In this document: piece by piece, positions 1 to 64,000 of the stretch
How positions within the stretch are numbered: the stretch's first letter is position 1
Layout of the letters: each line of letters starts with the position of its first letter
NCBI RefSeq assembly: GCF_007752535.1
Contig: NZ_CP036426.1
Coordinates: 4,216,001-4,280,000, forward strand
Direction: 5' to 3'
DNA: 64,000 bases
Origin: Tautonia plasticadhaerens
GTDB taxonomy: Bacteria > Planctomycetota > Planctomycetia > Isosphaerales > Isosphaeraceae
Translations under genes and position numbers: made by a program
The notes under the pieces: generated by a model
What the model was told of the DNA's origin: nothing
Database searches by the model: none
The model's input: only the letters and a program-made list of their open reading frames with translations

Positions 1-272
1 GGCCAGGAGTTGCTCCCCTCCAAGGGTCGCAGAGGGTCGTACCCGGGAGGTTGGGCGAGCATTCGCTCCCCCGAGGGCCAATGCGGTCCCCTGGGTATGC
101 TGTGTTGAACAGATACGCAGAACCGATCTCTTCTACGGGGATTCCATCATAGCCAATGCTCCCATGCAAGTCCCCGGGGCATGGCTCGTCCGCTTCTGCC
201 TGGTAAGCTAGGCAGATCGCTTCAGGTCAGGGCTCCGACCCGACCGGCAATCTCGTCGCCCAGGACCACGCC
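1..272. other. Left-edge intergenic region
   Basis: No convincing coding region is seen here. It holds the upstream region of the amidohydrolase gene; I see no clear promoter or repeat. Confidence 0.4.
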
Positions 273-1199
273 ATGCACCGCCGCCAATTCCTCCGGGCCG
301 CTGCCGCATCCCCGCTCCTGGCCTCGTCCGGGCTCGTCCGGGCCGTGGAAGACGACGATCGCCCGCCCGTGGTCGACACGCACCTGCACTGCTTCGCCGG
401 ACCGGACGACCCCCGCTTCCCCTACCATCCCGACGGACCGTATCAGCCGGAGATGCCGGCCCCGCCCGAGCGCCTGCTGCGGCTCATGGCCGAGGCGGGC
501 GTGGACTACGCCGTCGTCGTCCACCCCGAGCCCTACCAGGACGACCACCGCTACCTGGAGCACTGCGTCGACGTGGGAGGGGAGAAGCTCAAGGGCACCT
601 GCCTGTTCTTCGCCGACGAGCCCGGCTCGATCGACCGGATGACCGCACTGGTCAGGCGCCGGGAGGGGCAGATCGTCGCCGCCCGCATCCACGCCTACGC
701 CCCCGACCGGCTGCCGCCCTTCGGCACCCCGGAGCTTCGGGCCCTCTGGGAGCAGATCGGCGAGTTGGGCCTTGCGGTGCAGCTTCACTTCGAGCCCCGC
801 TACGCCCCCGGCTTCGAGCCGCTGATCGAGGCGTTCCCCGGGACGACGGTGATCATCGACCACCTGGGGCGGCCCTTCCAGGGCACGCCGGAGGAGCACG
901 CCGTCGTGGTCGGCTGGTCCCGGTTCCCCAACACCATCATGAAGCTCTCGTCGCTTCCGGAGCGGGGCCAGTATCCCCACCGGGACATCGCCCCGGTGAA
1001 CAGGTCGCTGACCGACGCCTACGGCCCCGACCGGCTGATCTACGGCGGCGGCTTCAACGCCGAGGCGACCCCGGAGTCGTATCGGGCCTACCGTGAGCGG
1101 CTGCGGTCGTACCTGACGCACCTGACCGCCGAGCAACAGGCGAAGGTCCTGGGCGGGAATGCGGCGAGGTTGTTCGGCTTCGGGGCAGGAGGCTATTGA
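273..1199 (+). CDS. Secreted amidohydrolase (amidohydrolase-2 family)
   Basis: Predicted metal-dependent hydrolase of the amidohydrolase-2 family, 308 residues, probably exported. The N-terminus MHRRQFLRAAAA carries a twin-arginine-like RRQF motif followed by a short hydrophobic, Ala-rich stretch. The metal-binding HxH is visible in DTHLHCF near residue 35, and a second histidine in IIDHLGRP near residue 195. Near residue 255 the sequence reads IYGGGFNAEATPE where most relatives have G-S/T-D-F-P, so the usual metal or catalytic Asp appears to be Gly. Substrate unknown. The next gene is convergent. Confidence 0.8.
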   Translation: MHRRQFLRAAAASPLLASSGLVRAVEDDDRPPVVDTHLHCFAGPDDPRFPYHPDGPYQPEMPAPPERLLRLMAEAGVDYAVVVHPEPYQDDHRYLEHCVDVGGEKLKGTCLFFADEPGSIDRMTALVRRREGQIVAARIHAYAPDRLPPFGTPELRALWEQIGELGLAVQLHFEPRYAPGFEPLIEAFPGTTVIIDHLGRPFQGTPEEHAVVVGWSRFPNTIMKLSSLPERGQYPHRDIAPVNRSLTDAYGPDRLIYGGGFNAEATPESYRAYRERLRSYLTHLTAEQQAKVLGGNAARLFGFGAGGY

Positions 1200-1216
1200 A
1201 GGGCGCAGATGACAGA

Positions 1217-1720
1217 TCAGCCATCGTCCTGCTCCGCTGACCGATTCCACTCCTCGAACCAGAGGCACAGGTTGTCCCGGAACTCGGGCAGCGACCCGGC
1301 GACCACCTGGAGCCGGCCGTCCTCGTGGCTCCAGCGGTAGACCGTCTCTTCCCCACTGAGCCGGTCGATCAGGTAGTAGTTCTGGTCGGCTTCGTTGCCG
1401 ATGACCAGATAATCGTCCGGCCAGGGGATGTCGTCGAAGAACGTGCCCGGCTCCTGATCTCGCACGAACCGGTTGAACTCGATGACCCGCCCGGGGTCGT
1501 CGGCGAAGTCCCACTCGGTCACCGGGTCGTGCCACGCCGGCTGCCTGTCCAGGAGCCATCGGGGATACTCGACCATGAACCGGCGGTAGGACGCCGGCAG
1601 CGGGAAGCCGAGGGCGTGTTCGATGCGGTCGAGGTCGGCTTCCGTCATCTGCTCCCACCTATCGAAGAAGCCTCGTGGATCGGCCCGCCGGGCAAGAGCC
1701 AGGGCTCGTGAGAAAGTCAT
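1217..1720 (-). CDS. SMI1/KNR4 (SUKH) family protein
   Basis: 167 residues with the SUKH-fold signature: the opening helix TEADLDRIEHALGFPLPASY (residues 26-45), a central DDYLVIGNEADQNYYLID strand pair and an acidic C-terminus with LCLWFEEWN. SUKH proteins are known as immunity proteins to secreted nuclease or deaminase toxins and as general regulatory adaptors. No toxin gene is adjacent, so the role here is open. It is convergent with the amidohydrolase gene. Confidence 0.75.
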   Translation of the reverse strand: MTFSRALALARRADPRGFFDRWEQMTEADLDRIEHALGFPLPASYRRFMVEYPRWLLDRQPAWHDPVTEWDFADDPGRVIEFNRFVRDQEPGTFFDDIPWPDDYLVIGNEADQNYYLIDRLSGEETVYRWSHEDGRLQVVAGSLPEFRDNLCLWFEEWNRSAEQDDG

Positions 1721-1767
1721 CGGAGAGGCGATTCAGGTTGGTGTCGGAAGGCAAGGGACAGGCTACC

Positions 1768-2469
1768 CTACGCCGATTCCTTCTGGGCCAAGCAGAGGGT
1801 GCTCATCATCCCGAGCAGCAGCAAAGCGATGCTCAGGGCGCTGACCAGGAGCAGCACCAGGACGATCCCGGCGGGGCTGAGCCCGAGTGCCGGGAGGGCG
1901 CGGAAGCCGCCGATCAGCAGGCCGACGCCGCCAAGGTAGCAGGCGAACTCGGCCCGGCGGCGGCGCAGGGGGACCTTGCTCAACCGGTTGACCCCGTGGC
2001 GGATGATGAGCCCCATCGTCAGGAAGATCAGGCCCGCCACGATCGCCAGGCCGATCCCCAGGAGGACCTCGGCACGGCCGCCGTGGTTCCGCAGCAGGGC
2101 CAGGGTCGCCAGGGGGACGATGGCGACCCCGGCGAGCGAGCAGGCCACCAGGGCAACCCGGGCGTCGAACGTCTCGGTGCCCAGGCGAAGGCCGAGCAGG
2201 GAGCGGATCGTCGTCTTCTTGAGCATCTGGACCTCCTGAGTGGCGCGCATCCGGAGCAACGGAGGGACGGAGCCGAGGGCCTGCCGCCAGAGCCACCACG
2301 CCGCCCGCCTCGGCCCCACCTGCGGGCGGATGAAGTCGTCGTATTCCTCGATCAGGTCGCCCAGGAACGCTTCTCGGCACTCCTCCGGGGCGACCAGCCG
2401 GACCAGGCAGCGGACGGCTCTCCATGAGCCGGCCGGGTCGTCCGGGGGCCGTTGGTCGGTGCCGGTCAT
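1768..2469 (-). CDS. Permease-prefix-like membrane protein, PadR partner
   Basis: 233 residues. The N-terminal third (RLVAPEECREAFLGDLIEEY around residues 25-45) resembles the prefix domain found ahead of FtsX/MacB-type permeases in Acidobacteria and Planctomycetes. About four hydrophobic segments follow (near residues 105, 135, 175 and 205), with no permease domain after them. Its ATG overlaps the stop codon of the upstream PadR gene (ATGA), so the two are translationally coupled. The likely role is a PadR-controlled membrane protein; substrate unknown. Confidence 0.6.
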   Translation of the reverse strand: MTGTDQRPPDDPAGSWRAVRCLVRLVAPEECREAFLGDLIEEYDDFIRPQVGPRRAAWWLWRQALGSVPPLLRMRATQEVQMLKKTTIRSLLGLRLGTETFDARVALVACSLAGVAIVPLATLALLRNHGGRAEVLLGIGLAIVAGLIFLTMGLIIRHGVNRLSKVPLRRRRAEFACYLGGVGLLIGGFRALPALGLSPAGIVLVLLLVSALSIALLLLGMMSTLCLAQKESA

Positions 2470-2810
2470 GCCATGCCCCCGATCGGCTGGCCGGCGCCCC
2501 CCAGCCCCTCCCGCATCCGCTCGATGACCTGGAGGGTGTGCCGGAGTGCTTCCAGGCCAGGCGGCTCGACCTTGAAGAAGCGTTTGGCTCGCCCCCGGCG
2601 TTCCACAGTAGGGTCGCCGGAGCGGGACGAGACGTAGCCCTTGGCCTCCAGGCGGTCGAGGGTGGCGTAGACGGCCCCCAGCGAGGCCGACCGCCCGGCT
2701 TGTTGCTCGATCTCCCGCCGGACGGTCATGCCGTAGGCGTCCTCACCCAGCCGCAGCAGGGCCAGCAGGACCAGTTGCTCGAATGTCCCCAGCAGGTCGT
2801 CAGCGGGCAT
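2466..2810 (-). CDS. PadR family transcriptional regulator
   Basis: 114-residue winged-helix repressor of the PadR type. The N-terminus GTFEQLVLLALLRLGEDAYG is the classic helix pair, followed by LGAVYATLDRLEAKGYVSS (recognition helix and wing) and a C-terminal dimerisation helix. It heads an operon with the membrane protein at 1768-2469. A perfect TTCTACA/TGTAGAA dyad 16 bases upstream of its start is the likely autoregulatory operator. Confidence 0.9.
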   Translation of the reverse strand: MPADDLLGTFEQLVLLALLRLGEDAYGMTVRREIEQQAGRSASLGAVYATLDRLEAKGYVSSRSGDPTVERRGRAKRFFKVEPPGLEALRHTLQVIERMREGLGGAGQPIGGMA

Positions 2811-2825
2811 CGTCCCCTCCCATCA

Positions 2826-2840
2826 TTCTACATTGTAGAA
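2826..2840. promoter_or_regulatory. PadR-type operator dyad
   Basis: TTCTACA-T-TGTAGAA is a perfect inverted repeat with one central base, lying 16 bp upstream of the padR-like start codon. Its position and TACA/TGTA arms fit an autoregulatory site. Assigning it to this regulator is inference. Confidence 0.6.
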
Positions 2841-2965
2841 AAGTAGGGGCGGCGGGATCAAGGGGCCGGCGTGGGACCGAGGACCATGGTGGTCCGGCGA
2901 TGTGGTCCCGGCGGGGCCAGGTGTTGCAAACGCAACCCCTGGCGGGCTTCGTTTGGCAGGCCACG

Positions 2966-2986
2966 AACTTGTCAATCTGACAAGTT
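2966..2986. promoter_or_regulatory. 21-bp dyad upstream of the ycf35-like operon
   Basis: AACTTGTCA-ATC-TGACAAGTT is a perfect 9+9 inverted repeat. The TTGTCA at 2970-2975 could serve as a -35 box, with a weak TAGGGC 18 bp downstream, which would make this an operator over a promoter. The operon starts about 290 bp downstream. The binding protein is unknown. Confidence 0.45.
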
Positions 2987-3279
2987 GCCCGGTAGGGCTA
3001 TCGCCTTCGCCGGCCGGTCGGGGGCTTGCACGCCCGGAACACGTTCGCCGGGGCACCCCTCGGGGCGAGGGCGCCTTGGGGAATTCCCCGACCTGATCCA
3101 GCCGTCGGTTCCGAGGACGGAACAGCCGGAGATTCCCAGAGCCGAGATCGAGGCCCGCAGAGTACGCGAACCATTTCCTCCCAGAACTCATCTCGAACGA
3201 CCCTCTCCGGAGGCTAACTCGTATCCGGACACTGCCCCCCAGCGGATGACGAGCACCAGCAACCCGGGGGCTACCAACA

Positions 3280-3651
3280 GTGAGCCACATCGTCACCATC
3301 AAGACCGAGGTCCGGGACGCCGAGGCGGTCAGGGCCGCCTGCAAGCGGTTGGGCCTCGACGAGCCGGTCCAGGGGACCATCCGACTCTTCTCCGGCGAGT
3401 CCACCGGCCTGCTCATCAGGCTGCCCGGCTGGCACTACCACGCCGTCGTGGACCTCGGCACCGGTCAGATCGACTACGACAACTACGAAGGCCAGTGGGG
3501 CGAGCAGCGACACCTGGACGCCTTCCTCCAGGCGTACGCCCTGGAGAAGGCCAAGATCGAGGCCCGCAAGCTGGGACACTCCGTCCACGAGCAGCCCCTC
3601 CCCGACGGGTCCATCAAGCTGGTGATCCAGGTCGCCGGAGGTGTCTCGTGA
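3280..3651 (+). CDS. DUF1257 (Ycf35-like) protein
   Basis: 123 residues with a GTG start (MSHIVTIKTEVRDAEAVRAA). The family is DUF1257, named Ycf35 in plastids and cyanobacteria; the hallmarks are the opening SHIVTIKT strand, a central LPGWHYHAVVDL and a DNYEGQWG segment. The biochemical function is not established. The stop overlaps the GTG of the next gene by four bases, and an AAA ATPase follows, so the three are one operon. Alternative upstream starts lack this family signature. Confidence 0.85.
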   Translation: MSHIVTIKTEVRDAEAVRAACKRLGLDEPVQGTIRLFSGESTGLLIRLPGWHYHAVVDLGTGQIDYDNYEGQWGEQRHLDAFLQAYALEKAKIEARKLGHSVHEQPLPDGSIKLVIQVAGGVS

Positions 3652-3845
3652 GCAAGGTCATCGAGATCACCGTCGGCCCCAAGGGCGAGACCAGGGTCGA
3701 GACCAAGGGGTTCAGCGGGGGCGAGTGTCGCATCGCCAGCCAGTACGTCGAGCAGGCCCTCGGCCGGCGCACCGCCGAGCAGATGACCGCCGAGTTCTAC
3801 CAAGGCCAGCAGCAGGCCAGCCAGGGCCTCCGGCAGTCGGGTTAA
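3648..3845 (+). CDS. DUF2997 family protein
   Basis: 65-residue protein starting at a GTG within the GTGA overlap with the DUF1257 gene. The sequence runs SKVIEITVGPKGETRVETKG, then a conserved F-S-G-x-x-C-R segment and a helix with LGRRTAEQMTAEFY, which is the DUF2997 pattern. Function unknown. Its pairing with DUF1257 and a Ycf46-like ATPase suggests small adaptor subunits of one AAA machine. Confidence 0.8.
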   Translation: MSKVIEITVGPKGETRVETKGFSGGECRIASQYVEQALGRRTAEQMTAEFYQGQQQASQGLRQSG

Positions 3846-3918
3846 TCATCTCCGGGCCGTGGTGCCCGTCCACGGCCCCCTCTCTCCTGCTGACACCTCT
3901 GATCATTTGGAGCAAGCC

Positions 3919-5760
3919 ATGACGCTCGGCGAGCGCCTGTCGGAGTACGTCCGTGCTGCATTCAGCGGCATCTGGGTCCAGTCCAATGAACACGACGACG
4001 CCATGCTGGAGATCGCTCAAGTCGCCCGGGAGAACGACTGGACGCTGGTCTCGTGGGATATCGACCGGGGTCTGAGCATCAACGGGCAGGTCGCCAATTC
4101 GGAGATCACGCCCGCCGTTGCCGACCCGCTGTCGGCGGTCAAGGTGCTGAACTCCCTGGGTAGTCCGGGCGGTACGACCCTCTTGGTCCTCCGCAACTTC
4201 CACCGCTTCCTGGGCAGCGCCGAGATCGTCCAGGCCCTCGACTCGTCGATCAGCCGGGGCAAGCAGGCCGGTAAGGTCGTGGTTGTCCTTTCCCCCGTGG
4301 TCCAGATTCCGGTCGAACTGGAACGCCTCTTCGTCGTCCTGGAGCACGACCTGCCGGGCAGGGATCAACTCGAAACCATCGCCCGGGGGATCGCCACGGA
4401 GCCGGGGGAACTGCCGGAGGGCGACGACCTGGGCTTGGTCCTCGATGCGGCGTCGGGGCTGACGAGAGTCGAGGCTGAGAACGCTTTCTCGCTATCGCTG
4501 GTACGCCATGGCCAGATTACCCCGGAGACCCTCTGGGAGTTGAAGTCCGGCATGCTCAAGAAGTCCGGCCTGCTGACCCTTCACCGGGGCGGCGAGACCT
4601 TCGACGACCTGGGCGGCCTGGAGGCACTCAAGGCATTCACGAAGAAGGCCCTGACCGGCGGTCGCCGTGGCACGGGGGTACGCCCCCGAGGTGTCTTACT
4701 GCTGGGCGTGCCGGGCACGGGGAAGTCGGCTTTTGCGAAGGCGTTGGGGAATGAGACCGGGCGTCCGACCCTGGTCATGGATGTCGGGGCTCTGATGGGT
4801 TCGCTGGTGGGTCAAACCGAAGCCAACATCCGCCAGGCGTTGCGGATCGCCGATGCCATGGCCCCCTCGATCCTCTTCATCGACGAGATCGAGAAGGCTC
4901 TGGCGGGGGTACAGTCCAGCGGCCAGACCGACAGCGGAGTCGGTGCCCGGCTGTTCGGAACCCTGTTGTCCTGGTTGAACGACCATGAATCCGATGTCTT
5001 CGTGGTCGCCACTTCCAACGACATCTCCAAGTTGCCCCCAGAGTTCAGTCGGGCCGAGCGCTGGGACGGGACGTTCTTCATCGACCTTCCCGGCCAGATG
5101 GAACGGCTCGGCATCTGGGACCTTTACATCAACAAGTTCGGCATCAACCCCGACCAGTCGTGTCCGATGGACGAAGGCTGGACGGGAGCGGAAATACGGT
5201 CGGCGTGCCGGCTGTCGGCCCTCCTGGACGTACCCCTGGTCGAGGCGGCCCGGAACGTCGTGCCCGTCTCCGTGACGGCAATCGAGTCGGTGGAACGGCT
5301 GCGAAACTGGGCCAGCGGGATGCAAGACCACCCGGAGATCGTCCGGGATATCCTGCCCCCGGACATCTACGAGCGGATGCTTGCCGGGGAGTTCCGGCAC
5401 CCACGAGCGGGCAGCAACCAACTCTGGCAAGTCGTCTCGGTCTACGCCCTGATGGGCCGGCTGGGCGGCTCTCACGGCTATAGCGTCGTGAGCCTCTGGC
5501 CCCGGAGCCTCTCGGGGGTCCGGTACGCCGGGGGCGAGTTGGGCGCCACGTCGTTCTTCCGGCCCCGGGGCGAAATCCCGGAGATGCTCCGGGCCTTGAT
5601 GGGCCAGGGCGAGGCCGTCCACTTCGGGAGCGATCCGCCCCGGGTGGACGGGTCCTGGGTGGTCACCATGAGGGACGAGATGGAGCCGACCACGGTCGGG
5701 GACATCGTTGACGGCTGGGGGGAACGGGTCTCGGCTTCGAAAGCCGACGGCGTCGGGTAG
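3919..5760 (+). CDS. Ycf46-like AAA ATPase
   Basis: 613 residues from the ATG at 3919; an upstream GTG at 3859 would add 20 residues. The N-terminal 220 residues match the Ycf46 layout, including LLVLRNFHRFLG (88-99) and VVVLSPVVQIPVELE (121-135). The AAA module has Walker A GVPGTGKS (263-270), Walker B ILFIDEIEK (318-326) and an arginine-finger region FSRAERWDGTFF. About 200 further residues follow a helical lid, more than in typical Ycf46. It is the third gene of the Ycf35-DUF2997 operon and is probably an unfoldase or assembly ATPase; the client is unknown. Confidence 0.85.
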   Translation: MTLGERLSEYVRAAFSGIWVQSNEHDDAMLEIAQVARENDWTLVSWDIDRGLSINGQVANSEITPAVADPLSAVKVLNSLGSPGGTTLLVLRNFHRFLGSAEIVQALDSSISRGKQAGKVVVVLSPVVQIPVELERLFVVLEHDLPGRDQLETIARGIATEPGELPEGDDLGLVLDAASGLTRVEAENAFSLSLVRHGQITPETLWELKSGMLKKSGLLTLHRGGETFDDLGGLEALKAFTKKALTGGRRGTGVRPRGVLLLGVPGTGKSAFAKALGNETGRPTLVMDVGALMGSLVGQTEANIRQALRIADAMAPSILFIDEIEKALAGVQSSGQTDSGVGARLFGTLLSWLNDHESDVFVVATSNDISKLPPEFSRAERWDGTFFIDLPGQMERLGIWDLYINKFGINPDQSCPMDEGWTGAEIRSACRLSALLDVPLVEAARNVVPVSVTAIESVERLRNWASGMQDHPEIVRDILPPDIYERMLAGEFRHPRAGSNQLWQVVSVYALMGRLGGSHGYSVVSLWPRSLSGVRYAGGELGATSFFRPRGEIPEMLRALMGQGEAVHFGSDPPRVDGSWVVTMRDEMEPTTVGDIVDGWGERVSASKADGVG

Positions 5761-5792
5761 TTCAACCTCCCAGAGTCGTCGAGAAACGAACG

Positions 5793-5820
5793 AGGCCAGC
5801 CGGGTCGGTCCGGCTGGCCT
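5793..5820 (+). terminator. Hairpin after the AAA ATPase gene
   Basis: A perfect 11-bp stem, AGGCCAGCCGG, with loop GTCGGT and the exact complement, begins 33 bases after the stop codon. There is no T-tract, as is common in GC-rich genomes. Confidence 0.6.
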
Positions 5821-5890
5821 CCGGGGTCGAATCAACGGCGGGCGCCCCACCTCGATGTTCCAGCCATAATGCCCTCCAAGAGCGCGATGG

Positions 5891-5921
5891 GGCGGCCCGG
5901 CTCGCCCTGAGCCGGGCCGCC
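5891..5921 (-). terminator. Hairpin after the serine recombinase gene
   Basis: GGCGGCCCGGCTC, a five-base loop, then its exact complement (13-bp stem). It sits just past the recombinase stop, between convergent genes, and may act in both directions. Confidence 0.6.
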
Positions 5922-5927
5922 CTCACT

Positions 5928-8045
5928 CTACCGTCCCGGGCGCGGCCTCGGTCTGGTCAGTTCGGCAAGCCGCCCCTTGTTCGCCCACGTCCGCGGCAGC
6001 CGGCGGAGCTCGCGCAGCCGCCGCAGCTCGGACCCGTCGGCCCAGATCACGTGGTGGCCCTGGGCGTCGCGATGCGCCGTCAACCACCCGACCCGCACCC
6101 ATCGCCGCACCGTGTCTCGCGACACCCCCAGCCGACGCGCCAGCGACGACGGCCGGTATTCGTCGCGGCCGAGGCCGGCCGGGCTGCCGAAGGGCGTGCG
6201 GGCCAGCCCCAGGTGCCAGAGCAGCCGTTGCACCATCCCCCGCGTGAACCGCTCGGCCCGCTTCGGGGGACGGAACCCCTCGACGTTGAGCCGCTCGGCC
6301 ATCGCCGCCGGGCTGAGCCGCTCGGCGCGCCATCCCCGCAGTCGCTCGACCAGTCGGGGGTAGTCGGCCAGGAGGTCGTACCGCTTCACCGGCCGGGACA
6401 TGGCGTGCGACTCGGTCATGCCGCCGGACCAGTGGAGCGTCACATCGACCCGCTCGCTCGCCTTGTCCACGGTGACGGACACGTGGTCAATCAGGAGTCG
6501 GGCGATCCGCTGCCGCTCGGCGGGCGTCGTCGTCGTCGCCTGCCACACCGCCGGCAAGTCGCCGGCCAGCGACCGGATCGTCCGCTCGTCGTCCGGTGAG
6601 AGCCGACCGGGGGCCGACCCCCGCCACCGCTCGTGCTCGTCCTCGAGGCGCCGCTGCGCCCTCAACGCCTCCTCCCAGCGCCGCTCCAACTCGCGGCCGA
6701 CCAGGCGATTCTCCGGCTCGCAGGCCTGGTACTGCCGGGCCGCGCGGTCGGCCTCGCAGCCGGCGCGTTCGAGGCGGAGCCGCCAGTGCCGGGCCAGCTC
6801 GGACCGCTCGCGCTCGACCTCGGCCACCGCCGCCAAGCTCGCCTCCAGCGCCGCCGGCTCCACCGCCGCCAGGACCCGGCCGGCGACCAGCCCGTCGAGC
6901 GCCGGCCCGGAGAGGCTCTGGCAGATCGGCTCGGCGTGGTCGGCCGCCCCGCGGGCACAGGTGTAGCTGTACCGGCCCGTCGCCCCCGAGTACCGCACGA
7001 GCATCCGCCGGCCGCACCGCCCGCACCGCAGGAGTCCGGCCAGCAGCGAGGCCCCCTGCCGCGGCGCGCCGGGGCGGTCCCGGCGGGCCCGGTTGGCCTC
7101 CAGCCGCTCCTGGTTGTCACAGAACCGCTCCCAGGTGATGTAGGCCGGCAGCCGGTCGCGGATCAGCACCAGGCACTCCTCCGGGCGGCGGACCAGCTTG
7201 CCGGTGTCGGGCCGCCCGGGCCGCTTGCGCCGCGGGTCGACCTCCCGGTGGCCGAACCGGTAGGCACCGGCGTAGGCCGGGTGGTGCAGGACGTTCGACA
7301 GCGTCGGGCGGTTCGGCCGCCGCCACTCCAACCCGCCGCGGTTGGGGCCGTGGCGGGGTCGGATCGGGATGCGGACCCCGTGGTGGACCAGGTAGCGGAG
7401 CAGGCCGTGCAGGGTACCCTCGCGGTCGAACCGGTCGAAGATCAGCCGCACGGTCGCCTGGACCTGCTCGTCGGGGTCGATCGCCCACTCGCCCGAGGCG
7501 AGGCGTACGTAGCCCAGCGGCGGGGAGCCCATCGGCTCGCCCCGGCGGGCCTTGTTGAGCCGGCCCTGGCACATCCGCTCCTTGATGACATGAAGTTCTG
7601 CCTCGTTCAACATGCCGTGCAGGCCCAGCAGGAGCCTGTCGTTGTGGTCGGCCGGGTCGTAGACGGCGTCGGCGTCGGCCAGGAGCACGCGGAAGCGGGC
7701 GCAGAGCTCGAGCAGCTGGTGCCAGTCGCGGTTGGACCGGGCCAGCCGGCTCATCTCCAGGCCGAGGATCAGCCCGACGTTGTCGAGCGCCACCTCGGCC
7801 AGCAGCCGCTGGAACCCGGGCCGGCCCTCGATCGACTGGCCGCTCTTGCCCAGGTCGTCGTCGATCGTGGTGACGCGGTCCCGTGGCCACCCGAGGGCGA
7901 CGGCGCGGTCGGCCAGGGCGTACTGCCGGTCGGTGGACTCGCGGTGGTCGAGCACCTGCTGGGGTGTGGATTGGCGGACGTAGACGAAGGCCGCCCGGTC
8001 GAGATGCCAGGGCCGGAGCTTGGGCGAGCGGGTTGCGTCACTCAT
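5928..8045 (-). CDS. Large serine recombinase
   Basis: 705 residues. The N-terminal resolvase domain has the nucleophile region VYVRQSTPQQV (residues 21-31), DDDLGKSGQS and MSRLARSNRDW. A recombinase domain follows (LGYVRLASG, LHHPAYAGAYRFG), then a zinc ribbon (LRCGRCGRRM with a second Cys pair at YTCARG and ICQSLSG), a long Arg/Glu-rich coiled coil, and an unusual extra C-terminal helix-turn-helix region (SLARRLGVSRDTVRRWV). Such enzymes integrate, excise or invert DNA between att sites. No other phage or transposon genes are next to it. A split reductase gene abuts its upstream side, which suggests an att site there. Confidence 0.9.
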   Translation of the reverse strand: MSDATRSPKLRPWHLDRAAFVYVRQSTPQQVLDHRESTDRQYALADRAVALGWPRDRVTTIDDDLGKSGQSIEGRPGFQRLLAEVALDNVGLILGLEMSRLARSNRDWHQLLELCARFRVLLADADAVYDPADHNDRLLLGLHGMLNEAELHVIKERMCQGRLNKARRGEPMGSPPLGYVRLASGEWAIDPDEQVQATVRLIFDRFDREGTLHGLLRYLVHHGVRIPIRPRHGPNRGGLEWRRPNRPTLSNVLHHPAYAGAYRFGHREVDPRRKRPGRPDTGKLVRRPEECLVLIRDRLPAYITWERFCDNQERLEANRARRDRPGAPRQGASLLAGLLRCGRCGRRMLVRYSGATGRYSYTCARGAADHAEPICQSLSGPALDGLVAGRVLAAVEPAALEASLAAVAEVERERSELARHWRLRLERAGCEADRAARQYQACEPENRLVGRELERRWEEALRAQRRLEDEHERWRGSAPGRLSPDDERTIRSLAGDLPAVWQATTTTPAERQRIARLLIDHVSVTVDKASERVDVTLHWSGGMTESHAMSRPVKRYDLLADYPRLVERLRGWRAERLSPAAMAERLNVEGFRPPKRAERFTRGMVQRLLWHLGLARTPFGSPAGLGRDEYRPSSLARRLGVSRDTVRRWVRVGWLTAHRDAQGHHVIWADGSELRRLRELRRLPRTWANKGRLAELTRPRPRPGR

Positions 8046-8190
8046 GGCCGGCCTCCTCGCTTCGGGTGGCCGCCAGGAGCCTGGCGAGGAGTTGGCCGAG
8101 CAGGTCGCGGAGCTGTCGCTGCCGGTCGGCCGGCAGGCGGGCCCAGATCGTCGGTGCGACCGTCGGCGGTGGGCAGGGCGCCGTCGTCAG
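8038..8190 (-). CDS. Possible short ORF coupled to the recombinase
   Basis: An open stretch upstream of the recombinase ends at a TGA (8038-8040) just inside the recombinase start, so the two overlap by eight bases. Its C-terminus reads APTIWARLPADRQRQLRDLL and then a Leu/Ala/Arg-rich helix, which is protein-like. There is no ATG, GTG or TTG in frame; a CTG at 8190 would give 50 residues. It could be a leader peptide gene or the remnant of a larger one. Confidence 0.3.
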   Translation of the reverse strand: MTTAPCPPPTVAPTIWARLPADRQRQLRDLLGQLLARLLAATRSEEAGHE

Positions 8191-8363
8191 GCGCGGGGGG
8201 GAGCGTTGTGACGGGGGGCGACGGACATGCGATGTCTCCCGATGCCGAGGTCAGGTGATGTCGGCACCACGCCGCCAGCTCAAGCAGCGCGGCGGCGCTG
8301 ATCGTAACCGCCGCCGGGGGTGCTGCACCACCGGTCGCTTGAGGTGCAGTCTGCTTGGCACGT

Positions 8364-8525
8364 CTCGTAGGTCTTGCGGCCCATCAGCACGGCGTCGAAC
8401 GAGTCGAGCGACTCCCGGAACTCGGCGACCAGTTCGTCGTCCCAGGCGAAGCCGCCGAAGGAGCCGTCCTCGTGGGCGATGAAGCCGTCGAGTGTCGAGG
8501 CCACGTAGTAGACGAGCCGTCTCAC
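8364..8525 (-). pseudogene. Dihydrofolate reductase-like (RibD-C) gene, N-terminal half
   Basis: Codes for MRRLVYYVASTLDGFIAHED and on to VLMGRKTYE, the first 54 residues of a RibD-C/dihydrofolate-reductase-family protein. Homology stops after TACGAG at 8364-8369; the frame then runs on through unrelated residues to a stop at 8280. The rest of the protein, starting at the very next codon (EVGLREGKTSPYP), is found at 37231-37617 on the other strand. The gene is therefore split, with only GAG shared at both breakpoints. Confidence 0.85.
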
Positions 8526-8601
8526 GGGCGCCCTCCCCGGATCGGAGGTCCATCTGGGCGTCCCACAGGGCCGGCGAGGGCGGCATTGTGGCGGCGGTCG
8601 A

Positions 8602-9610
8602 TCATGGGCCTACCTCCGGCCCCGATTCCGCATTCGTCGACGGGGCGTCCAGGTCCTCGAACGTGATGCGTCGCTCGATCTCCCCGTGGGGCACGCCGTC
8701 GACCTCGGCATACGGATCGACGAAGAAGTTCAGCGGCGGCCCCTGCTGCGGGGGCTCCAGCGTCAGGTGCCGGCCCCGGCTGAACTCCAGCCGGTCCTCG
8801 TCGTGGTGCCCGAAGAAGTAGTCCTTGCGGGCCGGCTCCTTGGCCGCCTCGCTGGCGTCCACCGGCACCCAGCCCCGCCCCCCGACATACATCTCGGCCC
8901 AGCAGTGGTAGCCGGCGACCTCGCCCGCGCCCCGCTCCCCCGGCAGCGGCAGGCCGATGGCGAAGCGGGCGGGGATGCCGACGGACCTGGCCATGCCGAT
9001 CAGCAGGGCGTGGAAGTCGGTGCAGTTGCCCCGCCGCACGTCGCAGGCATACAGCGCATCGCCCCGGCCCCAGCCGGTGTCGCTCTTGTCGTAGGTCATC
9101 GTGCCGACGACCGCCTCGTAGATGGCCCTGGCCCGCTGCTCATCCCCCTCCAGGCCCAGGGGTCGCCTCCTCGGCGAGGCGGCGGATCGGGCCGTCCAGC
9201 GGCTCCGGGGCCAGGTAACGCCGCAACTCCCCCGGGCTCAGGGGCTCCCGTCGACCTGCGTTCTCCCGGCGGGTGGCGACGATCGTCATCGTGACGGTGA
9301 CCTCGCCCTGCGGCCGGTCGAGTCGGACGTGGAGGGACCGGTTGCCGGAGCCCGGCTCCCTCCCGAGGGTCACGGGGGCCGGGGCGTCGATCGTCAGGCG
9401 GTGGATCGTCTGGTTGGCGTCGTCCTGCGGGACGGGGAGCCAGAGGTCCAGGGCCTCGCTGTCCTCGGGGATGTCCCGGACGGTCGCCCGATAGGTCAAT
9501 GCGAAGGTCCGTTGGCGTGGGGGCTCGTCGGCGGCCCGGCCCGCCTGCGGCAGGGCGAGGAGCAGGATCGCCGGCAGCGCTGCGAGTCGAATCGGTCGTG
9601 GTCGGCCCAT
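8602..9610 (-). pseudogene. Secreted transglutaminase-like protein, frameshifted
   Basis: The start at 9610 gives a signal peptide (IRLAALPAILLLALPQAGRA) and an N-terminal beta domain. The frame breaks near 9151-9160 (EEATPG, then stop). The correct continuation LEGDEQRARAIYEAVVGTM lies one base out and leads into the catalytic domain at 9099-8602: DVRRGNCTDFHALL (catalytic Cys), AGYHCWAEMYV (His) and WVPVDASEA (Asp). All three catalytic residues are present, so a single indel in a G/C-rich run separates signal and catalytic parts. It may be a sequencing error. Transglutaminase-like domains of this kind are cysteine peptidases or acyltransferases outside the cytoplasm. Confidence 0.7.
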
Positions 9611-9715
9611 GGACGCACCCTCGGGTATGGTTCCGGACGCCCCCATGGTGCTCCGGGCGAGGGCTCGGTTCAATGCCCCCGGGGCCGAGGGGTCGCCCTC
9701 CCCCGACCCGCCTGA

Positions 9716-10720
9716 CTACGGCCGCTCGTCGGTGTCCGTCCCTGCACTCGCCGACTCCTCGGCCTCCTTCGGCACCAGCGGCCCCCGCACCGCCGGGTCG
9801 TCCTCCCTCGGGTGGTCCCGCCACAGCCAGCGCAGCATCTCGGGCATGATCGCCCCGCCGTGCTTGTTGGAGTGCGTGCCGATCCCCCACACGTAGCTCA
9901 CGTCGTAGCCCTTCTCCTCCAGCGCCTCGGCCATCTTGAGGTTCTGGGCGAACCAGTCCCACTGCGGGTCGTAGCGGCCCCCACGCCGGACGCCCCGGTT
10001 GTCGTTCATCCCGTCCTGGAGGAAGATGCGGATCGGCCTGGGCTCGGCCTCTCGGACCAGATCGGGGTAGACGTGGCCGCCCATGATGTTGACGTAGCTG
10101 CCGATCGTGCTGATGACCTTGCGGAACTGGTCGGGCCGGTGCCAGGCCACGGTGAACGCGCAGATCGCCCCCGAACTGGCCCCGGAGATGGCGCGGCATT
10201 CCGGGTCGTCGGAGATGGCGTAGTCCCGCTTGAGGGCCGGGAGCAACTCCTCGACGATGAGCCGGGAGTAGGTGTCGTCCAGGGCGTTGTACTCGACCCG
10301 GCGGTTGGTGGTCCGGTCGCCCCAGTCGGCGTCGGTGGCCTCCGGCTGGTCGGCCGTGTGGCCGGGGTTGATGAAGACGCCGAGGGTGACCGGCATCTCC
10401 CGGCGGTAGATGAGGTTGTCGAAGACGGTGGGGATGCGGTAATTGCCCTCCGGGCCGAGGAAGGCGTGGCCGTCCTGGAAGACCATCAGGCAGGCGGGCT
10501 CGTCGGGGTCGTACTGGGCCGGGACGTAGACCCAGTAGTGGCGGGTGGTGCCCGGGTAGACCTCGCTGGCCAGCGTGAGCGGGCCGACGACCTCGCCCCG
10601 GGGCACCCCGTCGTGCGGCTCGGAGTCGGAGCCGAGCCTGTAGGCGTCGTCGGGGGACTGGGCGAGGGCGGCCCCGGCGATCAGGGAGAGGGCGAGCGAG
10701 CAGGCGACGGCGATCTTCAT
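9716..10720 (-). CDS. Secreted esterase (enterochelin-esterase-like)
   Basis: 334 residues from the ATG at 10720. The signal peptide [20 protein letters not shown] ends in AxA. The alpha/beta-hydrolase core has [20 protein letters not shown], the nucleophile elbow [13 protein letters not shown], an acidic residue in [10 protein letters not shown] and a histidine in GTHSNKHGG. This is the esterase-D/Fes-like fold acting on ester bonds outside the cytoplasm; the substrate is unknown. The frame is open further upstream, but only this start gives an export signal. Confidence 0.8.
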
Positions 10721-11051
10721 GGCGCGTCCCCGTGGGAGGGCGATCGACCCCGGCATCCGGGACAGGTCGGCCCCGTCCCTTGCGGCCCCCGAGGATAGCG
10801 GGCGCCGTCTCCAGCGGCAACGACCGGCGGGCCGGGCGCGGGCCATCGGGGTCTGGTCCAGTCCTATCGACATAATCCTGAGAGTTCGACCTTCGCCCTC
10901 GTCGGGAGCCGAAGTCCAATCATCGCCCCTCCGACTGACCTTCGGAGACGACCAGCGATCGACGACCTCAATGCGGCCCGCAGGGCGACGAACTATACGC
11001 TTGACAATCAGTGGTCGCGCGCCCATGATCCGGCTCCAGGAGGGCCGGATC

Positions 11052-11303
11052 ATGCACGTCGAAGTCGAGTCTCGGATCGTCGGGACGTTCCTGGGCTATG
11101 CCCCGGGGGCGGTCCATCGGCTGGACGACGGCAGCGAGTGGGAGCAGGTCGGCAACGTCAGGGAGTACGTCTACCGGGAGCGACCGGCATGCCGCATCCT
11201 CCGGGACCAGGACCGGCTATTCCTCGACGTGGAAGGGACCAGCGGGATCGCCGAGGTGCGACAGTTTGTCGGGAAGTGTTGGTCGGGCTCGGGGGCGTAT
11301 TGA
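11052..11303 (+). CDS. Small hypothetical protein
   Basis: 83 residues, [21 protein letters not shown] strong ribosome-binding sequence (AGGAGG) ends 8 bases before the ATG. It looks like a small beta-barrel (alternating hydrophobic residues, [20 protein letters not shown]). Similar small all-beta proteins are common in planctomycetes, but the function is not known. Confidence 0.6.
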
Positions 11304-11436
11304 GGCGACACCTCCGGAATACATGGGCCTCACTGGGAAGAAGGTCGCACAACGATTGCTGGAACAGGTCCATCGGCATCCTCCTCTGGGTCGCCTCCGC
11401 TATCGACCATCGCACACCACGGAGGACGATGATCCA

Positions 11437-12564
11437 TCATGGACCTTCGGGCTGGCCGTCGGAGACGATCAGCCGGTGGCATTCGGCCATCGTCGGCGGC
11501 TCGTACCGCCCCGCAAGCCGCCGGATTACCTGCTCGGGCACCGGTCGCTCCCGACGCCGGTTCCGGTCGAGGATCGCCGGCAACAGTGGCTCCACGTAGA
11601 CGACCTCGATACGGGCTCCGTAGCCGGCGAACAAGTCGATCCAGCGGCCTCGGGTCTGGCGCAGCAGATTGGTGGCGTTGAAGGCGAATGACCGGCCCGA
11701 CCGCAGCAACTCCCGGCAGCGCTCCCGGGCCAATTGGACGACCCCGCCCTGGTCGTCGGCCGGATCGACGCCCAGTTCGCCCCGCAGGTCGTCCAGCGAG
11801 ACCACCGGCAGATCGGGGCGGTTCGCCGCCAGCCAGGTGTCCTTTCCGGACCCCGGCAGGCCGGACATCATCGTCACCGTGCAGCGATGGTCCTCGAACG
11901 GGGCGTAGTGCAGGCTCGGCTCCGACTGCCGGAAGAACAGGAAGCGGGCCTGGTCGTTGGCGAAGGGATAGGGCCGCTCGAAGCAGCCATGCTCCTCGGC
12001 GACCATCCGCCAGAGGTGTAAGTTATCCTCGGGTCGCCCCATCTCGGCGGTCGACCGGCCCCGGGTGTTGGCGAGGGAGAACAGGTAGAGCAGCCGGTTG
12101 CCGGCGAGCCAGGACATCGTGGCGACCTCGTGCTCCGGCCGCTCCCGTTCGAGCAGGAAGGCCGGGCGGCCGTGGAAGCGGACCAGGCGGCAGACCACCT
12201 CCCGGGTCGACAGGCCGCAGCCCAGGTCCCGCAGCGCCGAGCGGGCCAGGTGCTCCCCCTTGATGGCGTGCCTGGGCGAGGTGACCCGCCCGGTCTGCGG
12301 ATCGACCTGCGAGGTCAGCGGCTTGCCCGCATCGTGAAACAGGGCCGTGAGCACCAGGACCGTCCGCTCGTGGACGGTGAGCGACTCCCAGTCCTCAAGT
12401 CGGGGCAGTTGATCGCAGACCATCTGCGTATGGGCCCACACGTCCCCCTCGGCGTGCCAGCCGGCGTCCTGCATGCAGCCGGCCATCGCCCGTGCCCAGG
12501 GCTGCTCGACGGCCCACGCCAGGATGCCGTCGATCCCGGCGTTCGAGAGCGTTTCCCAGTTCAT
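11437..12564 (-). CDS. HD-Pnk: HD phosphoesterase-polynucleotide kinase
   Basis: 375 residues. The N-terminal HD domain has H45 ([10 protein letters not shown]), the H77-D78 pair (LFHDAGKPL), a further His in [13 protein letters not shown] and one in RLVRFHGRP. The C-terminal P-loop kinase has Walker [11 protein letters not shown] near residue 238, [11 protein letters not shown], and an Arg-rich lid [14 protein letters not shown]. This is the order of HD-Pnk described from Runella slithyformis, in which HD removes 2',3'-cyclic or 3'-phosphate and the kinase phosphorylates 5'-OH ends. Its start codon overlaps the stop of the RNA ligase gene (ATGA), so healing and sealing enzymes are translationally coupled. 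It appears intact. Confidence 0.85.
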
Positions 12565-12860
12565 GACCAGATGTCCGCATCGTCTGCCAGCAGGTTCAAC
12601 GTCATGGCCTGGTACTGCCAGTGGGCGCTCCGCTTCACCTTCTCCACGAACTCGGGCCGCACGAACTTCGCCCGCCCGGTGACGACGCCTTTGGCTTCCG
12701 TCCGCAGGTAGAGCCCCTCCATCCGGTCGTCGGTATGCCCCGTGGTCAGGTCCTCGAACCTGCTGTCGAAGCAGGACGGGCCGATCAGGGCCTCAAGCCG
12801 GTCCCTCGATAGCGATCCGTGATGGACGACGGGGACCGTGGGGATGCCGGTTCCTTCAAG

Positions 12861-14157
12861 GCACCAGAAAGAAGCTACGTCTTCCGTGGCCTGCCTCGCT
12901 TACGAGGGATCTTCACGAACCACTTCTCAAGCGACGGCAGGCGGATCACCTCGGCCTCCAACGCCTCCATCTCCTCGGGCTTCAGCCTGACCCCCTTGGC
13001 GTAGGTCGTCTCCACCAGGCTGACCACCGGGTGCTTCCGCTTCCAGGTCATCGATCGGGCGAATCCCAACACCGCCTCCACCGAGTCCAGCAGCGACCCG
13101 TTCCAGTGCATCTCCAGCACGCCCCAGCACCGCTCGATCGGGTTGTACTTGCTGTGGTACGGCGGGTAGTACGCCAACTGCACCACCAGGCGATACTTGC
13201 GGGCGAAGGCCACGATCCGCTTGAGGAACTGGCTCCGCCGGCTGTGGTTCTCCGGGCCGTTGTCCAGGTTGATCACCAGCGTCTTGACCCGCAGGAACCG
13301 CAGGCGGACGCCCTCCCACCATTGCTCCAGGCGATCGGCGATGAAGTCGCTGGTGACCTTCGACCGGGCCATGTACAGCCACAGGTCGTCGTGCTCGGGC
13401 AGGAAGATGCCGAAGGGGGTCAGCGTCGCCACGGGCTTGAAGTCGTGATCCGCCGCCTTCGTGCCGGTCCGGCTCCGGCCCCGCCGTGAGAAGGGGCCGA
13501 CATGCACCGTCGCCTTGGCGTCGATCGAGAGCCGCAGGGTGCCCCTGGCCCGATCCGCCTCGGGGTTGACCGCCTTCAGTTGATCGAAGATGGCATCGGT
13601 CTGCGGGACTCTTTTTGGGGGCGGCACTTGGCCACCCTGGAGAGGCGATAGCCCAGCAGGTTCAGCTTGGTGTTGATGGTCTGCTGGGTGGGCAACTCCT
13701 CGTCGGTGTAGCCCTTCGTGGCGATCAACTGGCGTCGGACCTCGGCGGCACTGATCCGGGTGAAGAGCCCCTTGGTCTGGAACTTGGGGTCGGCCTGGCT
13801 CTGCCCGTCGGCGATGCTGCGGATGTCATCGAGGAGTCGGGGCAAGTGCTCCTCGGCGGGCTTGCGACGGCGGGCCGAGAAGGCGTCCACGCAGGTCATG
13901 CCCGAGCGGAGTTCGTGCGTGCCCTTGCGGATGGTCTCCCGGCACCAGCCGAGATGCTCCTGGGCCCAGCGTTGTCCACCCCGCCCCATCGCTGCGACGG
14001 TCTTGGCCATGAAGACTCGCTTCGGACTGCCCTTGAGGGCCTTGGCGGCATCGATGAGGACGGGGATCATCTCGGGGCTGGGCCGCATCTGCGTATCTCC
14101 TTGATCTCCTGGTGCGAAGGTCTCAGGATACGGAAGAGTTTTGTCCTTTCAATCCCC
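12861..14157 (-). mobile_element. ISAzo13-like insertion sequence in the RNA ligase gene
   Basis: 1297 bp bounded by CAAG target duplications at 12857-12860 and 14158-14161. Imperfect terminal inverted repeats share GAAAG, eight variable bases, then TCTTCCGT. It carries one transposase in two overlapping frames. Clean duplications point to a single insertion event. Confidence 0.85.
12875..14088 (-). CDS. ISAzo13-like transposase, two frames
   Basis: The first frame (14088-13576, 170 residues) is the DNA-binding part, ending [10 protein letters not shown]. The second (13627-12875) carries the DDE catalytic core: [11 protein letters not shown] (Asp), [11 protein letters not shown] (Asp) and [10 protein letters not shown] (Glu). 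The frames overlap at CCCCCAAAAAG around 13613, and a -1 shift there fuses them as [17 protein letters not shown]. This could be programmed frameshifting, as seen in related IS, or a simple deletion. The family assignment rests on the [17 protein letters not shown] motif. Confidence 0.7.
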
Positions 14158-14785
14158 CAAGCAGGGCCAGCCGCCGCCGGAGGTCCAGGAAGGCCCGCTT
14201 CCGCTTGTCGTAGAGGTCGAACTCGAAGAAGTAGTGCGGGAGCCGGCGGTAGTGGATCGAGTGCCGGGCGTAGACCCACTCGCCGAAGAGGATGTATCCG
14301 TCCCCCAGCCGGTCCTCCAGGATGTGCCGCTTGACGGCCGCCCACTGCTTGAACAGGTCGTACTGCGGGTGCATCCCCTCGGTGATCAGGTGCCCCCGGC
14401 ACTGGAGGGCCATCCGGCCGTCCGACGTGAAGTGGAGGCCGACGTTGGTCCCGTCCAGCTTCTCCTCGACGATCAGGGAGGCGTCAGTGAGGAGTCGGAT
14501 GGATTCGGCCTCGCCGAGGTGCTTGTCGTCGTCGGTCCCGGTGGAGCCGAAGAGGTGGGGCGTCCTCGGGTACTTGACGAACTCGTCATGCGAGAGCCCC
14601 ATGACTGGACCCCTCAAATGTTCGCCCCACGGGGCGGTCGCTCGGGCGAACCCCCTCGGCGGGGATCGTATCCCCCCTCATCACGCAACCTCGACCGGAT
14701 TTGGCAGACACACCTGCGGCTCGCCGGGTTCGAGGCCCCACCTTGAGAGTCCCCTGGTCTCCGGACGGAAGCCCAGCCCCCGCCA

Positions 14786-15121
14786 TCACCACGCCCGGGT
14801 CGGCAGCCCCTCGGCCGCCGCCCGGAACCGCTCGTCCCAGGCCCACCAGTCGGCCTCCGGCAGGACGCCGTAGACCCGCAAGCCCGGCGGCTCCACCGAG
14901 GCCCGCAGGAAGGGCGGGACATCCTCGTCGTCGCCGAACCACCAGGGCACATCCCGGTGGCGCACCGCCCCCGGCAGCCCCTCGTAGATGCCGGAGAGCC
15001 GCCGCCAGTGCCCGTCGTCGAAGCGGCCCCAGTCCAGGCCGTAGACCCGTTCGACCTCGACGAGGCAGCAGAGCCCGTCGAGCGGCGTGGCCTCCAGGTT
15101 GTCGTAAAACGGGACCGTCAT
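14786..15121 (-). CDS. Hypothetical protein in the RNA-repair island
   Basis: 111 residues, rich in Trp and acidic residues (VERVYGLDWGRFDDGHWRRL, VPWWFGDDEDVPPFL). I recognise no domain. It lies between the GNAT gene and the RNA ligase gene on the same strand, so it is probably co-transcribed. No signal peptide or membrane segment. Confidence 0.55.
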   Translation of the reverse strand: MTVPFYDNLEATPLDGLCCLVEVERVYGLDWGRFDDGHWRRLSGIYEGLPGAVRHRDVPWWFGDDEDVPPFLRASVEPPGLRVYGVLPEADWWAWDERFRAAAEGLPTRAW

Positions 15122-15178
15122 GCTCGGACTCCCTGGGATCGGTGCCGGTTCGCCCCATCCCAGGGGGAACGGCCCTGG

Positions 15179-15601
15179 TCAGGGTGACGGCCCGGCCTGG
15201 GGGATGCGGGGGATCACCCAGCAGGAGTCGTGCGGGGCCATCCCGATGCGGAGATAGTACGAGCGGGCCAGCGGCGCCGCCAGCAGGACCAGCGTGGTCC
15301 CCGTGCCCGCCGCCTCGTGCGTCCGGCGGATCAGTTCCCAGCCGATGCCTCGCCGCTGGAAGGCCACGTCCACCGCCAGGTCGGACAGGTAGGTGCAATA
15401 GCTGAAGTCGGTGATCGCCCGGGAGACGCCGACCAGGAGGCCATCGCCCCGGGCAGCGACGATCACGTCGGCGTTGCGGAGCATGCACCGGATCGTCTCG
15501 GGCTCGCTAACGGGCCGGCGCTCGGCGAGCGTGGAGCGGGCCAGCACGTCGAGGAACTCCTCGGCCCCCAAATCCGGCTCAAGGGCATACCTCACGTCCA
15601 T
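15179..15601 (-). CDS. GNAT family N-acetyltransferase
   Basis: 140 residues with the GNAT core: [20 protein letters not shown] contains the acetyl-CoA loop Q-x-x-G-I-G, and [13 protein letters not shown] is the C-terminal strand-helix. Acetyl-CoA-dependent acyl transfer is expected; the acceptor is unknown. It starts 19 bases after the pnkp stop, so it is probably part of the same transcript. Confidence 0.8.
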
Positions 15602-15620
15602 GGCTTCGCTCCGGCCTCAC

Positions 15621-18227
15621 TCAGAGCCTCGGGTCCACCGGCTCGCTCTCCAGGGCCAGGACGCCGAAGACGCACTCGTGGACCCGCCGCAGCGGCTCAC
15701 CCCGCACGAACCGCTCCAGCCCCTCGACCCCGAGGGCGAACTCCCCCAGCGCCAGCGACCGCTTCCGGCCCAATCCCCGGGACCGCAGCCGCCCCAGGTT
15801 CGCCTCGTCCGTGTACTCGGGCCCGTAGATGATCCGCAGGTATTCCCGCCCCCGGCACTTCACCGCCGGCTGCGACAGGCCCCGCCGACCCCGGTGGACG
15901 AAGGACAGCGGCTTGACGACCATCCCCTCGCCGCCCCGGGCCGTCATCTCGGACCACCAGGCGACCCCCGCCTCCTGGCTGGCCGGGTCGGTCACGTCCA
16001 CGACCTTGTACGAGGTCGCCAGCAGCAGTCCCGGGTCGGCCCGGCAGACCTCGGCCAGCGTCTCCATGTGCCAGAGGTGGTCCCTGTCCGTGTGGACCCG
16101 CCCCTCGGTGGCCAGCAGGTGGAACGGGGCCAGCTACAGGTCGGCCAGCGACTCCACCGACCAGCAATACTGGCGGTAGGCGGCGACGAATCGGGCGACA
16201 TCCCCCTCCCGGCGGCGGTACGACGCCTCGGACGACCGGACCTTCTCCCGCTCCTCGCCCTCCAGCCGCCCGGCGGCTTGCTCAAGGGCGGCCACGGCCC
16301 GGGGCAGCGAGGCCGAGCCCGCCGCCCCCACCGCCGCATACTGGGTCCGGAGGAGTTCCTGGGCCTTGGCCGACCACGGCATCAGTTCGCAGTCCAGGCA
16401 GGCCCAACTCGTCTCCAGTTTGCCCCAGAGGTCGGCGGCGGTCAGGGCCTCCCTCACCCGGTCGAGGAACCGCCGCTCCAGGTTGAGATCGTTGAAGAAC
16501 CGCCTGCCGGTGCGGGTGGTGACGATGCCCAGTTCGCCCGTCGTGACGCCGAACCGCTCCCTGGCCGCATCCTCGTCCCGGCAGGCGACGACGACGGCCC
16601 TGGAGCCCATGTGCTTCTGCTCGCAGACGACCTGCGGCGCCCCCTCGCTGCGGTAGTAGGCGAACGCCTCGGCCGGGTGCTCCAGGAGCCCCGGCTCCCG
16701 GCTGGTCTCGCACGGCGACATGGTGGGCGGCAGGTAGATCAGCCAGCGGGGGTCGGCGGCGAACCGGCTCATCACCTCCAGGGCCGCCGTGGCGTTCTCC
16801 TCCCGGATGGTGACGTTGCCCCCCAGCCGGGTCGGGACGATCCGCTTGCCCAGCACGTCCTCGGCGTCGAGCACCTCGTCGTGGGCCTGCTGCGCCGTCA
16901 ACGCCGGGGCCTGCACGTCCTCGGGGAGGAAGGGCCGGGACGGCTCGCAATAGGTGCGGGCGGCGGGGACCGAGACGAACTCCTCCTCGGGATAGCGGAG
17001 GGCGGTGAGCTTGCCGCCGAAGACGCAGCCGGTGTCGATGTTGACCGTGCGGTTGAGCCACTGCGGCTCCGGGACCGGCGTGTGGCCGTAGACCACCATC
17101 GCCCGGCCCCGGTACTCCGAGGCCCAGTCGAAGCGGACCGGCAGGCCGAATTCGTCGGTCTCTCCCGTCGTCTCCCCGTAGAGGGCGAAGTCACGCACCT
17201 TGCCGGAGCCCCGGCCCTGCATCTCCTCCTTCATCCCGGCGTGGGCGACGACGAGGTTGCCGTCGTCGAGGACGTAGTGGCTGACCAGCCCGTCGAGGAA
17301 GTCGGCGAGTTGCTCGCAGAACGGGCCACGGACCTCCTCGGGCAGGGCCTCGATCTCGGCCAGCGTGTCGGCCAGCCCGTGGGTGACCTGGACGTTCTTG
17401 CCCCGCAGCTTGCGGACCAGCTTCAGGTCGTGGTTGCCGGGGACGCAGAGGGCCGAGCCCTGCCGGACCATGGCGCGGACGATCCGCACCGTGTCGAGGA
17501 CCCGGGGGCCACGGTCCACCAGGTCGCCCAGGAAGACCGCCTTGCGGCCCTCCGGATGGGCGTAGACAGGGCCGCTGTCCAGGGACAGGCCACCGGGGAT
17601 GGCCGCCACGGGCTCGTATCCCATCGCCTTGAGCAGGGCCTCAAGCTCGTCGCCGCAGCCGTGGACATCGCCGATGAGGTCGAACGGCCCGTGCTCGTCC
17701 CGCCGGTCGTTCCAGAGGGGCACCCGCTCGACCGTGACGGCGTCCACCTCCTCGGGCGTCTCCAGTACGTAGACGTGCCGGAAGCCCTCCTTGCGGAGCC
17801 CCCGCAGCGACCGCCGCAACTGGGACTTCTGGTTGCGGACGACGTGCGGGCCGAAGTCCCGGTCGGGGCGCCCCCGGTTGCGCTCCTGGCAGACCTTCTC
17901 CGGCAGGTCCAGCACGATGGCCACGGGCAGGCAGTGGTATTGCCGGGCCAGTTCGACCAGCGGCCTGCGGGCCTCGGGCTGGACGTTGGTGGCGTCGATG
18001 ACCGTCAGCTTGCCGAGGGCCAGGCGCTTGCCGGCGACGTAGCGGAGGACCTCGAACGCTTCCTTGGTGACGGACTGGTCGTTCTCGTCGTCGGAGACCA
18101 TGCCCCGGCAGAAGTCGGACGACAGGACCTCCGTGGGCCGGAAGTGCCTGCGGGCGAACGTGCCCTTGCCCGAGCCGCTGGGGCCGACCAGGACGACGAG
18201 GGACAGCTTGGGGATGGTGATTTTCAT
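15621..18227 (-). pseudogene. pnkp: Pnkp kinase-phosphatase-ligase with an in-frame amber codon
   Basis: The frame of 868 codons has the full Pnkp layout. The kinase has Walker A GPSGSGKGT (15-23). The metallophosphatase has GDVHGCGDELEALL, GDLVDRGP and GNHD. The ligase has the adenylation motif EQKHMGSRAVV near residue 545 and the C-terminal GEGMVVKPLSF and KCRGREYLRIIYG. Codon 698 is TAG (16134-16136), between VESLADL and LAPFHLLATEGRVH, where Lys (AAG) would be expected; the frame is otherwise continuous. The truncated product keeps kinase and phosphatase but lacks the last ligase motifs. It partners Hen1, encoded upstream. Natural decay, readthrough or base error are all possible. Confidence 0.85.
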
Positions 18228-18251
18228 GTTCGAATAACAAGGTCGAGATAT

Positions 18252-19303
18252 TCAGAGATGCCACTCGGTTTCAAGCAGCCGTTCGAGAGCCTGATCCGGC
18301 TCGGTCGCCCGTTCGAGGGCACGTCGGAACAGGGACGTGACGAGCCCGCCGTCATGCAAGTGATTGCCCCGGACCGTTCCCGATTGACCTTTCCGGTGGA
18401 AGAACACCATGGCGTTCTTCTCATAGTGGCCCTCATCCGACCCTGTTGTGGTGAAGGTTGCGAGAGGGCCGGGAACTCGAAGGTCCCAGCCGGTGCCTCG
18501 GCGCTCTCGTCGGTCTGCCATTCCAGGTATCGGATGCGTGCCGAGCCGTCCGACCGGATGTCGAGGCTCCAGTGCCGGTCCATTCTCAGGGCGATCTCGT
18601 GGACCGGCCCCTGGTTCTCCGTGAGGAACCGGATGCCCCCCTCGTGGTTGGCGGCGAGGGGCTTGCCATCGCCGAAGAGGTTGGCGACCAGCACGCCCCT
18701 CCAGAGGTAATAGTCCTGGACGGCCCCGCCGACGTAGAGGCCGTTGGTCCAGACGGGGACCGCCGCATCCCGTTCCGAGGCGAACCGGGCGCCCAGGCCC
18801 TCGTCGCTCAGGTAGAGGCGGGACCCGAAGGTGAGTTCCTGCATCACGAAGGTCACGAGGAACCGGGACAGGGACTCGCAGACGACCCGCTCCCCGGTGA
18901 AGTCGTTGCCATGTTCGTCGAACTGGTTCCCGTAGCACCAGACCGGGGGGTCGTCCCCCTCGGGCAGTGTCCGGCAGTCCCACACCCCCTGGTTCTCCTG
19001 GAGGAAGACGATCTTCCTGTCTTCCGTCCTCTTCAGCCTGTGGAGCGCCATCAGGCTGTCCTGGTGCGAGAGCGCCGGGACGGTGTACTGGATCGACCCT
19101 CGATGATCCCGATGCGGCCATCGCCCGGCGAACTCGTAGAGCCGCTTCAGCGGCATTTGCAAGGAAAATACGCCCAACGCTCGTGCTGATTCTCCGTAAT
19201 CCGACCGGCGAGGCCCGAGCCAGAACTCGCTGAACTCGCAGAGGGCATCCATCCGGGCGCCGGCGGATCGGGCTTCCTGCAATCTCGGTCGGAACGAGTC
19301 CAT
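18252..19303 (-). pseudogene. SUKH-like protein in the RNA-repair island, frameshifted
   Basis: From the ATG at 19303 the protein reads like a SMI1/KNR4-type fold (RKIVFLQENQGVWDCRTL, DPPVWCYGNQFDEHGNDF, LYLSDEGLGARF) to about residue 285 (GTFEFPALSQ). A shift near 18440-18460 then moves the sensible continuation, TTTGSDEGHYEKNAMVFFHR to LERLLETEWHL, into another frame ending at 18252. It lies between hen1 and pnkp, 37 and 24 bases from them. The family call is tentative; its link to RNA repair is positional only. Confidence 0.5.
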
Positions 19304-19340
19304 CTCGATCCCTGCCTCCCACGAGCCGCCGCCCCCGGAC

Positions 19341-20756
19341 TCACTCGCCCCGCTCGAACACCGCCATCTGGGTCGGCGGCCCGACCGCCTCGTCCACCGG
19401 CCCGACCGGCAGAAATCGGACGGTGTAGCCGTGGCTCACGGCGACTCGCTCGGCCCAGGCCCGGAATTCCTGCCGGGTCCACTCGAAGCGGTGGTCAGGG
19501 TGTCGCAGCCGATCGGCCCCGACGTTCTCCCACCGGACGTTGTACTCCCGGTTCGGCGTCGTCAGCACGACGGTCAGCGGCCGGGCGAACTCGAAGACGG
19601 CCCGCTCGAAGGCCGACAGCCGGGGCGGGTCGAGGTGCTCGACCACCTCGACCACTGCGGCGGCGTCGAACCCCTCCAGCCGCCGGTCCCGATAGATCAG
19701 CGAACCGTGAATGAGCTTGATGCGGGCCGCCTGCCGCTCGGGCATCCGGTCCAGCCTCAGCCGGTCCCGGGCCGTCTCCAGCGAGCGGATCGGCACGTCC
19801 ATGCCGACGACCTCCTCGAATTGCCGGTCCTTGAGCAGTTCCCGCAACAGCTTGCCCTCGCCGCAGCCCAAGTCCAGCACCCGCCGGGCTCCACTGGCCC
19901 GGATCGCCGCCAGGACCGCCCCGAGCCGCTGGTCGTTGAGGCTCAGGGGCCGCTCCAGGGCGTCCTCGGCCCGGTCGGCGGGCCGCTCCTCACCCTGGGC
20001 GTCGGCCTCCGTCGGCTGCTCCTCCTGGACCAGCCGGGCGAGTGCCTGACGGTAGAGGCTGGGGCGGAACTTCAGGTAGCGGCGGGCGATCTCGTCCTTC
20101 TCCGGGTGGCTTGCCAGCCAACCGCTCCCCCTGGCCAGCAGTTTCTCAAGCTCGTCCTCGCCGACGAAGTAGTGCTTCTGGCCGTCGAAGACCGGGATCA
20201 GGACGTAGAGGTGCGTCAGCAGGTCCGAGAGCGTGGCCTCCCCGGCGATGGTCACGGAGAAGTACGGGCTCTCGCCCCACTCGGGGAACCGCTCGTCGAG
20301 CGGGTGCCGCTCGGCCACGACGGCGTAGCCCAGGGGCTCGAAGACGGCCCGGAGGAACCGCTCGCCGCCGCGCACCGGCAGCACGTCGATCCGGGCCTCC
20401 AGCGGGATCGGGGTGGACGCCAAGTCGGGCCGGTCCTTGCACCGGCCCCCGAGGGCCGAGCCGAGGACCTGGGAGATCGCCACGCTGAGGAAGGAGGAGG
20501 CGGCGTAGGGGCGGTCGTTGACGTACTGGGCCAGCAGGGCGCCGCCCCCGCCGTCGGTCCCCTTACCCCGGACCAGTCCCACCGGGTCCACGTCGAGCAG
20601 CAGGCAGGCGGCGCAGCGGTCGTCGGACGCCTCGGGGTAGAAGACGTGCGCCTCGCCGAAGCTCAGGTCGTAGGACTGGAACCGCCCGGGATGTTTGTGC
20701 AGCAGGAAGCCGAGGTCGGTGGCGGGCCGGTGCGTCGCCGTGATCGTCAGCAGCAT
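19341..20756 (-). CDS. hen1: Hen1 3'-terminal RNA 2'-O-methyltransferase
   Basis: 471 residues. The N-terminal half (MLLTITATHRPATDLGFLLH onward) is the bacterial Hen1-specific domain needed by Pnkp. The C-terminal methyltransferase has the SAM motif VLDLGCGEGKLL near residue 295, the metal-binding E-x-x-E-H in VVEVVEHLDPP near 372, and HPDHRFEWT near 425. It methylates the 2'-OH at the break before Pnkp seals, protecting repaired RNA from recutting by ribotoxins. The start codon is one base after the stop of the upstream gene. It looks intact. Confidence 0.95.
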   Translation of the reverse strand: MLLTITATHRPATDLGFLLHKHPGRFQSYDLSFGEAHVFYPEASDDRCAACLLLDVDPVGLVRGKGTDGGGGALLAQYVNDRPYAASSFLSVAISQVLGSALGGRCKDRPDLASTPIPLEARIDVLPVRGGERFLRAVFEPLGYAVVAERHPLDERFPEWGESPYFSVTIAGEATLSDLLTHLYVLIPVFDGQKHYFVGEDELEKLLARGSGWLASHPEKDEIARRYLKFRPSLYRQALARLVQEEQPTEADAQGEERPADRAEDALERPLSLNDQRLGAVLAAIRASGARRVLDLGCGEGKLLRELLKDRQFEEVVGMDVPIRSLETARDRLRLDRMPERQAARIKLIHGSLIYRDRRLEGFDAAAVVEVVEHLDPPRLSAFERAVFEFARPLTVVLTTPNREYNVRWENVGADRLRHPDHRFEWTRQEFRAWAERVAVSHGYTVRFLPVGPVDEAVGPPTQMAVFERGE

Positions 20757-20757
20757 C

Positions 20758-21198
20758 CTACGTCCTCGACTCGACCCCGTTCAGATCGTCGGCTTCGATG
20801 GGCCGAAGGTCCGGCGGCACCCAGGTCCGGCGGGCCTCCTCCGACATCAGGACGCCCTCGGTGTAATACACCAGGAGATGATCCTTCCCGCCGCACGCCT
20901 CCAGCAAGGCCGCCGTCAGGGTCGGAAGCGGCTGTCCACGATCATGCTCGGTGAGGAAGCGGGCAACCACGGCGACCCAGGCCAGGGTGACCGTCTCGTG
21001 GTAGCCGGACCCGACGCCGTGCCGGGCGTTGAACGCCTTGATCCCCTCCCTGATCCGCCGGGTCGCATCCTCCCTCGGGTATCGACGAAGATACCAGAGT
21101 GCGGCGACCAGGTGTGCCCGGTGGGTCCATCGGGCCCTGGGCAGGGTCAACTCCTCGAAGGAGCGAACCAGGGCCTCGATCTCGGCGTCCGTCTCCAT
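20758..21198 (-). CDS. Conserved hypothetical protein upstream of hen1
   Basis: 146 residues from METDAEIEALVRSFEELTLP. All-helical, with LPRARWTHRAHLVAALWYL, GVGSGYHETVTLAWVAVVARF and a C-terminal LMSEEARRTWVPPDLRPI. The conserved His and Trp residues suggest an enzyme or ligand-binding fold I cannot name. Its stop is one base before the hen1 start, so it leads the RNA-repair transcript. Confidence 0.65.
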   Translation of the reverse strand: METDAEIEALVRSFEELTLPRARWTHRAHLVAALWYLRRYPREDATRRIREGIKAFNARHGVGSGYHETVTLAWVAVVARFLTEHDRGQPLPTLTAALLEACGGKDHLLVYYTEGVLMSEEARRTWVPPDLRPIEADDLNGVESRT

Positions 21199-21339
21199 GG
21201 CCCGTCTGCCTCCCGGTCTCGCCGCGCATCGAGCACGCCGGCTGGACACCCACCGGGGCGAGCGGGTTCGGCCGACCTCGGCGGCGCGTTGCGGTCGGCG
21301 TTGCCAGGGGGCTGAAGGGCTCCAGCTACGGACGATCGA

Positions 21340-21640
21340 CGAGGACAAGAGCCATCGAGATGATGTCGGGCCCCAGGATCGTGACCGAACCGACCGCCTG
21401 GAGTCGGTGGCGGCGACCGGGCAGCTTGTCGCCGCCGAGATCGACGACCTCCACCGCTTCGCCGGCCTGCTTGGCGTCCCGACGCCCGGGGACTGGCCCC
21501 CGCCGCTCAACGACGCCGACTCGATGGCCTTCACCCCGGGACCGGCGCGCCGAGAGGCCGGATCAGGCGGGCTGGTGGCGCTGGTACCTGCTGCTGCGCC
21601 CCGATGCCGGCGGCCCGGCGCTGGTCGGCAACTGACTGAT
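21340..21640 (+). pseudogene. GNAT acetyltransferase remnant
   Basis: One frame reads RLESVAATGQLVAAEIDDLH and then LGVPTPGDWPPPLNDADSMAF; another, after about 21540, reads ERPDQAGWWRWYLLLRPDAG and stops after GGPALVGN. Together these match the N-terminal half of GNAT proteins that open in this way, with the acetyl-CoA-binding half missing. The rest of 21199-21773 shows nothing else I can support. Confidence 0.4.
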
Positions 21641-21773
21641 TCTGGCTGACACGGGCCGGCGCGTCCTCAGCCCCCCCTTGGGGCCTTCCACCAGAACCTC
21701 GGACGATCCCCGGGTATCATCAAGGACGGCGATCTCCGGCCGGCACCGCTCCTCTCGATGGCCTCCGTGAACA

Positions 21774-22712
21774 ATGGATGAATCCCATCCCCGCCCCGGC
21801 TCCGATGAACTCCCGCACCTCGGGACGTTCGCCAGGGTCGCCGAGCGGGGCAGCTTCACCGCCGCCGCGCTCGACCTCGGCATCACCCAGGCGGCCGTCA
21901 GCCAGCGGATCGCCCTCCTCGAAAAGGGGCTGCGCGTCTCGCTGTTCGACCGCCGGGCCGGCAGGATCGCCCTGACCGAGGCGGGACACCGGCTCTATGA
22001 CTACGCCCGCCGTATCCTCGACCTCCACGAGCAGGCCCGCAAGGACATCGGCGGCCTCCATCCGCCCATCTCGGGCGACCTGCCGATCGCCGCAAGCTCG
22101 GTCCCCGGCGAATGCTACCTGCCGGCCCTGCTGTCCTCCTTCCGGGAGGCGTATCCCCGGGTCCATGTCCGGGCCTCGGCGGGCGACAGCGGCTCGGTCG
22201 TCCGGGATGTCGTGACGGGGCGGGCCACGCTCGGCCTGGTGGGGAAGGAGGCCGGGACGCCCGCCCTCGAATCCCGGCCCATCGGCACCGACCTCCTGGT
22301 GCTCATCGTGCCCCCGGGGCACGCCTGGGCCTCCCGGAAGGCGATCTCCCTCAAGGCGCTCGCCATCGAGCCGCTCGTCATCCGGGAGCCGGGATCGGGC
22401 TCCCGCTGCGCCCTGGAGGCGGGCCTGGGGCGGGCCGGTGCCTCGCTCGCCGGGATGAACATCGCCCTGGAACTGGGCAGCAACTCGGCCATCCGGGATG
22501 CGGTCCGTCGCCGGCTCGGCGTGGCCTTCCTCTCCCGCCCAGCCGTGCAGCCGGAACTCGACTCGGGCGCGTTGCGGGCGGTCGGGGTCCGTGGCCTCGA
22601 CCTCGCACGCCACCTCTACGTGATCCACCACGGCCGTCGTCCGCTCTCGCCGGCCGCCTCCGTCTTCCTGCACTTCCTCACGGCCCACCCCCTCGATCCC
22701 GATCGGCGTTGA
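21774..22712 (+). CDS. LysR family transcriptional regulator
   Basis: 312 residues. The N-terminal winged helix (LGTFARVAERGSFTAAALDL, ITQAAVSQRIALLEKGL) is typical LysR, followed by a linker helix and a periplasmic-binding-protein-like effector domain (GDLPIAASSVPGECYLPALL, PGHAWASRKAISL). The effector domain resembles regulators of sulphur or selenium metabolism. No co-regulated operon is obvious, but a sulphur methyltransferase lies 1 kb downstream. Confidence 0.85.
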   Translation: MDESHPRPGSDELPHLGTFARVAERGSFTAAALDLGITQAAVSQRIALLEKGLRVSLFDRRAGRIALTEAGHRLYDYARRILDLHEQARKDIGGLHPPISGDLPIAASSVPGECYLPALLSSFREAYPRVHVRASAGDSGSVVRDVVTGRATLGLVGKEAGTPALESRPIGTDLLVLIVPPGHAWASRKAISLKALAIEPLVIREPGSGSRCALEAGLGRAGASLAGMNIALELGSNSAIRDAVRRRLGVAFLSRPAVQPELDSGALRAVGVRGLDLARHLYVIHHGRRPLSPAASVFLHFLTAHPLDPDRR

Positions 22713-22863
22713 GCCCCATTAGCGGGGCTTATGACGCGTCTGCGAGCGATCACGAGAAGTTCGGTGGCCCCGCCCGGCGGGCCTCGTCCATCATGGGCCT
22801 CGTCGTGCCGCCCCCTCCCGGGGCGAGCAGTCGGAGCCCCGCCGGCGCCCGGGACGGATCGGG

Positions 22864-23025
22864 ATGAAGTCCAACATCTGGGAGGGGCTCGCCCTCGCAA
22901 TCGCCGCCTCGATGCTCGTGGGCTCGCTCTACCTGAGCGTCGGGCTGGGCCTCAAGGCATGCCCGCTCTGCCTCTACGAGCGGACGTTCGTCATGGGCGT
23001 GCTCGGCGTCGGGCTCGCGTCCTGA
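22864..23025 (+). pseudogene. DsbB-like fragment
   Basis: 53 residues: one hydrophobic segment (LALAIAASMLVGSLYLSVGL), then KACPLCLYERTFVMGVLGVG and a stop. CPLCxYxR is the quinone-adjacent redox motif of DsbB-type disulphide-forming proteins, which continue for about 100 more residues. Only the first membrane span and the motif remain. Confidence 0.5.
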
Positions 23026-23164
23026 CTCCCCGCCAAAGTCGGGGGCCTCGGGCTTCCTGGCCCTGCCAGTGGCTACGGCATGCAAGGCGGGGACGGGAAG
23101 CATCACAGGGGCATGAAGGACTGGCGGGCTCGATCGCCTCGATCTCCCCTGCTGGACAATCGCC

Positions 23165-23785
23165 ATGACCCGTCAGGGCCGCAAAGGGCATTGGGAGCAG
23201 GTCTATTCGACCAGGGGCGAGACGGGCGTTAGCTGGTACCAGAGCGAACCGGCCCTCTCGCTCGATCTCATCCGGTCCGTCGCCCCCGCCGCGCATGGGC
23301 GGATCATCGACGTGGGGGGCGGGGCCTCGGTCCTGGTCGATCGGCTCCTCGACCTCGGCTTCGAGACGGTCGCCGTGCTCGACATCTCCAGGACCGCCCT
23401 GGAGACGGCGAGAGCGCGGCTGGGGCGCCGCTCGGGGGCCGTCCGTTGGATCGAGGCCGACGTGACCGAGGTCAGGGACATCGGCACCTTCGACATCTGG
23501 CATGACCGGGCCGTGTTCCACTTCCTGACCGAGGCGGCGGATCGGGCGAGGTATGCCGAGTTGGCGCGTCGGACGGTCCTCCCAGGGGGGCATCTCATCA
23601 TCGCCACCTTCGCCGACGACGGCCCGAGGCGGTGCAGCGACCTCGATGTCTGCCGCTACAACCCGGGGTCGCTGGCCTCAGAGTTCGGCAATGGCTTCTC
23701 GCTCGTCGGGAGTGCCGGGGAGACGCACACGACCCCCTGGGGCTCCCAGCAGGCGTTCACCTACGGGGTCTTCAGGCGGCAATGA
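23165..23785 (+). CDS. Class I SAM-dependent methyltransferase
   Basis: 206 residues. SAM-binding motif I is IIDVGGGASVLVDRLL, with motif II AVLDIS, an acidic loop RWIEADVTEV and DIWHDRAVFHFL. The aromatic N-terminus (HWEQVYSTRGETGVSWYQ) is typical of a broad methyltransferase-11/25 group of thiol or small-molecule enzymes. The stop overlaps the start of the MddA-like gene (ATGA), so both are co-translated. Confidence 0.8.
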   Translation: MTRQGRKGHWEQVYSTRGETGVSWYQSEPALSLDLIRSVAPAAHGRIIDVGGGASVLVDRLLDLGFETVAVLDISRTALETARARLGRRSGAVRWIEADVTEVRDIGTFDIWHDRAVFHFLTEAADRARYAELARRTVLPGGHLIIATFADDGPRRCSDLDVCRYNPGSLASEFGNGFSLVGSAGETHTTPWGSQQAFTYGVFRRQ

Positions 23786-24522
23786 GCAGAATCCTGGCCC
23801 TGGCCTACGGCGTGGCGAGCTATCTCGCCTTCCTCGCCTCGTTGCTGTACGCGGTCGGCTTCGTCGGCGACCTCCTCGTCCCGAGGTCGGTCGATGCGGG
23901 GAGGCCGAGGAGCCCGATGGGCGTTGCGGTGCCCGTCGATCTCCTGCTGCTCGGCCTCTTCGCCGTCCCGCATAGCGTGATGGCCCGGCCGTGGTTCAAG
24001 CGGCGGTGGACCCGCTTCGTCCCGCCGCCGGTCGAGCGGAGCACCTATGTCCTCACGAGCAGCCTGCTGCTGGGCCTCCTCTTCTGGCAATGGCGGCCGA
24101 TCCCGATCGTCATCTGGCACATCGACAACCCGGTCGGTCGATGGCTGATGGGTGCGATCTTCTGGGCCGGCTGGGCGCTCGTGCTCGTGTCCACCTTCCT
24201 GATCGACCACTTCGACCTGTTCGGGCTGCGTCAGGTCTACCTCCACGCCACCGGTCGGCCGTACACCCCGATCGAATTCAAGACGCCCGGCCCCTATCGC
24301 TACGTCCGTCACCCGCTCATGACGGGCTTCCTGCTGGCCTTCTGGGCGACCCCGAGGATGACCGCCGGGCACCTGCTGTTCGCCGGGGCAACGACCGTCT
24401 ACATCCTCATCGCCCTGCGGTTCGAGGAGCGGTATTTGGTCGGGTTCCATGGGGAGCGCTATGAGGCATACCGGGAGCAGGCGGGCATGCTGCTGCCGTC
24501 CCTGAAGTCCCGAAAGCAGTAG
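23782..24522 (+). CDS. mddA: MddA-like methanethiol S-methyltransferase
   Basis: 246-residue integral membrane protein, isoprenylcysteine-methyltransferase/NnrU-like fold with about five hydrophobic segments. Signatures are MSRILALAYGVASYLAFLAS, VPHSVMARPWFKRRW, FDLFGLRQVYLHATG, and the SAM-binding YRYVRHPLMTGFLLAFW and EERYLVGFHGERYEAYRE. MddA converts methanethiol to dimethyl sulphide. It is translationally coupled to the soluble methyltransferase upstream. Related NnrU-like proteins of unknown role are an alternative. Confidence 0.75.
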   Translation: MSRILALAYGVASYLAFLASLLYAVGFVGDLLVPRSVDAGRPRSPMGVAVPVDLLLLGLFAVPHSVMARPWFKRRWTRFVPPPVERSTYVLTSSLLLGLLFWQWRPIPIVIWHIDNPVGRWLMGAIFWAGWALVLVSTFLIDHFDLFGLRQVYLHATGRPYTPIEFKTPGPYRYVRHPLMTGFLLAFWATPRMTAGHLLFAGATTVYILIALRFEERYLVGFHGERYEAYREQAGMLLPSLKSRKQ

Positions 24523-24629
24523 CGGGTCCCGACGCCGACCTGCTGCGCCGCCGGGCCGGTCTTCTCCGGTCGGATCGACCGCTCACCGGGGACCTGAAGC
24601 TGCTGTGAGCGGGTGGGGGGACGGTCCGC

Positions 24630-25493
24630 TCACCGATGCTCCCAGTTATGCCGGGTGAAGCCCCGCAGCCAGGCGTCATCGAGGTACTTGAACGCCCCGG
24701 CCCCATCCTCCAAGGCCAGGAGGCCCACGCTCCTCGACTCGGCACACGACCCCTCCAGCCGCAACTCCAGGCCGCAGAGGTGGTAGACCTCCGTTCCGCC
24801 GAAGTCGCCCCCGACCAACCCGCCCCGACCCCCGTAGTGCCCGAAGAAGGCGAACCTGGGCCGGGCCGCCTCGATCACCAGCCCGATCCCCGCGCTCCCG
24901 CTGCCGGCCAGCACCGCATCCCGGGGGCTCTCGTAGGTCAGCAGGATGTCGAACGATCGGGCGGCCAGGGCCAGGACGGACTCCTCCCGGATGCGACCGG
25001 GCCGGGGCGTCCGGCGGCGGGCGTTGGGGGCCTGGTCGTCGATGCCCCAGAGGGCTCCGACCCGCAGCCCGCCCGGCAGGGCCTCGGTGGCACCGTCCCG
25101 GAGGCAGCGGACCCGGTGGTAGGAATCCACGACGAAACTGCCGGCTCCCGGGTCGGCGTCCCGGGCGAGCCCGGCGAGGGCGTCGAAGTCCTCGTGGTTG
25201 CCGGCCGTGAACCAGAGCGCCGAGGGCGGCTCCTCCTCGCCGTGGAAGACGGCATCGGCCTCCGGGCTTGAGCCGGTGACCAGTCGGACGCCCAGTTCCA
25301 TCGGGTCGTCGGCGGCGTGCCGGAGGGTCGCCCTGTCGAGGCGGGTGGGGTCGGGGAAGTAGCCGAGGTCGCCGACCTGCACGAGGCCGTCGATGCGGAC
25401 GCCGTGCTCCCGCCCCCAGGCCATCGCCAGGCGGAAGGCGGGCAGGACCCGGCCGTGCAGGTCGCCGAAGACGAGGTAGTTCGCGCGGCCCAT
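24630..25493 (-). CDS. Metallophosphoesterase
   Basis: 287 residues, calcineurin-like: GDLHGRVLPAFRLA (D-x-H), VQVGDLGYFPD (GD), FTAGNHEDFDAL (GNHE) and FFGHYGGRGG (GHxxx). These are the five metal-binding blocks in the usual order. Cytosolic by sequence. The substrate is not evident; it stands alone and is convergent with mddA. Confidence 0.85.
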   Translation of the reverse strand: MGRANYLVFGDLHGRVLPAFRLAMAWGREHGVRIDGLVQVGDLGYFPDPTRLDRATLRHAADDPMELGVRLVTGSSPEADAVFHGEEEPPSALWFTAGNHEDFDALAGLARDADPGAGSFVVDSYHRVRCLRDGATEALPGGLRVGALWGIDDQAPNARRRTPRPGRIREESVLALAARSFDILLTYESPRDAVLAGSGSAGIGLVIEAARPRFAFFGHYGGRGGLVGGDFGGTEVYHLCGLELRLEGSCAESRSVGLLALEDGAGAFKYLDDAWLRGFTRHNWEHR

Positions 25494-25698
25494 CGTCGCT
25501 GCCCCGGCTCCTTTGGGTCACAAGGGGCTCATCCCGATCGCTTCCACGGCCGAGTGGGTCGGTCCGGACGGACCGGGATTCGAGGGACGACAGCACCGGC
25601 GATTCGGAGGCATCCCCGCCACGGATGGACAAGCAGCGATCGAGATGGGTTCGCGTAGCGGGCGGTCGGCGAAGCGTCCTCTCGACGGATCGAGCGAA

Positions 25699-26247
25699 TC
25701 AGGCGGGGTTGAGCGGGTCGAAGGTCGGCAGGAGGTGCCTCCAGGCCAATCCCTTGACGATGTAGGAGACCATCTGCTGGCTGACGCCATAGGTCGCTCC
25801 GAGTCGGGTCATCGAGGTCCCCTCCTCGTGCCGCCGACGAATCTCCAGGACCTCGGCCTCCTTCAGCTTCGATCGCGCCTCCTCCCCGAACTTCCTCCTG
25901 CCGTGGCGCAGGATATCGTCCGAGTTCGCCTGCGGCGTATCCCATCGGAGGTTGGCGACCCGATTATTCCCCGGGTCACCATCATTGTGGCAGCAAACGG
26001 TACCGGGCGGTCGGGGTCCGACGAACGATTCCAGGACGAGTTGGTGGACGAGGCGGCGTTTCTTCTGGCCGCCGACATGCAGGTTGACGCCGAGGTAGCC
26101 GCACCGATTCTTGATGAGTTTCAGCGGGAGCCACGCATCTCCCATGCCCCCCCGTCGCCCCTGGCGGTTCCAGCAGGATTCGACGACGCCATCCCGGCTG
26201 ACGCGATACCCCGGGAAACCTTCGATCTGACTGTAGTGATTTTCCAT
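25699..26247 (-). CDS. NUMOD4/HNH endonuclease
   Basis: 182 residues. It opens with a NUMOD4-like segment (IEGFPGYRVSRDGVVESCW), then the HNH core LVHQLVLESFVGPRPPGTVC, CHNDGDPGNNRVANLRWDTP, and a C-terminal helix-turn-helix (TSMTRLGATYGVSQQMVSYI). This is the build of homing-type or phage-borne HNH nucleases. No intron or phage gene is adjacent, so it is an orphan mobile nuclease. Confidence 0.85.
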   Translation of the reverse strand: MENHYSQIEGFPGYRVSRDGVVESCWNRQGRRGGMGDAWLPLKLIKNRCGYLGVNLHVGGQKKRRLVHQLVLESFVGPRPPGTVCCHNDGDPGNNRVANLRWDTPQANSDDILRHGRRKFGEEARSKLKEAEVLEIRRRHEEGTSMTRLGATYGVSQQMVSYIVKGLAWRHLLPTFDPLNPA

Positions 26248-26299
26248 GCCCCTATGTAGGGGGCTACAAGTGATTTTACCTCGCCTTCCTCAAATTCGA

Positions 26300-27346
26300 T
26301 CATCTGGGCCGGTTTGCAAGCCCCGTCCCCGGTGTCTCTGCGACCGACGGGGGAACGCTCGGGGATTGTACCGCCCCCTCCGTCGCCGCCACCCGACCGC
26401 CCCAGTACGACGCCAGCACCGTCCCGGTCAGCATGCAGCCGAAGGTGTAGAGGGCGCCGGGGATCGCCACGGCGGGCCGGTCCGGGAACAGGCCCAGGGC
26501 CAGCGTCGTCCCCAGGCCGGCGTTCTGCATCCCCACCTCCAGCGTCAGGGCCCGCCGCATCGGCGGTGGGAGCCGTAACGCCCGAGACCCCAGGTCCCCG
26601 GCCAGGTAGCCCAGCAGGTTCACTCCCAGCAACGCCATCAGCACGGCGGGCTGTGGATGGGCCAGCCGCCCCCGGTTGGCGGCCACGACCACGGCGATGA
26701 TCCAGAGGATCGCCAGGTTGGCGACCACGGGCCCGACCCGACAGACCAGGCGCCGCCACGAGGCCAGACGCCTGCTGAGCAGGTGGCCCGTCACGACCGG
26801 CAGCACGACATAGCCGACGAGTTCGGCGACGGTCCGGCCTACCGGGAAGGCGACCTCGACTTGCCCCAGGGTCAGCCGCATGGCCAGCGGCACGACCAGG
26901 GGCGAGAGCAGGGTGGCCGCCGTCGTCAGGCCCACCGAGTAGCTGACGTGGCCCCGCGCCAGCAGGGTCAGGACGTTGGAGGCCATCGCCCCCGGCACGC
27001 AGCCGACCAGCAGGATGCCGACGAGCGCGTCCCGGTCCGGGGCCAGCAGCAGGCCGAAGCCGAAGGCCAGCAGGGGCATGGCGGCGTACTGGAGCGCCGT
27101 GCCGCCCAGGACGGCGGGCCAGCGGTGGGCGACCTGCCGCACCTCGTCCCGGGGCAGCAGCCAGCCGATGACGAACATGGCGGCGGCGATCAGGGGCCAG
27201 AGGTAGGGCTTGCTGGCCAGGAAGGGGTCGAAGCCGGAACCGAAGCGGTCGGGCCAGGCGTAGGCCAGGGCCGAGGAGGCGAGCAGGCCCAGCAGGACGA
27301 GACGTGGCGGCATGTTACGGGCGGTCCGGGCCGGGCGGTGGGTCAT
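26300..27346 (-). CDS. Bile acid:sodium symporter (BASS) family transporter
   Basis: 348 residues, or 337 from the second Met at 27313, with nine to ten membrane segments. The BASS motifs are LLVGCVPGAMASNVLTLLA (binding motif in the discontinuous helix) and TLEVGMQNAGLGTTLALGLF. The family imports organic anions with sodium; the substrate here is unknown. It is a single gene. Confidence 0.85.
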   Translation of the reverse strand: MTHRPARTARNMPPRLVLLGLLASSALAYAWPDRFGSGFDPFLASKPYLWPLIAAAMFVIGWLLPRDEVRQVAHRWPAVLGGTALQYAAMPLLAFGFGLLLAPDRDALVGILLVGCVPGAMASNVLTLLARGHVSYSVGLTTAATLLSPLVVPLAMRLTLGQVEVAFPVGRTVAELVGYVVLPVVTGHLLSRRLASWRRLVCRVGPVVANLAILWIIAVVVAANRGRLAHPQPAVLMALLGVNLLGYLAGDLGSRALRLPPPMRRALTLEVGMQNAGLGTTLALGLFPDRPAVAIPGALYTFGCMLTGTVLASYWGGRVAATEGAVQSPSVPPSVAETPGTGLANRPR

Positions 27347-27530
27347 CCGTCAGGGGCCGGGCGGCGATGGATGTCGGTGGTCGGCTTCGATGATGGCGTG
27401 GGCCGTCCTGTCCGGCAACGGCCATCCCCATGCCTACCGCCCGGCCCCTTCGCCTGCCACTCGATACACCCCAGCCATCCAGCCGGATGCGTACCGTATC
27501 CGCCTCCAGCCTGCGGACCGGTCGCCCCGC

Positions 27531-28163
27531 TCACCGCTTTTGCAGGAGTAGCACGTCCCGATCCACGCGCTCGACCGCCAGGCCGAATCGCACCCCCAGC
27601 CACTCGAAGGTGGCAGGGCTGTAGAAGCTGACGTGGGTCGGGTCGTCCTTGTAGTGCCAGGCGGCGAAGCGCTCCCGGGAGATCACCAGCTTCGTCATGA
27701 TGCCCAGCCAGCCGCCGGGCCGCACCAACGCCGTCAGCCGGCCCCAATCCTCGGCGGGCCGGCGGAAGTGCTCGACGACCTCCGTGCAGGTGACGAAATC
27801 ATAGTGCCGCCCCAACGCACCCGGATTCGGCCTGTAGAGCGGGTCGTGGACCTCCATGTGCATCCCGGCCTCCTCCAGCATGACCGAGAGGGTCGGACCC
27901 GGGCCGCAGCCGTAGTCCAGCCCCCGCATCCCCGGGCTCAATCGGCCCAGCAGCGGCCCGGCCAGGCGGCCGAGGAAGCGGCGATACCCCCGATCCGCCG
28001 GGTCGTTCTCGTGGAGGTCGTAGTAGGCCCGCTCAGCCGCCGCATCCAGGTGGCTCCCCGGGTCGGCGGAAACCAGATCGCACCGGGCGCAATGGAAGTA
28101 GGCGCGTCGTCGGTCCTCGACGTACGGCTCGACCCGGCGGGAGCAGAGGGGGCAATGGAGCAT
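27531..28163 (-). CDS. Zinc-ribbon SAM-dependent methyltransferase
   Basis: 210 residues. An N-terminal Cys4 zinc ribbon (CPLCSRRVEPYVEDRRRAYF, HCARCDL) precedes a class I methyltransferase with GLDYGCGPGPTLSVML and CTEVVEHFRRPAEDW. This layout is common in small-molecule or sugar methyltransferases of the methyltransferase-23 type. The acceptor is unknown. Confidence 0.8.
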   Translation of the reverse strand: MLHCPLCSRRVEPYVEDRRRAYFHCARCDLVSADPGSHLDAAAERAYYDLHENDPADRGYRRFLGRLAGPLLGRLSPGMRGLDYGCGPGPTLSVMLEEAGMHMEVHDPLYRPNPGALGRHYDFVTCTEVVEHFRRPAEDWGRLTALVRPGGWLGIMTKLVISRERFAAWHYKDDPTHVSFYSPATFEWLGVRFGLAVERVDRDVLLLQKR

Positions 28164-28394
28164 GCCGGGGCGGTCCTTGGCATCCGGTGGGGCGCGGCGG
28201 GAATGGCTTCAGGGAGCGGGTCGTCGGGTATCCCGCCCCCAGATCGGGTAGGATCGGTCGAGAGCCGTCCGGGGCGGTCGGCATCCGAGGCGGCTGTCAT
28301 CCCCGCCCGGCGCGGGCTCCTCCTGCCCGGCCCGCCCTTCCTCGTGAGTCGGCATCAGGCCGCACACGACACCACCGGACCGGCCAACACGCCC

Positions 28395-29093
28395 ATGAAG
28401 CCCCACGGGATCGAAATCCTCGCCCACGAGCCGACCGACCTGGGCCCCCTCTGCCTGCGGCGGCGAGAGATGCTGTCCGAGCCGGGGACGATCGTAACCG
28501 AGGTGACCCTCGACCACCAATTCCTGATGAGCAGCCTGCACACGGACTCGGAGCGGGTGCTGGCGACGATCGGCCTGGAGATGCACGGGGATGCGGCAGG
28601 GTTGGATGTCCTGGTCGGGGGCCTCGGGCTGGGCTACACGGCCCACGCGCTGCTGGGGTCGGATCGGGTGGCGCGGGTCGAGGTCGTCGAGTACCTGCCG
28701 CAGGTCATCGGCTGGATCGGCCGGGGCCTGCTGCCGCTCTCCGACGCACTGGCCGCCGACCCGAGGCTGGGCGTGGCCCGGGGGGATGTCTACGCCCGGC
28801 TGGGCTCGGCCCCGGCCCGGGCCCACGACCTGATCCTGATCGACGTGGACCACTCCCCCGACGACCGGCTGGCCGGCGGCCAGGCGTCGTTCTACGGCGC
28901 CCGGGGGCTGAGGGCGGCCCGGGAGCACCTGGCCCCCGGGGGCGTCCTGGGGGTCTGGTCGTATGCGGAGAGTTCCCCCTTCGTGGATGCCCTGCACGAG
29001 GTCTTCGGCGAGGTGCGGGTCGAGGGCGTCACGCATCGGAACCGCCACGTCGATGAGGATTGCACCGACGGGCTGTTCTTCGCCCGCGCGTAG
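28395..29093 (+). CDS. Spermidine synthase-like methyltransferase-fold protein
   Basis: 232 residues from the ATG at 28395. The core reads LDVLVGGLGLGYTAHALLG (nucleotide loop), VARVEVVEYLPQVIGW (acidic end of strand 2) and HDLILIDVDHSPDDRL, with GGVLGVWSYAESSPFVDALH. This is the spermidine-synthase/SAM-like fold. Because true synthases need an Asp-rich putrescine pocket I cannot confirm, it may use another substrate. Confidence 0.75.
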   Translation: MKPHGIEILAHEPTDLGPLCLRRREMLSEPGTIVTEVTLDHQFLMSSLHTDSERVLATIGLEMHGDAAGLDVLVGGLGLGYTAHALLGSDRVARVEVVEYLPQVIGWIGRGLLPLSDALAADPRLGVARGDVYARLGSAPARAHDLILIDVDHSPDDRLAGGQASFYGARGLRAAREHLAPGGVLGVWSYAESSPFVDALHEVFGEVRVEGVTHRNRHVDEDCTDGLFFARA

Positions 29094-29542
29094 GGCCTTC
29101 GCCTCCCTTGCCGACGTGATGCCCCGGATCACCCTCGATCGGCCTCTGCTCGCCCATGCCCGCATGCGGGGGGATCGGGCGATCTTCGGCCGATTCGGCG
29201 GCTCATCCCGGGAGGTATCAGGTGCGTCCGGCGCCTCGGACTCTCGGAAGACGAAACCCGGAAGGTCGCCGAGCTGGAGGGCCGGTCTGTCGGCTATCCC
29301 CGGGCCGGTGGACGACTTCCCCGATTTTCGGCATTCATGTTTGTGTGAATTTGCGAGTATCTGGTAGAATTGATTTGTATCGGGACTTCGGACCTCCCCC
29401 CGTCATCGAGGTGGGGGACCGACTCGGGGGAGGGAGCCCGGCGTGAGCGAACGAGACCAGCCGGCCGAGAGACGCCCCCCATGACTCGACCCTCGGCAGG
29501 ATTCCTCGGCCCCGCAGTCGGGCGAGCCCACAGGGAGCGACC
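29094..29542 (+). promoter_or_regulatory. Intergenic region with a possible promoter
   Basis: A local AT-rich patch holds TTGTGT (29341-29346) and TAGAAT (29365-29370) with 18-bp spacing, a fair sigma-70-type promoter for the 92-residue protein at 29543. The rest shows no supported gene. Confidence 0.4.
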
Positions 29543-29821
29543 ATGACCACGGCCCTGCAACGTGACCGGGATGATGAGCTACGACGTGACGTGCGCGACT
29601 CGCTGGACGGCCTCATCGGCGAACTGGTGGTCCACTCGCTCGGGAAGCCGGACGACCTGCTCAGGGTGCAGGTCCGTCGGGTGGGGAGCGATCGATACCG
29701 GGTGAACGTCTTCGTCGGGAAGGATTTCCTCACGGGCCGGATCGCCGACAGCTTCTTCGTGACGGCCGACGGCGAGGGCAACATCCTCGATTCCTCGCCG
29801 GAGATCGCCCGGGTGTATTGA
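29543..29821 (+). CDS. Small hypothetical protein
   Basis: 92 residues: a charged helical N-terminus (LQRDRDDELRRDVRDSLDGL), then beta-rich RVQVRRVGSDRYRVNVFVG and DSFFVTADGEGNIL. The preceding AGGGAG gives a plausible ribosome-binding site. No family recognised; no signal peptide. It is monocistronic or co-transcribed with csrA. Confidence 0.6.
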   Translation: MTTALQRDRDDELRRDVRDSLDGLIGELVVHSLGKPDDLLRVQVRRVGSDRYRVNVFVGKDFLTGRIADSFFVTADGEGNILDSSPEIARVY

Positions 29822-30005
29822 CCGGGTGCCCCGATCAGGAGCCGCCGGGCGACCTTCGATGGGCCGCATCGGCGGCGCAAATCCTCCGGGCCCGACGGAT
29901 GTCGCCCGACCCGCGCCCGCCGTCGGGTCGGCCTCGCCGATGAGGTCGGTGCCCTCCCCGGCATGCACGGGGACCAAGTTCGCAGCCATGTGCCGTTCTC
30001 CATCG

Positions 30006-30048
30006 GCAAATCCAGGTATTTGCAATCTGCCGATCCATTTGCTAAGAT
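30006..30048 (+). promoter_or_regulatory. csrA promoter with ATTTGC repeats
   Basis: TTTGCA (30019-30024) and TAAGAT (30043-30048) with 18-bp spacing form a good promoter. GCAAAT (30006-30011 region) pairs with ATTTGC over the -35 box, and a third ATTTGC lies just upstream of the -10, which suggests an operator. Confidence 0.5.
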
Positions 30049-30116
30049 CGTCACCGACCCCCGGGGCGGGTTGCCGAATTTGCCCGGGGAGAAGCCACCA
30101 GGGAAGGAGTCCTCCA

Positions 30117-30301
30117 TGCTGGTCCTGACCCGCAAGCTCGGCGAGAGGATCGTGATCGGCGATGGGATCGTCGTGACGGTGGTGAAGCTGGAACACGGCC
30201 AGGTGCGGCTGGGCATCGAGGCCCCCCGTGAGGTCCCAATCTTCCGGGAGGAGATCGCGCCTCGCCGCCCCTCGCTCCCCCTGGTGCAACCGGGCGTCTG
30301 A
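30117..30301 (+). CDS. csrA: Carbon storage regulator CsrA
   Basis: 61 residues, MLVLTRKLGERIVIGDGIVV, the canonical CsrA start, then QVRLGIEAPREVPIFREEI with the RNA-binding Arg near position 44. CsrA dimers bind GGA loops in mRNA leaders and control translation and stability. A strong ribosome-binding sequence AAGGAG precedes the ATG. Confidence 0.95.
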
Positions 30302-30302
30302 G

Positions 30303-30352
30303 GGGTATCTCCTGATCGCCGGGACCGGCCCGGGTCCGGGCGGGGGATACCC
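30303..30352 (+). terminator. Hairpin downstream of csrA
   Basis: GGGTATC and GATACCC form outer arms, with an inner GGACC/GGTCC stem. It starts right after the csrA stop and is likely its terminator. Confidence 0.45.
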
Positions 30353-30435
30353 GACGGCACCGAGGCGTGCCATCGGTCCGAGTGGGACACGGCATTGGAG
30401 CCGTGGGTTCGCACGCCGGCCATCGCGTCCGAGGA

Positions 30436-30789
30436 TCAATCGCATCCCCTCCCGGATCGTGCCACCGGCCTGTCGAGGGTGCGCCCGAGCCTCATCCAGG
30501 CCACCGACTTGATCGAGGTGATCGGGATGCGGCGTTCGACGACGCCGGCATGATCCCGGATGCCCAGGTGATCCGCCCCGATCTCGGTGACCTCGTACCC
30601 GGCGGGCTGGCCGCCCTCGAACACCGTCACCTCGTAGGCGGTCCCCAGGTCCTTGACGCCGACGGCCTGCCCGACCTCCAGGCCGGCGAAGAGACCATCC
30701 GGCTCCCCCTGGGGACGTGCCCCGAGGAGCATCATGCCGGCGACGGCAAGCAGAGCCGCGCCCACCAGTCTCCGGTTCGATTCCTTCAT
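30436..30789 (-). CDS. Hypothetical protein with signal or anchor segment
   Basis: 117 residues from the ATG at 30789. The N-terminus MKESNRRLVGAALLAVAGMM is a signal peptide or membrane anchor. The rest is a small beta domain with YEVTVFEGGQPAGYEVTEIG and ERRIPITSIKSVAWMRL. Last gene of the minus-strand small-gene run. No family recognised. Confidence 0.55.
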   Translation of the reverse strand: MKESNRRLVGAALLAVAGMMLLGARPQGEPDGLFAGLEVGQAVGVKDLGTAYEVTVFEGGQPAGYEVTEIGADHLGIRDHAGVVERRIPITSIKSVAWMRLGRTLDRPVARSGRGCD

Positions 30790-30818
30790 CGAGAATCCTC
30801 TCCCGACCGTACCCGGCA

Positions 30819-31088
30819 TCATGCTCCGAGGACGATCCCGTTCAAATGAGGTTCGAGGTGGTGGGACGCTTGCTCGGGGAACCGGTCCAGGCGCCGCAAC
30901 ACTTCGGCCTTGGATACGACGACGTGGCCGACGTGGTGTGGCCCCGCCCGGTAGCGGACGAAGACGAGGCCGGCCTGCTTGATGATTCGCCGAAGCTCCC
31001 GGGTCGTCACCAGGCGCCTGACCTGCCAGGGGCCGGTAAACGGCAAGATCGTGGCCCCTGGTTCCTGCTCCGACTCGACTGTCGCCAT
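30819..31088 (-). CDS. Hypothetical protein
   Basis: 89 residues: FTGPWQVRRLVTTRELRRII, then AGLVFVRYRAGPHHVGHVVV and a C-terminal helix. Starts three bases after the stop of the preceding gene, so the two are one transcript. No family recognised; soluble. Confidence 0.55.
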   Translation of the reverse strand: MATVESEQEPGATILPFTGPWQVRRLVTTRELRRIIKQAGLVFVRYRAGPHHVGHVVVSKAEVLRRLDRFPEQASHHLEPHLNGIVLGA

Positions 31089-31091
31089 GGA

Positions 31092-31634
31092 TCATTCTCC
31101 CTCGGGGTTGCTGACCAAGAAGTCCCCGACCCGGTACTGGGACCAGTTGCCGACCACGACCACCGCCTCGCTCTCCGGGCCGATATCCAGGCGGCCGAGC
31201 ACGTCGACCAGCATCGCCTCCCAACCCGGTGGGTCGCCCCAGAGCATGACCACCCGGCAACCGCAGAGCGTGCCGGCTCTGCCGAAGAGGTTCTCCCTCT
31301 TGGCAAGCTGCCGGATGGCGTACCAGTCCCAGTTCTCTCGCTTCTCGCCCGTGGGGGCGTGCTGACCCCGGTCATCCAGGGCGAACACGTCGCCAATCGT
31401 CACGACCCGCCGGTACACCTCCTCGGCTTCGGGGCCGAAGAACGCCCCGAGCATCCCAGCCGAGTTGGTCATCTGCTCGTGGCCGACATGTCCAGGCTGT
31501 ACGAACCAGCGTTTGCCGTCGGGGTCGGCATACTTGGAGTAGATGAAGGCGAGTGATCCGACCTGGCCCCTGATCTCGTCCGGTCCTCGGTTGATCAATC
31601 GGGGTTCGAAGACCTGGACTTCCTCCGGCGGCAT
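31092..31634 (-). CDS. Hypothetical protein
   Basis: 180 residues from MPPEEVQVFEPRLINRGPDE. Mixed alpha/beta, with KRENWDWYAIRQLAKRENLF and a C-terminal EAVVVVGNWSQYRVGDFLVS. It follows the XRE-type regulator by about 20 bases on the same strand. I do not recognise a domain; a toxin-antitoxin-like or regulator-partner role is possible but unproven. Confidence 0.55.
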   Translation of the reverse strand: MPPEEVQVFEPRLINRGPDEIRGQVGSLAFIYSKYADPDGKRWFVQPGHVGHEQMTNSAGMLGAFFGPEAEEVYRRVVTIGDVFALDDRGQHAPTGEKRENWDWYAIRQLAKRENLFGRAGTLCGCRVVMLWGDPPGWEAMLVDVLGRLDIGPESEAVVVVGNWSQYRVGDFLVSNPEGE

Positions 31635-31653
31635 CGCAGGTTGTCCTCCTCGG

Positions 31654-32196
31654 TCAATTCCCCGGCTCGTCGATCGGTCGCAGGACCTCGCCACCATCAA
31701 AGTTGAGTTGACACCTCCGGCTGCCGAACACGGCGTACGGCATGCAGGCCACGTCGGGCGTTGCCTCCCGTCGCTCATAGGCTTGGCCCCTGGCGTCGAA
31801 GTAGACCGACAGGCGCCGGGACAGGGCCAGAGAGACCATCAGGCCCCGCTCTCGGGCAACCCGGCTGGCGTAGGCTTCCGCCGCCTCGGGTTCGAGGTCG
31901 TCTTCAGGCAACTCGACCCTCTGGTACGCACAAGCCGTCCACCGGAGGACGAGATAGGGCCGGATCGGCTCGTCGGCCCAGGCCAGCCAATCCCGGTAGT
32001 CCTCGGCGGCAAGCCGGCGAACCTCGTCTGGGCTGACCTCCAACGCCTCGGCGAGCTTGCCGAGCAGGTCAGGGGCAACCTTGCCGCCGGCCTCGAATGC
32101 CAGGATTCGGTTGCTGCCCCGGCTGAGGTTCTTGTAACCGACCAACCGGGCCAGTTGCCCGGTGGTCAGGTTCCGCTCCTGTCGCTTAGGAGCCAT
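31654..32196 (-). CDS. XRE-like helix-turn-helix regulator
   Basis: 180 residues from MAPKRQERNLTTGQLARLVG. The N-terminal helix-turn-helix has GQLARLVGYKNLSRGSNRIL and LLGKLAEALEVSPDEVRRLA. The remaining 110 residues are an unknown alpha/beta domain ending QLNFDGGEVLRPIDEPGN. The start lies nine bases from the left end of the second ISAzo13 element, so its native promoter has probably been displaced. Confidence 0.65.
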   Translation of the reverse strand: MAPKRQERNLTTGQLARLVGYKNLSRGSNRILAFEAGGKVAPDLLGKLAEALEVSPDEVRRLAAEDYRDWLAWADEPIRPYLVLRWTACAYQRVELPEDDLEPEAAEAYASRVARERGLMVSLALSRRLSVYFDARGQAYERREATPDVACMPYAVFGSRRCQLNFDGGEVLRPIDEPGN

Positions 32197-32204
32197 CCAA
32201 GAAT

Positions 32205-33559
32205 AAGTTCCGAGTTCCTCTTGGCCCATATCAATGCAGCACTTGCGGCTGCCGTGGGCTGATGGTGTCGTTCCAGTCCGGGCAGACCTCATGCCGCTCC
32301 CGGTCCAGCCGCTCCATCACGGCGGCGGGCACCTTCACCTTCGTCGGATATTCCGCCCGGTCCAGGCTCGCCGTCACTCCCGCCCCGCCGACCTCCGTCC
32401 CACGGGCCCAGCCGAGCATCGCCTCCAGGCTTCGCAACGGCTGCCCGGCCCAATTGATGCTCACCGGCCCGAAGAGCCGATGCTCCACCGGGTTCCACTT
32501 CGACGCCCCGGTCGGGTAGTGGCAGACCGTCACGTGGAGCCCGTAGCGGTCGGCGATCCGCTCCTGCAGCCGGGCCTTCCAGAGCCGGGGGCGATGGCCG
32601 TTGCTGCCGCCGCCGTCGGCCAGGATCAGCAGCTCGTCGGCCCCCCGGTATCGCTCCGAGCCGTGGCGTGCCCACCACGAGCCGATCGCCTCGACGGCGA
32701 AGGCCGGCGTATCCGCCGAGGTGCCGACGCAGACGTGCCCCCGGCCCGAGAGCACGTCGCAGATGCCGTAGGGGGTCGCCCGGCACTCGGCATCGCTGAG
32801 GAAGTCATAGACATTGACCTCCTCGGGCTCTCGGAGCCAGGCGGCCCCGGCGTTCTTGAAGTTGCCGACCAGTTCCTTCTTCTTGCTATCGACGCCGATG
32901 ATCGGCTGCCCCAGGCCCTCGAAGATGGCGATCCGCTCGTCGATGTTGCGGGACTGCCGGTCCCGGTCGGGGTGATCCGGCCCGGTGAACCGCTTTCGGT
33001 TGACCCGCAACGAGCAGTCCTGATCCCGCAGCAGCCGGGCGATGGTGGTGGGGCTGAGGTCGTGCCCGAGCCGCTCCAGGTCGGCCCCGATGGCCGGGAG
33101 GCTGCGGCGGACGAACTCGGTCGGACCCATCGGGTCGCCGCCGGTCGTCGGCTCGACGACGGCGGTCAGGGCCGGGACGACCTCGGGGCTTTTTTTTCGA
33201 CGGCAGGCCGTCCGCCACCGGGCAAGCGGACCCGATCGCCGGGCCGGCCCTGCAGCGAGTCGGCCAGTTCCCGTCGGCCCCGGCGGATGGTATCGACGTC
33301 CAGGCCGGTGATCCGGGACAGGAGGCGACCGCCGCCGTGGCCGACCTTGGAGGATTCGACGGCGGCGTACCAGCGGCGTTGCTGCTCGTCGAGCCGGCTC
33401 ATCAGGAGGTTCATCCGGCGATGGATCTCCTGATCGGGATGTGGCTCGGGGCCGGTACAGGAGGGGCACTGGCACGGATGGACGTCACGCTGGGGCATGG
33501 ACGCGCCTTCCCTGTGGTCTCGTCGGAGTCCATGTCATCCTACCAGAAAACTGGAACTT
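32205..33559 (-). mobile_element. ISAzo13 family insertion sequence
   Basis: About 1355 bp with terminal inverted repeats starting AAGTTCC at both ends (32205-32211; GGAACTT at 33553-33559). Carries one ISAzo13 transposase in two frames. No clear target duplication is seen. It separates the XRE gene from the zinc-ribbon/thioredoxin run. Confidence 0.8.
32231..33498 (-). CDS. ISAzo13 transposase with an A8 slippery site
   Basis: The first frame starts at 33498 (LMSRLDEQQRRWYAAVESSK, GLDVDTIRRGRREL) and reaches a run of eight A (minus strand) near 33190, GAAAAAAAAGC. A -1 shift on A-AAA-AAA continues into KKSPEVVPALTAVVEPTTGG and the DDE core: IIGVDSKKKELVGNF, ILADGGGSNGHR and SKWNPVEHRLF. Programmed frameshifting or transcriptional slippage at the A run is the natural reading, so the gene may be functional. 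Confidence 0.85.
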
Positions 33560-33607
33560 GATCCTGGATGGCCCCTTACGCCTGAAGAAGTCGCCCAGAT
33601 GGCTCAT
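33560..33607 (-). pseudogene. Start of a gene cut off by the ISAzo13 element
   Basis: An ATG at 33607 overlaps the stop of the zinc-ribbon gene (ATGA) and opens MSHLGDFFRRKGPSRI before running into the IS end. The coupling suggests it was the next gene of the operon; no remainder is obvious beyond the IS. Confidence 0.35.
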
Positions 33608-33927
33608 GATTCACCTCCGGGCTCGGGATGGCCGCCCGACAGTCGGGGCGTGACGACCCGCTCGATGTAGTCCCGCTCCTCGGGCGTGACGGGCTCGTCC
33701 TCGGCCCCTCCCTCGTCCTGGTGGCGGGCGAAGAACGGGCAGCGGTCATTGGGGCAGTACCCCCAGTCGTCGAGGTCCACGTCGCAGCGGGAGCACGTCG
33801 CCCCCCGGTAAAACTCGGCGCTGCACCGCCTGCAAATCCCGTCAGGTCCCAGGACCCTCCGTTTCTCGCACTCCGGACAGCGTTCCCGCTTGCTCCTCAT
33901 GGCCGATCCCCCGCTTGCTCGATTCAT
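33604..33927 (-). CDS. Double zinc-ribbon protein
   Basis: 107 residues with three Cys pairs: RCPECEKRRV, ICRRCSAEFY, TCSRCDVDLDDWGYC and NDRCPFF. The acidic C-terminus ends PEERDYIERVVTPRL. Its ATG overlaps the stop of the preceding gene (ATGA), so it is translationally coupled. Probably an adaptor or nucleic-acid-binding protein; function unknown. Confidence 0.65.
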   Translation of the reverse strand: MNRASGGSAMRSKRERCPECEKRRVLGPDGICRRCSAEFYRGATCSRCDVDLDDWGYCPNDRCPFFARHQDEGGAEDEPVTPEERDYIERVVTPRLSGGHPEPGGES

Positions 33928-34787
33928 GGTAATTCCGGAACCGTGCTCTCTCGGACCAAACCAAGGAGGATTGACACCTTCTCGAACAACACGGCGAACA
34001 AGTAGTGGGGCATCAGTTCGGTGTACCCGCTCATCAGCAGGGCCGGGTGCCCCAGCAGGCCGGGCATCTCGTCGAAGTGGTTGTTCGCCAGGCCCCCCAG
34101 GGCATGCAGCAGGGCGTTGTTGAGGATTCGGAGGAAGTGGCCGTCGATCTCCTCCAGCCGCCCTGTCCGCTCCTCGGCGGTGATCCTCCGGTCGGAGAGG
34201 ACTCGCCTGCGGTAGGTCTCGGGGTCGAGCAGGTACATGGCCAGCCCCGGGTCGGCGTCGGCCACGATGGGGGCGACCAGGCAGAGGGCGTTCCAGAGCA
34301 GGGCGTCGTCCACGGGCAGGCCCAGCAGCCAGCGCCGCAGGCGGGGCAGGTCGGACAGCAGCACCTCGACGGCTTCGCCATCGTCCTCGACCCCCATCCG
34401 GTACAGGGTGTCTCCCGCAGCCATGTCCCAGTCCAAAAACAGCATGACCCGCCAGACGATCCGGCCGCCCCGGACGGAGAACGAAGCCTTTGCCGGCTGG
34501 TACATGAACGGCTCGAAGGTTGCCAGATCAAGCCCGGGGGCAATGCCCCGCCCCGCACTGTCGGGGAGTGCCTCGATCAGCCTCGTCGCCGCCCGCTGCC
34601 AGTCCCGCTGCCGGTGAATCATCCGGGCGAGCGGGTTCCGGGAGGCGTCGGCGTCGGCGTCGGCCCGCTCCGGGTTGATACCCCCCGGCCGATAGAACAC
34701 CGGCAGGATCGAGTCCCGGAACAGCAGCAATTCGCCCCGCACCCGCTCGACCTCGGCTTCGAGGTCGATCCTCTCATTCCCTGCCAT
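33924..34787 (-). CDS. Hypothetical protein of the thioredoxin operon
   Basis: 287 residues from MAGNERIDLEAEVERVRGEL. Largely helical, with an initial coiled segment, a central region FSVRGGRIVWRVMLFLDWDM and long helices such as GHFLRILNNALLHALGGLAN and YLFAVLFEKVSILLGL. It is the largest gene of the run and may be its core structural subunit. No family recognised. Confidence 0.6.
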   Translation of the reverse strand: MAGNERIDLEAEVERVRGELLLFRDSILPVFYRPGGINPERADADADASRNPLARMIHRQRDWQRAATRLIEALPDSAGRGIAPGLDLATFEPFMYQPAKASFSVRGGRIVWRVMLFLDWDMAAGDTLYRMGVEDDGEAVEVLLSDLPRLRRWLLGLPVDDALLWNALCLVAPIVADADPGLAMYLLDPETYRRRVLSDRRITAEERTGRLEEIDGHFLRILNNALLHALGGLANNHFDEMPGLLGHPALLMSGYTELMPHYLFAVLFEKVSILLGLVRESTVPELP

Positions 34788-34813
34788 CGGCGTCCCCCCT
34801 CTCGAAAAACGCA

Positions 34814-35047
34814 TCAACAATCGGTCTTCCGACGCCCCCATCGCTGCCTGGCCACCTGCCCGGCCCCCGACGGCGGGTACGGACTCCACGTCCAGAACCG
34901 CAGGATTCCGAGGACGACCTCCCCGAAACAGTCCCGGCACAGAGTCAACTGCTCCTCGATGTGCCTCTGGTCTGTCTCAGCCGTCCGATAGTTCAGAGGG
35001 TCGCCGCAGGCCCGGCAGATCGGGGCGGGGCTCGACTTGGCGGCCAT
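34814..35047 (-). CDS. Small zinc-ribbon protein
   Basis: 77 residues from MAAKSSPAPICRACGDPLNY; an upstream ATG at 35095 would overlap the previous gene. Cys pairs ICRACG and LTLCRDC form a treble-clef-like ribbon, followed by a Trp-rich tail. It lies 26 bases before the 287-residue gene. Confidence 0.55.
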   Translation of the reverse strand: MAAKSSPAPICRACGDPLNYRTAETDQRHIEEQLTLCRDCFGEVVLGILRFWTWSPYPPSGAGQVARQRWGRRKTDC

Positions 35048-35063
35048 CGGAGCACATCCCTGC

Positions 35064-35519
35064 TCAAGTCGCCCCGTGCTCGGGTCGTTTGTCATGGACT
35101 GCCTCGTCCCCGGGACACAACCTCACCGTCTCCGGATCGATGACGATCAGCGAATCGACGAACGACCGATCCGGGCGAAACCGCACTTGCCGCAGGCCAA
35201 CCGCAAGGGCGTCCCGGAGGAGCCGCTCGACATCCTCTAGGTCTGGACCGCCGAGGGTCGTGACCTCGATTTTGAACGTGAGTCGCTGCTCGGACTCCAG
35301 CGACGGCTCCCTACGTGCGAGGCTCTCGATTTCGACCTCGGCATCCCCCCGGTCGAAGAAGAGGCGAGCCGGGCGCCGGTCATAGCTCCAGGGGAAGGCC
35401 CCCTCCCCGGTGTAGTAGTAGGGCTCGTCCCGGAGTTGGTCGTCCCGGATGACGAAGCGGTGGTGCCCGGCCGTGCCGAATCTGCGGACCTGATATCTGC
35501 CCTTGGTGATTTTGGCCAT
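35064..35519 (-). CDS. Hypothetical protein of the thioredoxin operon
   Basis: 151 residues from MAKITKGRYQVRRFGTAGHH. Beta-rich N-terminal half (HHRFVIRDDQLRDEPYYYTG, RPARLFFDRGDAEVEIESLA) and a helical C-terminal half. No family recognised; no export signal. Same strand and close spacing as its neighbours. Confidence 0.6.
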   Translation of the reverse strand: MAKITKGRYQVRRFGTAGHHRFVIRDDQLRDEPYYYTGEGAFPWSYDRRPARLFFDRGDAEVEIESLARREPSLESEQRLTFKIEVTTLGGPDLEDVERLLRDALAVGLRQVRFRPDRSFVDSLIVIDPETVRLCPGDEAVHDKRPEHGAT

Positions 35520-35562
35520 GGGACATCTCCGGTGGTGCGTAGTTCTCCAAGCCGGGCCGGGC

Positions 35563-36066
35563 TCAGGCGGCCACGGCCTTCCGTCGCCTCGAAGCCTTCC
35601 TGGTGTAATAGCGGGCCAGCTTGGCGACCGGCTGGCTGCGGGCCAGGACCCGGGTGTTCTCCGGGGTCGGCTCGTCCAGGTACGCCCGGGTGGGGACCCG
35701 GACCTCGACATGCCAGGTGTACCGGCGGTCGTCGCCGACGACGGGCCGGACCACGTAGAGGTAGTCCAGGTCGCCGTAGAGCCGGCCCTCGTCCAGGAGG
35801 GGGTAGGTGTCCACCTGGAGGCCCTTGGGTTCGGTCGAGCAGAACAGGCTGGCGGCGTACCCGGCCCTGCCCATCTTCCAGCTTTCGTCGTACTCCTTCT
35901 CGGGCCAGGCCACGCCCTTGACTGGCGTCCGGCCCAGGTCGTTCGCCCGGAGCAGCAAGGGGACGATCCAATGCGGATCGCCGCCGCCGTGGGCGAAGAC
36001 GTAGGTGCCCCGCTCGTTGGCGTCCTGGCCGTTGCCCGGGAACCAGACCATTGCTCGAACTGACAT
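35563..36066 (-). CDS. Hypothetical protein of the thioredoxin operon
   Basis: 167 residues from MSVRAMVWFPGNGQDANERG; an ATG ten codons earlier is an alternative. Contains GRAGYAASLFCSTEPKGLQV and LYVVRPVVGDDRRYTWHVEV, then a basic C-terminus KASRRRKAVAA that may bind nucleic acid. Function unknown. Confidence 0.6.
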   Translation of the reverse strand: MSVRAMVWFPGNGQDANERGTYVFAHGGGDPHWIVPLLLRANDLGRTPVKGVAWPEKEYDESWKMGRAGYAASLFCSTEPKGLQVDTYPLLDEGRLYGDLDYLYVVRPVVGDDRRYTWHVEVRVPTRAYLDEPTPENTRVLARSQPVAKLARYYTRKASRRRKAVAA

Positions 36067-36141
36067 GGGAAGCTCCTCGGGGTGCTCGACAGACACGACC
36101 TCGCCAGCAGTGTTCGTTTGTCCCCAATGGGTGTTGCTCGA

Positions 36142-36348
36142 TCACGACACCAGGAGCCCGTCGGCGGTGACGCCTCCGGCGAGGTCGGCCGCGTACCGGT
36201 GCTCGACGACCAGTGCATCCCCGAGGTAGGCGTGCTCGTCACCCTCCGGGTAGTGCTTTGCGAGCCAGACCCGGCCCAAGTCGCTGACCGGGAGAACCAG
36301 TACGAGAGAGCCGTGGGGCTCGACGATCAGGCCGGCGTTGTCGCTCAT
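36142..36348 (-). CDS. Small hypothetical protein
   Basis: 68 residues: HGSLVLVLPVSDLGRVWLAK and GDALVVEHRYAADLAGGVTA. The pattern (strand, helix ending before an acidic loop, then a VVEHRY strand) recurs in small proteins of phages and plasmids. Function unknown. Confidence 0.55.
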   Translation of the reverse strand: MSDNAGLIVEPHGSLVLVLPVSDLGRVWLAKHYPEGDEHAYLGDALVVEHRYAADLAGGVTADGLLVS

Positions 36349-36448
36349 ACGATCCTCCGGTTCCTCCCCTTGCGTTCGAGGGAGGGAAGGGTTCACGGAC
36401 GACTTGGGATCGGGGTCGCCGCTATGACGACGGCGACCCCGAGACCCG

Positions 36449-36772
36449 CTACTCGACCCCGGCCTGCCCAAGCAGTCGCCGGTACTGCTGCTCGGACCGG
36501 AGCCCGACCAGCCGCCCGACCTCGTTGCCGCCCCGGAAGGCGACGACCGTCGGGACGGAGGAGACCCCGAGGGCAGTGGCGACCTCGACCCCCTCGGCGA
36601 TGTTCAGCTTCAGGACCTTGGCCTTGCCCCCGTACTCGCCGGCGAGCCGGTCGATCAGCGGAGCGAGCGCCTGGCAGGGATTGCAGTGCTTCGAGTAGAG
36701 GTCTACCAGCACGGGGACCGGGGATCGGAGGACCTCGGCCTCCCAGTCGGCTCCTCGGATTTGTCGGGCCAC
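36449..36772 (-). CDS. Thioredoxin with a CNPC active site
   Basis: 107 residues with the full thioredoxin fold: VPVLVDLYSKHCNPCQALAP carries C30-N-P-C33 in place of the usual C-G-P-C, and VSSVPTVVAF has the cis-proline. The altered motif and SKH in place of WA before it suggest a different redox potential or partner. It is the first gene of a minus-strand run of small proteins, so it may reduce or scaffold one of them. Confidence 0.85.
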   Translation of the reverse strand: MARQIRGADWEAEVLRSPVPVLVDLYSKHCNPCQALAPLIDRLAGEYGGKAKVLKLNIAEGVEVATALGVSSVPTVVAFRGGNEVGRLVGLRSEQQYRRLLGQAGVE

Positions 36773-36941
36773 GGGCGTTGCTCCTTGTTGACTTGTGCTG
36801 ACCGGTCATCGGAGACCCGGGGCGAGAGGGTTCGAGAACTCGTTTCCCGGGGCGCGAACCTTCGGAGGCCATGGCGGGTCTTCACCTGGCTCCGACCCCC
36901 GATGGAGGCGAGCGACACCCGAAGGACGAGAGGAGGACGCC

Positions 36942-37232
36942 ATGCGAGCCGAGATCAACAAACCCACGTTGGCCGAGTTGTGGCGCGTCCTCTCCACGAT
37001 CCTGGAGTGCCTGGGCGTCGAGGATGCGCCCGCCGTGGCCCGGGGACTTGCGGTCGCCGCCCTGATGGGGCGTACCGCCGAGGCCCATGGGGTCTGTGTC
37101 GAGCGGAAAGGCGAGGTCGTGCTCGTCTGCGCCGTCGTCCCTGCCGAGGTGGCGGGTGTGCCGGGGATGGCCCGTTGCGATCGGACCTGCCGTAAGGCCC
37201 GGCCCCGCAGGCGTGCCATGGTGGCAAGCTGA
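36942..37232 (+). CDS. Hypothetical protein ending at the rearrangement junction
   Basis: 96 residues: RAEINKPTLAELWRVLSTIL, then ARGLAVAALMGRTAEAHG and a basic tail RTCRKARPRRRAMVAS. The stop TGA spans the breakpoint where the reductase fragment begins at 37231. Divergent from the thioredoxin gene. No family recognised. Confidence 0.5.
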   Translation: MRAEINKPTLAELWRVLSTILECLGVEDAPAVARGLAVAALMGRTAEAHGVCVERKGEVVLVCAVVPAEVAGVPGMARCDRTCRKARPRRRAMVAS

Positions 37233-37617
37233 GGTGGGCCTGCGGGAGGGGAAGACCAGCCCCTACCCGAAGATGGAGCAATACCTCTTCTCCCGGACGA
37301 TGACCACCAGCCCCGACCAGGCCGTCCGGCTCGTCTCCGACGATGCGGCCGGGCTGGTGTCCCGGCTGAAGGAGGAGGGTGGGAAGGACATCTGGCGCTG
37401 CGGCGGCTCGCAACTGGCCGGGACGCTCCTGGGCGCCTCGCTGATCGACGAGTTCCGGGTGAAGCTCAACCCGGTGATCTTCGGCTCCGGCATCCCGATT
37501 GTGCCCGCCGCCGCCGGCACGATCCCCCTCCGATTGACCGACACCCGGGCGTTCCCCAGCGGTATCCTCATCCTCCGGTACGAGGTCGTCGGGCGGGAGA
37601 CAGGCGGGGCAACCTGA
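37231..37617 (+). pseudogene. Dihydrofolate reductase-like (RibD-C) gene, C-terminal half
   Basis: Reads EVGLREGKTSPYPKMEQYLF, then GGKDIWRCGGSQLAGTLLGA, DEFRVKLNPVIFGSGIPI and ILILRYEVVG, which is the second half of a RibD-C/DHFR-family protein. It has no start codon of its own except a GTG at 37234. It continues exactly where the fragment at 8364-8525 stops, in the opposite orientation. Confidence 0.85.
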
Positions 37618-37653
37618 CCCGGGTCGTCGGCGACCGCACAGGAGTCCCCGGAG

Positions 37654-38175
37654 TTGAAGCCGATCACCTTCTCGTGCGAGGCGAGGCTTGGGCTCACCCC
37701 CGAGGAGATCGCCCGCCTCATCCTCGATCTCGACCGCTGGCCCGACTTCGAGGGCTACGGGCCGCTGCCGGGGATCAGGGCGGCTGCGTTCGAGGCCCGG
37801 ACACCCGAGGTCGTCGGCACCGTGATTCGGGTATCGAACACGGACGGGTCGAGCCACACGGAGGAGGTCGTCGAGTGGGACCCGGAACGGCGGCTCCGAC
37901 TCCGCATGGGAGGCTTCTCGCCGCCGCTGTCCCGACTGGCGACCGGCTTCGACGAGACCTGGGAGTTCGAGCAAGGCGCCGGGCTCACCCGGGTCGTCCG
38001 CTCGTTCGCCCTCCATCCCCGGTCGTCTGCCGGTCGCCCATTCCTCCGGCTGATCTCCCTGCTGCTCCGGAGGGCCATCGCCCGGCATCTCCGACAGATG
38101 AAGGAGGCTGGGAGAACCGACCAGAATCCGCTCGCCCCGCAGGCGAACGAGGCAGGCAGAACGTCCGGCTCGTGA
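37654..38175 (+). CDS. SRPBCC family protein
   Basis: 173 residues with a TTG start preceded by GGAG. The START/Bet-v-1-like fold shows FSCEARLGLTPEEIARLILD (initial strand and helices), GTVIRVSNTDGSSHTEEVVE and the long C-terminal helix. Such proteins bind hydrophobic ligands. It follows the reductase fragment and precedes a PfpI-type gene. Confidence 0.75.
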   Translation: MKPITFSCEARLGLTPEEIARLILDLDRWPDFEGYGPLPGIRAAAFEARTPEVVGTVIRVSNTDGSSHTEEVVEWDPERRLRLRMGGFSPPLSRLATGFDETWEFEQGAGLTRVVRSFALHPRSSAGRPFLRLISLLLRRAIARHLRQMKEAGRTDQNPLAPQANEAGRTSGS

Positions 38176-38202
38176 TCGATCCCCCCTGATGGAGCATGCC
38201 CG

Positions 38203-38793
38203 ATGACCCGCCGAGTCGGCATCCTGGTCTTCCCCGAGGTCGAGGTCTTCTCCGTCGCCCGTCTGGAAGAGGACCGCAGGCGAGAGGAGCCGTCCCCCTA
38301 CGAGGTCGTCCTCGTCGCCGAGTCCCCAGGCGTGGTCGTCGCCACGGGCGGGCTGAAGGTCGTGCCCGACCACGACCTGGACGACTGCCCGCCGCTGGAT
38401 TTGCTCGTGGTCCCGGGCGGCTGGGGCACCCGCCAGCAGATCGACAACGAGCGGCTCCTGGCCTGGGTCGCCGAGCGTGCCGGTCAGGTCGAGCTTCTGG
38501 CCTCCGTCTGCACCGGGTCGATGCTGCTGGGCAAGGCCGGGTTGCTGGACGGCCGGCGGGCCACGACCCACTGGATGGTCCTGGACTGGATGCGGGAGTC
38601 GTTCCCCGAGGTTACGGTCCTGGACGACCAGCACGTCGTCGATGAGGGAGATGTCATCACCTCGGCGGGCATCTCGGCGGGCATCGACATGGCGTTGCGG
38701 GTCGTCGCCCGGCACCACGGCGAGGCGGTGGCGCGGGCCACGGCCCGGTTCATGGAATACCCCTTCCCGGAGGACAACCGGCGGCGGGTGTGA
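38203..38793 (+). CDS. DJ-1/PfpI family protein
   Basis: 196 residues. The nucleophile elbow is LLASVCTGSMLLGKAGLLDG (Cys) with the His in ATTHW, and an early Glu-containing GILVFPEVEVF. This resembles the isonitrile hydratase/ThiJ branch of DJ-1/PfpI. Glyoxalase, amidotransferase-like or regulatory roles are possible; the substrate is not evident. Confidence 0.85.
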   Translation: MTRRVGILVFPEVEVFSVARLEEDRRREEPSPYEVVLVAESPGVVVATGGLKVVPDHDLDDCPPLDLLVVPGGWGTRQQIDNERLLAWVAERAGQVELLASVCTGSMLLGKAGLLDGRRATTHWMVLDWMRESFPEVTVLDDQHVVDEGDVITSAGISAGIDMALRVVARHHGEAVARATARFMEYPFPEDNRRRV

Positions 38794-38853
38794 TCCTCAA
38801 CCAGGACGAGACCCGATGCGACCTGGGCTGCAGCATGGCTGACCGGTCCTCCG

Positions 38854-39594
38854 TCACCGTGCCACACGCCCTACCGCCGACCGTCTGGACAGCCCATAGA
38901 TCAGCGCGGCGGCGATCAGGCAGCCGATGAGGTTCGCCACCAGGTCCCAGCCCGTGTTGACGTAGCCGCCGACGTTGGTCTCGCTCAGCAGCCTCGTGGC
39001 GGCGAACTCGACCACCTCGTTGGCCGCGCCGAACCCCGAACCGGCGGCGACACACAGCGTCAGCAGGCCGACCGTCGGGCGGATCGTGACGCCACGGTCA
39101 CCGCAGGCCCGCTGCATCCCCTGCCAGCAGATCCAGGTCACCAGCCCGAAGCCGTAGGCGTGGACCAGTTGGTCGTACTTGAGCCGCTCCGGCACGAGCC
39201 AGAGGTTGTACAGGACCGGGGACTCGCCGCCGAGGGGCCAGCCCTCGGGCACCGGCATCAGCCCCCCGGCCATGTGGGCGAGCCCCCAGAGGGATAGGCC
39301 CCAGAGGACGGCGTCGTGCAGGCCGACCCGCAGGTGGACCAGCGCCACCACAGCGAGGAGGACGGCCATGATGACCAGATACATCAGGAACTCGCCGCTG
39401 CCGCCCCGCAGCGAGGCGACCAGCGCCACGCCCATGTAGGCCAGGGTGAAGCCCAGGACCACCCAGGCGGTGCGGGAGAGGCGGGCCGGCTCCGGCTCGG
39501 CATGGGCTTCATGGGGCATGGGATGCGGTCCGGAGTCGGGCATGGGCGGGATCGCCTGGGTGTTCGACCGTCGATTTCTGCGGTTCCGGGTCAC
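38854..39594 (-). CDS. DUF2238-like integral membrane protein
   Basis: 246 residues, with about six membrane segments after a 35-residue polar N-terminus. Signatures are RLKYDQLVHAYGFGLVTWIC and the C-terminal GFGAANEVVEFAATRLL followed by TNVGGYVNTGWDLVANLIGC. These match the DUF2238 (YjdF-like) family, function unknown. Confidence 0.75.
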   Translation of the reverse strand: MTRNRRNRRSNTQAIPPMPDSGPHPMPHEAHAEPEPARLSRTAWVVLGFTLAYMGVALVASLRGGSGEFLMYLVIMAVLLAVVALVHLRVGLHDAVLWGLSLWGLAHMAGGLMPVPEGWPLGGESPVLYNLWLVPERLKYDQLVHAYGFGLVTWICWQGMQRACGDRGVTIRPTVGLLTLCVAAGSGFGAANEVVEFAATRLLSETNVGGYVNTGWDLVANLIGCLIAAALIYGLSRRSAVGRVAR

Positions 39595-39781
39595 TGCCCC
39601 CCGGGGCTGGCCCGATCCCAGCCTTTAATCTCGGGCCGTAGGCGGCAGCAAGGCGGGGGTGGCCCTGGCGCGGTGGCGAGCCGGTCCACGAGGCTCTCGT
39701 CATCCGGCCGTCCAACGGACCTTCATCCCGGGGCCGGGTCGATCCGGGGAGGCGCCGCCCCGTCTCGGCCCCTCCCGACGA

Positions 39782-40816
39782 TCACTGCGTCGGGTCCGAG
39801 CCGACCCGGATGATCTTCTTGCCGAAGTTCTCGCCCTTCAGCAGGCCGATCAACTCCCGGGGGGCGTTCTCCAGCCCCTCCGTGATGTCCTCTCGGTATC
39901 TGACCCGGCCCTCACGCAGCCAGCCGCCCATGTCGGACACAAAGTCGGGGTACTGCTCGGCGAAGTCCCAGACGATGAAGCCCCGCAGCGTCAGCCGCTT
40001 GACGAGGATGGCCTGCATCACCTGGGGGACCCGGTTCGGGCCCTCGGGCAGACCGGAGGCGTTGTAGTAAGCGATTAGGCCGCAGACCGGCACCCGGGCG
40101 AAGTCGTTCAAGAGCGGCATCACCGCCTCGAAGACCGCCCCGCCGACGTTCTCGAAGTAGATGTCGATCCCCTCCGGGCAGGCGTCACTCAGGCGCCCGT
40201 GCAGGTCCGGCTGGCGGTGGTCGAGGCAAGCGTCGAAGCCCAGTTCCTCCTCGACATGCCGGCACTTCCGCTCGCCCCCGGCGATGCCTATAACCCGGCA
40301 TCCCTTGATCTTTGCGACCTGCCCGACCACCGAGCCCACCGCCCCGGACGCCGCCGCCACCACCAGCGTCTCGCCGGGCTTCGGCAGGCCGATGTTGAGC
40401 AGGCCGGTGTAGGCGGTCAGGCCCGGCATCCCGAGCACCCCCAGCGCGTAGGAGATGGGGCCGTGCGCCGGATCGATCTTCCGCACACCCTCCCCGTCGG
40501 AGATCGCGTACTCCTGCCAGCCGGTCCCCGCCAGGACGAGATCGCCCTGCCGGTATTGCGGGAGGTTCGATGCCACGACCTCGCAGACCGTGCCGCCCTC
40601 CATGACCGCGCCCACCTCGACGGGCGGCGCGTAGGATGGGCCGGCGTTCATCCGACCGCGCATGTACGGATCGAGGGACAGATAGATTGTGCGGAGCACC
40701 ATCTGGCCGGGGCCGGGCTCGGGGACCTCGGCCTCGACTAGCCGGAAGTTCTCCGGCGTCGGCTCGCCTTGCGGGCGTGAGGCGAGGAGGACCTGGCGGT
40801 TTCGTCCGGCAGTCAT
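39782..40816 (-). CDS. NADP-dependent oxidoreductase, CurA-like MDR
   Basis: 344 residues of the zinc-free medium-chain dehydrogenase/reductase type. YLSLDPYMRGRMNAGPSYAP and VLGMPGLTAYTGLLNIG are typical of CurA/leukotriene B4 dehydrogenase-like enzymes. The Rossmann motif is VVAAASGAVGSVVGQVAKIK, and ENVGGAVFEAVMPLL follows. It reduces alpha,beta-unsaturated carbonyls with NADPH. Confidence 0.9.
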   Translation of the reverse strand: MTAGRNRQVLLASRPQGEPTPENFRLVEAEVPEPGPGQMVLRTIYLSLDPYMRGRMNAGPSYAPPVEVGAVMEGGTVCEVVASNLPQYRQGDLVLAGTGWQEYAISDGEGVRKIDPAHGPISYALGVLGMPGLTAYTGLLNIGLPKPGETLVVAAASGAVGSVVGQVAKIKGCRVIGIAGGERKCRHVEEELGFDACLDHRQPDLHGRLSDACPEGIDIYFENVGGAVFEAVMPLLNDFARVPVCGLIAYYNASGLPEGPNRVPQVMQAILVKRLTLRGFIVWDFAEQYPDFVSDMGGWLREGRVRYREDITEGLENAPRELIGLLKGENFGKKIIRVGSDPTQ

Positions 40817-40856
40817 GGTCCCTCCTTCGATGTCCGGGGTGAGGTGCCCCTCGGGC

Positions 40857-41090
40857 TCAGGCGCGGTCGGCCACGCCGGTCACCCCGGCCTCCCGGGCGC
40901 AGTGGGCGCAGCAGTAGAACGTGTGGTTGGCCTCGATGCCGTGCCCGATGACTTTGCAGCCGCAGTGGGAGCAGACCGAGGCCAGCTTGTGGATGGCGCA
41001 CTCGAAGCAATCGAAGACGTGGCGGTGCCCCGCCGTGACGACCTCGAAGGCCAGGTGGTAGTCGTTGCCGCACACCTCGCACTTGGCCAT
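40857..41090 (-). CDS. Zinc-ribbon protein
   Basis: 77 residues from MAKCEVCGNDYHLAFEVVTA. Four Cys-x2-Cys pairs (KCEVC, DCFEC, VCSHCGC, CCAHC) and His residues suggest two zinc sites, as in prokaryotic metallothionein-like or ribbon proteins. Function unknown. It sits between the CurA-like and VOC genes, same strand. Confidence 0.7.
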   Translation of the reverse strand: MAKCEVCGNDYHLAFEVVTAGHRHVFDCFECAIHKLASVCSHCGCKVIGHGIEANHTFYCCAHCAREAGVTGVADRA

Positions 41091-41182
41091 GGCGACCTCC
41101 TCGGCGAAGCCCTTGGGATGTCCCCGGGCGGATCGCCGCAAAACCGGCGCCCGGATCGGGCACCCGCTCCGTGGTCCCGACC

Positions 41183-41659
41183 TCATGACCCGGAGACCTG
41201 GACCTCGATGCCGTCCGGGTCCTTGAAGTAGACCCGGCCCCCCTCGCGCCGCACCTCCAGCCCGGCGTCCGTGAGCTTGCGCTCGGCCTCGTCGGCATCG
41301 AAGCCCTCGATGCCGTAGCAGTAGTGGTTCAGGCCCGGCTGCTTGCCCCGGAACAGGGTCAGGAAGAAGCCGTCCCCCCGGCCCAGGAAGCAGTTCTCCT
41401 CGCCGCCGTCCCGGATGACCTCCAGGCCGAGGTGCTCCTTGTAGAACTCCCGGGAGCGGGGCACGTCACGGACATCCAGGGCGACGTGATCCAGGCCGGT
41501 GGCGGCGAAGGTGCTGTCCCGGGCCCGGGCCGCCCCGGCGGCCTGCGGCGTCACGGCCAGGGCCGCCCCCAGGCCCATCAGCCGGGCGGCAAGCTGGCGT
41601 CGGGAGAGTTGCCCGCGCTCGAACTGCTCGACGATCCGGTCGGCGATCTCGGGCTGCAT
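41183..41659 (-). CDS. Exported VOC (glyoxalase-like) protein
   Basis: 158 residues. The N-terminus contains SRRQLAARLMGLGAALAVTP, a Tat-like signal. The VOC domain follows: TGLDHVALDVRDVPRSREFY, a metal-type His, GLNHYCYGIEGFD and VYFKDPDGIEVQV. Members include glyoxalases, extradiol dioxygenases and resistance proteins; the substrate is unknown. Confidence 0.8.
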   Translation of the reverse strand: MQPEIADRIVEQFERGQLSRRQLAARLMGLGAALAVTPQAAGAARARDSTFAATGLDHVALDVRDVPRSREFYKEHLGLEVIRDGGEENCFLGRGDGFFLTLFRGKQPGLNHYCYGIEGFDADEAERKLTDAGLEVRREGGRVYFKDPDGIEVQVSGS

Positions 41660-42028
41660 CGTTGGCCTCCCTGGGTTCGAGGGGCGATCGAGGAGGGCGG
41701 ATGTCGGGATCGAGGGTCCCCCTCGCCGCCCCCTGCGATTCTCCCAACGTCGAGCCGGTTCGCATAGGCCATGCCGTCCTGGCTGCCCGTGGTCCGTCTC
41801 GGCCTCGAATCCAGGCCGATCGCCACCTTCCCCCGGGGGCCGTGCTCGGGGCCGATTCCCCGACACGCAGGCGAACCCGGGGCGTAATCTCCGGAGGGCC
41901 GGGACGAATCCTCTGATGCCCCATCCGACCAGTCCCGTCGCCCCCGATCCGACAGTCGCCGTCGAACTCCCCCTCGGCCCGCCGTGTCCGAGGGATGGGG
42001 TCATCCCGGCCCGCACCAGGAGGTTCTC
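41660..42028. other. Intergenic region between divergent genes
   Basis: About 370 bases holding the divergent upstream regions of the VOC and ARPP-1 genes. I see no gene, hairpin or clear promoter; only AGGAGG ahead of the ARPP-1 start stands out. Confidence 0.4.
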
Positions 42029-42933
42029 ATGCCCACGCTGCCCGAACTCCGTGTCGGCGACCCGATCCGCCACGAGGCCCTGGCCGTCTTCCCCTGTTTA
42101 CCAACACCGACGGCGGCGTGGACTATCTCCTCTCCGACGAGGCCATCGCCGCCGGCACCGTCGCCGTCGAGGAGGTCAGCGAGGGCGGCTCGGTGCCGAA
42201 CCTGCTCGTCGAGAACACGGGCGACAGTCGCGTCCTCTTCCTCGAAGGCGAGGAACTGCGCGGGGCCAAGCAGAACCGGGTCCTGAACACTTCCGTCCTG
42301 GTCGCCGCCAGGAGCAAGACCACCATCCCGGTCAGTTGCGTCGAGCAAGGCCGCTGGCGGTATCGCAGCCGGCAGTTCGGCCACGGGGGCAGCCACTCCT
42401 CGTCCAAGCTGCGGCACTTCCTGAAGTCCTCGGTGACCCGCTCACTCAAGGAGGAGCGGGGGCACACCTCCGACCAGATGGCCGTCTGGGGGGAGGTCAG
42501 CCGGCAGATGGACGCCCTGGGCTCAAGCTCCGAGACGGGGGCGATGGCCGACACCTACGAGAGCTACAAGGGCAAGATGGACGAGTTCCGGGCGCGGCTG
42601 GGGTACGTCGAGGGGGCCGTCGGGGTGGCTGTCGCCGTGGGCAAGCAGGTGGTGGCCCTGGACCTGTTCGACAAGGCGGCGACGTGCCGCAAGGTCTGGG
42701 ACCGGCTGCTGAGCGGGGCGGTGATGGAGGCCCTGGAGGTCGGCAAGGCCGAGGAGCAGGCCGGTCCGGGGGACGTGGAGGCCCTGGTGGCTCGGCTGCG
42801 GGGCATGGCCTGGGAGCCGGCCCCGGCGGTTGGCGAGGGTGAGGAATACCGGTCGGATGCCGGGGAGGCCCACGCCTCGGCCCTGCTGGTCGAGGGGTCC
42901 GTGGTCCACGGCAGCGTCGTGGTGGCCGGCTGA
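42029..42933 (+). pseudogene. ARPP-1 domain protein, frameshifted near the start
   Basis: A good AGGAGG precedes ATG 42029 and LPELRVGDPIRHEALAVFP. The frame then breaks in the CCCC run at 42091-42094; adding one C gives VFPLFTNTDGGVDYLLSDEA and the rest of the ARPP-1 domain: LVENTGDSRVLFLEGEEL, AKQNRVLNTSVLVAARSK and VSCVEQGRWRYRS. ARPP-1 domains are linked to ADP-ribosyl and phosphatase contexts; the function is not established. A one-base homopolymer loss could be a sequencing error. Confidence 0.75.
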
Positions 42934-42985
42934 GCCGATTTGTCGGGGCGAGGCCGCCGACGCGATCTCGGAGGCACCGACACGC

Positions 42986-43282
42986 TCACGGGTCTTGGGC
43001 TTCGGCAACGACTCGATCTTCCCCCGGATCGTCCCCGCTCGACGCCTCGCCTCGTCCCCGTCGCAGCAGCAGGGCGTTGCGGCACTCGACCAGTTCGGCC
43101 TGCAACGCCAGCCGTTGCTCCTCGGCCTGCCCGGCAGCCCGCTGCGCCTCCCTCACCTCCCGGAGTGACCAGAGCCGACCGGACATGAACATGGCCACGG
43201 CAAAGACGGTCAGCACCAAGGCCTTCCGGGCGAGGCCCCAGGAGGAGGTCCGGCCCTCATGCTCGGCGCGGAAGTCGCCCAT
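42986..43282 (-). CDS. Small membrane-anchored coiled-coil protein
   Basis: 98 residues: one membrane segment (LARKALVLTVFAVAMFMSGR) followed by a coiled coil (LREVREAQRAAGQAEEQRLA) and a charged tail. Its start overlaps the DUF1559 stop by one base, so it is probably co-transcribed with it. Function unknown. Confidence 0.5.
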   Translation of the reverse strand: MGDFRAEHEGRTSSWGLARKALVLTVFAVAMFMSGRLWSLREVREAQRAAGQAEEQRLALQAELVECRNALLLRRGRGEASSGDDPGEDRVVAEAQDP

Positions 43283-44052
43283 CAGAACTCCCCCACGTCT
43301 TCGCCGCCCGCCACCGTCAAGAGCGCCCGAAGGTCGGCCGGCTCAATCCCGTCCTTGATGAACCGGACCGACCCGTCGCCCAGGAGCATGTTGGCCCCGC
43401 CCGGATGGTTGCTGGAGACGCCCGGCGGCTCTGCCGAGCCGTTGATCGTGAAGCTCATGCGGTCGAATCGCAGGTCCCCTGGCTCCATCCAGTGGATGGA
43501 CGGCCCCGAGACCTCGACCAGCACGATCGTCCCGCCCGGCCCGTCCTCGATGTCCCCGAGCGTCATCGGCCCCGATCCGCCCCAGGCGGTCCCCGGGCCG
43601 ACGACGGCGGCGTAGGTCGTCGCGTGCCCCTGCTCGGGATGGCTCGGGCAGGCGTAGGCCGAGACGATCAGGTCGTGCAACTCTCGATTGTTCGGCCCGT
43701 CCCAGGGCTCGTCGAGGCGATACCTCTCGTAGATCGCCCGCTGATCGAGCCAGGGCAGGATCAGCACCCGCCAACTGTGCATCGGCCTGCCCCGCTCGTC
43801 GGCGAGGTAGGCCGGCGGGAAGCAGCCGTGCTCCTCGTGGTAGTTGTGCAGGGCGATGCCGATCTGCTTGAGGTTGTTGGTACACGCCGACCGGCGTGCC
43901 GCCTCCCGGGCCGGTCAGGTCGCCGGCAGCAGCAGGGCCACGAGGATGGCGAGGAGCCCGATGACCACAAGCAGTTCGACGAGCGTGAAGCCGGGGCGGG
44001 GAGACCGGCCTCCGACCCGGATCGAGCGGGAATCAGCGACGGGCGTCCTCAT
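43282..44052 (-). pseudogene. DUF1559 prepilin-like protein with an in-frame opal codon
   Basis: From ATG 44052 the protein has the prepilin motif GFTLVELLVVIGLLAILVAL and then LLPA. TGA (43915-43917) follows where relatives have VQAAREAARR; the frame continues unbroken as PAREAARRSACTNNLKQIGI to the C-terminal HPGGANMLLGDGSVRFI (H-X9-DG motif). DUF1559 proteins are abundant planctomycete surface or pseudopilin-like proteins processed at the G|FTLVE site. The stop means only the signal helix would be made. Confidence 0.8.
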
Positions 44053-44143
44053 GGCGATGGCCTCCGCAGCGTGGCCGATGCGATCGTCCTGGGAGCGAAT
44101 CCGGAGGGAGACATGATTGATCATGGTGCCGCCGTGGCGCGGC

Positions 44144-44533
44144 TCACCACCACCCGGGGAATCGCCCACCCCCCGGGAATCGAGCGAGGTTGAATCCGCC
44201 GACGAGGTAGGAGTGCTCGATCACGAGGTAGACGACCGTCGCCACCAGGAAGAGGGCCGCCATGGCGACGAGGTAGAGGGCCAGGGCCGCCGTCGTGCCC
44301 AGCCGGGATCGCATCCGACAAGCGAAGCTCCATGCCCCCCAGCCGAGCAGCCCGTAGAGGGCGAATCCGGCGGTCGCCAGGGCGATCAGGGCCGGCTCGC
44401 CGCGCCCCTGGTCCTGGATGTTGACGATGGCGACCGCCACGAAGAGGGCCAGCAGCCAGAGGTGCCAGACCAGGAACCGGGCACGAGGATGGCCCGAGGG
44501 GCGGGCCGCATGAGGCGACTTGGCGTGGGTCAT
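44144..44533 (-). CDS. Small integral membrane protein
   Basis: 129 residues from ATG 44533 with three membrane segments (FLVWHLWLLALFVAVAIVNI, ALIALATAGFALYGLLGWGA, LALYLVAMAALFLVATVVYL) and a Gly/Phe-rich tail. No family recognised. It lies upstream of the DUF1559 gene on the same strand. Confidence 0.6.
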   Translation of the reverse strand: MTHAKSPHAARPSGHPRARFLVWHLWLLALFVAVAIVNIQDQGRGEPALIALATAGFALYGLLGWGAWSFACRMRSRLGTTAALALYLVAMAALFLVATVVYLVIEHSYLVGGFNLARFPGGGRFPGWW

Positions 44534-44776
44534 GATTGCCCCAGTTCGGAGAAGGGACGTGCTGGGGTCGCAGCCGAGGGGCCGAGGAGATGGCATCCTG
44601 GGACAATTGTCGGAACAGGCCGTCCGCCGGTCAAGGGGGCCTCCTTCCGCCGCTGAAGGCGATCGACCGGGGTCGTTGTCGGCTATCATCCCGGCCGATA
44701 GGCTGGCGGCATCCGGGGGCGCCACGGTGGATGGCTCCCCGACACTCATCGAGACCCGGCCCCCCGAGCCCCGACC

Positions 44777-45913
44777 ATGCCCCGCATCGACCAGACGCCC
44801 CGATCCCGGGCCATCGCCGTCGTCCTGCTGCTCGGCCTCGCCACGCCCATCTCCTCGATCGCCCAGCCCGCCGATGAGGACATGGACAAGGTGTTCGTCG
44901 GTTACCTCTACGGTCGGCCCGAGGGCCTCGACCTCGGCCTCTACACGCACCTCTGCCACGCCTTCGTCACGGCCGACGAGCAGGGCCGCATCCGGCCCAG
45001 CCGGGGCGTCCCCAACGCCGACCTCGCCCGCCGGGCCCACGAGGCGGGCGTCCGGATGCTCGTGTCCCTGGGCGGCTGGGGCTGGGACGAGGAGTTCGCC
45101 GCCATCGTCGCCGACCCGGAGGCCGAGGATCGCTACGTCGAGGCCGTCCTGAAGCTCGTGGACGAGAGCGACTACGACGGCATCGACCTCGACTGGGAGT
45201 ACCCCGACACCGAGCAGGAGGTCGAGGGCTTCGAGCGGCTCGTGCGCCGATTCCGAGCCGGCCTCGACGCGATCGAGGAGGCCAAGTGGCGCCCGATGGT
45301 GTTGACGATGGCCGCCTCGTCCAACCCCGGAACGCTGCGGTGGCTGCGCACGGGGTTCCTGCTGGAGACGATGGATTGGGTCAACGTCATGACCTACGAC
45401 TTCGCCGGGGACTGGACCGACTACGCCGGGCATCATTCGCCGTTGTTCGCCTCCTCGAAGGTGCCGGGCAGCCGCCGGCCCTCCACCGAGGCGACGATGA
45501 GATACCTCGTCGAGGAGCGTGGGATGCCGGCAGATCGGCTGGCCGTGGGCATCCCGCTCTACGGGCGGGGCTTCGCCGTCGCCGAGCCGTATGCCCCCGC
45601 CAAGGATGCCCCGAAGGCCCGAATCCCGCAGGGCAACTACGCCAACCTCCATCGGCTCCTGGACGAGGAGGGCTGGACCCGACTCTGGGACGACGAGACG
45701 AAGAACCCCTGGCTGGTGGCGCCCGACCGCTCGGCGGTGATCGGCTACGACGACGCCGAGTCGGTGGCCATCAAGACGGAGTGGGCGATGGAGCAGGGCT
45801 TCAGGGGCGTCTTCTTCTGGCAGGTCGCCGCCGATCGCCTGCCGGACGGCAGCCATCCACTCCAGGAGGCCGCCCACAAGGCATGGGAGGAGTCCGCACT
45901 GCCGGCCAGGTGA
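44777..45913 (+). CDS. Secreted glycoside hydrolase family 18 (chitinase-like)
   Basis: 378 residues. Signal peptide RAIAVVLLLGLATPISSIAQ. The TIM barrel has VSLGGWGWDEEF, the catalytic D-x-x-D-x-D-x-E motif in YDGIDLDWEYP (Glu141), MTYDFAGDW and FFWQVAADRLPDG. GH18 enzymes cleave beta-1,4-N-acetylglucosamine chains by substrate-assisted catalysis, so chitin or peptidoglycan-like glycans outside the cytoplasm are likely substrates. Confidence 0.9.
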   Translation: MPRIDQTPRSRAIAVVLLLGLATPISSIAQPADEDMDKVFVGYLYGRPEGLDLGLYTHLCHAFVTADEQGRIRPSRGVPNADLARRAHEAGVRMLVSLGGWGWDEEFAAIVADPEAEDRYVEAVLKLVDESDYDGIDLDWEYPDTEQEVEGFERLVRRFRAGLDAIEEAKWRPMVLTMAASSNPGTLRWLRTGFLLETMDWVNVMTYDFAGDWTDYAGHHSPLFASSKVPGSRRPSTEATMRYLVEERGMPADRLAVGIPLYGRGFAVAEPYAPAKDAPKARIPQGNYANLHRLLDEEGWTRLWDDETKNPWLVAPDRSAVIGYDDAESVAIKTEWAMEQGFRGVFFWQVAADRLPDGSHPLQEAAHKAWEESALPAR

Positions 45914-46050
45914 ACGGTCAGGCCCCGAGGACCCGCTCGGCTCCAAGGCGAACGGCGAATGACCCGCCTCTTGAACCGAGCCCGATGTACGGAGCATTGA
46001 ATGCCCCGCCGGCACGTCTGGAGGCGAGGAGGCGGGGCATCGAGTCCCGG

Positions 46051-46470
46051 TTACCTCGGCCATCTGTAGCCATAGCCGGGGTGGCCCCCGTAGCCGGGGT
46101 AGCCTCCGAGACCTGGATAGGCCCCGAAGCCCTGGCCCGGATAGGCGCCGAAGCCCTGGCCCGGATAGGCGCCGAAGCCCTGGCCGGGATAGCCGAAGCC
46201 GCCGGGGACGCCGCCGAAGCCGCCGCCGGGGCCGTGCTTGAAGTGGCCGTCCCAATAGCCCTTCCCACGGGCCCAGCCGGGCGTCTCGCCGTGACCGGCC
46301 CAGGGCGGCGGGCCGCCACCACGCCCCGCCCAGGGCGGCGGGCCGCCCCAGCCGCCTCCGGGGAAGAACCCCCGGCCCTTGCCGCTCTCGTCCTTCCAGT
46401 CGTCGGCACCGGCCTGGCCCCCGGCCGAGAGGACGACGGCCAAGGCCCCGATGAGGATTGCCAGTCTCAT
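46051..46470 (-). CDS. Secreted Gly/Pro/Tyr-rich repeat protein
   Basis: 139 residues from MRLAILIGALAVVLSAGGQA (signal peptide). The rest is low-complexity: GGGPPPWAGHG, then three copies of YPGQGFGA and GYPGYGG tails. The same frame is open upstream to an ATG at 46674 (MRRTTPLPALVGILSLG), so a 207-residue form with two hydrophobic starts is an alternative. Probably a surface or matrix protein. Confidence 0.55.
   Translation of the reverse strand: MRLAILIGALAVVLSAGGQAGADDWKDESGKGRGFFPGGGWGGPPPWAGRGGGPPPWAGHGETPGWARGKGYWDGHFKHGPGGGFGGVPGGFGYPGQGFGAYPGQGFGAYPGQGFGAYPGLGGYPGYGGHPGYGYRWPR
46125..46196. repeat. Three 24-bp tandem repeats
   Basis: Three near-identical copies of a 24-bp unit (GAAGCCCTGGCCCGGATAGG and four more bases) lie within the Gly-rich gene and encode the YPGQGFGA repeats. 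Copy number is likely to vary between strains. Confidence 0.7.
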
Positions 46471-47043
46471 GATGAAACCTCGGTGTTGGCGCAGGAGATC
46501 CTCGACCTGCTCGACGGCCCGGCCCATCTGGAGGGCCGTGGCGATGTTCGGCCCGATGCGACCCCGTGAGACGAAGGCCAGCCGCCCCTCCAGCCGCTCC
46601 CTGGAGGCCGCCACGGCGCCGATCCCGAGGGACAGGATGCCGACCAGGGCCGGGAGCGGTGTGGTTCGCCTCATGGTGCTCGCTCGTGTCGATTCCTTGA
46701 TGGAACTAAAGGCAAACGCAAGCGACGTGCCATGCCCGAGAGGCCGGGCATCACGGCGGAATCCCCGGTCCCTCGGGGCAAGCGACCTGGCCCCGAGGCG
46801 AGGGTCCTCACGATTCCCGGGCCTCGTCTCCCCCGGTCCGCTGCATCGCCGTCGGGCAAGCTGGCCGTTGTGGGCCATGCCGTCCGAGCCCATCGACCAG
46901 GCATCCCCCAGCCGGCATGCGATCTGCCCCCATCGCCACGGGAAATAACTCTCGGCCGCCCCGGTGGGCGTGGATGCCGTCCGTGCCGATCGGCGACGGC
47001 ACCGCCCCGGCGCCGGACCCATGAAGATTGATCGGACAAACCG
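46471..47043. other. Region between the Gly-rich and hydrolase genes
   Basis: About 570 bases. The only coding-like stretch is the minus-strand extension 46471-46674 noted under the Gly-rich protein (ERLEGRLAFVSRGRIG, EQVEDLLRQHRG). Nothing else can be supported. Confidence 0.35.
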
Positions 47044-47700
47044 ATGACGCCCAGCCTGAGCCTGGTCGAGTCCGGGCCGCTGCCCTACCTGCTCTCGGTC
47101 CCCGCACCGGTCGCCGCCGGGCCCCGGCCCCTGCTGTGCTTCCTGCACGGCTACGACGAGGGGGCCCCCATGCCGATCCGGCAGGCGCTCTCCCGCCACG
47201 GCCCGCTTGCCCCGGGCAATTCGCCCCTGGCCACCTCCGAGTTCGTCGTCGTCGCCCCGCAGCTTCCCATCCGGGGAGACCTCTGGCATCGCTTCGCCGA
47301 GGCCGTCGGGCAGATCGTTGCCCAGGTGCAGGAGAGCCAAGGCATCGACCCGGGACGGGCCTACCTGACGGGCTTCAGCTTCGGCGGCAACGGGGTCTTC
47401 GACCTGGCCCTGGCCCAGCCGGAGATTTGGGCGGCGCTCTGGGCGGTGGACCCGACCCGGGTGCCGCCGGAGGACCCGGGGCGTCCGGCCTGGCTCTCTT
47501 CCGGCGAGGTCTCCCGGGGTCGAGCCGCCGCCTTCATCGGGCGCCTTTCCCTGGAGCCGGCGGGCGACGAGGGTCCGGGGGATCGGGTCTACGAGGACCG
47601 GGGCCTGGATCACGTCGGCACCGCCAGCGGCGCCTACCGGGACGAGGCGATCTATCGCTGGCTCCTCCTTGGCGGAACCGGTTCACCCCGGGGGTCGTAA
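47044..47700 (+). CDS. Alpha/beta hydrolase
   Basis: 218 residues with an alpha/beta-hydrolase core: RPLLCFLHGYDEGAP (oxyanion strand), a nucleophile elbow AYLTGFSFGGNGVFDLAL and LDHVGTASGAY with the His. It resembles phospholipase/carboxylesterase or PHB-depolymerase-like proteins. No signal peptide. The C-terminus follows the fold's normal end. Confidence 0.75.
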   Translation: MTPSLSLVESGPLPYLLSVPAPVAAGPRPLLCFLHGYDEGAPMPIRQALSRHGPLAPGNSPLATSEFVVVAPQLPIRGDLWHRFAEAVGQIVAQVQESQGIDPGRAYLTGFSFGGNGVFDLALAQPEIWAALWAVDPTRVPPEDPGRPAWLSSGEVSRGRAAAFIGRLSLEPAGDEGPGDRVYEDRGLDHVGTASGAYRDEAIYRWLLLGGTGSPRGS

Positions 47701-47756
47701 TTCGGGAGGTCGGCCCCGGTCGATCGAACGGTTATCCCGAAGGAGGGGGCAGAACC

Positions 47757-47993
47757 ATGCCGAGGAACATCCCCAGGTCGGGCAAGCGAGCACGCCCGAA
47801 GACGACCGTCAAGGGCAAGCGATATCTCTGCGCCGTGTGCAGGAAACGCAGCCCGAAGCCGGTCAAGACGCCCGCCCCGTGGTACTGCCCGAGGTGCCTT
47901 GAGGCCCGGGAGGGACGCTGGCGGGGACAAACCGATTCCCCCGAGGCGGGACCCACGGCAGGCGACGGTACCGATCCGGGGCATCGGGGTTGA
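47757..47993 (+). CDS. Small zinc-ribbon protein
   Basis: 78 residues: a basic start MPRNIPRSGKRARPKTTVKG, then YLCAVCRKRSPKPVKTPAPW and YCPRCLEAREG, giving one Cys4 ribbon. GGAGGG lies about 12 bases before the ATG. Probably nucleic-acid binding; function unknown. Confidence 0.6.
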   Translation: MPRNIPRSGKRARPKTTVKGKRYLCAVCRKRSPKPVKTPAPWYCPRCLEAREGRWRGQTDSPEAGPTAGDGTDPGHRG

Positions 47994-48026
47994 ATCTCCC
48001 GGACCTGTCACCGGGAGACCACCGCC

Positions 48027-48890
48027 ATGACCAGCCTCGCTGCAATCCTCCTGCCCTTGCTTCTTGCCGTGCCCGCCCTCGCAGATGAGGAGGTACGGGT
48101 CGAGCAAGACATCGCCTACTCCGACGCCGGGGGCGAGGGCGGCTCGACCAGGCTCGACGTGTATGCCCCCGCCGACGGCGAGGACCATCCTGTCGTCCTC
48201 TGGGTCCACGGCGGCGCCTGGAGGATCGGCGACAAGGCGCACCTCCAGCGCAAGCCCGAGGCGTTCACGAGCCGGGGCTATGTGCTCGTCAGCGTCAACT
48301 ACCGGCTCCTGCCCGGCGTGACCTACAGGGAGCAGGCGGGCGACCTGGCCGCTGCGATCCGCTGGATCGGGGAGCATGCCGGGGACCACGGCGGCTCGCC
48401 CGACCGCATCGCCCTGATCGGGCACAGCGCCGGTGCCCACCTCGCCGCCCTGGTCGCCACCGACCACCGCTACCTGGAGGCCGAGGGGCTGGACCTCGGC
48501 GCCCTGTCCGGGGTGGTCCTGCTGGATGGTGCCGGCTACGACATCCCCCGGCAGGTGCGGGAAGCTCGGGTGCCCCGGATGAAGGACCTGTACGAGGGCG
48601 TCTTCACCGAGGACGAGGAGACGCAGCGGGACGCCTCGCCGATCACGCACATCGCCGAAGGGAAGGGCATCCCCCCGTTCCTGATCCTGCACGTCGCCGG
48701 CCGGCGGGATTCGCAGGCGCAGTCCGAGGGGCTGGCGGCGAGGCTGGTGGATGCCGGGGTCGAGGCGAAGGTCATACCCGCCCAGGGGAAGACCCACGCC
48801 ACGATCAACCGGGAGTTGGGCATTCCGGGGGACGAGCCGACGAGCGTCGTCTTCGGGTTCCTGGGGGCACACCGCTCGTCGGGGCGATGA
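48027..48890 (+). CDS. Secreted alpha/beta hydrolase (esterase)
   Basis: 287 residues. Signal peptide TSLAAILLPLLLAVPALADE. Hormone-sensitive-lipase/BD-FAE-like core: VLWVHGGAWRIGDK (oxyanion HGG), ALIGHSAGAHLAALV (Ser nucleophile), ILHVAGRRDSQAQ (Asp region) and GKTHATIN (His). An esterase acting on a small or polysaccharide-linked ester outside the cytoplasm is likely. Confidence 0.85.
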   Translation: MTSLAAILLPLLLAVPALADEEVRVEQDIAYSDAGGEGGSTRLDVYAPADGEDHPVVLWVHGGAWRIGDKAHLQRKPEAFTSRGYVLVSVNYRLLPGVTYREQAGDLAAAIRWIGEHAGDHGGSPDRIALIGHSAGAHLAALVATDHRYLEAEGLDLGALSGVVLLDGAGYDIPRQVREARVPRMKDLYEGVFTEDEETQRDASPITHIAEGKGIPPFLILHVAGRRDSQAQSEGLAARLVDAGVEAKVIPAQGKTHATINRELGIPGDEPTSVVFGFLGAHRSSGR

Positions 48891-48981
48891 GCCCGACTCG
48901 CCCACGAGGTCGAGGGCGTCCCGGGGGCGGGCTCGGGGCCATCTCCACCCCCGGCCCCGGCAGGGAGGGGGACGGGGGGCC

Positions 48982-49833
48982 TCACGACCGCCCACCTCCC
49001 GCATGCGCGATGACGAACTCCACGAGTTCCCGGCTCCGGAACCAGCCGGGCCACATGGTATGCCCCCCTCCTTCGACGACCAGGAGCGTCATCTCGCCCC
49101 CGAACCGTCGGTAGCGCCGGGCCAGTTCGCCGGAGTTCGACTCCAGGGGCACGACCGCATCGGCGTCCCCGTGGAGGTGGAACACCGGGACGCCCGCCTT
49201 CGCCAGGGGCTCGACCCGATCGACGGGGTTGTGCCGGGCCAGGGCTTCGGCCAGCCCATCCGGCGTCAGGCCGTAGGCCGTGGACGCCCGCTCGACGCCG
49301 GGGTAGCTTCGGAGGTCGCAGACCGGGTAGATGCCGGCGATGCACGCCACCGACTCCGGGTGCTCGACCGCCCAGTTGTAGAGCATCAGCCCGCCCCGGC
49401 TCCTGGCCAGCAGGCAGGGCCTCGGCGAGAGCCCCCGCCCCCGGACAAGCTCCTCGTAGAAGGCGGTATAGGTCGCCCGCCCCTCCGGGCTCCCGAACGA
49501 CTCGCCCACGTCGATCCCGGCGACGGCGATCCCGGCATCCAGGAACTTTTGGAACATCCAGGCTTCTTCCGACCCCGGCAGCCCCGGCAGGGTCGGGGCG
49601 TACCAGACCCAGGGCCTCGTGTCGGTCGCATCACGGCCCCCCGGGAGGATGAGAAACGCCGTACGCCCCTCGACACGGAAGACCTCGCCGGGCAGCGGGA
49701 GTTCCTTGGACGGCCCCTCGACGGGGGTCGTGGCGACTCGCTGCCGGGCAGAGGCGGGGCCGGGAGGTTAGAGGACCACCGCAAGCAGCGCCACCGCAGC
49801 GACCCGGAGCATCCCGTCGTGGGGATGATTCAT
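48982..49833 (-). pseudogene. Secreted alpha/beta hydrolase with a stop in the signal peptide
   Basis: The frame from ATG 49833 reads MNHPHDGMLRVAAVALLAVV, then L and TAA (49768-49770). It continues in frame as PPGPASARQRVATTPVEGPS and a full hydrolase: FLILPGGRDATDTRPWVWYA, CLLARSRGGLMLYNW (Ser region), FHLHGDADAVVPL and GGGHTMWPGW (His). One in-frame ochre codon therefore separates signal and enzyme. An internal ATG at 49557 would lack the first strands. Confidence 0.7.
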
Positions 49834-49924
49834 CGTCTTCGAACCTCGTCCTGATCGGATCGGGCGATCGGGTATCCCAGGCTGCCCCGGTGTGTTCTCT
49901 CGTCCGAGGCCATCCCAGGCGACC

Positions 49925-50512
49925 CTACCTGCCCCTCGTGTAACGCCCCATCAGTTGCCCCTGCGCCAGGACGTGCCCCTGCATGGCCTGCTCCACCGGC
50001 CGACGGCTCGCCCCGGGTCCCAGGCCCGTCGTCGTGTCGAGGGCGTAGAGGCGGAAGAAATAGCGGTGGGTGCCCGAGGGCGGGCAGGGCCCCCCGTAGC
50101 CGGCCTTGCGGAAATCGTTCTTGCCCTGCCGGGCGTCGTGGTCGGACCCGCCCGAGGCGAACCGGACCGCCTCGTCGGCCGGCAGGCCCTCGGGCAGCCC
50201 CGAGGCCCCGGGCGGGAGGTCGTACAGGACCCAGTGGGTCCACGTCCCCCTGGGGGCGTCCGGGTCGTCGCAGATGAGCACCAGCGAGCGGGCCGAGTCG
50301 GGGACGCCGGACCAGGACAGCGGCGGGGAGATGTCCTCGCCGTCGCAGGTGTATCTCCGGGGGATGTCAGCGCCTTCCTCGAAGGCCGAACTCTCCAGGC
50401 GGATCGTCATGGGCGTGCCCTCCATCGGCGGTGCGACCTCGGCCTCATCCCGGCCACCGCACGAGGGCAGTGCCAAGGTGATGCCGATCAGCCCGAGGTG
50501 CGTCATCCTCAC
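49925..50512 (-). CDS. YbhB/YbcL (PEBP) family lipoprotein
   Basis: 195 residues. The N-terminus has a lipobox-like LALPSCGG after a short hydrophobic stretch. The PEBP fold shows YTCDGEDISPPLSWSGVP, LVLICDDPDAPRGTWTHWVL (D-P-D-A-P and H-W), GYGGPCPPSGTHRYFFRLYA. These are the phosphate-binding-site residues of the Raf-kinase-inhibitor-like family. The role in bacteria is unclear. Confidence 0.9.
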   Translation of the reverse strand: MRMTHLGLIGITLALPSCGGRDEAEVAPPMEGTPMTIRLESSAFEEGADIPRRYTCDGEDISPPLSWSGVPDSARSLVLICDDPDAPRGTWTHWVLYDLPPGASGLPEGLPADEAVRFASGGSDHDARQGKNDFRKAGYGGPCPPSGTHRYFFRLYALDTTTGLGPGASRRPVEQAMQGHVLAQGQLMGRYTRGR

Positions 50513-50563
50513 GATCCGTACCCTCCGGATGGGCTGGCTGGCGGGCGGCGTGGCTTGGTTCGC

Positions 50564-50833
50564 TCAGCCGCTCCCCCGGATCACCACGAGCGTCCCGCCG
50601 ACCCCGACCACGATGCCGAGGGTCAAGGTCCGGAAGTGCCGCCGCTCCTCCGGGGTGCCGGCCCAGCATGCCACGGCGATGCCGAGCAGGCCGAAGGCCA
50701 CGCACAGGCCCCCGACCGTCCGGCCCCGCCTCCCCTTGAGCCGCTTCTTCGAGGTGAACGGCAGGCCCCTGCGGGTGAACCCGGCCGCACCGACGAGGAT
50801 GAACATCAGGCCCAGGGAATAGAAGCCGCCCAT
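50564..50833 (-). CDS. Small membrane protein
   Basis: 89 residues with three hydrophobic segments (SLGLMFILVGAAGFT, VGGLCVAFGLLGIAVACWAG, TLGIVVGVGGTLVVIRG) separated by basic loops. No family recognised. Confidence 0.5.
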   Translation of the reverse strand: MGGFYSLGLMFILVGAAGFTRRGLPFTSKKRLKGRRGRTVGGLCVAFGLLGIAVACWAGTPEERRHFRTLTLGIVVGVGGTLVVIRGSG

Positions 50834-50963
50834 CGCCGGCCTCGGTCGCTAGGGATGTCCGGGTCTGCGGGTTCGACGGCCTCGTCCGTCCTCTCTGTCA
50901 TCCCGCCAACCCGTTTCGAATGCAAGGGTTTTCGGCCGGGCGAGACGACACCAGCCCGACGGT

Positions 50964-52192
50964 TCATCGCCCTCCTCCGTCCTCGGTTTCCACGATCCCG
51001 ACGGTGACCCCGACCGGGCGGATCATCCCCTCGATGGCCCGCTCGACCGCCTCGTGTCCCGTCTCCTCGACCAGGGCGACGGTGAAGCGTTGGGGAACCT
51101 CTTCGAGGTATTTCTCCAGCCGCAGCCGCCCGAAGCCGAAGACGGTCATGTTCCCCTCCATGGGGTAGTAGGCGTCCACCGCCTCGTCGTCTTCGTGATG
51201 GGCCAGGCAGAGCACCTGATTCGAGGTCCGGTCCCCGAAGTAGAGCCACTCGGGGCCGGGGATGTCCCGCTCCCATCGCTCCGAGGCGGGACGACGATGA
51301 CCGTCGGGGAGGACGTAGAAGTCGCCGTCGGGTTCCAGAGAGCCGCCCGGCGTCCCCTCGTAGAGGAACCAGTAGGGCTGCGTTGCCCGCTCGACCGTCA
51401 GGCGTGCGAAGCGGGGGAAGAGGTCCCAGGTGCAGGCCCAGCGCCCCTCCTCGGCCTCGGAGGCGATCCGCACCCGCAGCGGCCCCCGGGAGACGACCCG
51501 GCTGGTGCATCTCGTCCCGCCGGGATGGAAATAGCCCTGGGGTGGACGAGGTTGGGGATGCCCCGATACGCGCCCGCCGAGCCGCCGCCGGGCCGGTAGC
51601 CGAGCCAGTCGAGGCCGTCGGCGCCCTCCAGGCTGGCGAAGCCGCCGCCGAGCGTGTGGTAGAAGTACGTCGCCGTGGGCGTGCCGATCCGGAAGCTCTC
51701 CTGGCCCTCGTGCCCGACCCCCTCGGTCAGCGTCATGAGGGCCGACTGGTCCGGCGGGGGCGCCTCTTCGCCGGCATCGGGGGAGACGAGGTAGCGGCGG
51801 GATGCGTCCGGTGCGGTCGTGCCCTCCATCAGCAGGACCAGCGTCCCCGCCGAGCCCTCGGGGGCGGGAGAAGGGTCGAACTGATGCGGGACCTGGGCGT
51901 CGATCGTCCGTCCCGAGTCGTCCACCTCCACGACCCGCAGGCGATCCGGGGCCGGGGGCTCCTGGGCGTCCTCGTCCCCGGAAAGCACGCCGAGGTCGAT
52001 TGGCACCTCGACGGGCAGGTCCGTCCGCTCGTATCCGGCGGCGGCGACGGTGACCTGGATGCGGGGAGATTGCCCAGGTTGCCGGGAGGATTGTCCCGCC
52101 ATGGCGAATGCCCGGCCGCCGACGACGGCGATGAGGCCGAGGATGATCGGGGCGATCCGGGGTAATCCCGGCGAGGTTGCTCGACGGCCCAT
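50964..52192 (-). pseudogene. Secreted hypothetical protein, frameshifted
   Basis: From ATG 52192: signal peptide (ARIAPIILGLIAV-like), then a beta-rich ectodomain (VLLMEGTTAPDASRRYLVSP, TATYFYHTLGGGFASLEGAD). Near 51536-51543 one C is missing; restoring it joins GIPNLVHP to QGYFHPGGTRCTS and the second half (TVERATQPYWFLYEGTPGGS, LYFGDRTSNQVLCLAHHEDD). It resembles exported planctomycete proteins with a galactose-mutarotase-like sandwich; function unknown. The homopolymer location makes a sequencing error plausible. Confidence 0.6.
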
Positions 52193-52265
52193 GGCTGCGC
52201 TCCGGGTCGAGGGTCCACGAGCCCGGAGTCGATCCGCCGTGGCCCGTCATTCATCACGCCGATGG

Positions 52266-52904
52266 TCATGCCCCGGGTGTCTCCGACTGCCGCTCATCCC
52301 CCTCATGGACGATCGTCGCCAGCCATGCCACCGGGCCGCCGGGGCTAAACTGCGGCTGATCCGGGCCGAGGACCGTCTGGAACCGAACCTCTCGGATCGA
52401 CCGCACCTCCCAGCCGTCCCGGAAGGCGTCGTGGATTTCCTGCTGCGTCACCCGCCTCGGCCCCTCCCCGGGAGGCTCCCGGTCGCTGAAGCAGAGCAAG
52501 TGGTAGGCCCCGCCGGGCCGCAGCACATGGCCCAGGCCCTCGACGAGGGCCGATCGCTGGTCGTCGTCGAAGGTGTGGAACAGACCGCAGTCGATCACCG
52601 CATCGAACCGCCGTCCCAAAGCCTCCAGGTGCAAGGCGTCGGCGACCTCGAAGCGAGCCTCCAGGCCCCGCTCCCGGGCCTTGGCCCGCGCCCGCTCGAG
52701 CGCCACCGGCACCACGTCGATCCCCCAGGTCTCGTGGCCCCGGGAGGCGAGAAACAAGGCGTTCTCGCCGGTGCCGCAGCCGACATCCAGGACCGATCCG
52801 ACGATGGCGCCGGACTGCTCCAGTTCGATGAAGGCCGGCTGGGGGCCAGGGATGTCCCACGGCGGCTGCCCCTGGTACATCCCATCGAAGCGTTCCCGGC
52901 TCAT
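52266..52904 (-). CDS. Class I SAM-dependent methyltransferase
   Basis: 212 residues from MSRERFDGMYQGQPPWDIPG; an ATG nine codons upstream is possible. Motif I VLDVGCGTGENALFLASRG, acidic GIDVVPVAL, FEVADALHL and VIDCGLFHTFDDDQR. The PPWDIP opening is typical of thiopurine/thiol-type or methyltransferase-25 enzymes. The substrate is unknown. Confidence 0.85.
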   Translation of the reverse strand: MSRERFDGMYQGQPPWDIPGPQPAFIELEQSGAIVGSVLDVGCGTGENALFLASRGHETWGIDVVPVALERARAKARERGLEARFEVADALHLEALGRRFDAVIDCGLFHTFDDDQRSALVEGLGHVLRPGGAYHLLCFSDREPPGEGPRRVTQQEIHDAFRDGWEVRSIREVRFQTVLGPDQPQFSPGGPVAWLATIVHEGDERQSETPGA

Positions 52905-53106
52905 CCGTGATCCCTCCTGTCCGACGATCACTCGGGCGACTCGACCTCAGCCCCGGAGCCCGGAGCACCATCGAGGAGGCTACGGGGTGGCCCATCCCGG
53001 TCAGTGCCTTCTCCTGAACGCAACGCCAAAAAGGACAAGCGTATAGATTTCGCCATCCCCGACGGCTGGGCGATACTCTCGGGATCGGAGCCTCCAGGGG
53101 GATGCC

Positions 53107-53505
53107 ATGCTTATCAAGCACTACGCCGAGGGCAAGTTCTACACGATCCGGTGCCCCGAGGGCACCATGGTCGTCCGCAACCCAGTCTTCCGGGCTTCGG
53201 GCGCGCCCGCGCCGTGCGACGGGATCGTCGTCCCGTTCGAGGGGCGGGAGGTCCCGATCCCTGCCGAGCCGGCGGGGCTGCTGCCCCTGCTGGCCGAGTC
53301 GAGGCGGTGCGGCCTCGCGCTGGTCGGGGAGCCGGAGGCGGATGTGCGACTGCATGGGGCCTCGTGCCCCGCATGCGGCGAGGGCGATGTGAACTGGCTC
53401 CGGGCCGGGGACGACTCGGAGATGGTCCATTGCGACCGATGCGGTGCCGACTTTGCGATGCCGTCCCCGGCCCTCATCCCCATCCCGGACCCCAAGCGAC
53501 AATGA
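53107..53505 (+). CDS. Hypothetical zinc-ribbon protein
   Basis: 132 residues from MLIKHYAEGKFYTIRCPEGT. Beta-rich N-terminal half (DGIVVPFEGREVPIPAEPAG) and a C-terminal Cys4 ribbon (SCPACGEGDVNWL, VHCDRCGADFAM). No family recognised. Confidence 0.6.
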   Translation: MLIKHYAEGKFYTIRCPEGTMVVRNPVFRASGAPAPCDGIVVPFEGREVPIPAEPAGLLPLLAESRRCGLALVGEPEADVRLHGASCPACGEGDVNWLRAGDDSEMVHCDRCGADFAMPSPALIPIPDPKRQ

Positions 53506-53542
53506 GCCCCATCCCGATCTGGGATCGGCCCCGAGTATCGTC

Positions 53543-54220
53543 TCATCGGCGTCGGAGGCCGCCGCCCCGGTCGGCCTGCCAGACCTCGCCCGTGCCCACC
53601 TCCAGCGCCGTCAGCCACCCGCCCCCGTAGCAGAAGGTGTCGATGCACTTGAGGTGGCCGAGGTCCAGGACCTCGCCGCCCTTCTGCGACGTGTGCCCGG
53701 CGATGACCACCTTGCCCGACTCGTGGGGGCCCGGGGTCATGTCCCGTAGCGACTCCCACCGCAGCATCCCGACGTGCTGCTCGGCCATCGGGATGTCGGG
53801 GAAGTAGTTGGCGTGGACGAAGATGAGGCGGTCAGTCTCGTAGAAGTCGAGGCAGCCCTCCAGGAACTCGATGTGGCCCTCCGGGATGAGCGATAGCTCC
53901 CGACCGGGGCCGTAGGAGTCCAGCGTGGCGGTGCCGCCCATGTCGAGCAGCCAGAAGATCGGGTACTTCCCGGCGTGGACATCGAGGAGCATCTGGTCGT
54001 GGTTGCCCAGCAGCGGGACAAGCCGGCAGCGGCGGCTCAGGTCGATCAGCCGCTCGATGAAACCCCGGCTGTCCGGTCCCCGGTTGATGGTGTCGCCCAG
54101 GGTGACGATCGTGTCCTCGGGGGCGGGCCGGATGGCCTCGATCAGGGCGTCCAGGGCCAACGAGCAGCCGTGGATGTCGCCGATGGCGATGGTGCGGGCC
54201 GTTTCCGTCGGGTCACTCAT
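53543..54220 (-). CDS. Serine/threonine-type metallophosphatase
   Basis: 225 residues with the PPP signature: IAIGDIHGCSLALDAL (GDxHG), VTLGDTINRGPDSRGFIERL (GDxxxRG), PLLGNHDQMLLD (GNHD) and VIAGHTSQKGGEVLDLGHL (His residues). Close to bacterial PrpA/PrpB or ApaH-like phosphatases. The target could be phosphoproteins or dinucleoside polyphosphates. Confidence 0.9.
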   Translation of the reverse strand: MSDPTETARTIAIGDIHGCSLALDALIEAIRPAPEDTIVTLGDTINRGPDSRGFIERLIDLSRRCRLVPLLGNHDQMLLDVHAGKYPIFWLLDMGGTATLDSYGPGRELSLIPEGHIEFLEGCLDFYETDRLIFVHANYFPDIPMAEQHVGMLRWESLRDMTPGPHESGKVVIAGHTSQKGGEVLDLGHLKCIDTFCYGGGWLTALEVGTGEVWQADRGGGLRRR

Positions 54221-54387
54221 GGGCAGCCGTATGTCTCCTCGAACCTCCGAGTCACGTCGGCCAGCGAATCGTCGAGCCGCTGTTCCTCTGGTATGCTGCT
54301 CGTGGACCGTTCGCTGTGGTCCGTCGATACATTCATGTAAACGAATGCATAGTGGGGAAGAGCGATGGCCCAGAAATCGCGGAAGAC

Positions 54388-54591
54388 ATGACAGCCGAAG
54401 AACTTCGGTCAGAAATCGATCGGCTCAAGCCCCGGATCAAGGACCTTAGCGACGAGTGGGACCGGAAAGACGCTGCGAACTATCAACCTCAACAGCTTGA
54501 TCCGATTGCGAACAGCATCGAGAGGCTCTCGACGAGACAAATGGATTGCGAGAAGAGGCTTCGTGAAATCGAAGGCCCGTCGGCTTATTGA
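54388..54591 (+). CDS. Small coiled-coil hypothetical protein in the low-GC island
   Basis: 67 residues from MTAEELRSEIDRLKPRIKDL; an upstream ATG at 54316 would add 24. Strongly helical and charged, with SIERLSTRQMDCEKRLREIE. Base composition is AT-richer than the surroundings, like the dGTPase gene it faces. Function unknown. Confidence 0.45.
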   Translation: MTAEELRSEIDRLKPRIKDLSDEWDRKDAANYQPQQLDPIANSIERLSTRQMDCEKRLREIEGPSAY

Positions 54592-55732
54592 CCAAATTTG
54601 CAAACACGTATTCTCAACGTGTACTCGTCTCGTATTCCCGCAATCCACGGCCCCACACCGTTGCCCTGGGTCCGAACATGAAGAGGGATCATCCATCGTG
54701 CCCCCCCGATTGGAATCTAGAGCCTGTCAAAGACAGTACCATGCCTAGAAACATAAAGGCGTTCGAACATTTTCGTGGCATATTCGTACGTCATTCCTGA
54801 AACGTAATCGCAAATGATTCGAAGGTAATCATTTGGGTCGTTTATTTCGGCTGCCTTTCTTCTAAACGCACCTCCCAGGAGGCTTGTCGGATCGGATTCT
54901 ATGGCTCGGAATAGGGCGAGGAGATTGATCTGATCACGATATTCCAACGTCTGTACACTCGGGGTCCGGATGATTCGATCTTGGATTACCCGCTGGAGAG
55001 CGGATTGGAATCTCTTCGCCTCCTCCAAGAAGACGGCCCTGTAATTCAGTAGAGGACAATCGAACGCATCATCTGCTCGAATCTCTACCAAAGCCACAAG
55101 GGCATTCACCAATGACCCTATCGCTCTTTTCCTGCGGGCTGAAGCGTCTGATCCCTCGCCGAAGAGCATTTCGGACAGTTCATTTATAGAGGGCATTTCC
55201 ACAGATTCCGCCCATGCCACATCGCACTCGTTAGCTACTGATTCCTCCCAGTCCTTGCGAGTAATGAGACGAAGGGCCACACCGTCCTCGAAGTCATGGA
55301 CCCCGTATGCGATTTCGTCGGCCACGTCCATGACGCTACAGTCAAGTGATTTACAATGTGATTTGCCGTGCTTTCCCGTCGTTCGTGTAGCTCCCGAATC
55401 GGTGACCTCCCAAGCGGTGGGGAGAGTATGCGATTGGAATTGTTCCCTGTCCTTGCTGGAGAGTGGTTCGAGAATCCATGAAACCCAATCAACTTCCGTG
55501 TCAAGATAGCATTTTGGTGGTTTCCACATTTGCCAGTTGATAGAGAACAGAGGCACCTGGCGAGGGACGGGTCTGCTCGCCACAGATGAATACGCAACAG
55601 GGTATTTCAGAACCCCCAGCAAAGTCCTCCGTGCTAGGTCCAATCCGTAACCCGGAGTGTGAGCCTCCAGACTGGTCAACAGCCGCAGGGTTTGCCCGTT
55701 GCCCTCGAAACCGACCTGCCCATCCCTCCTAT

Positions 55733-57359
55733 GCAGTAGTTTCCCCGAATCACTCCACCCCATCTCCGGCGGTGCGTAGCGTCTCCCCGCTACCCGCACC
55801 GTGAGGTGGCTCGGTCGGCCCCGGATTTCCCGCCTCGAACGCCCGTCGGCGTCGGATCGCTACCCGCCGACCCCGCCGACCCCGCCGCACGACCGCCTCG
55901 AACCGTCCTCCCGCCCTTCTCCCAGCCATTCCGACAGGAGCCGCCGGATTTCCGGGCCGTGCCGTCGCAGCAGTCGTTCGACATCGAGCACGCTCGGCCG
56001 GTCCTTCTTGCGGTTCCACGGCGGCCGGAACCACCAGCCCACCTCGCCGGCCGCCTCCAGCCGGAACTGGGCCAGCCGCAGCAGGCTCATCGTCACCCAC
56101 TGGGCCTGGCTCGTCCGCTCGATCGGCTTCCTCGTCCAGGCCCGGCACTGCTCCCATCCCAACCGCTGCTTTAGGTCTCGAAATCCGTCCTCCTGCCGGA
56201 AGCGGGCGGCGAACAACTCGACCATCTGAAGCCCGGTCAACTCCACGGCCGAGGTGACCAGGGCGAACCGCTTCTTGTACCCCTCGACGCAGGCGACGAC
56301 CGCCTTGATGGGCACCCCATGGCCGGCCACCCGCCACCGGCCGACGACCTCCTTCCAGCGGACCCGCCGCCGCCGGCCGTAGACCAGGGCGTGCCCCTCG
56401 TGCCACGGCCCGGACCACCGGCCGCCCCGGCGGGGCGGCTCCAGCTTCTTGCCCCACTTCGGCATCGGCCCCCGCTGCCCCTCGCGGCGTCCGGTCGGCG
56501 GCGGGGCGTGCAGCCGGGCGTCGTGCCGCAGCCGGGTCAGGAACTCGATGCGGGGCGAGTCGCCCTCGGGCGTGACCAGCGGCCGGATCACGCTCTTCAG
56601 GGCGTAGCCGCCGTCGAAGACGGCCAGGTGCCGCCCGCCGGTGATCCGGGCCTGCTCCCGGATCAGTTCCACGGCCAGTTCGCACTTCGTGCGGAAGCCC
56701 ACCTTCGGCCCGACGAACCCCGACCGGGCCGGCAGTTGCGACTTGCGGAAGTAGAGCCGTCCCGAGACCGGCAGGAACCAGGCGGGCCGACCGGGCTCAT
56801 CGAGCAAGGCCCCGAGCACGACCCAGTTATGGGCCCGGACGGTGGCGGCCCGGTTGGGGCAGCGGGCGGTGTACTCGTGGAACGTGCAGGTTCCCCAGAC
56901 GTGCTTGCCCGAGCGGTGGACCTTGGTGTCATCGACCGCCGGGGCGTGATAGCCGTGCCAGGTGCGGCCGGGGGCCTGCTCGACGAGCCGGGTCAGGCTG
57001 CGGGTGACGGCCCCGGCATCCCAGGCCCCGTACTCGGCGAAGCGTTCCATCGCCCGCCAGTCGGCCGGCCGGTCGAGGGCCAGGACCGACTGCGTGACGG
57101 TATGCTCCTCGACGTTGAGGGCCAGGCCGGTGACCCACTCGACGAAGCGGCGGTGTCCGGGCCGGTTGAAGGCCCAGGCGAAGCGGGCGAGCAGTGCTTG
57201 CCAGATCGACCAGAGCAGCGTAGCGTCGGTCATCGGGGCATCTCCTGGTGCGGGACCGGATGAGGTGGTGATCAACCCATCAAGGTCCGATCGGGAGATG
57301 CCCCGCTCAAGATGCAACAGGAGGCCGGTAGGAGTGCAGGTTTTCGGGGAAACTACTGC
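55733..57359 (-). mobile_element. IS701-like insertion sequence in dgt
   Basis: 1627 bp with 17-bp perfect terminal repeats (GCAGTAGTTTCCCCGAA and its complement) and CTAT target duplications (55729-55732, 57360-57363). Carries one intact transposase. Confidence 0.85.
55860..57233 (-). CDS. IS701/IS4-type DDE transposase
   Basis: 457 residues from MTDATLLWSIWQALLARFAW, preceded by AGGAG. The DDE_5-like core: PAVDDTKVHRSGKHVWGTCT (Asp), HLAVFDGGYALKSVIRPLV (Asp) and FAARFRQEDGFRDLKQRLGW (Glu in the Y/F-x-x-R-x-x-x-E-x-x-F-x-x-x-K region). Frame intact, so the element may be active. The family name is by resemblance. Confidence 0.75.
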   Translation of the reverse strand: MTDATLLWSIWQALLARFAWAFNRPGHRRFVEWVTGLALNVEEHTVTQSVLALDRPADWRAMERFAEYGAWDAGAVTRSLTRLVEQAPGRTWHGYHAPAVDDTKVHRSGKHVWGTCTFHEYTARCPNRAATVRAHNWVVLGALLDEPGRPAWFLPVSGRLYFRKSQLPARSGFVGPKVGFRTKCELAVELIREQARITGGRHLAVFDGGYALKSVIRPLVTPEGDSPRIEFLTRLRHDARLHAPPPTGRREGQRGPMPKWGKKLEPPRRGGRWSGPWHEGHALVYGRRRRVRWKEVVGRWRVAGHGVPIKAVVACVEGYKKRFALVTSAVELTGLQMVELFAARFRQEDGFRDLKQRLGWEQCRAWTRKPIERTSQAQWVTMSLLRLAQFRLEAAGEVGWWFRPPWNRKKDRPSVLDVERLLRRHGPEIRRLLSEWLGEGREDGSRRSCGGVGGVGG

Positions 57360-58202
57360 CTATGGGGGGAAGTCAAGAGTGCGTTGTTGAGCGCACGTTC
57401 ACCGCCATGGCCAAATGGTGGATGACCTAGTGTCCTGAGTCGGAAATCCGTTGAATAACCTTGCGCCCTCGCCGTTCGCCCGGTAGAGTCTCCCCAAAGG
57501 AGACCCCAACATGGCGCGACCGCTGGCCGAGCTGGTCCTGAGCGACGACGAGCGGCAGACGTTGACGACCTGGGCGAGCCGCCCCAAGAGCACCCTGCGG
57601 CGCGCCACCCGCGCCCGCATCGTCCCGGCCTGCGCCGAGGGGCTGGAGAACGAGGCGGTCGCCGCCAGGCCCCGCGTCTGCTCGGCCACCGTTGGCACCC
57701 GGCGGCGGCGGTTCGTCGAGCGACGCCTGGAGGGGCTGGCCGACGAGCCCCGCCCCGGCGCGCCGCGCACGATCGCCGACGCCGACGTCGAGCGGGTCGT
57801 CACCGGGACGCTGGAGACCAAGCCCGAGTCGGCCACGCACTGGAGTACCCGCGGCATGGCCGAGGCCGCCGGCATGTCCCAGACGGCCGTCGGGCGGATC
57901 TGGCGCTCGTTCGGGCTGAAGCCGCACCTCCGCGAGACCTCCAAGCTCTCGACCGACCCGTTCTTCGTCGCGAAGGTCCGCGACGTCGTCGGGCTGTACA
58001 TGAGCCCGCCGGAGCGGGCGATCGCCCTGTGCGTCGACGAGAAGAGCCAGGTCCAGGCCCTGGGCCGGACCCAGCCGCTGCTGCCGATGACGCCGGGGCA
58101 GGCCGGGCGGCCTACCCACGACTACGTCCGCAACGGGACCACATCGCTGTTCGCGGCCCCGAACGTGGCTACCGGCGAGGTGATCGGTCGGTGCCACCGG
58201 AG

Positions 58203-59490
58203 CAGGGCCAGCGCACACTAACATGTTAACGCAGCAATGACTTCCATCAGAAACGTGTCGCTCCAGCCGCAGCCGCGGCGCTTCATGGCCAGGCTCTGTC
58301 GCCGGTCGGGGTGCTGCTTGAGGAGCGACAATGTGAAGCGATACAGCCAGGTGATGTTCGCCCCCAGCACCCGCTGGCGGACCCGCGAGTCATCCTCCCG
58401 GAACGTCACGTCGAGCGACCAATGGCACGCGTTCTCCACGGACCAGTGGCCCCGCACCGCGCGGGCGAACTGCTCCGCGTCCACCGGCAGGCTGCTGAGG
58501 TAGTAGCGAATCTCAATGCTCTCTTCGCCTCCCTTCACCCGCCGCGACGTCACGACGCCGACCGACCTCAGCCCCTTCCACTCCGCCCGGCCGGGCAGGG
58601 CCGCCGGCGCTGGCAGGTGCAGGTAGGTCCGGTGCTCCTCGCGACCGTGCCCGCGCTCGCTCGTCGTCAGCTCCTCGGCCCCCTTGAGATCCCCCTCCAG
58701 CTGTTCGTCGATGTGCTCGATGACCGCCCGATGCAGCGCCTCGTGGTTCCCCTTCAGGGCCAACACGTAGTCGGCCTTGCCGCGGACTACCTCCTCGGCG
58801 ATCACCTTCTGCGCCCCCATCGCGTCGATCGTCACTACCCCGCCGCGGACGTCGATCCGCCTCAGCAGCTCGGGGATGGCCGTGATCTCGTTCGACTTCT
58901 CGCCGCACACCTCCTGTCCCAGCGCCAGGCCGTACTCGCCGGCCCAGGCGGTGACGATGTGCAGCGGGCCGAGGCCCTCCTTCGCGTCGCGGCTGCGGCG
59001 GGCCGTCTTGCCGTCGATGGCGACGACCGGCCGATCGACGCCGGTCGTGGCGATGGCCTCGTCGCGGAGGCGGGCGATCCAGGCGTTGAAGGCGGCCTCG
59101 AAGGCCGCGGGCTTGAGCGTCATCAGGATGCGGCGGAGGACATCCTTGCCGGGGATGCCGCGCGGCAGGTCGAGGAGGTCCATCAGGAGCCCCTCTTTGA
59201 GCTTCGCCCAGCGGGCGATGGCGGTGGGCCCGGCGGCGCCGGCGAGGACGGCCAAGACAGCGATGACCAGGACGCTGGGCAGCGGATGCCGGCGGTTGAT
59301 GTGGGAGCGGGGATCTTCCAGCATCGCGAACGATGCCACGATCTCGTCGAGCTTGCTGCGGGTGCCCGCCATCGCCGACCTCCGGCCACCGGGTCTGGTT
59401 CACGACACGGTGGACGGTATACCCGGGCAGCGGGGCGGGCGCAAGGCCGCAGAGCTTGCCGGATTGTTATAGAAGTGCGCGCTGGCCCTG
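58203..59490 (-). mobile_element. ISAs1 family insertion sequence nested in IS630
   Basis: 1288 bp, terminal repeats beginning CAGGGCCAGCGC at both ends, and a 10-bp duplication GCCACCGGAG (58193-58202 and 59491-59500), a length usual for ISAs1 elements. Youngest of the nested insertions. Confidence 0.9.
58218..59372 (-). CDS. ISAs1 family transposase
   Basis: 384 residues: FAMLEDPRSHINRRHPLPSV, VVAIDGKTARRSRD (Asp), VVTIDAMGAQKVIAEEVV with DYVLALKGNHEALH (Asp region) and RGHWSVENACHWSLDVTFRE (Glu). All ISAs1 hallmarks are present and the frame is intact, so the element is probably active. Confidence 0.95.
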   Translation of the reverse strand: MAGTRSKLDEIVASFAMLEDPRSHINRRHPLPSVLVIAVLAVLAGAAGPTAIARWAKLKEGLLMDLLDLPRGIPGKDVLRRILMTLKPAAFEAAFNAWIARLRDEAIATTGVDRPVVAIDGKTARRSRDAKEGLGPLHIVTAWAGEYGLALGQEVCGEKSNEITAIPELLRRIDVRGGVVTIDAMGAQKVIAEEVVRGKADYVLALKGNHEALHRAVIEHIDEQLEGDLKGAEELTTSERGHGREEHRTYLHLPAPAALPGRAEWKGLRSVGVVTSRRVKGGEESIEIRYYLSSLPVDAEQFARAVRGHWSVENACHWSLDVTFREDDSRVRQRVLGANITWLYRFTLSLLKQHPDRRQSLAMKRRGCGWSDTFLMEVIAALTC

Positions 59491-60281
59491 GCCACCGGAG
59501 GCACCGCGCGAAGGGGTTCCTGCGGTTCCTGGACGAGGTCCACGCCCGCGTCCCGCGCGAGCCGGGCGTGGAGGTCCACCTGGTGCTGGACCACTACGCG
59601 ACCCACGAGACGCCGGCGGTGGAGCGATGGTTCCTGCGGCCCCCGGAGTACCACCCGCACTTCACTCCGACCAGCAGCTCTTGGCTGAACCCGGTCGAGC
59701 GGTTCTTCGCGGAGATCACCGAGACGCGGATCCGACGCGGCGTGTTCCGCAGCGTGGCGGCGTTGGAGGCGGCGATCCGAGGGTACCTGGAGCACCACAA
59801 CGCGGACCCCAAGCCGTTCGTGTGGGCCGCAGACGCCGGCCTGATCCCCAACCGCATCAAGCGGGTTTGTAAACGGACTTCCGACTCGGGACACTAGGTC
59901 GTGAGCGAAGCAAATAGCCTCAAGTAAATCCCTGCGTGGGAACCAATCCGTCAACTCTTCCGTCTTGTTTTCCAACCTCGTCCCAATCCCAGTAGCGATC
60001 TGTGCGACCTCCATCGAATGAGTAAGTCGTGTCCTGTGAAAGTCTCCCTCGGTGATCCCTAAGACCTGAGTTTTCGCCTGGAGACGGCGAAAAGCTGCCG
60101 AATGGATGATTCTCGCTCTATCGCGATCGAATTCCGTGCGATCGTCTCCCTTCCGAGATGTCCTTTCTCCCCCGGGGCTACGGCGGTCTTCCCAGATCGC
60201 ACGATCATATTCCATCACATCTCTCCAGTGCTGAATGGTCAATGGTGGAGGATATCGTCGAGTAGGGGGTCGATCGACCCC

Positions 60282-61028
60282 TCACGGGCACTCGCAGACC
60301 ACCCGGAACCCGTACGGTGTGTACATCATGGAGAGGAACGACGCCATGAACCCGCCCTCGCCCCCGTCGTCGTCCTCGCCATGGTTGCCCAGCGACCCGG
60401 CGTCGGCCCGCAACTGGCGGCGGGCCGAACTGGTGCAGACGAGTTCCGTGGCCGAGGCCCAGCCGCCGCGCACGACCCGGAACGGCTCCTCGGCCTCGCT
60501 GTCGAGCTAGGCGCTCCCATCCGAGGGTGCGCCTTCGTAGTTGGGATGCCACACGTCTTCGCACTACTCGTCCACGTTGCCGTGCATGTCATGGATGCCC
60601 CAGCCGTTCGGGGGGTAGCTGCCCACCGGCGTCGGCCTCGCACGCTCCCCGCCGAACAATCCCGCCGCCTCGACCGCCGACTCCATCTCCCGGACGAGGG
60701 CGTCCTCGTCCTCGGGAGTGGGGCCGAACCGGTCGGTGAAGGGGGTGAAGTTGGCCTGGCCCGGCGAGAGCGTGTCCCCGAAGGCGTACCGTGTCATTGT
60801 CCCCGCCCGGCACGCATACTCCCACTCGGCCTCGCTGGGGAGCCGGAAGGCCCGGCCGTGCCCCTGGCAGAGGCGCTCGCAGAACTCCTGGCAGTCGAGC
60901 CAACTGGCCTGATCGACCGGCAGGCGCGAGTCCCCCCGGTGAATCGATGGATTGCCCCCCATCATGGCGGTCCCGATGCCCTGCCGCCCAGCAAATTCGG
61001 CCTCTTCCGCCACCTGGAGCTTATTCAC
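60282..61028 (-). pseudogene. Formylglycine-generating-enzyme-like (SUMF1) gene remnant
   Basis: Reads GGNPSIHRGDSRLPVDQASW, LPSEAEWEYACRAGTMTRYA (the SUMF1 hallmark), GWGIHDMHGNVDE, then TAG (60564-60566), CEDVWHPNYEGAPSDGSA, TAG (60507-60509), LDSEAEEPFRVVRGGWASAT and PYGFRVVCECP. Both TAG codons stand where the family has Trp (TGG). The usual N-terminal strands (GEFxMGS) are missing. SUMF1-like proteins oxidise sulphatase cysteines or act in other oxygen chemistry. This copy is dead unless amber codons are read. Confidence 0.75.
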
Positions 61029-61231
61029 GACCTCGACCTCCGGACTGGCGCATGGCCCAGATGGGAAGGGTTCTCCGGGATATTCGTGGGATCGCGCGCG
61101 GTCTTTTCAGGGATAGGCCACCACCGCCCGATGAAGAAGATCGTCCCGAAGGTACCAGAGTAGATCACCGGTCGAGGGAGGACGAGACCTTGCCCCCCAA
61201 CGATGCCGGCGAGCATGTCCCGAAAGGCGGC

Positions 61232-63175
61232 TCAGGGACGAGCCACCGGCCCGCCCCGAGCGGCGTCCTGCAACCGGCGGTTCCGCTCCACCTGGGCGTC
61301 ATGCTCCTCAAGGCCCAGAGCCCGGACCATCTCCCCGATCGGCGTCTGCGGGTCGTTCGACCAGAACAGCCCCAGGTCCTCCCTCGGCTCGTAGTGGTAG
61401 CCGACCCGATCCCCATACTCCTCTGTGAACGCCCTGCCGTTTCGGAGCGGGGCCGACCAGCCCAGGATGGCGTAGCTCAGGTCGATCTGGTGGACGAGGA
61501 CCCCCTCCGAGCCCTCGACCTGGGCGGCGACCAGGCCGGTCGGCTCGAAGACCGTGGCGTCCTCCCGCCAGGTGCTCGACACGACGTAGTAGCGGTTCCG
61601 GGCGGCTCTGGAGGCCGGCTGGGCGGTCGCCGGGCTGGCGCTGGGCCAGGCGACGACCTCGGCACCCTGCTCGGCCAGGGCCTCCCAGCCGTCGTCGAAC
61701 TGGATGTCCCAGCAAATCTGGATGCCCAGCCGGCCGAAGTCGCAGTCGAACACCGGGTACTCGTCGCCCGGCGTGATGCCGCCCTCCAGTTCGTCGGTGC
61801 CGAGCACGGCCACCGGATGGGCCTTGCGGTAGATGCCGGCCACCTCGCCCCGGCGGTCGAAGAGGGCGGCGGCGTTGGCGTAGGTGGTTCCCTGCGGCCC
61901 CTCCTCGGCGAGGTCCATCGGGGCGATGATGTAGGTCCGGTGTGTGCGGGCCAGGTCGGCGAAGGTCTCCCGGACCGGGCCGTCGAGGGGGATGGCCCGC
62001 TCGTGGGCCGGGCCCCGGCCGGAAGTGACGACCGTCTCGGGCAGGATCGCCAGGTCGAGCCCCTCGCCCGGATACTTTTCCTCAGCCCGGCGGGCCATCT
62101 CGTCGATCAGGCCACCCAGGGCCTCCAGCCGCTCGTCGAGGCCCGGATCGTCGCCGTAGGGGCCGAAGATGGCCGTGCCGACGACCACCTTGCGGGGCGG
62201 CTGGTCGGCCTTGGATGCCGATGTTAACTCGCCCGGCCCCTCGTCGTCCGACTGCCTCAGATGCTCGTCGAACCAGTCGGCGAAGGTCTCCACGTCCTTC
62301 GGCACGTCGGGCCAGCCATGGGCGGCCCCCTCCTTGACCACCAGCCTGGCCTCGACGCCGGCCTCCTGGAGCTTCTCGACGATCACCTCGGCCTGCTGGA
62401 TGGGGACCAGCTTGTCGGCATCGCCGTGGACGATCAGCGTCGGCGGGTCGTCCGGGCCGACGTGATTGACCGGTGAGATGTCCCTGCCGATCTCCAGGAC
62501 CCGCTCCTCCTCGGTGATCGTCACGAACTTGTTCTGCTGCGGGTCCAGTTCGTGGAAGTCGAACGGCGCCTTGAAGCCCTCCAGGATGCCCCGGCCCAGG
62601 GCGTTCTCGCCTGGCTGGCCGTAGTTGAGGAAGTCGGTGGGCGGGTAGAGGCAGGCCACGGCCTGCACCCGGCTCGACTCCCGGTCCACCGGGACCTTCG
62701 CGTCCGGATCGCCCTCGTCCCCGGCCACGCCTTGCATCAGCGACAGGTGGCCGCCCGCCGAGCCGCCGTAGATGCCGATGCGATTCGGGTCGATGCCGTA
62801 GTCCTCGGCGTGGTGGCGGATGAAGCGGACGGCGCGGTGCATATCCTGGAGGATTTCGGGGATGGTGAACTTCGGCTGGCTGCCGTGGACGACGGCGAAG
62901 ACCGTGTAGCCCCGACCGACCAGCGGCTCGATCAGGGGCAAGGGGATCGCCTCGTGTGCCGAGAACCAGCCGCCGCTGACGACCATGACGAGGCCGAGAC
63001 CGTTGGTGTCCTCCTCGGGGGTGAACACGTCCAGGGTCAGGGCGGTGCCGTGCTTGCGCCCGTAGATCACGTCCTCCTGGCGGGAGTAGGACGGATCGTC
63101 AGCAGCCCGGCCCGGCTGGGCAAGGGGTACGAGCAAGGTCGAGGCGAGCAGGATCGATCGGCAGAGGCGACTCAT
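61232..63175 (-). CDS. Secreted alpha/beta-hydrolase-nitrilase fusion
   Basis: 647 residues. Signal peptide (RSILLASTLLVPLAQPGRAA). Residues 30-310 are a BD-FAE-type alpha/beta hydrolase with VMVVSGGWFSAHE, the Ser139 elbow IYGGSAGGHLSL, D252 (HGDADKLVP) and H286 (AAHGWPD). Residues 328-610 are a carbon-nitrogen hydrolase with the triad E380 (ILPETVV), K451 (YRKAHP) and C488 (QICWDIQF). Two complete catalytic domains in one exported chain suggest a substrate with both an ester and an amide or nitrile bond, or sequential steps. The fusion reads through without a break. Confidence 0.85.
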   Translation of the reverse strand: MSRLCRSILLASTLLVPLAQPGRAADDPSYSRQEDVIYGRKHGTALTLDVFTPEEDTNGLGLVMVVSGGWFSAHEAIPLPLIEPLVGRGYTVFAVVHGSQPKFTIPEILQDMHRAVRFIRHHAEDYGIDPNRIGIYGGSAGGHLSLMQGVAGDEGDPDAKVPVDRESSRVQAVACLYPPTDFLNYGQPGENALGRGILEGFKAPFDFHELDPQQNKFVTITEEERVLEIGRDISPVNHVGPDDPPTLIVHGDADKLVPIQQAEVIVEKLQEAGVEARLVVKEGAAHGWPDVPKDVETFADWFDEHLRQSDDEGPGELTSASKADQPPRKVVVGTAIFGPYGDDPGLDERLEALGGLIDEMARRAEEKYPGEGLDLAILPETVVTSGRGPAHERAIPLDGPVRETFADLARTHRTYIIAPMDLAEEGPQGTTYANAAALFDRRGEVAGIYRKAHPVAVLGTDELEGGITPGDEYPVFDCDFGRLGIQICWDIQFDDGWEALAEQGAEVVAWPSASPATAQPASRAARNRYYVVSSTWREDATVFEPTGLVAAQVEGSEGVLVHQIDLSYAILGWSAPLRNGRAFTEEYGDRVGYHYEPREDLGLFWSNDPQTPIGEMVRALGLEEHDAQVERNRRLQDAARGGPVARP

Positions 63176-63277
63176 CGGCGACTCCCGAGGCTTTCCATCC
63201 GAGGGGGCTCGAACCAGATCAGAGCCTACATCGTCTGCGTGGAGATGGACAGGTCATGCGACCCCGGTGGCGGCCGG

Positions 63278-64000
63278 TCATCTCAGCGGATGCCCCTGCT
63301 CGTCGAAGTTATCGGTGATGTCCTCGACCAGCACCCCCCGCACGTCGCCGGGGTCGTCGTATTGCCAGACCCGCACCGAGGCGAACGAGACCGTCGTCGT
63401 CTCCCATGGGGCCGGACCCGCCCACCCGGGCAGCCAGACGCCCAGGTTCAACTGGGCCCCCATCGCCGGGACGAACCGATCGTTCTCCCCGACCTTGCGG
63501 CCGTCGATCCAGTGCTCGGCTCGCTCGCCCCGGTAGAGGGCGTAGCGGTCCCGGCCCAGCCGCTTCAGCGGGTTGCCCAGGTAGCGGTCGAACGGGATGG
63601 ATTCGTCCCGGACCCACCAATAGCCCAGGTGCTCGACGACCTGGGCGTCGGTCACCCCGGGCAGAGGCTCCAGCGTTGTGCGCCATTCCGTCGTGTAGGT
63701 GTGATAGGCGCCGTCGGCGACGGGGCCGACCTCGAACGTCCGGGAGTCGTGCCGGTTCTGGCAGAAGGTGTTGTACATGGCCCGGTCGAAGGTGCCGCCC
63801 TTGCCGAACTCGGGGAAGTCCAACTCCGACCAGTATTCGACCGACCCGTCGCCGTATCGCTCCATCAGGGGGTTGTAGAGCGGCACCCCGGGCGCGAAGT
63901 CCTCCTTGCGGTCAAGCCCGACCTCGACGAAGCGATCGCCGTAGGTCCAGATCGCCGGAACGCTGCCCCGAGGGCGCCCCGGGTCCACCGGGCCTCCCTC
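63278..64000 (-). CDS. Glycoside hydrolase family 16-like protein, 5' end cut by window
   Basis: At least 236 residues, still open at the window edge ([12 protein letters not shown]). The catalytic E-x-D-x-x-E is visible in [11 protein letters not shown], followed by [36 protein letters not shown] and [20 protein letters not shown]. These fit the beta-jelly-roll of GH16 or related concanavalin-like hydrolases that cut beta-1,3/1,4-glucans or algal polysaccharides. The signal peptide would lie outside the window. Confidence 0.7.

Follow-up and report, generated by a model that had tools for sequence, protein, structure and literature searches.

A truncated DUF1257/DUF2997/AAA ATPase operon in Tautonia plasticadhaerens, most likely a copy of a mobile module

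Gene content of the locus

The window (the whole stretch of 64,000 nucleotides of Tautonia plasticadhaerens DNA that was analysed) contains three co-directional genes, which code for a DUF1257 protein, a DUF2997 protein and an AAA ATPase (Table 1). They had been described in the first-pass annotation as coupled by a GTGA overlap and a short gap within 3280-5760, and this is indeed the case. The stop codon of the DUF1257 gene (TGA, 3649-3651) overlaps the GTG start codon of the DUF2997 gene at 3648, and a gap of 73 nt separates the end of the latter from the ATG of the AAA gene (3919). The promoter presumably lies within 2864-3279. The same genome has a second copy of the operon (copy 2).

Table 1. 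Features at the locus, with positions counted from the first nucleotide of the window
Feature	Position	Strand	Basis
Upstream region common to copy 2 (2864-2958 and from 3064 on)	2864-3279	+	blastn, 85-86% identity to copy 2 (L036)
DUF1257 (Ycf35-family) protein, 123 aa, GTG start	3280-3651	+	Pfam and aligned relatives
DUF2997 protein, 65 aa, GTG start	3648-3845	+	Pfam DUF2997
AAA ATPase gene, whole (core and fused tail)	3919-5760	+	613 aa
AAA ATPase core, residues 1-467	3919-5319	+	Pfam AAA, phrog_8638, Cdc48/p97 similarity, conservation
In-frame fused tail, residues 468-613 and stop	5320-5760	+	Copy-2 homology ends at 5319
Mobile element, about 2.5 kb, 90 bp past the AAA stop	5851-8367	.	13 near-identical places in the genome, including that in the window
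Serine recombinase ORF inside the mobile element	5928-8045	-	Pfam Resolvase/Recombinase

The DUF2997 protein matches its Pfam model with 53.4 bits (cut-off 24.1). The DUF1257 protein is under the Pfam DUF1257 cut-off (18.8 bits versus 22.2, E 0.0019). The model is matched by 20 of its 30 aligned relatives at E <= 0.01 (best 3.8e-6), and its plasmid relatives are annotated as DUF1257. The AlphaFold model of this protein (pLDDT 89) shows the order strand-helix-four strands-helix-two strands. It has no clear relative in the PDB (best Foldseek E 0.05; best VIA Z 6.3), and a profile search of PDB sequences with DUF1257 did not return one either; this is not evidence of a new fold. An Rfam scan of L039, L036 and L047 gave no match.

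The AAA protein

The core consists of an N-terminal region without a Walker A motif and a single AAA domain (residues 259-389), which scores 93.4 bits with Pfam AAA (cut-off 21.2; 2e-26). In the PHROGs scan, phrog_8638 matches residues 5-467 (3.6e-77). The best solved relatives are Cdc48/p97 (1.6e-41 over residues 251-436), and the protein has the motifs of classical AAA proteins, namely GVPGTGKS (Walker A), LFIDE (Walker B) and ATSND (sensor 1). In the alignment of relatives, PG.GKS and the DE pair of Walker B are kept in at least 95% of 48 core rows. Stricter Walker A and Walker B patterns fit only about half of the rows (25 and 24, respectively) because flanking residues vary. No family named Ycf46 is among the matches in the Pfam, NCBIfam, PADLOC and PHROGs scans. 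Among the relatives listed, those from cyanobacterial plasmids have 28-33% identity over three quarters of the length.

The AAA domain is also matched by PADLOC IetA (E 1e-18) and NCBIfam IteA (7e-16), as if it belonged to a toxin-antitoxin AAA protein of the IetAS/SgiAT type. We consider this extremely improbable: the NCBIfam IteA score is 58.4 bits against a cut-off of 510, Pfam found no subtilase or subtilisin-like partner in the first 8 kb of the window, of which eight ORFs were scanned, and the constant partners are DUF1257 and DUF2997 proteins.

Distribution of the core

The reading frames ycf35 and ycf46 are orphans from plastids and cyanobacteria. The trio had been introduced as mainly of this kind and as turning up in a planctomycete, a view that is not borne out: the core occurs in phages, on plasmids of five phyla and in many planctomycetes, the trio being present in Blastopirellula marina (L197) as well. 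DUF2997 was found in 44 of 294 genomes of the phylum, with up to 7 copies per genome.

A six-frame profile survey covered 80 genome loci (the best 80 of 140 by DUF1257 similarity), and each gene was counted against the loci with enough sequence to test it. At these loci, which had been fetched with DUF1257, the co-occurrence of the three families is conserved, with DUF2997 adjoining DUF1257 in 70 of 70 and the AAA gene coming next in 47 of 48. The 29 viral loci contain the AAA gene (29), DUF2997 (27), S82 (24), a DUF3150-like gene (23) and a terminase homologue (14). The proposal of a conserved AAA machine with two small, near-obligate neighbours is thus borne out; a lack of co-occurrence, named in the first-pass annotation as the result that would refute it, was not observed. 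Rhizobium phage L338C and Aeromonas phage HJ05 have AAA, DUF1257, DUF2997 and S82, while Tunturiibacter phage Tunturi_3 has AAA, DUF2997 and S82 together with a DUF3150-like gene. In two phage regions (L088, L091), which carry no labels for DUF1257 or DUF2997, the profile search nevertheless finds DUF1257, DUF2997 and S82; in two others without such labels (L089, L090), it finds AAA only. In the stretches examined, a relative of the AAA protein is encoded without the two small genes on a Treponema plasmid, in Mycobacterium phage Firecracker and in satellite phage Javan368. A tblastn search of 50,697 phage records with a viral-contig DUF1257 query gave no match.

On plasmids from Paenibacillus, Paenarthrobacter and Treponema, Fer4_12/radical-SAM proteins are encoded near the AAA gene. 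This would fit a role in metal- or redox-enzyme maturation, with the AAA protein and the two small proteins inserting or repairing Fe-S or radical enzymes and the planctomycete copies being a derived branch. Such a role would also suit the cyanobacterial cluster of ycf35, DUF2997 and ferredoxin fed7 (as described in a section of PMC4284462) and the lower extracellular carbonic anhydrase activity reported for a mutant in ycf46, the gene of a conserved protein (Jiang 2015, as cited in a passage of PMC7496141). Nonetheless, we judge it improbable. Among the surveyed loci of planctomycetes and viruses, none has a relative of these plasmids' three 4Fe-4S proteins at E <= 1e-3, and the accessory genes of these loci are of the clamp, ligase and ubiquitin type.

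The longer operon and its exchangeable cassettes

The trio is not the complete unit that it was initially taken for. In most relatives, several more genes follow that are missing in the window. These comprise a DUF3150-like gene and two small genes; some relatives also have a cassette, of which two exchangeable types occur. Among genome loci with enough sequence, the DUF3150-like gene is present in 25 of 33 and S82 in 24 of 31. The 25 long loci (at least 7.5 kb) have either a complete ubiquitin-like cassette (9), a clamp gene (5) or neither (11, one of them with a lone ThiF); none has both. Since 11 of the 25 are cassette-free and 8 of 33 loci are without the DUF3150-like gene, the extra parts are not essential. 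The DUF3150-like protein P320 matches an annotated DUF3150 protein of Synechococcus phage MinM2 (E 2e-7); the Pfam scan gave no DUF3150 match. Two further proteins of the operon were read by eye as TOPRIM-like and lipoprotein-like, and for the former, PDB profile and Pfam searches returned nothing.

The ubiquitin-like cassette codes for a ubiquitin-like protein (Ubl), an E2/RING-like protein, a JAB protein and an E1-like protein. ThiF was found by Pfam in the three E1-like proteins scanned (4e-29, 2e-24 and 2e-22). The Ubl is of the ThiS type, with scores over the cut-off in one locus (29.8 bits, L038) and under it in another (18.9 bits, L122). Its glycine near the end is part of an I[ED]GA motif in 12 of 13 sequences, the remaining one being truncated. 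In the E2-like protein, HPHV and a following cysteine are invariant (11/11). Many E2, UEV and RWD domains can be aligned to residues 96-220 of its model (pTM 0.44), with Z 6-7 and Foldseek E values of 0.13 or higher. The fused "RING" is assigned from its cysteine pattern and from weak PDB profile matches (best 0.00067), which include zinc domains other than RING as well. All five residues of the JAMM motif (E, HxH, S, D) are invariant in 11 of 11 JAB proteins. The best profile match of JAB is Rpn11 (Caldiarchaeum and eukaryotic; E 0.0018), with Prok-JAB under the cut-off. The matching entries 6fju and 6fjv are taken by us to be the Caldiarchaeum protein, which fits the abstract of PMC6043591. 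The clamp protein resembles DNA polymerase III beta (E 9e-9 to 7rzm, next best 0.09; phrog_947, 8e-8) and has no match in Pfam.

On the AAA tree, the cassette type switches at least 5 times; this count rests on a quick method without a shuffle control and on 19 labelled rows out of 54 (12 ubiquitin-like, 7 clamp). L241 was labelled as ubiquitin-like from ThiS/ThiF fragments, and L175, which has a clamp gene upstream, was left unlabelled.

Recombination genes and the question of defence

The operon is associated with recombination genes. In 19 of 62 loci, Tni or serine recombinase genes are located on the same strand up to 3 kb upstream; several of the 62 are near copies of each other. The seeds for this search came from L185, L246, L226, L232, L122 and the window, picked because such genes had been seen upstream; without the five seed-giving loci, the count is 14 of 57. 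Controls within these loci were negative (0 of 37 and 0 of 23), and planctomycete DNA from elsewhere contained 2 such ORFs in 249 kb, taken as 83 stretches of 3 kb. A subset of the upstream recombination genes was identified by Pfam.

A location behind TniQ or recombinases, the patchy spread and the swapping of cassettes on the AAA tree would all be consistent with defence against phages or other elements. The core would then sense an invader, the ubiquitin-like, clamp or other cassette would be a variable effector, and the window would hold a decayed defence locus. Ubiquitin-like cassettes do serve in bacterial defence. We nevertheless consider this explanation unlikely, though less so than enzyme maturation, since phages themselves bear the core. 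Moreover, PADLOC has no family for DUF1257 or DUF2997 and matches the ATPase only via AAA-domain models. When 89 of 108 neighbour proteins (a set without recombination genes and without some of the longest sequences) were compared with PADLOC without a control, one model had two members and the rest had one each among the 25 of 50 models listed. Many of these single-member matches are to the same PD-T4-6 models, which we take to be kinases.

Truncation and fused tail of the window copy

The window copy is the 5' part of the longer operon, truncated and fused. Its homology to copy 2 ends at nt 5319 (blastn), and the downstream genes of relatives (DUF3150-like, S82, S72) are missing. The single DUF3150-like gene of the genome is located at copy 2. 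No cassette gene was found in the first 20 kb of the window, and the E2/RING protein has no match in the genome.

The extra C-terminal region, first estimated at about 200 residues and regarded as part of the AAA machine, has 146 residues (468-613) and is a private fusion: the 15 relatives listed end about 20-35 residues past residue 467. No significant match to the tail, and no source for it, was found elsewhere in the same genome, in 247 other genomes of the class, on plasmids or in viral contigs. An origin from the adjacent serine recombinase element was considered and rejected, as the element starts at about 5851, past the stop codon at 5760. By its sequence, the tail is an in-frame fusion unique to this copy, with a coding-like GC content at the three codon positions of the AAA frame (0.69/0.49/0.90).

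The loss of the downstream genes and a tail without relatives could indicate that the window copy is a truncated, dying pseudo-operon that ends in junk sequence and no longer functions. Shortened AAA genes also occur in relatives (L179, L183), and two window genes are somewhat further from the congeneric relative than their counterparts in copy 2 (dN 0.185 versus 0.140 for DUF1257; 0.178 versus 0.161 for DUF2997). However, all three frames are open, the tail has its coding-like base composition, and dN/dS against this relative is 0.25 for DUF1257, 0.28 for DUF2997 and 0.11 for the AAA core. The core has evolved no faster than that of copy 2 (dN 0.087 versus 0.098) and, to judge from these ratios, is under purifying selection, as in copy 2 (dN/dS 0.13). 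A dying pseudo-operon is more plausible to us than a role in defence, but we remain doubtful. With DUF3150-like and S82 proteins supplied by copy 2, the window copy may still be functional.

Interpretation

Most likely, the window set is a truncated copy of a mobile AAA module, in which a remodelling motor of the Cdc48-like kind has two small, near-obligate partners and is carried by mobile DNA. As a full explanation, we favor an operon of mobile elements and phages with a core of DUF1257, DUF2997 and a classical-clade, Cdc48-like AAA protein, the window holding its 5' part with the remodelling motor; our confidence in this is about even. The AAA protein would form a ring-shaped motor in which each subunit has a single working ATPase module, stacked on the N-terminal region that is free of Walker A. 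For the DUF1257 and DUF2997 proteins, we infer an adaptor role: these putative small partners may dock on the motor or load its substrate. The DUF3150-like protein, a predicted coiled-coil protein, and the small S82 protein would complete the complex. In the life cycle of the element or phage, the motor may serve to extract or remodel DNA-bound protein complexes. Its substrate would be marked by the end cassette, either by a tag (the Ubl, conjugated by E1 and E2/RING and trimmed by JAB) or by a clamp. In the window, the downstream genes were lost, and other coding sequence became joined to the AAA gene.

We count several observations against this explanation. On the three plasmids, the AAA gene has a radical-SAM-type 4Fe-4S protein encoded nearby, which does not suggest DNA remodelling. 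The others are the AAA relatives without small genes (Firecracker, Javan368 and the Treponema plasmid), the cassette-free loci and the loci without a DUF3150-like gene. The limited fit of the stricter Walker patterns, the near copies among the 62 loci, the origin of most recombinase seeds from genes noticed upstream and the choice of the 80 loci by DUF1257 similarity also count as reservations.

It is tempting to speculate, as a long shot, that planctomycete mobile elements carry a complete primitive tag-and-extract system, made up of a ubiquitin-like modifier, E1, E2/RING, JAB and a Cdc48-like motor with Ycf35-type and DUF2997 adaptors. The motor would clear DNA of tagged proteins, be they in transpososomes, in replication complexes or those of an invader. 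Sister operons would use a private sliding clamp instead of the tag as substrate mark, and plastid Ycf35/Ycf46 would be what remains of this motor after domestication.

The operon unites the DUF1257 (Ycf35) family and DUF2997 with an AAA motor, which would be Ycf46 provided that the naming in the first-pass annotation holds. The occurrence of the trio in planctomycetes, phages and plasmids provides an experimental handle, as the proteins lend themselves to co-expression and to assays as a single complex. Phages, plasmids and jumping genes carry the full gene set, which in related bacteria sometimes comes with its own ubiquitin-like tagging kit or DNA sliding clamp. It is unusual that a ubiquitin-like conjugation cassette and a sliding clamp replace each other behind one motor, and this makes the question of what the motor pulls on directly testable.

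Comparison with known systems

No description of the operon was found among openly licensed papers by title or start of the abstract. Prokaryotic RING/E2 systems were reportedly surveyed in 2011.

Cyanobacterial and plastid Ycf35 and DUF2997 belong to the same small families as the proteins of the window trio. The fed7 cluster, as described in the section of PMC4284462 concerned, has no AAA gene, whereas all three genes adjoin in the window; unlike in that cluster, relatives of the trio are followed by the DUF3150-like, S82 and cassette genes. The MoxR ATPase-DUF3150-VWA cluster of phage MinM2 is similar in that an AAA-type protein adjoins a DUF3150 protein. It differs in having a MoxR ATPase and a VWA partner (as annotated), while a classical-clade AAA protein with DUF1257 and DUF2997 is found here.

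Cdc48/p97 provides the closest solved structures to the AAA domain. The window protein, however, has one recognised AAA domain, and its link to ubiquitin consists of the gene neighbourhood in relatives only.

Prokaryotic ubiquitin-like operons include types 6a-6e of Iyer 2006 (a section of PMC1779556) and the Caldiarchaeum Ub-E1-E2-srfp-Rpn11 operon (PMC5654768). As in these, Ubl, E2-like, JAB and E1 genes occur together in relatives of the window operon, and the Ubl has residues beyond its glycine, likewise found in Caldiarchaeum pro-ubiquitin as far as described there. In the cassette of the relatives, the E2-like domain is fused to a cysteine-rich, RING-like region, while E1 and JAB are unfused. 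Unlike the operons of Iyer 2006, for which the section of PMC1779556 names no AAA partner, this cassette is linked to an AAA/DUF1257/DUF2997 core.

Gene content and conservation

The first-pass annotation had proposed a tightly coupled operon, and three co-directional genes joined by a GTGA overlap and a short gap are indeed present at window 3280-5760 (Table). The DUF1257 (Ycf35-type) family call holds because relatives match PF06868, at E <= 0.01 in 20 of 30 aligned DUF1257-type proteins. A SUKH/SMI1-KNR4 family protein is encoded nearby; members of this family are frequently immunity proteins of polymorphic toxins.

Table. Coordinates of the features discussed.
Feature	Location	Remarks
DUF1257 gene	window 3280-3651	co-directional with DUF2997 and AAA; Pfam just under cut-off
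DUF2997 gene	window 3648-3845	co-directional with DUF1257 and AAA; Pfam over cut-off
AAA ATPase gene, 613 aa	window 3919-5760	co-directional with DUF1257 and DUF2997; Pfam over cut-off
SUKH/SMI1-KNR4 gene	window 1217-1720 (-)	Pfam
Serine-recombinase element	window 5851-8367	2.5 kb
Stretches matching DNA beside copy 2	window 21608-24520, 25706-26263, 30485-36786, 62043-63107	G000:C1 6,718-6,734 kb
Extra genes between or after AAA and P320	L226 11352-13055, L197 11781-13473, L178 6134-7596, L245 12543-14496	
Beta-helix gene between P320 and S82	L113 11639-12688	hexapeptide-repeat-like
Group II introns in AAA gene	L103 ~5799-8178, L106 ~6977-9428, L221 ~5722-8147	planctomycete; each above the Rfam RF00029 threshold
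Group I introns in AAA gene	L115 9538-10320, L116 9540-10322	two closely related large viral contigs; Rfam RF00028
Split DUF1257 genes	L039 1113-4450, L109 1946-5274, L102 4675-5415	one shared site, about residue 90

A DUF1257 alignment was compared with 84,980 species genomes. Of the 140 places confirmed in this way, the best 80, almost all with a planctomycete label, were retained. The genome-neighbourhood check bore out co-occurrence: among those of the best 80 with enough sequence, DUF1257 is followed by DUF2997 in 70/70 loci and by AAA in 47/48, while P320, a DUF3150-like gene, is present in 25/33 and the small gene S82 in 24/31. In other planctomycetes, DUF1257, DUF2997, AAA, P320, S82 and a further small gene (S72) come in this order. 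Some of these operons also have a lipoprotein-like gene before DUF1257, some a short gene of coiled-coil or TOPRIM appearance between DUF2997 and AAA, and some an end cassette after S72. P320 significantly matches an annotated phage DUF3150 protein; Pfam does not call DUF3150 in it. At four loci, extra genes were recognized by eye: one of about 100 aa, one for a membrane protein and, on the opposite strand, one for a small controller-like HTH regulator. Planctomycete-type operons in four genome records labelled Nealsonbacteria, Kuenenia, Variovorax and Emcibacter (L177, L179, L223, L227) are probably due to misbinned contigs or transfers.

The truncated copy and its fused tail

A second copy (copy 2) is sited at C1:6,711-6,714 kb of the T. 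plasticadhaerens genome and is 86% identical to window 3064-5319. Behind its AAA gene are a 321-aa P320 gene, the only one in this genome, and S82. The window copy has lost all genes behind AAA and by itself is merely a truncated operon member. Four stretches of the window (Table) match the DNA beside copy 2 piecewise, at 73-94% identity and for the most part in inverted orientation; both copies sit in rearranged duplicated segments.

Identity to copy 2 ceases at window 5319, the end of AAA codon 467. The AAA proteins of copy 2 and the other relatives inspected end about 20-35 residues past this point, most of them with an RCLSAxxPGI...N-type terminus. The frame of the window copy instead continues for 146 residues past the end of homology. 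An extra C-terminal region of about 200 residues had been noted earlier; the extension exists, at this shorter length, and is private to the window copy. The tail is coding-like, because its codon-position GC in exactly this frame (0.69/0.49/0.90; AAA core 0.66/0.45/0.84) resembles that of a real gene. It has no Pfam match, and no significant relative turned up elsewhere in its own genome, in 247 further genomes of the class, or in plasmids or viral contigs. From the sequence, we interpret it as a gene fusion specific to the window copy. The serine-recombinase element, which has 13 near-identical places in the genome and was apparently recently active, is excluded as the source, since it begins 90 bp beyond the AAA stop.

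Compared with a congeneric relative, dN is 0.087 (window) and 0.098 (copy 2) for the AAA core, 0.185 and 0.140 for DUF1257, and 0.178 and 0.161 for DUF2997. The window AAA core thus evolves as slowly as that of copy 2, and its two small partners somewhat faster. Because the core is slow despite the lost downstream genes, we infer that the window copy was functional until recently; copy 2 could still supply it with P320 and S82. Between the copies, dS is 0.18 for DUF1257 and 0.22 for DUF2997, far below that of the AAA core (0.55), a difference that suggests gene conversion or recombination between them.

Exchangeable end cassettes

Among the best 80 of 140 places, 25 loci extend at least 7.5 kb past DUF1257: nine have a complete Ub cassette (Ubl, E2/RING, JAB, E1), five a sliding clamp, none both and 11 neither, with a lone ThiF gene in one of these 11. 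In L213, the Ub cassette is upstream of DUF1257, not downstream. The Ubl is ThiS-like (Pfam over cut-off in one sequence, below in another), and 12/13 sequences, all but a truncated one, have I[ED]GA close to the end. In the E2/RING protein, an E2-like domain fused to a Cys-rich region, HPHV and a subsequent cysteine are invariant (11/11); its modelled E2 part aligns, at Z 6-7, with numerous E2, UEV and RWD domains, with Foldseek E 0.13 or worse. All JAMM residues of the JAB protein are invariant (11/11), its best profile match being Rpn11, and the E1 is ThiF-type. Of 248 genomes in the class, 36 encode E2/RING, none of them from T. plasticadhaerens' own family. In the seven E2/RING-bearing genomes common to the DUF2997 and E2/RING surveys, 10 of 14 E2/RING genes are within 6 kb of a same-strand DUF2997 gene. 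The clamp is similar to DNA polymerase III beta. A WGR-domain DNA ligase is downstream in 3 of the best 80 of 140 loci by motif, one being confirmed. In a tree built by a quick method from 54 AAA proteins, cassette type switches at least five times among 19 labelled rows, so the cassettes have been swapped.

Mobility, introns and insertions

The 62 loci scanned comprised 61 from genomes plus the viral contig L122, each with at least 3.5 kb of upstream sequence. TniB/TniQ, some with TniA, occur in seven and serine recombinases in 12; all lie on the same strand and terminate no more than 3 kb before DUF1257. The same scan gave 0/37 loci at 6-9 kb upstream and 0/23 at 5.9-8.9 kb downstream; other planctomycete DNA, as a control, had 2 recombination ORFs in 249 kb. 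Seeds were genes seen upstream in five of the 62 loci and the window; minus these five, 14/57 remain. Pfam confirms the Tni assignments for L185 and L220 and the serine-recombinase assignments for L246, L226, L232 and L122, where the recombinase is one gene more distant. The count does not represent independent events because several loci are close relatives (e.g. L233/L237).

Core genes of the operon also lie on 29 viral contigs, the longest of 226 kb (AAA 29, DUF2997 27, S82 24, P320 23, terminase homologue 14). In L122, which may be a misfiled chromosome piece, the entire Ub-type operon lies downstream of recombinases. Of the phage isolates, Rhizobium phage L338C and Aeromonas phage HJ05 encode AAA, DUF1257, DUF2997 and S82; phage Tunturi_3 encodes AAA, DUF2997, S82 and P320; Mycobacterium phage Firecracker and satellite phage Javan368 have AAA alone in the stretch examined. 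L113 and its viral relatives have a beta-helix gene of which none was seen among the planctomycete operons inspected. AAA accompanied by DUF1257 and/or DUF2997 also occurs on plasmids from Nitrospirota, Aquificota, Cyanobacteriota, Bacillota and Actinomycetota. On three plasmids, a radical-SAM-type 4Fe-4S protein is encoded near AAA; neither DUF1257 nor DUF2997 was found on the one from Treponema, and no relatives of these 4Fe-4S proteins were found in the planctomycete or viral loci surveyed.

The group II introns contain RT-like ORFs (by eye) and are inserted near Walker A (L106) or the sensor-1 region (L103, L221). Where DUF1257 is split, the L039 and L109 inserts each contain, besides a full DUF1257 copy, a serine recombinase on the opposite strand; in L102, the 5' part precedes a complete copy and there is no recombinase. 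These insertions resemble an element that has DUF1257 as its attachment site and carries a DUF1257 gene of its own.

Proposed function and comparison with known systems

The observed basis for a mechanism is which genes travel together. The AAA protein would be a ring motor; the nearest solved structures of its AAA domain are Cdc48/p97. PG.GKS and a DE pair are kept in at least 95% of 48 core rows, and stricter Walker A and Walker B-type patterns in 25/48 and 24/48. Walker A is absent from the N-terminal 200 residues, which, by eye, may be a degenerate AAA module. The near-obligate DUF1257 and DUF2997 proteins are most plausibly subunits or substrate adaptors of this motor. Of the conserved AAA machine with two small adaptors that was first suggested, the near-constant partnership stands, the operon of relatives is longer, and the adaptor or subunit role is putative. 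The cassettes suggest, at the level of gene content, that the motor substrate is either tagged or on DNA.

The weight of the finding lies in the family-wide operon more than in the window copy. Its component families are known; as far as our searches of openly licensed literature go, the arrangement is undescribed. The operon is similar in logic to phage MoxR-DUF3150-VWA clusters and to MoxR-vWA conflict systems (PMC7159879), likewise a chaperone core with swappable parts. The Ub cassette of its relatives resembles the archaeal Ub operon (PMC5654768).
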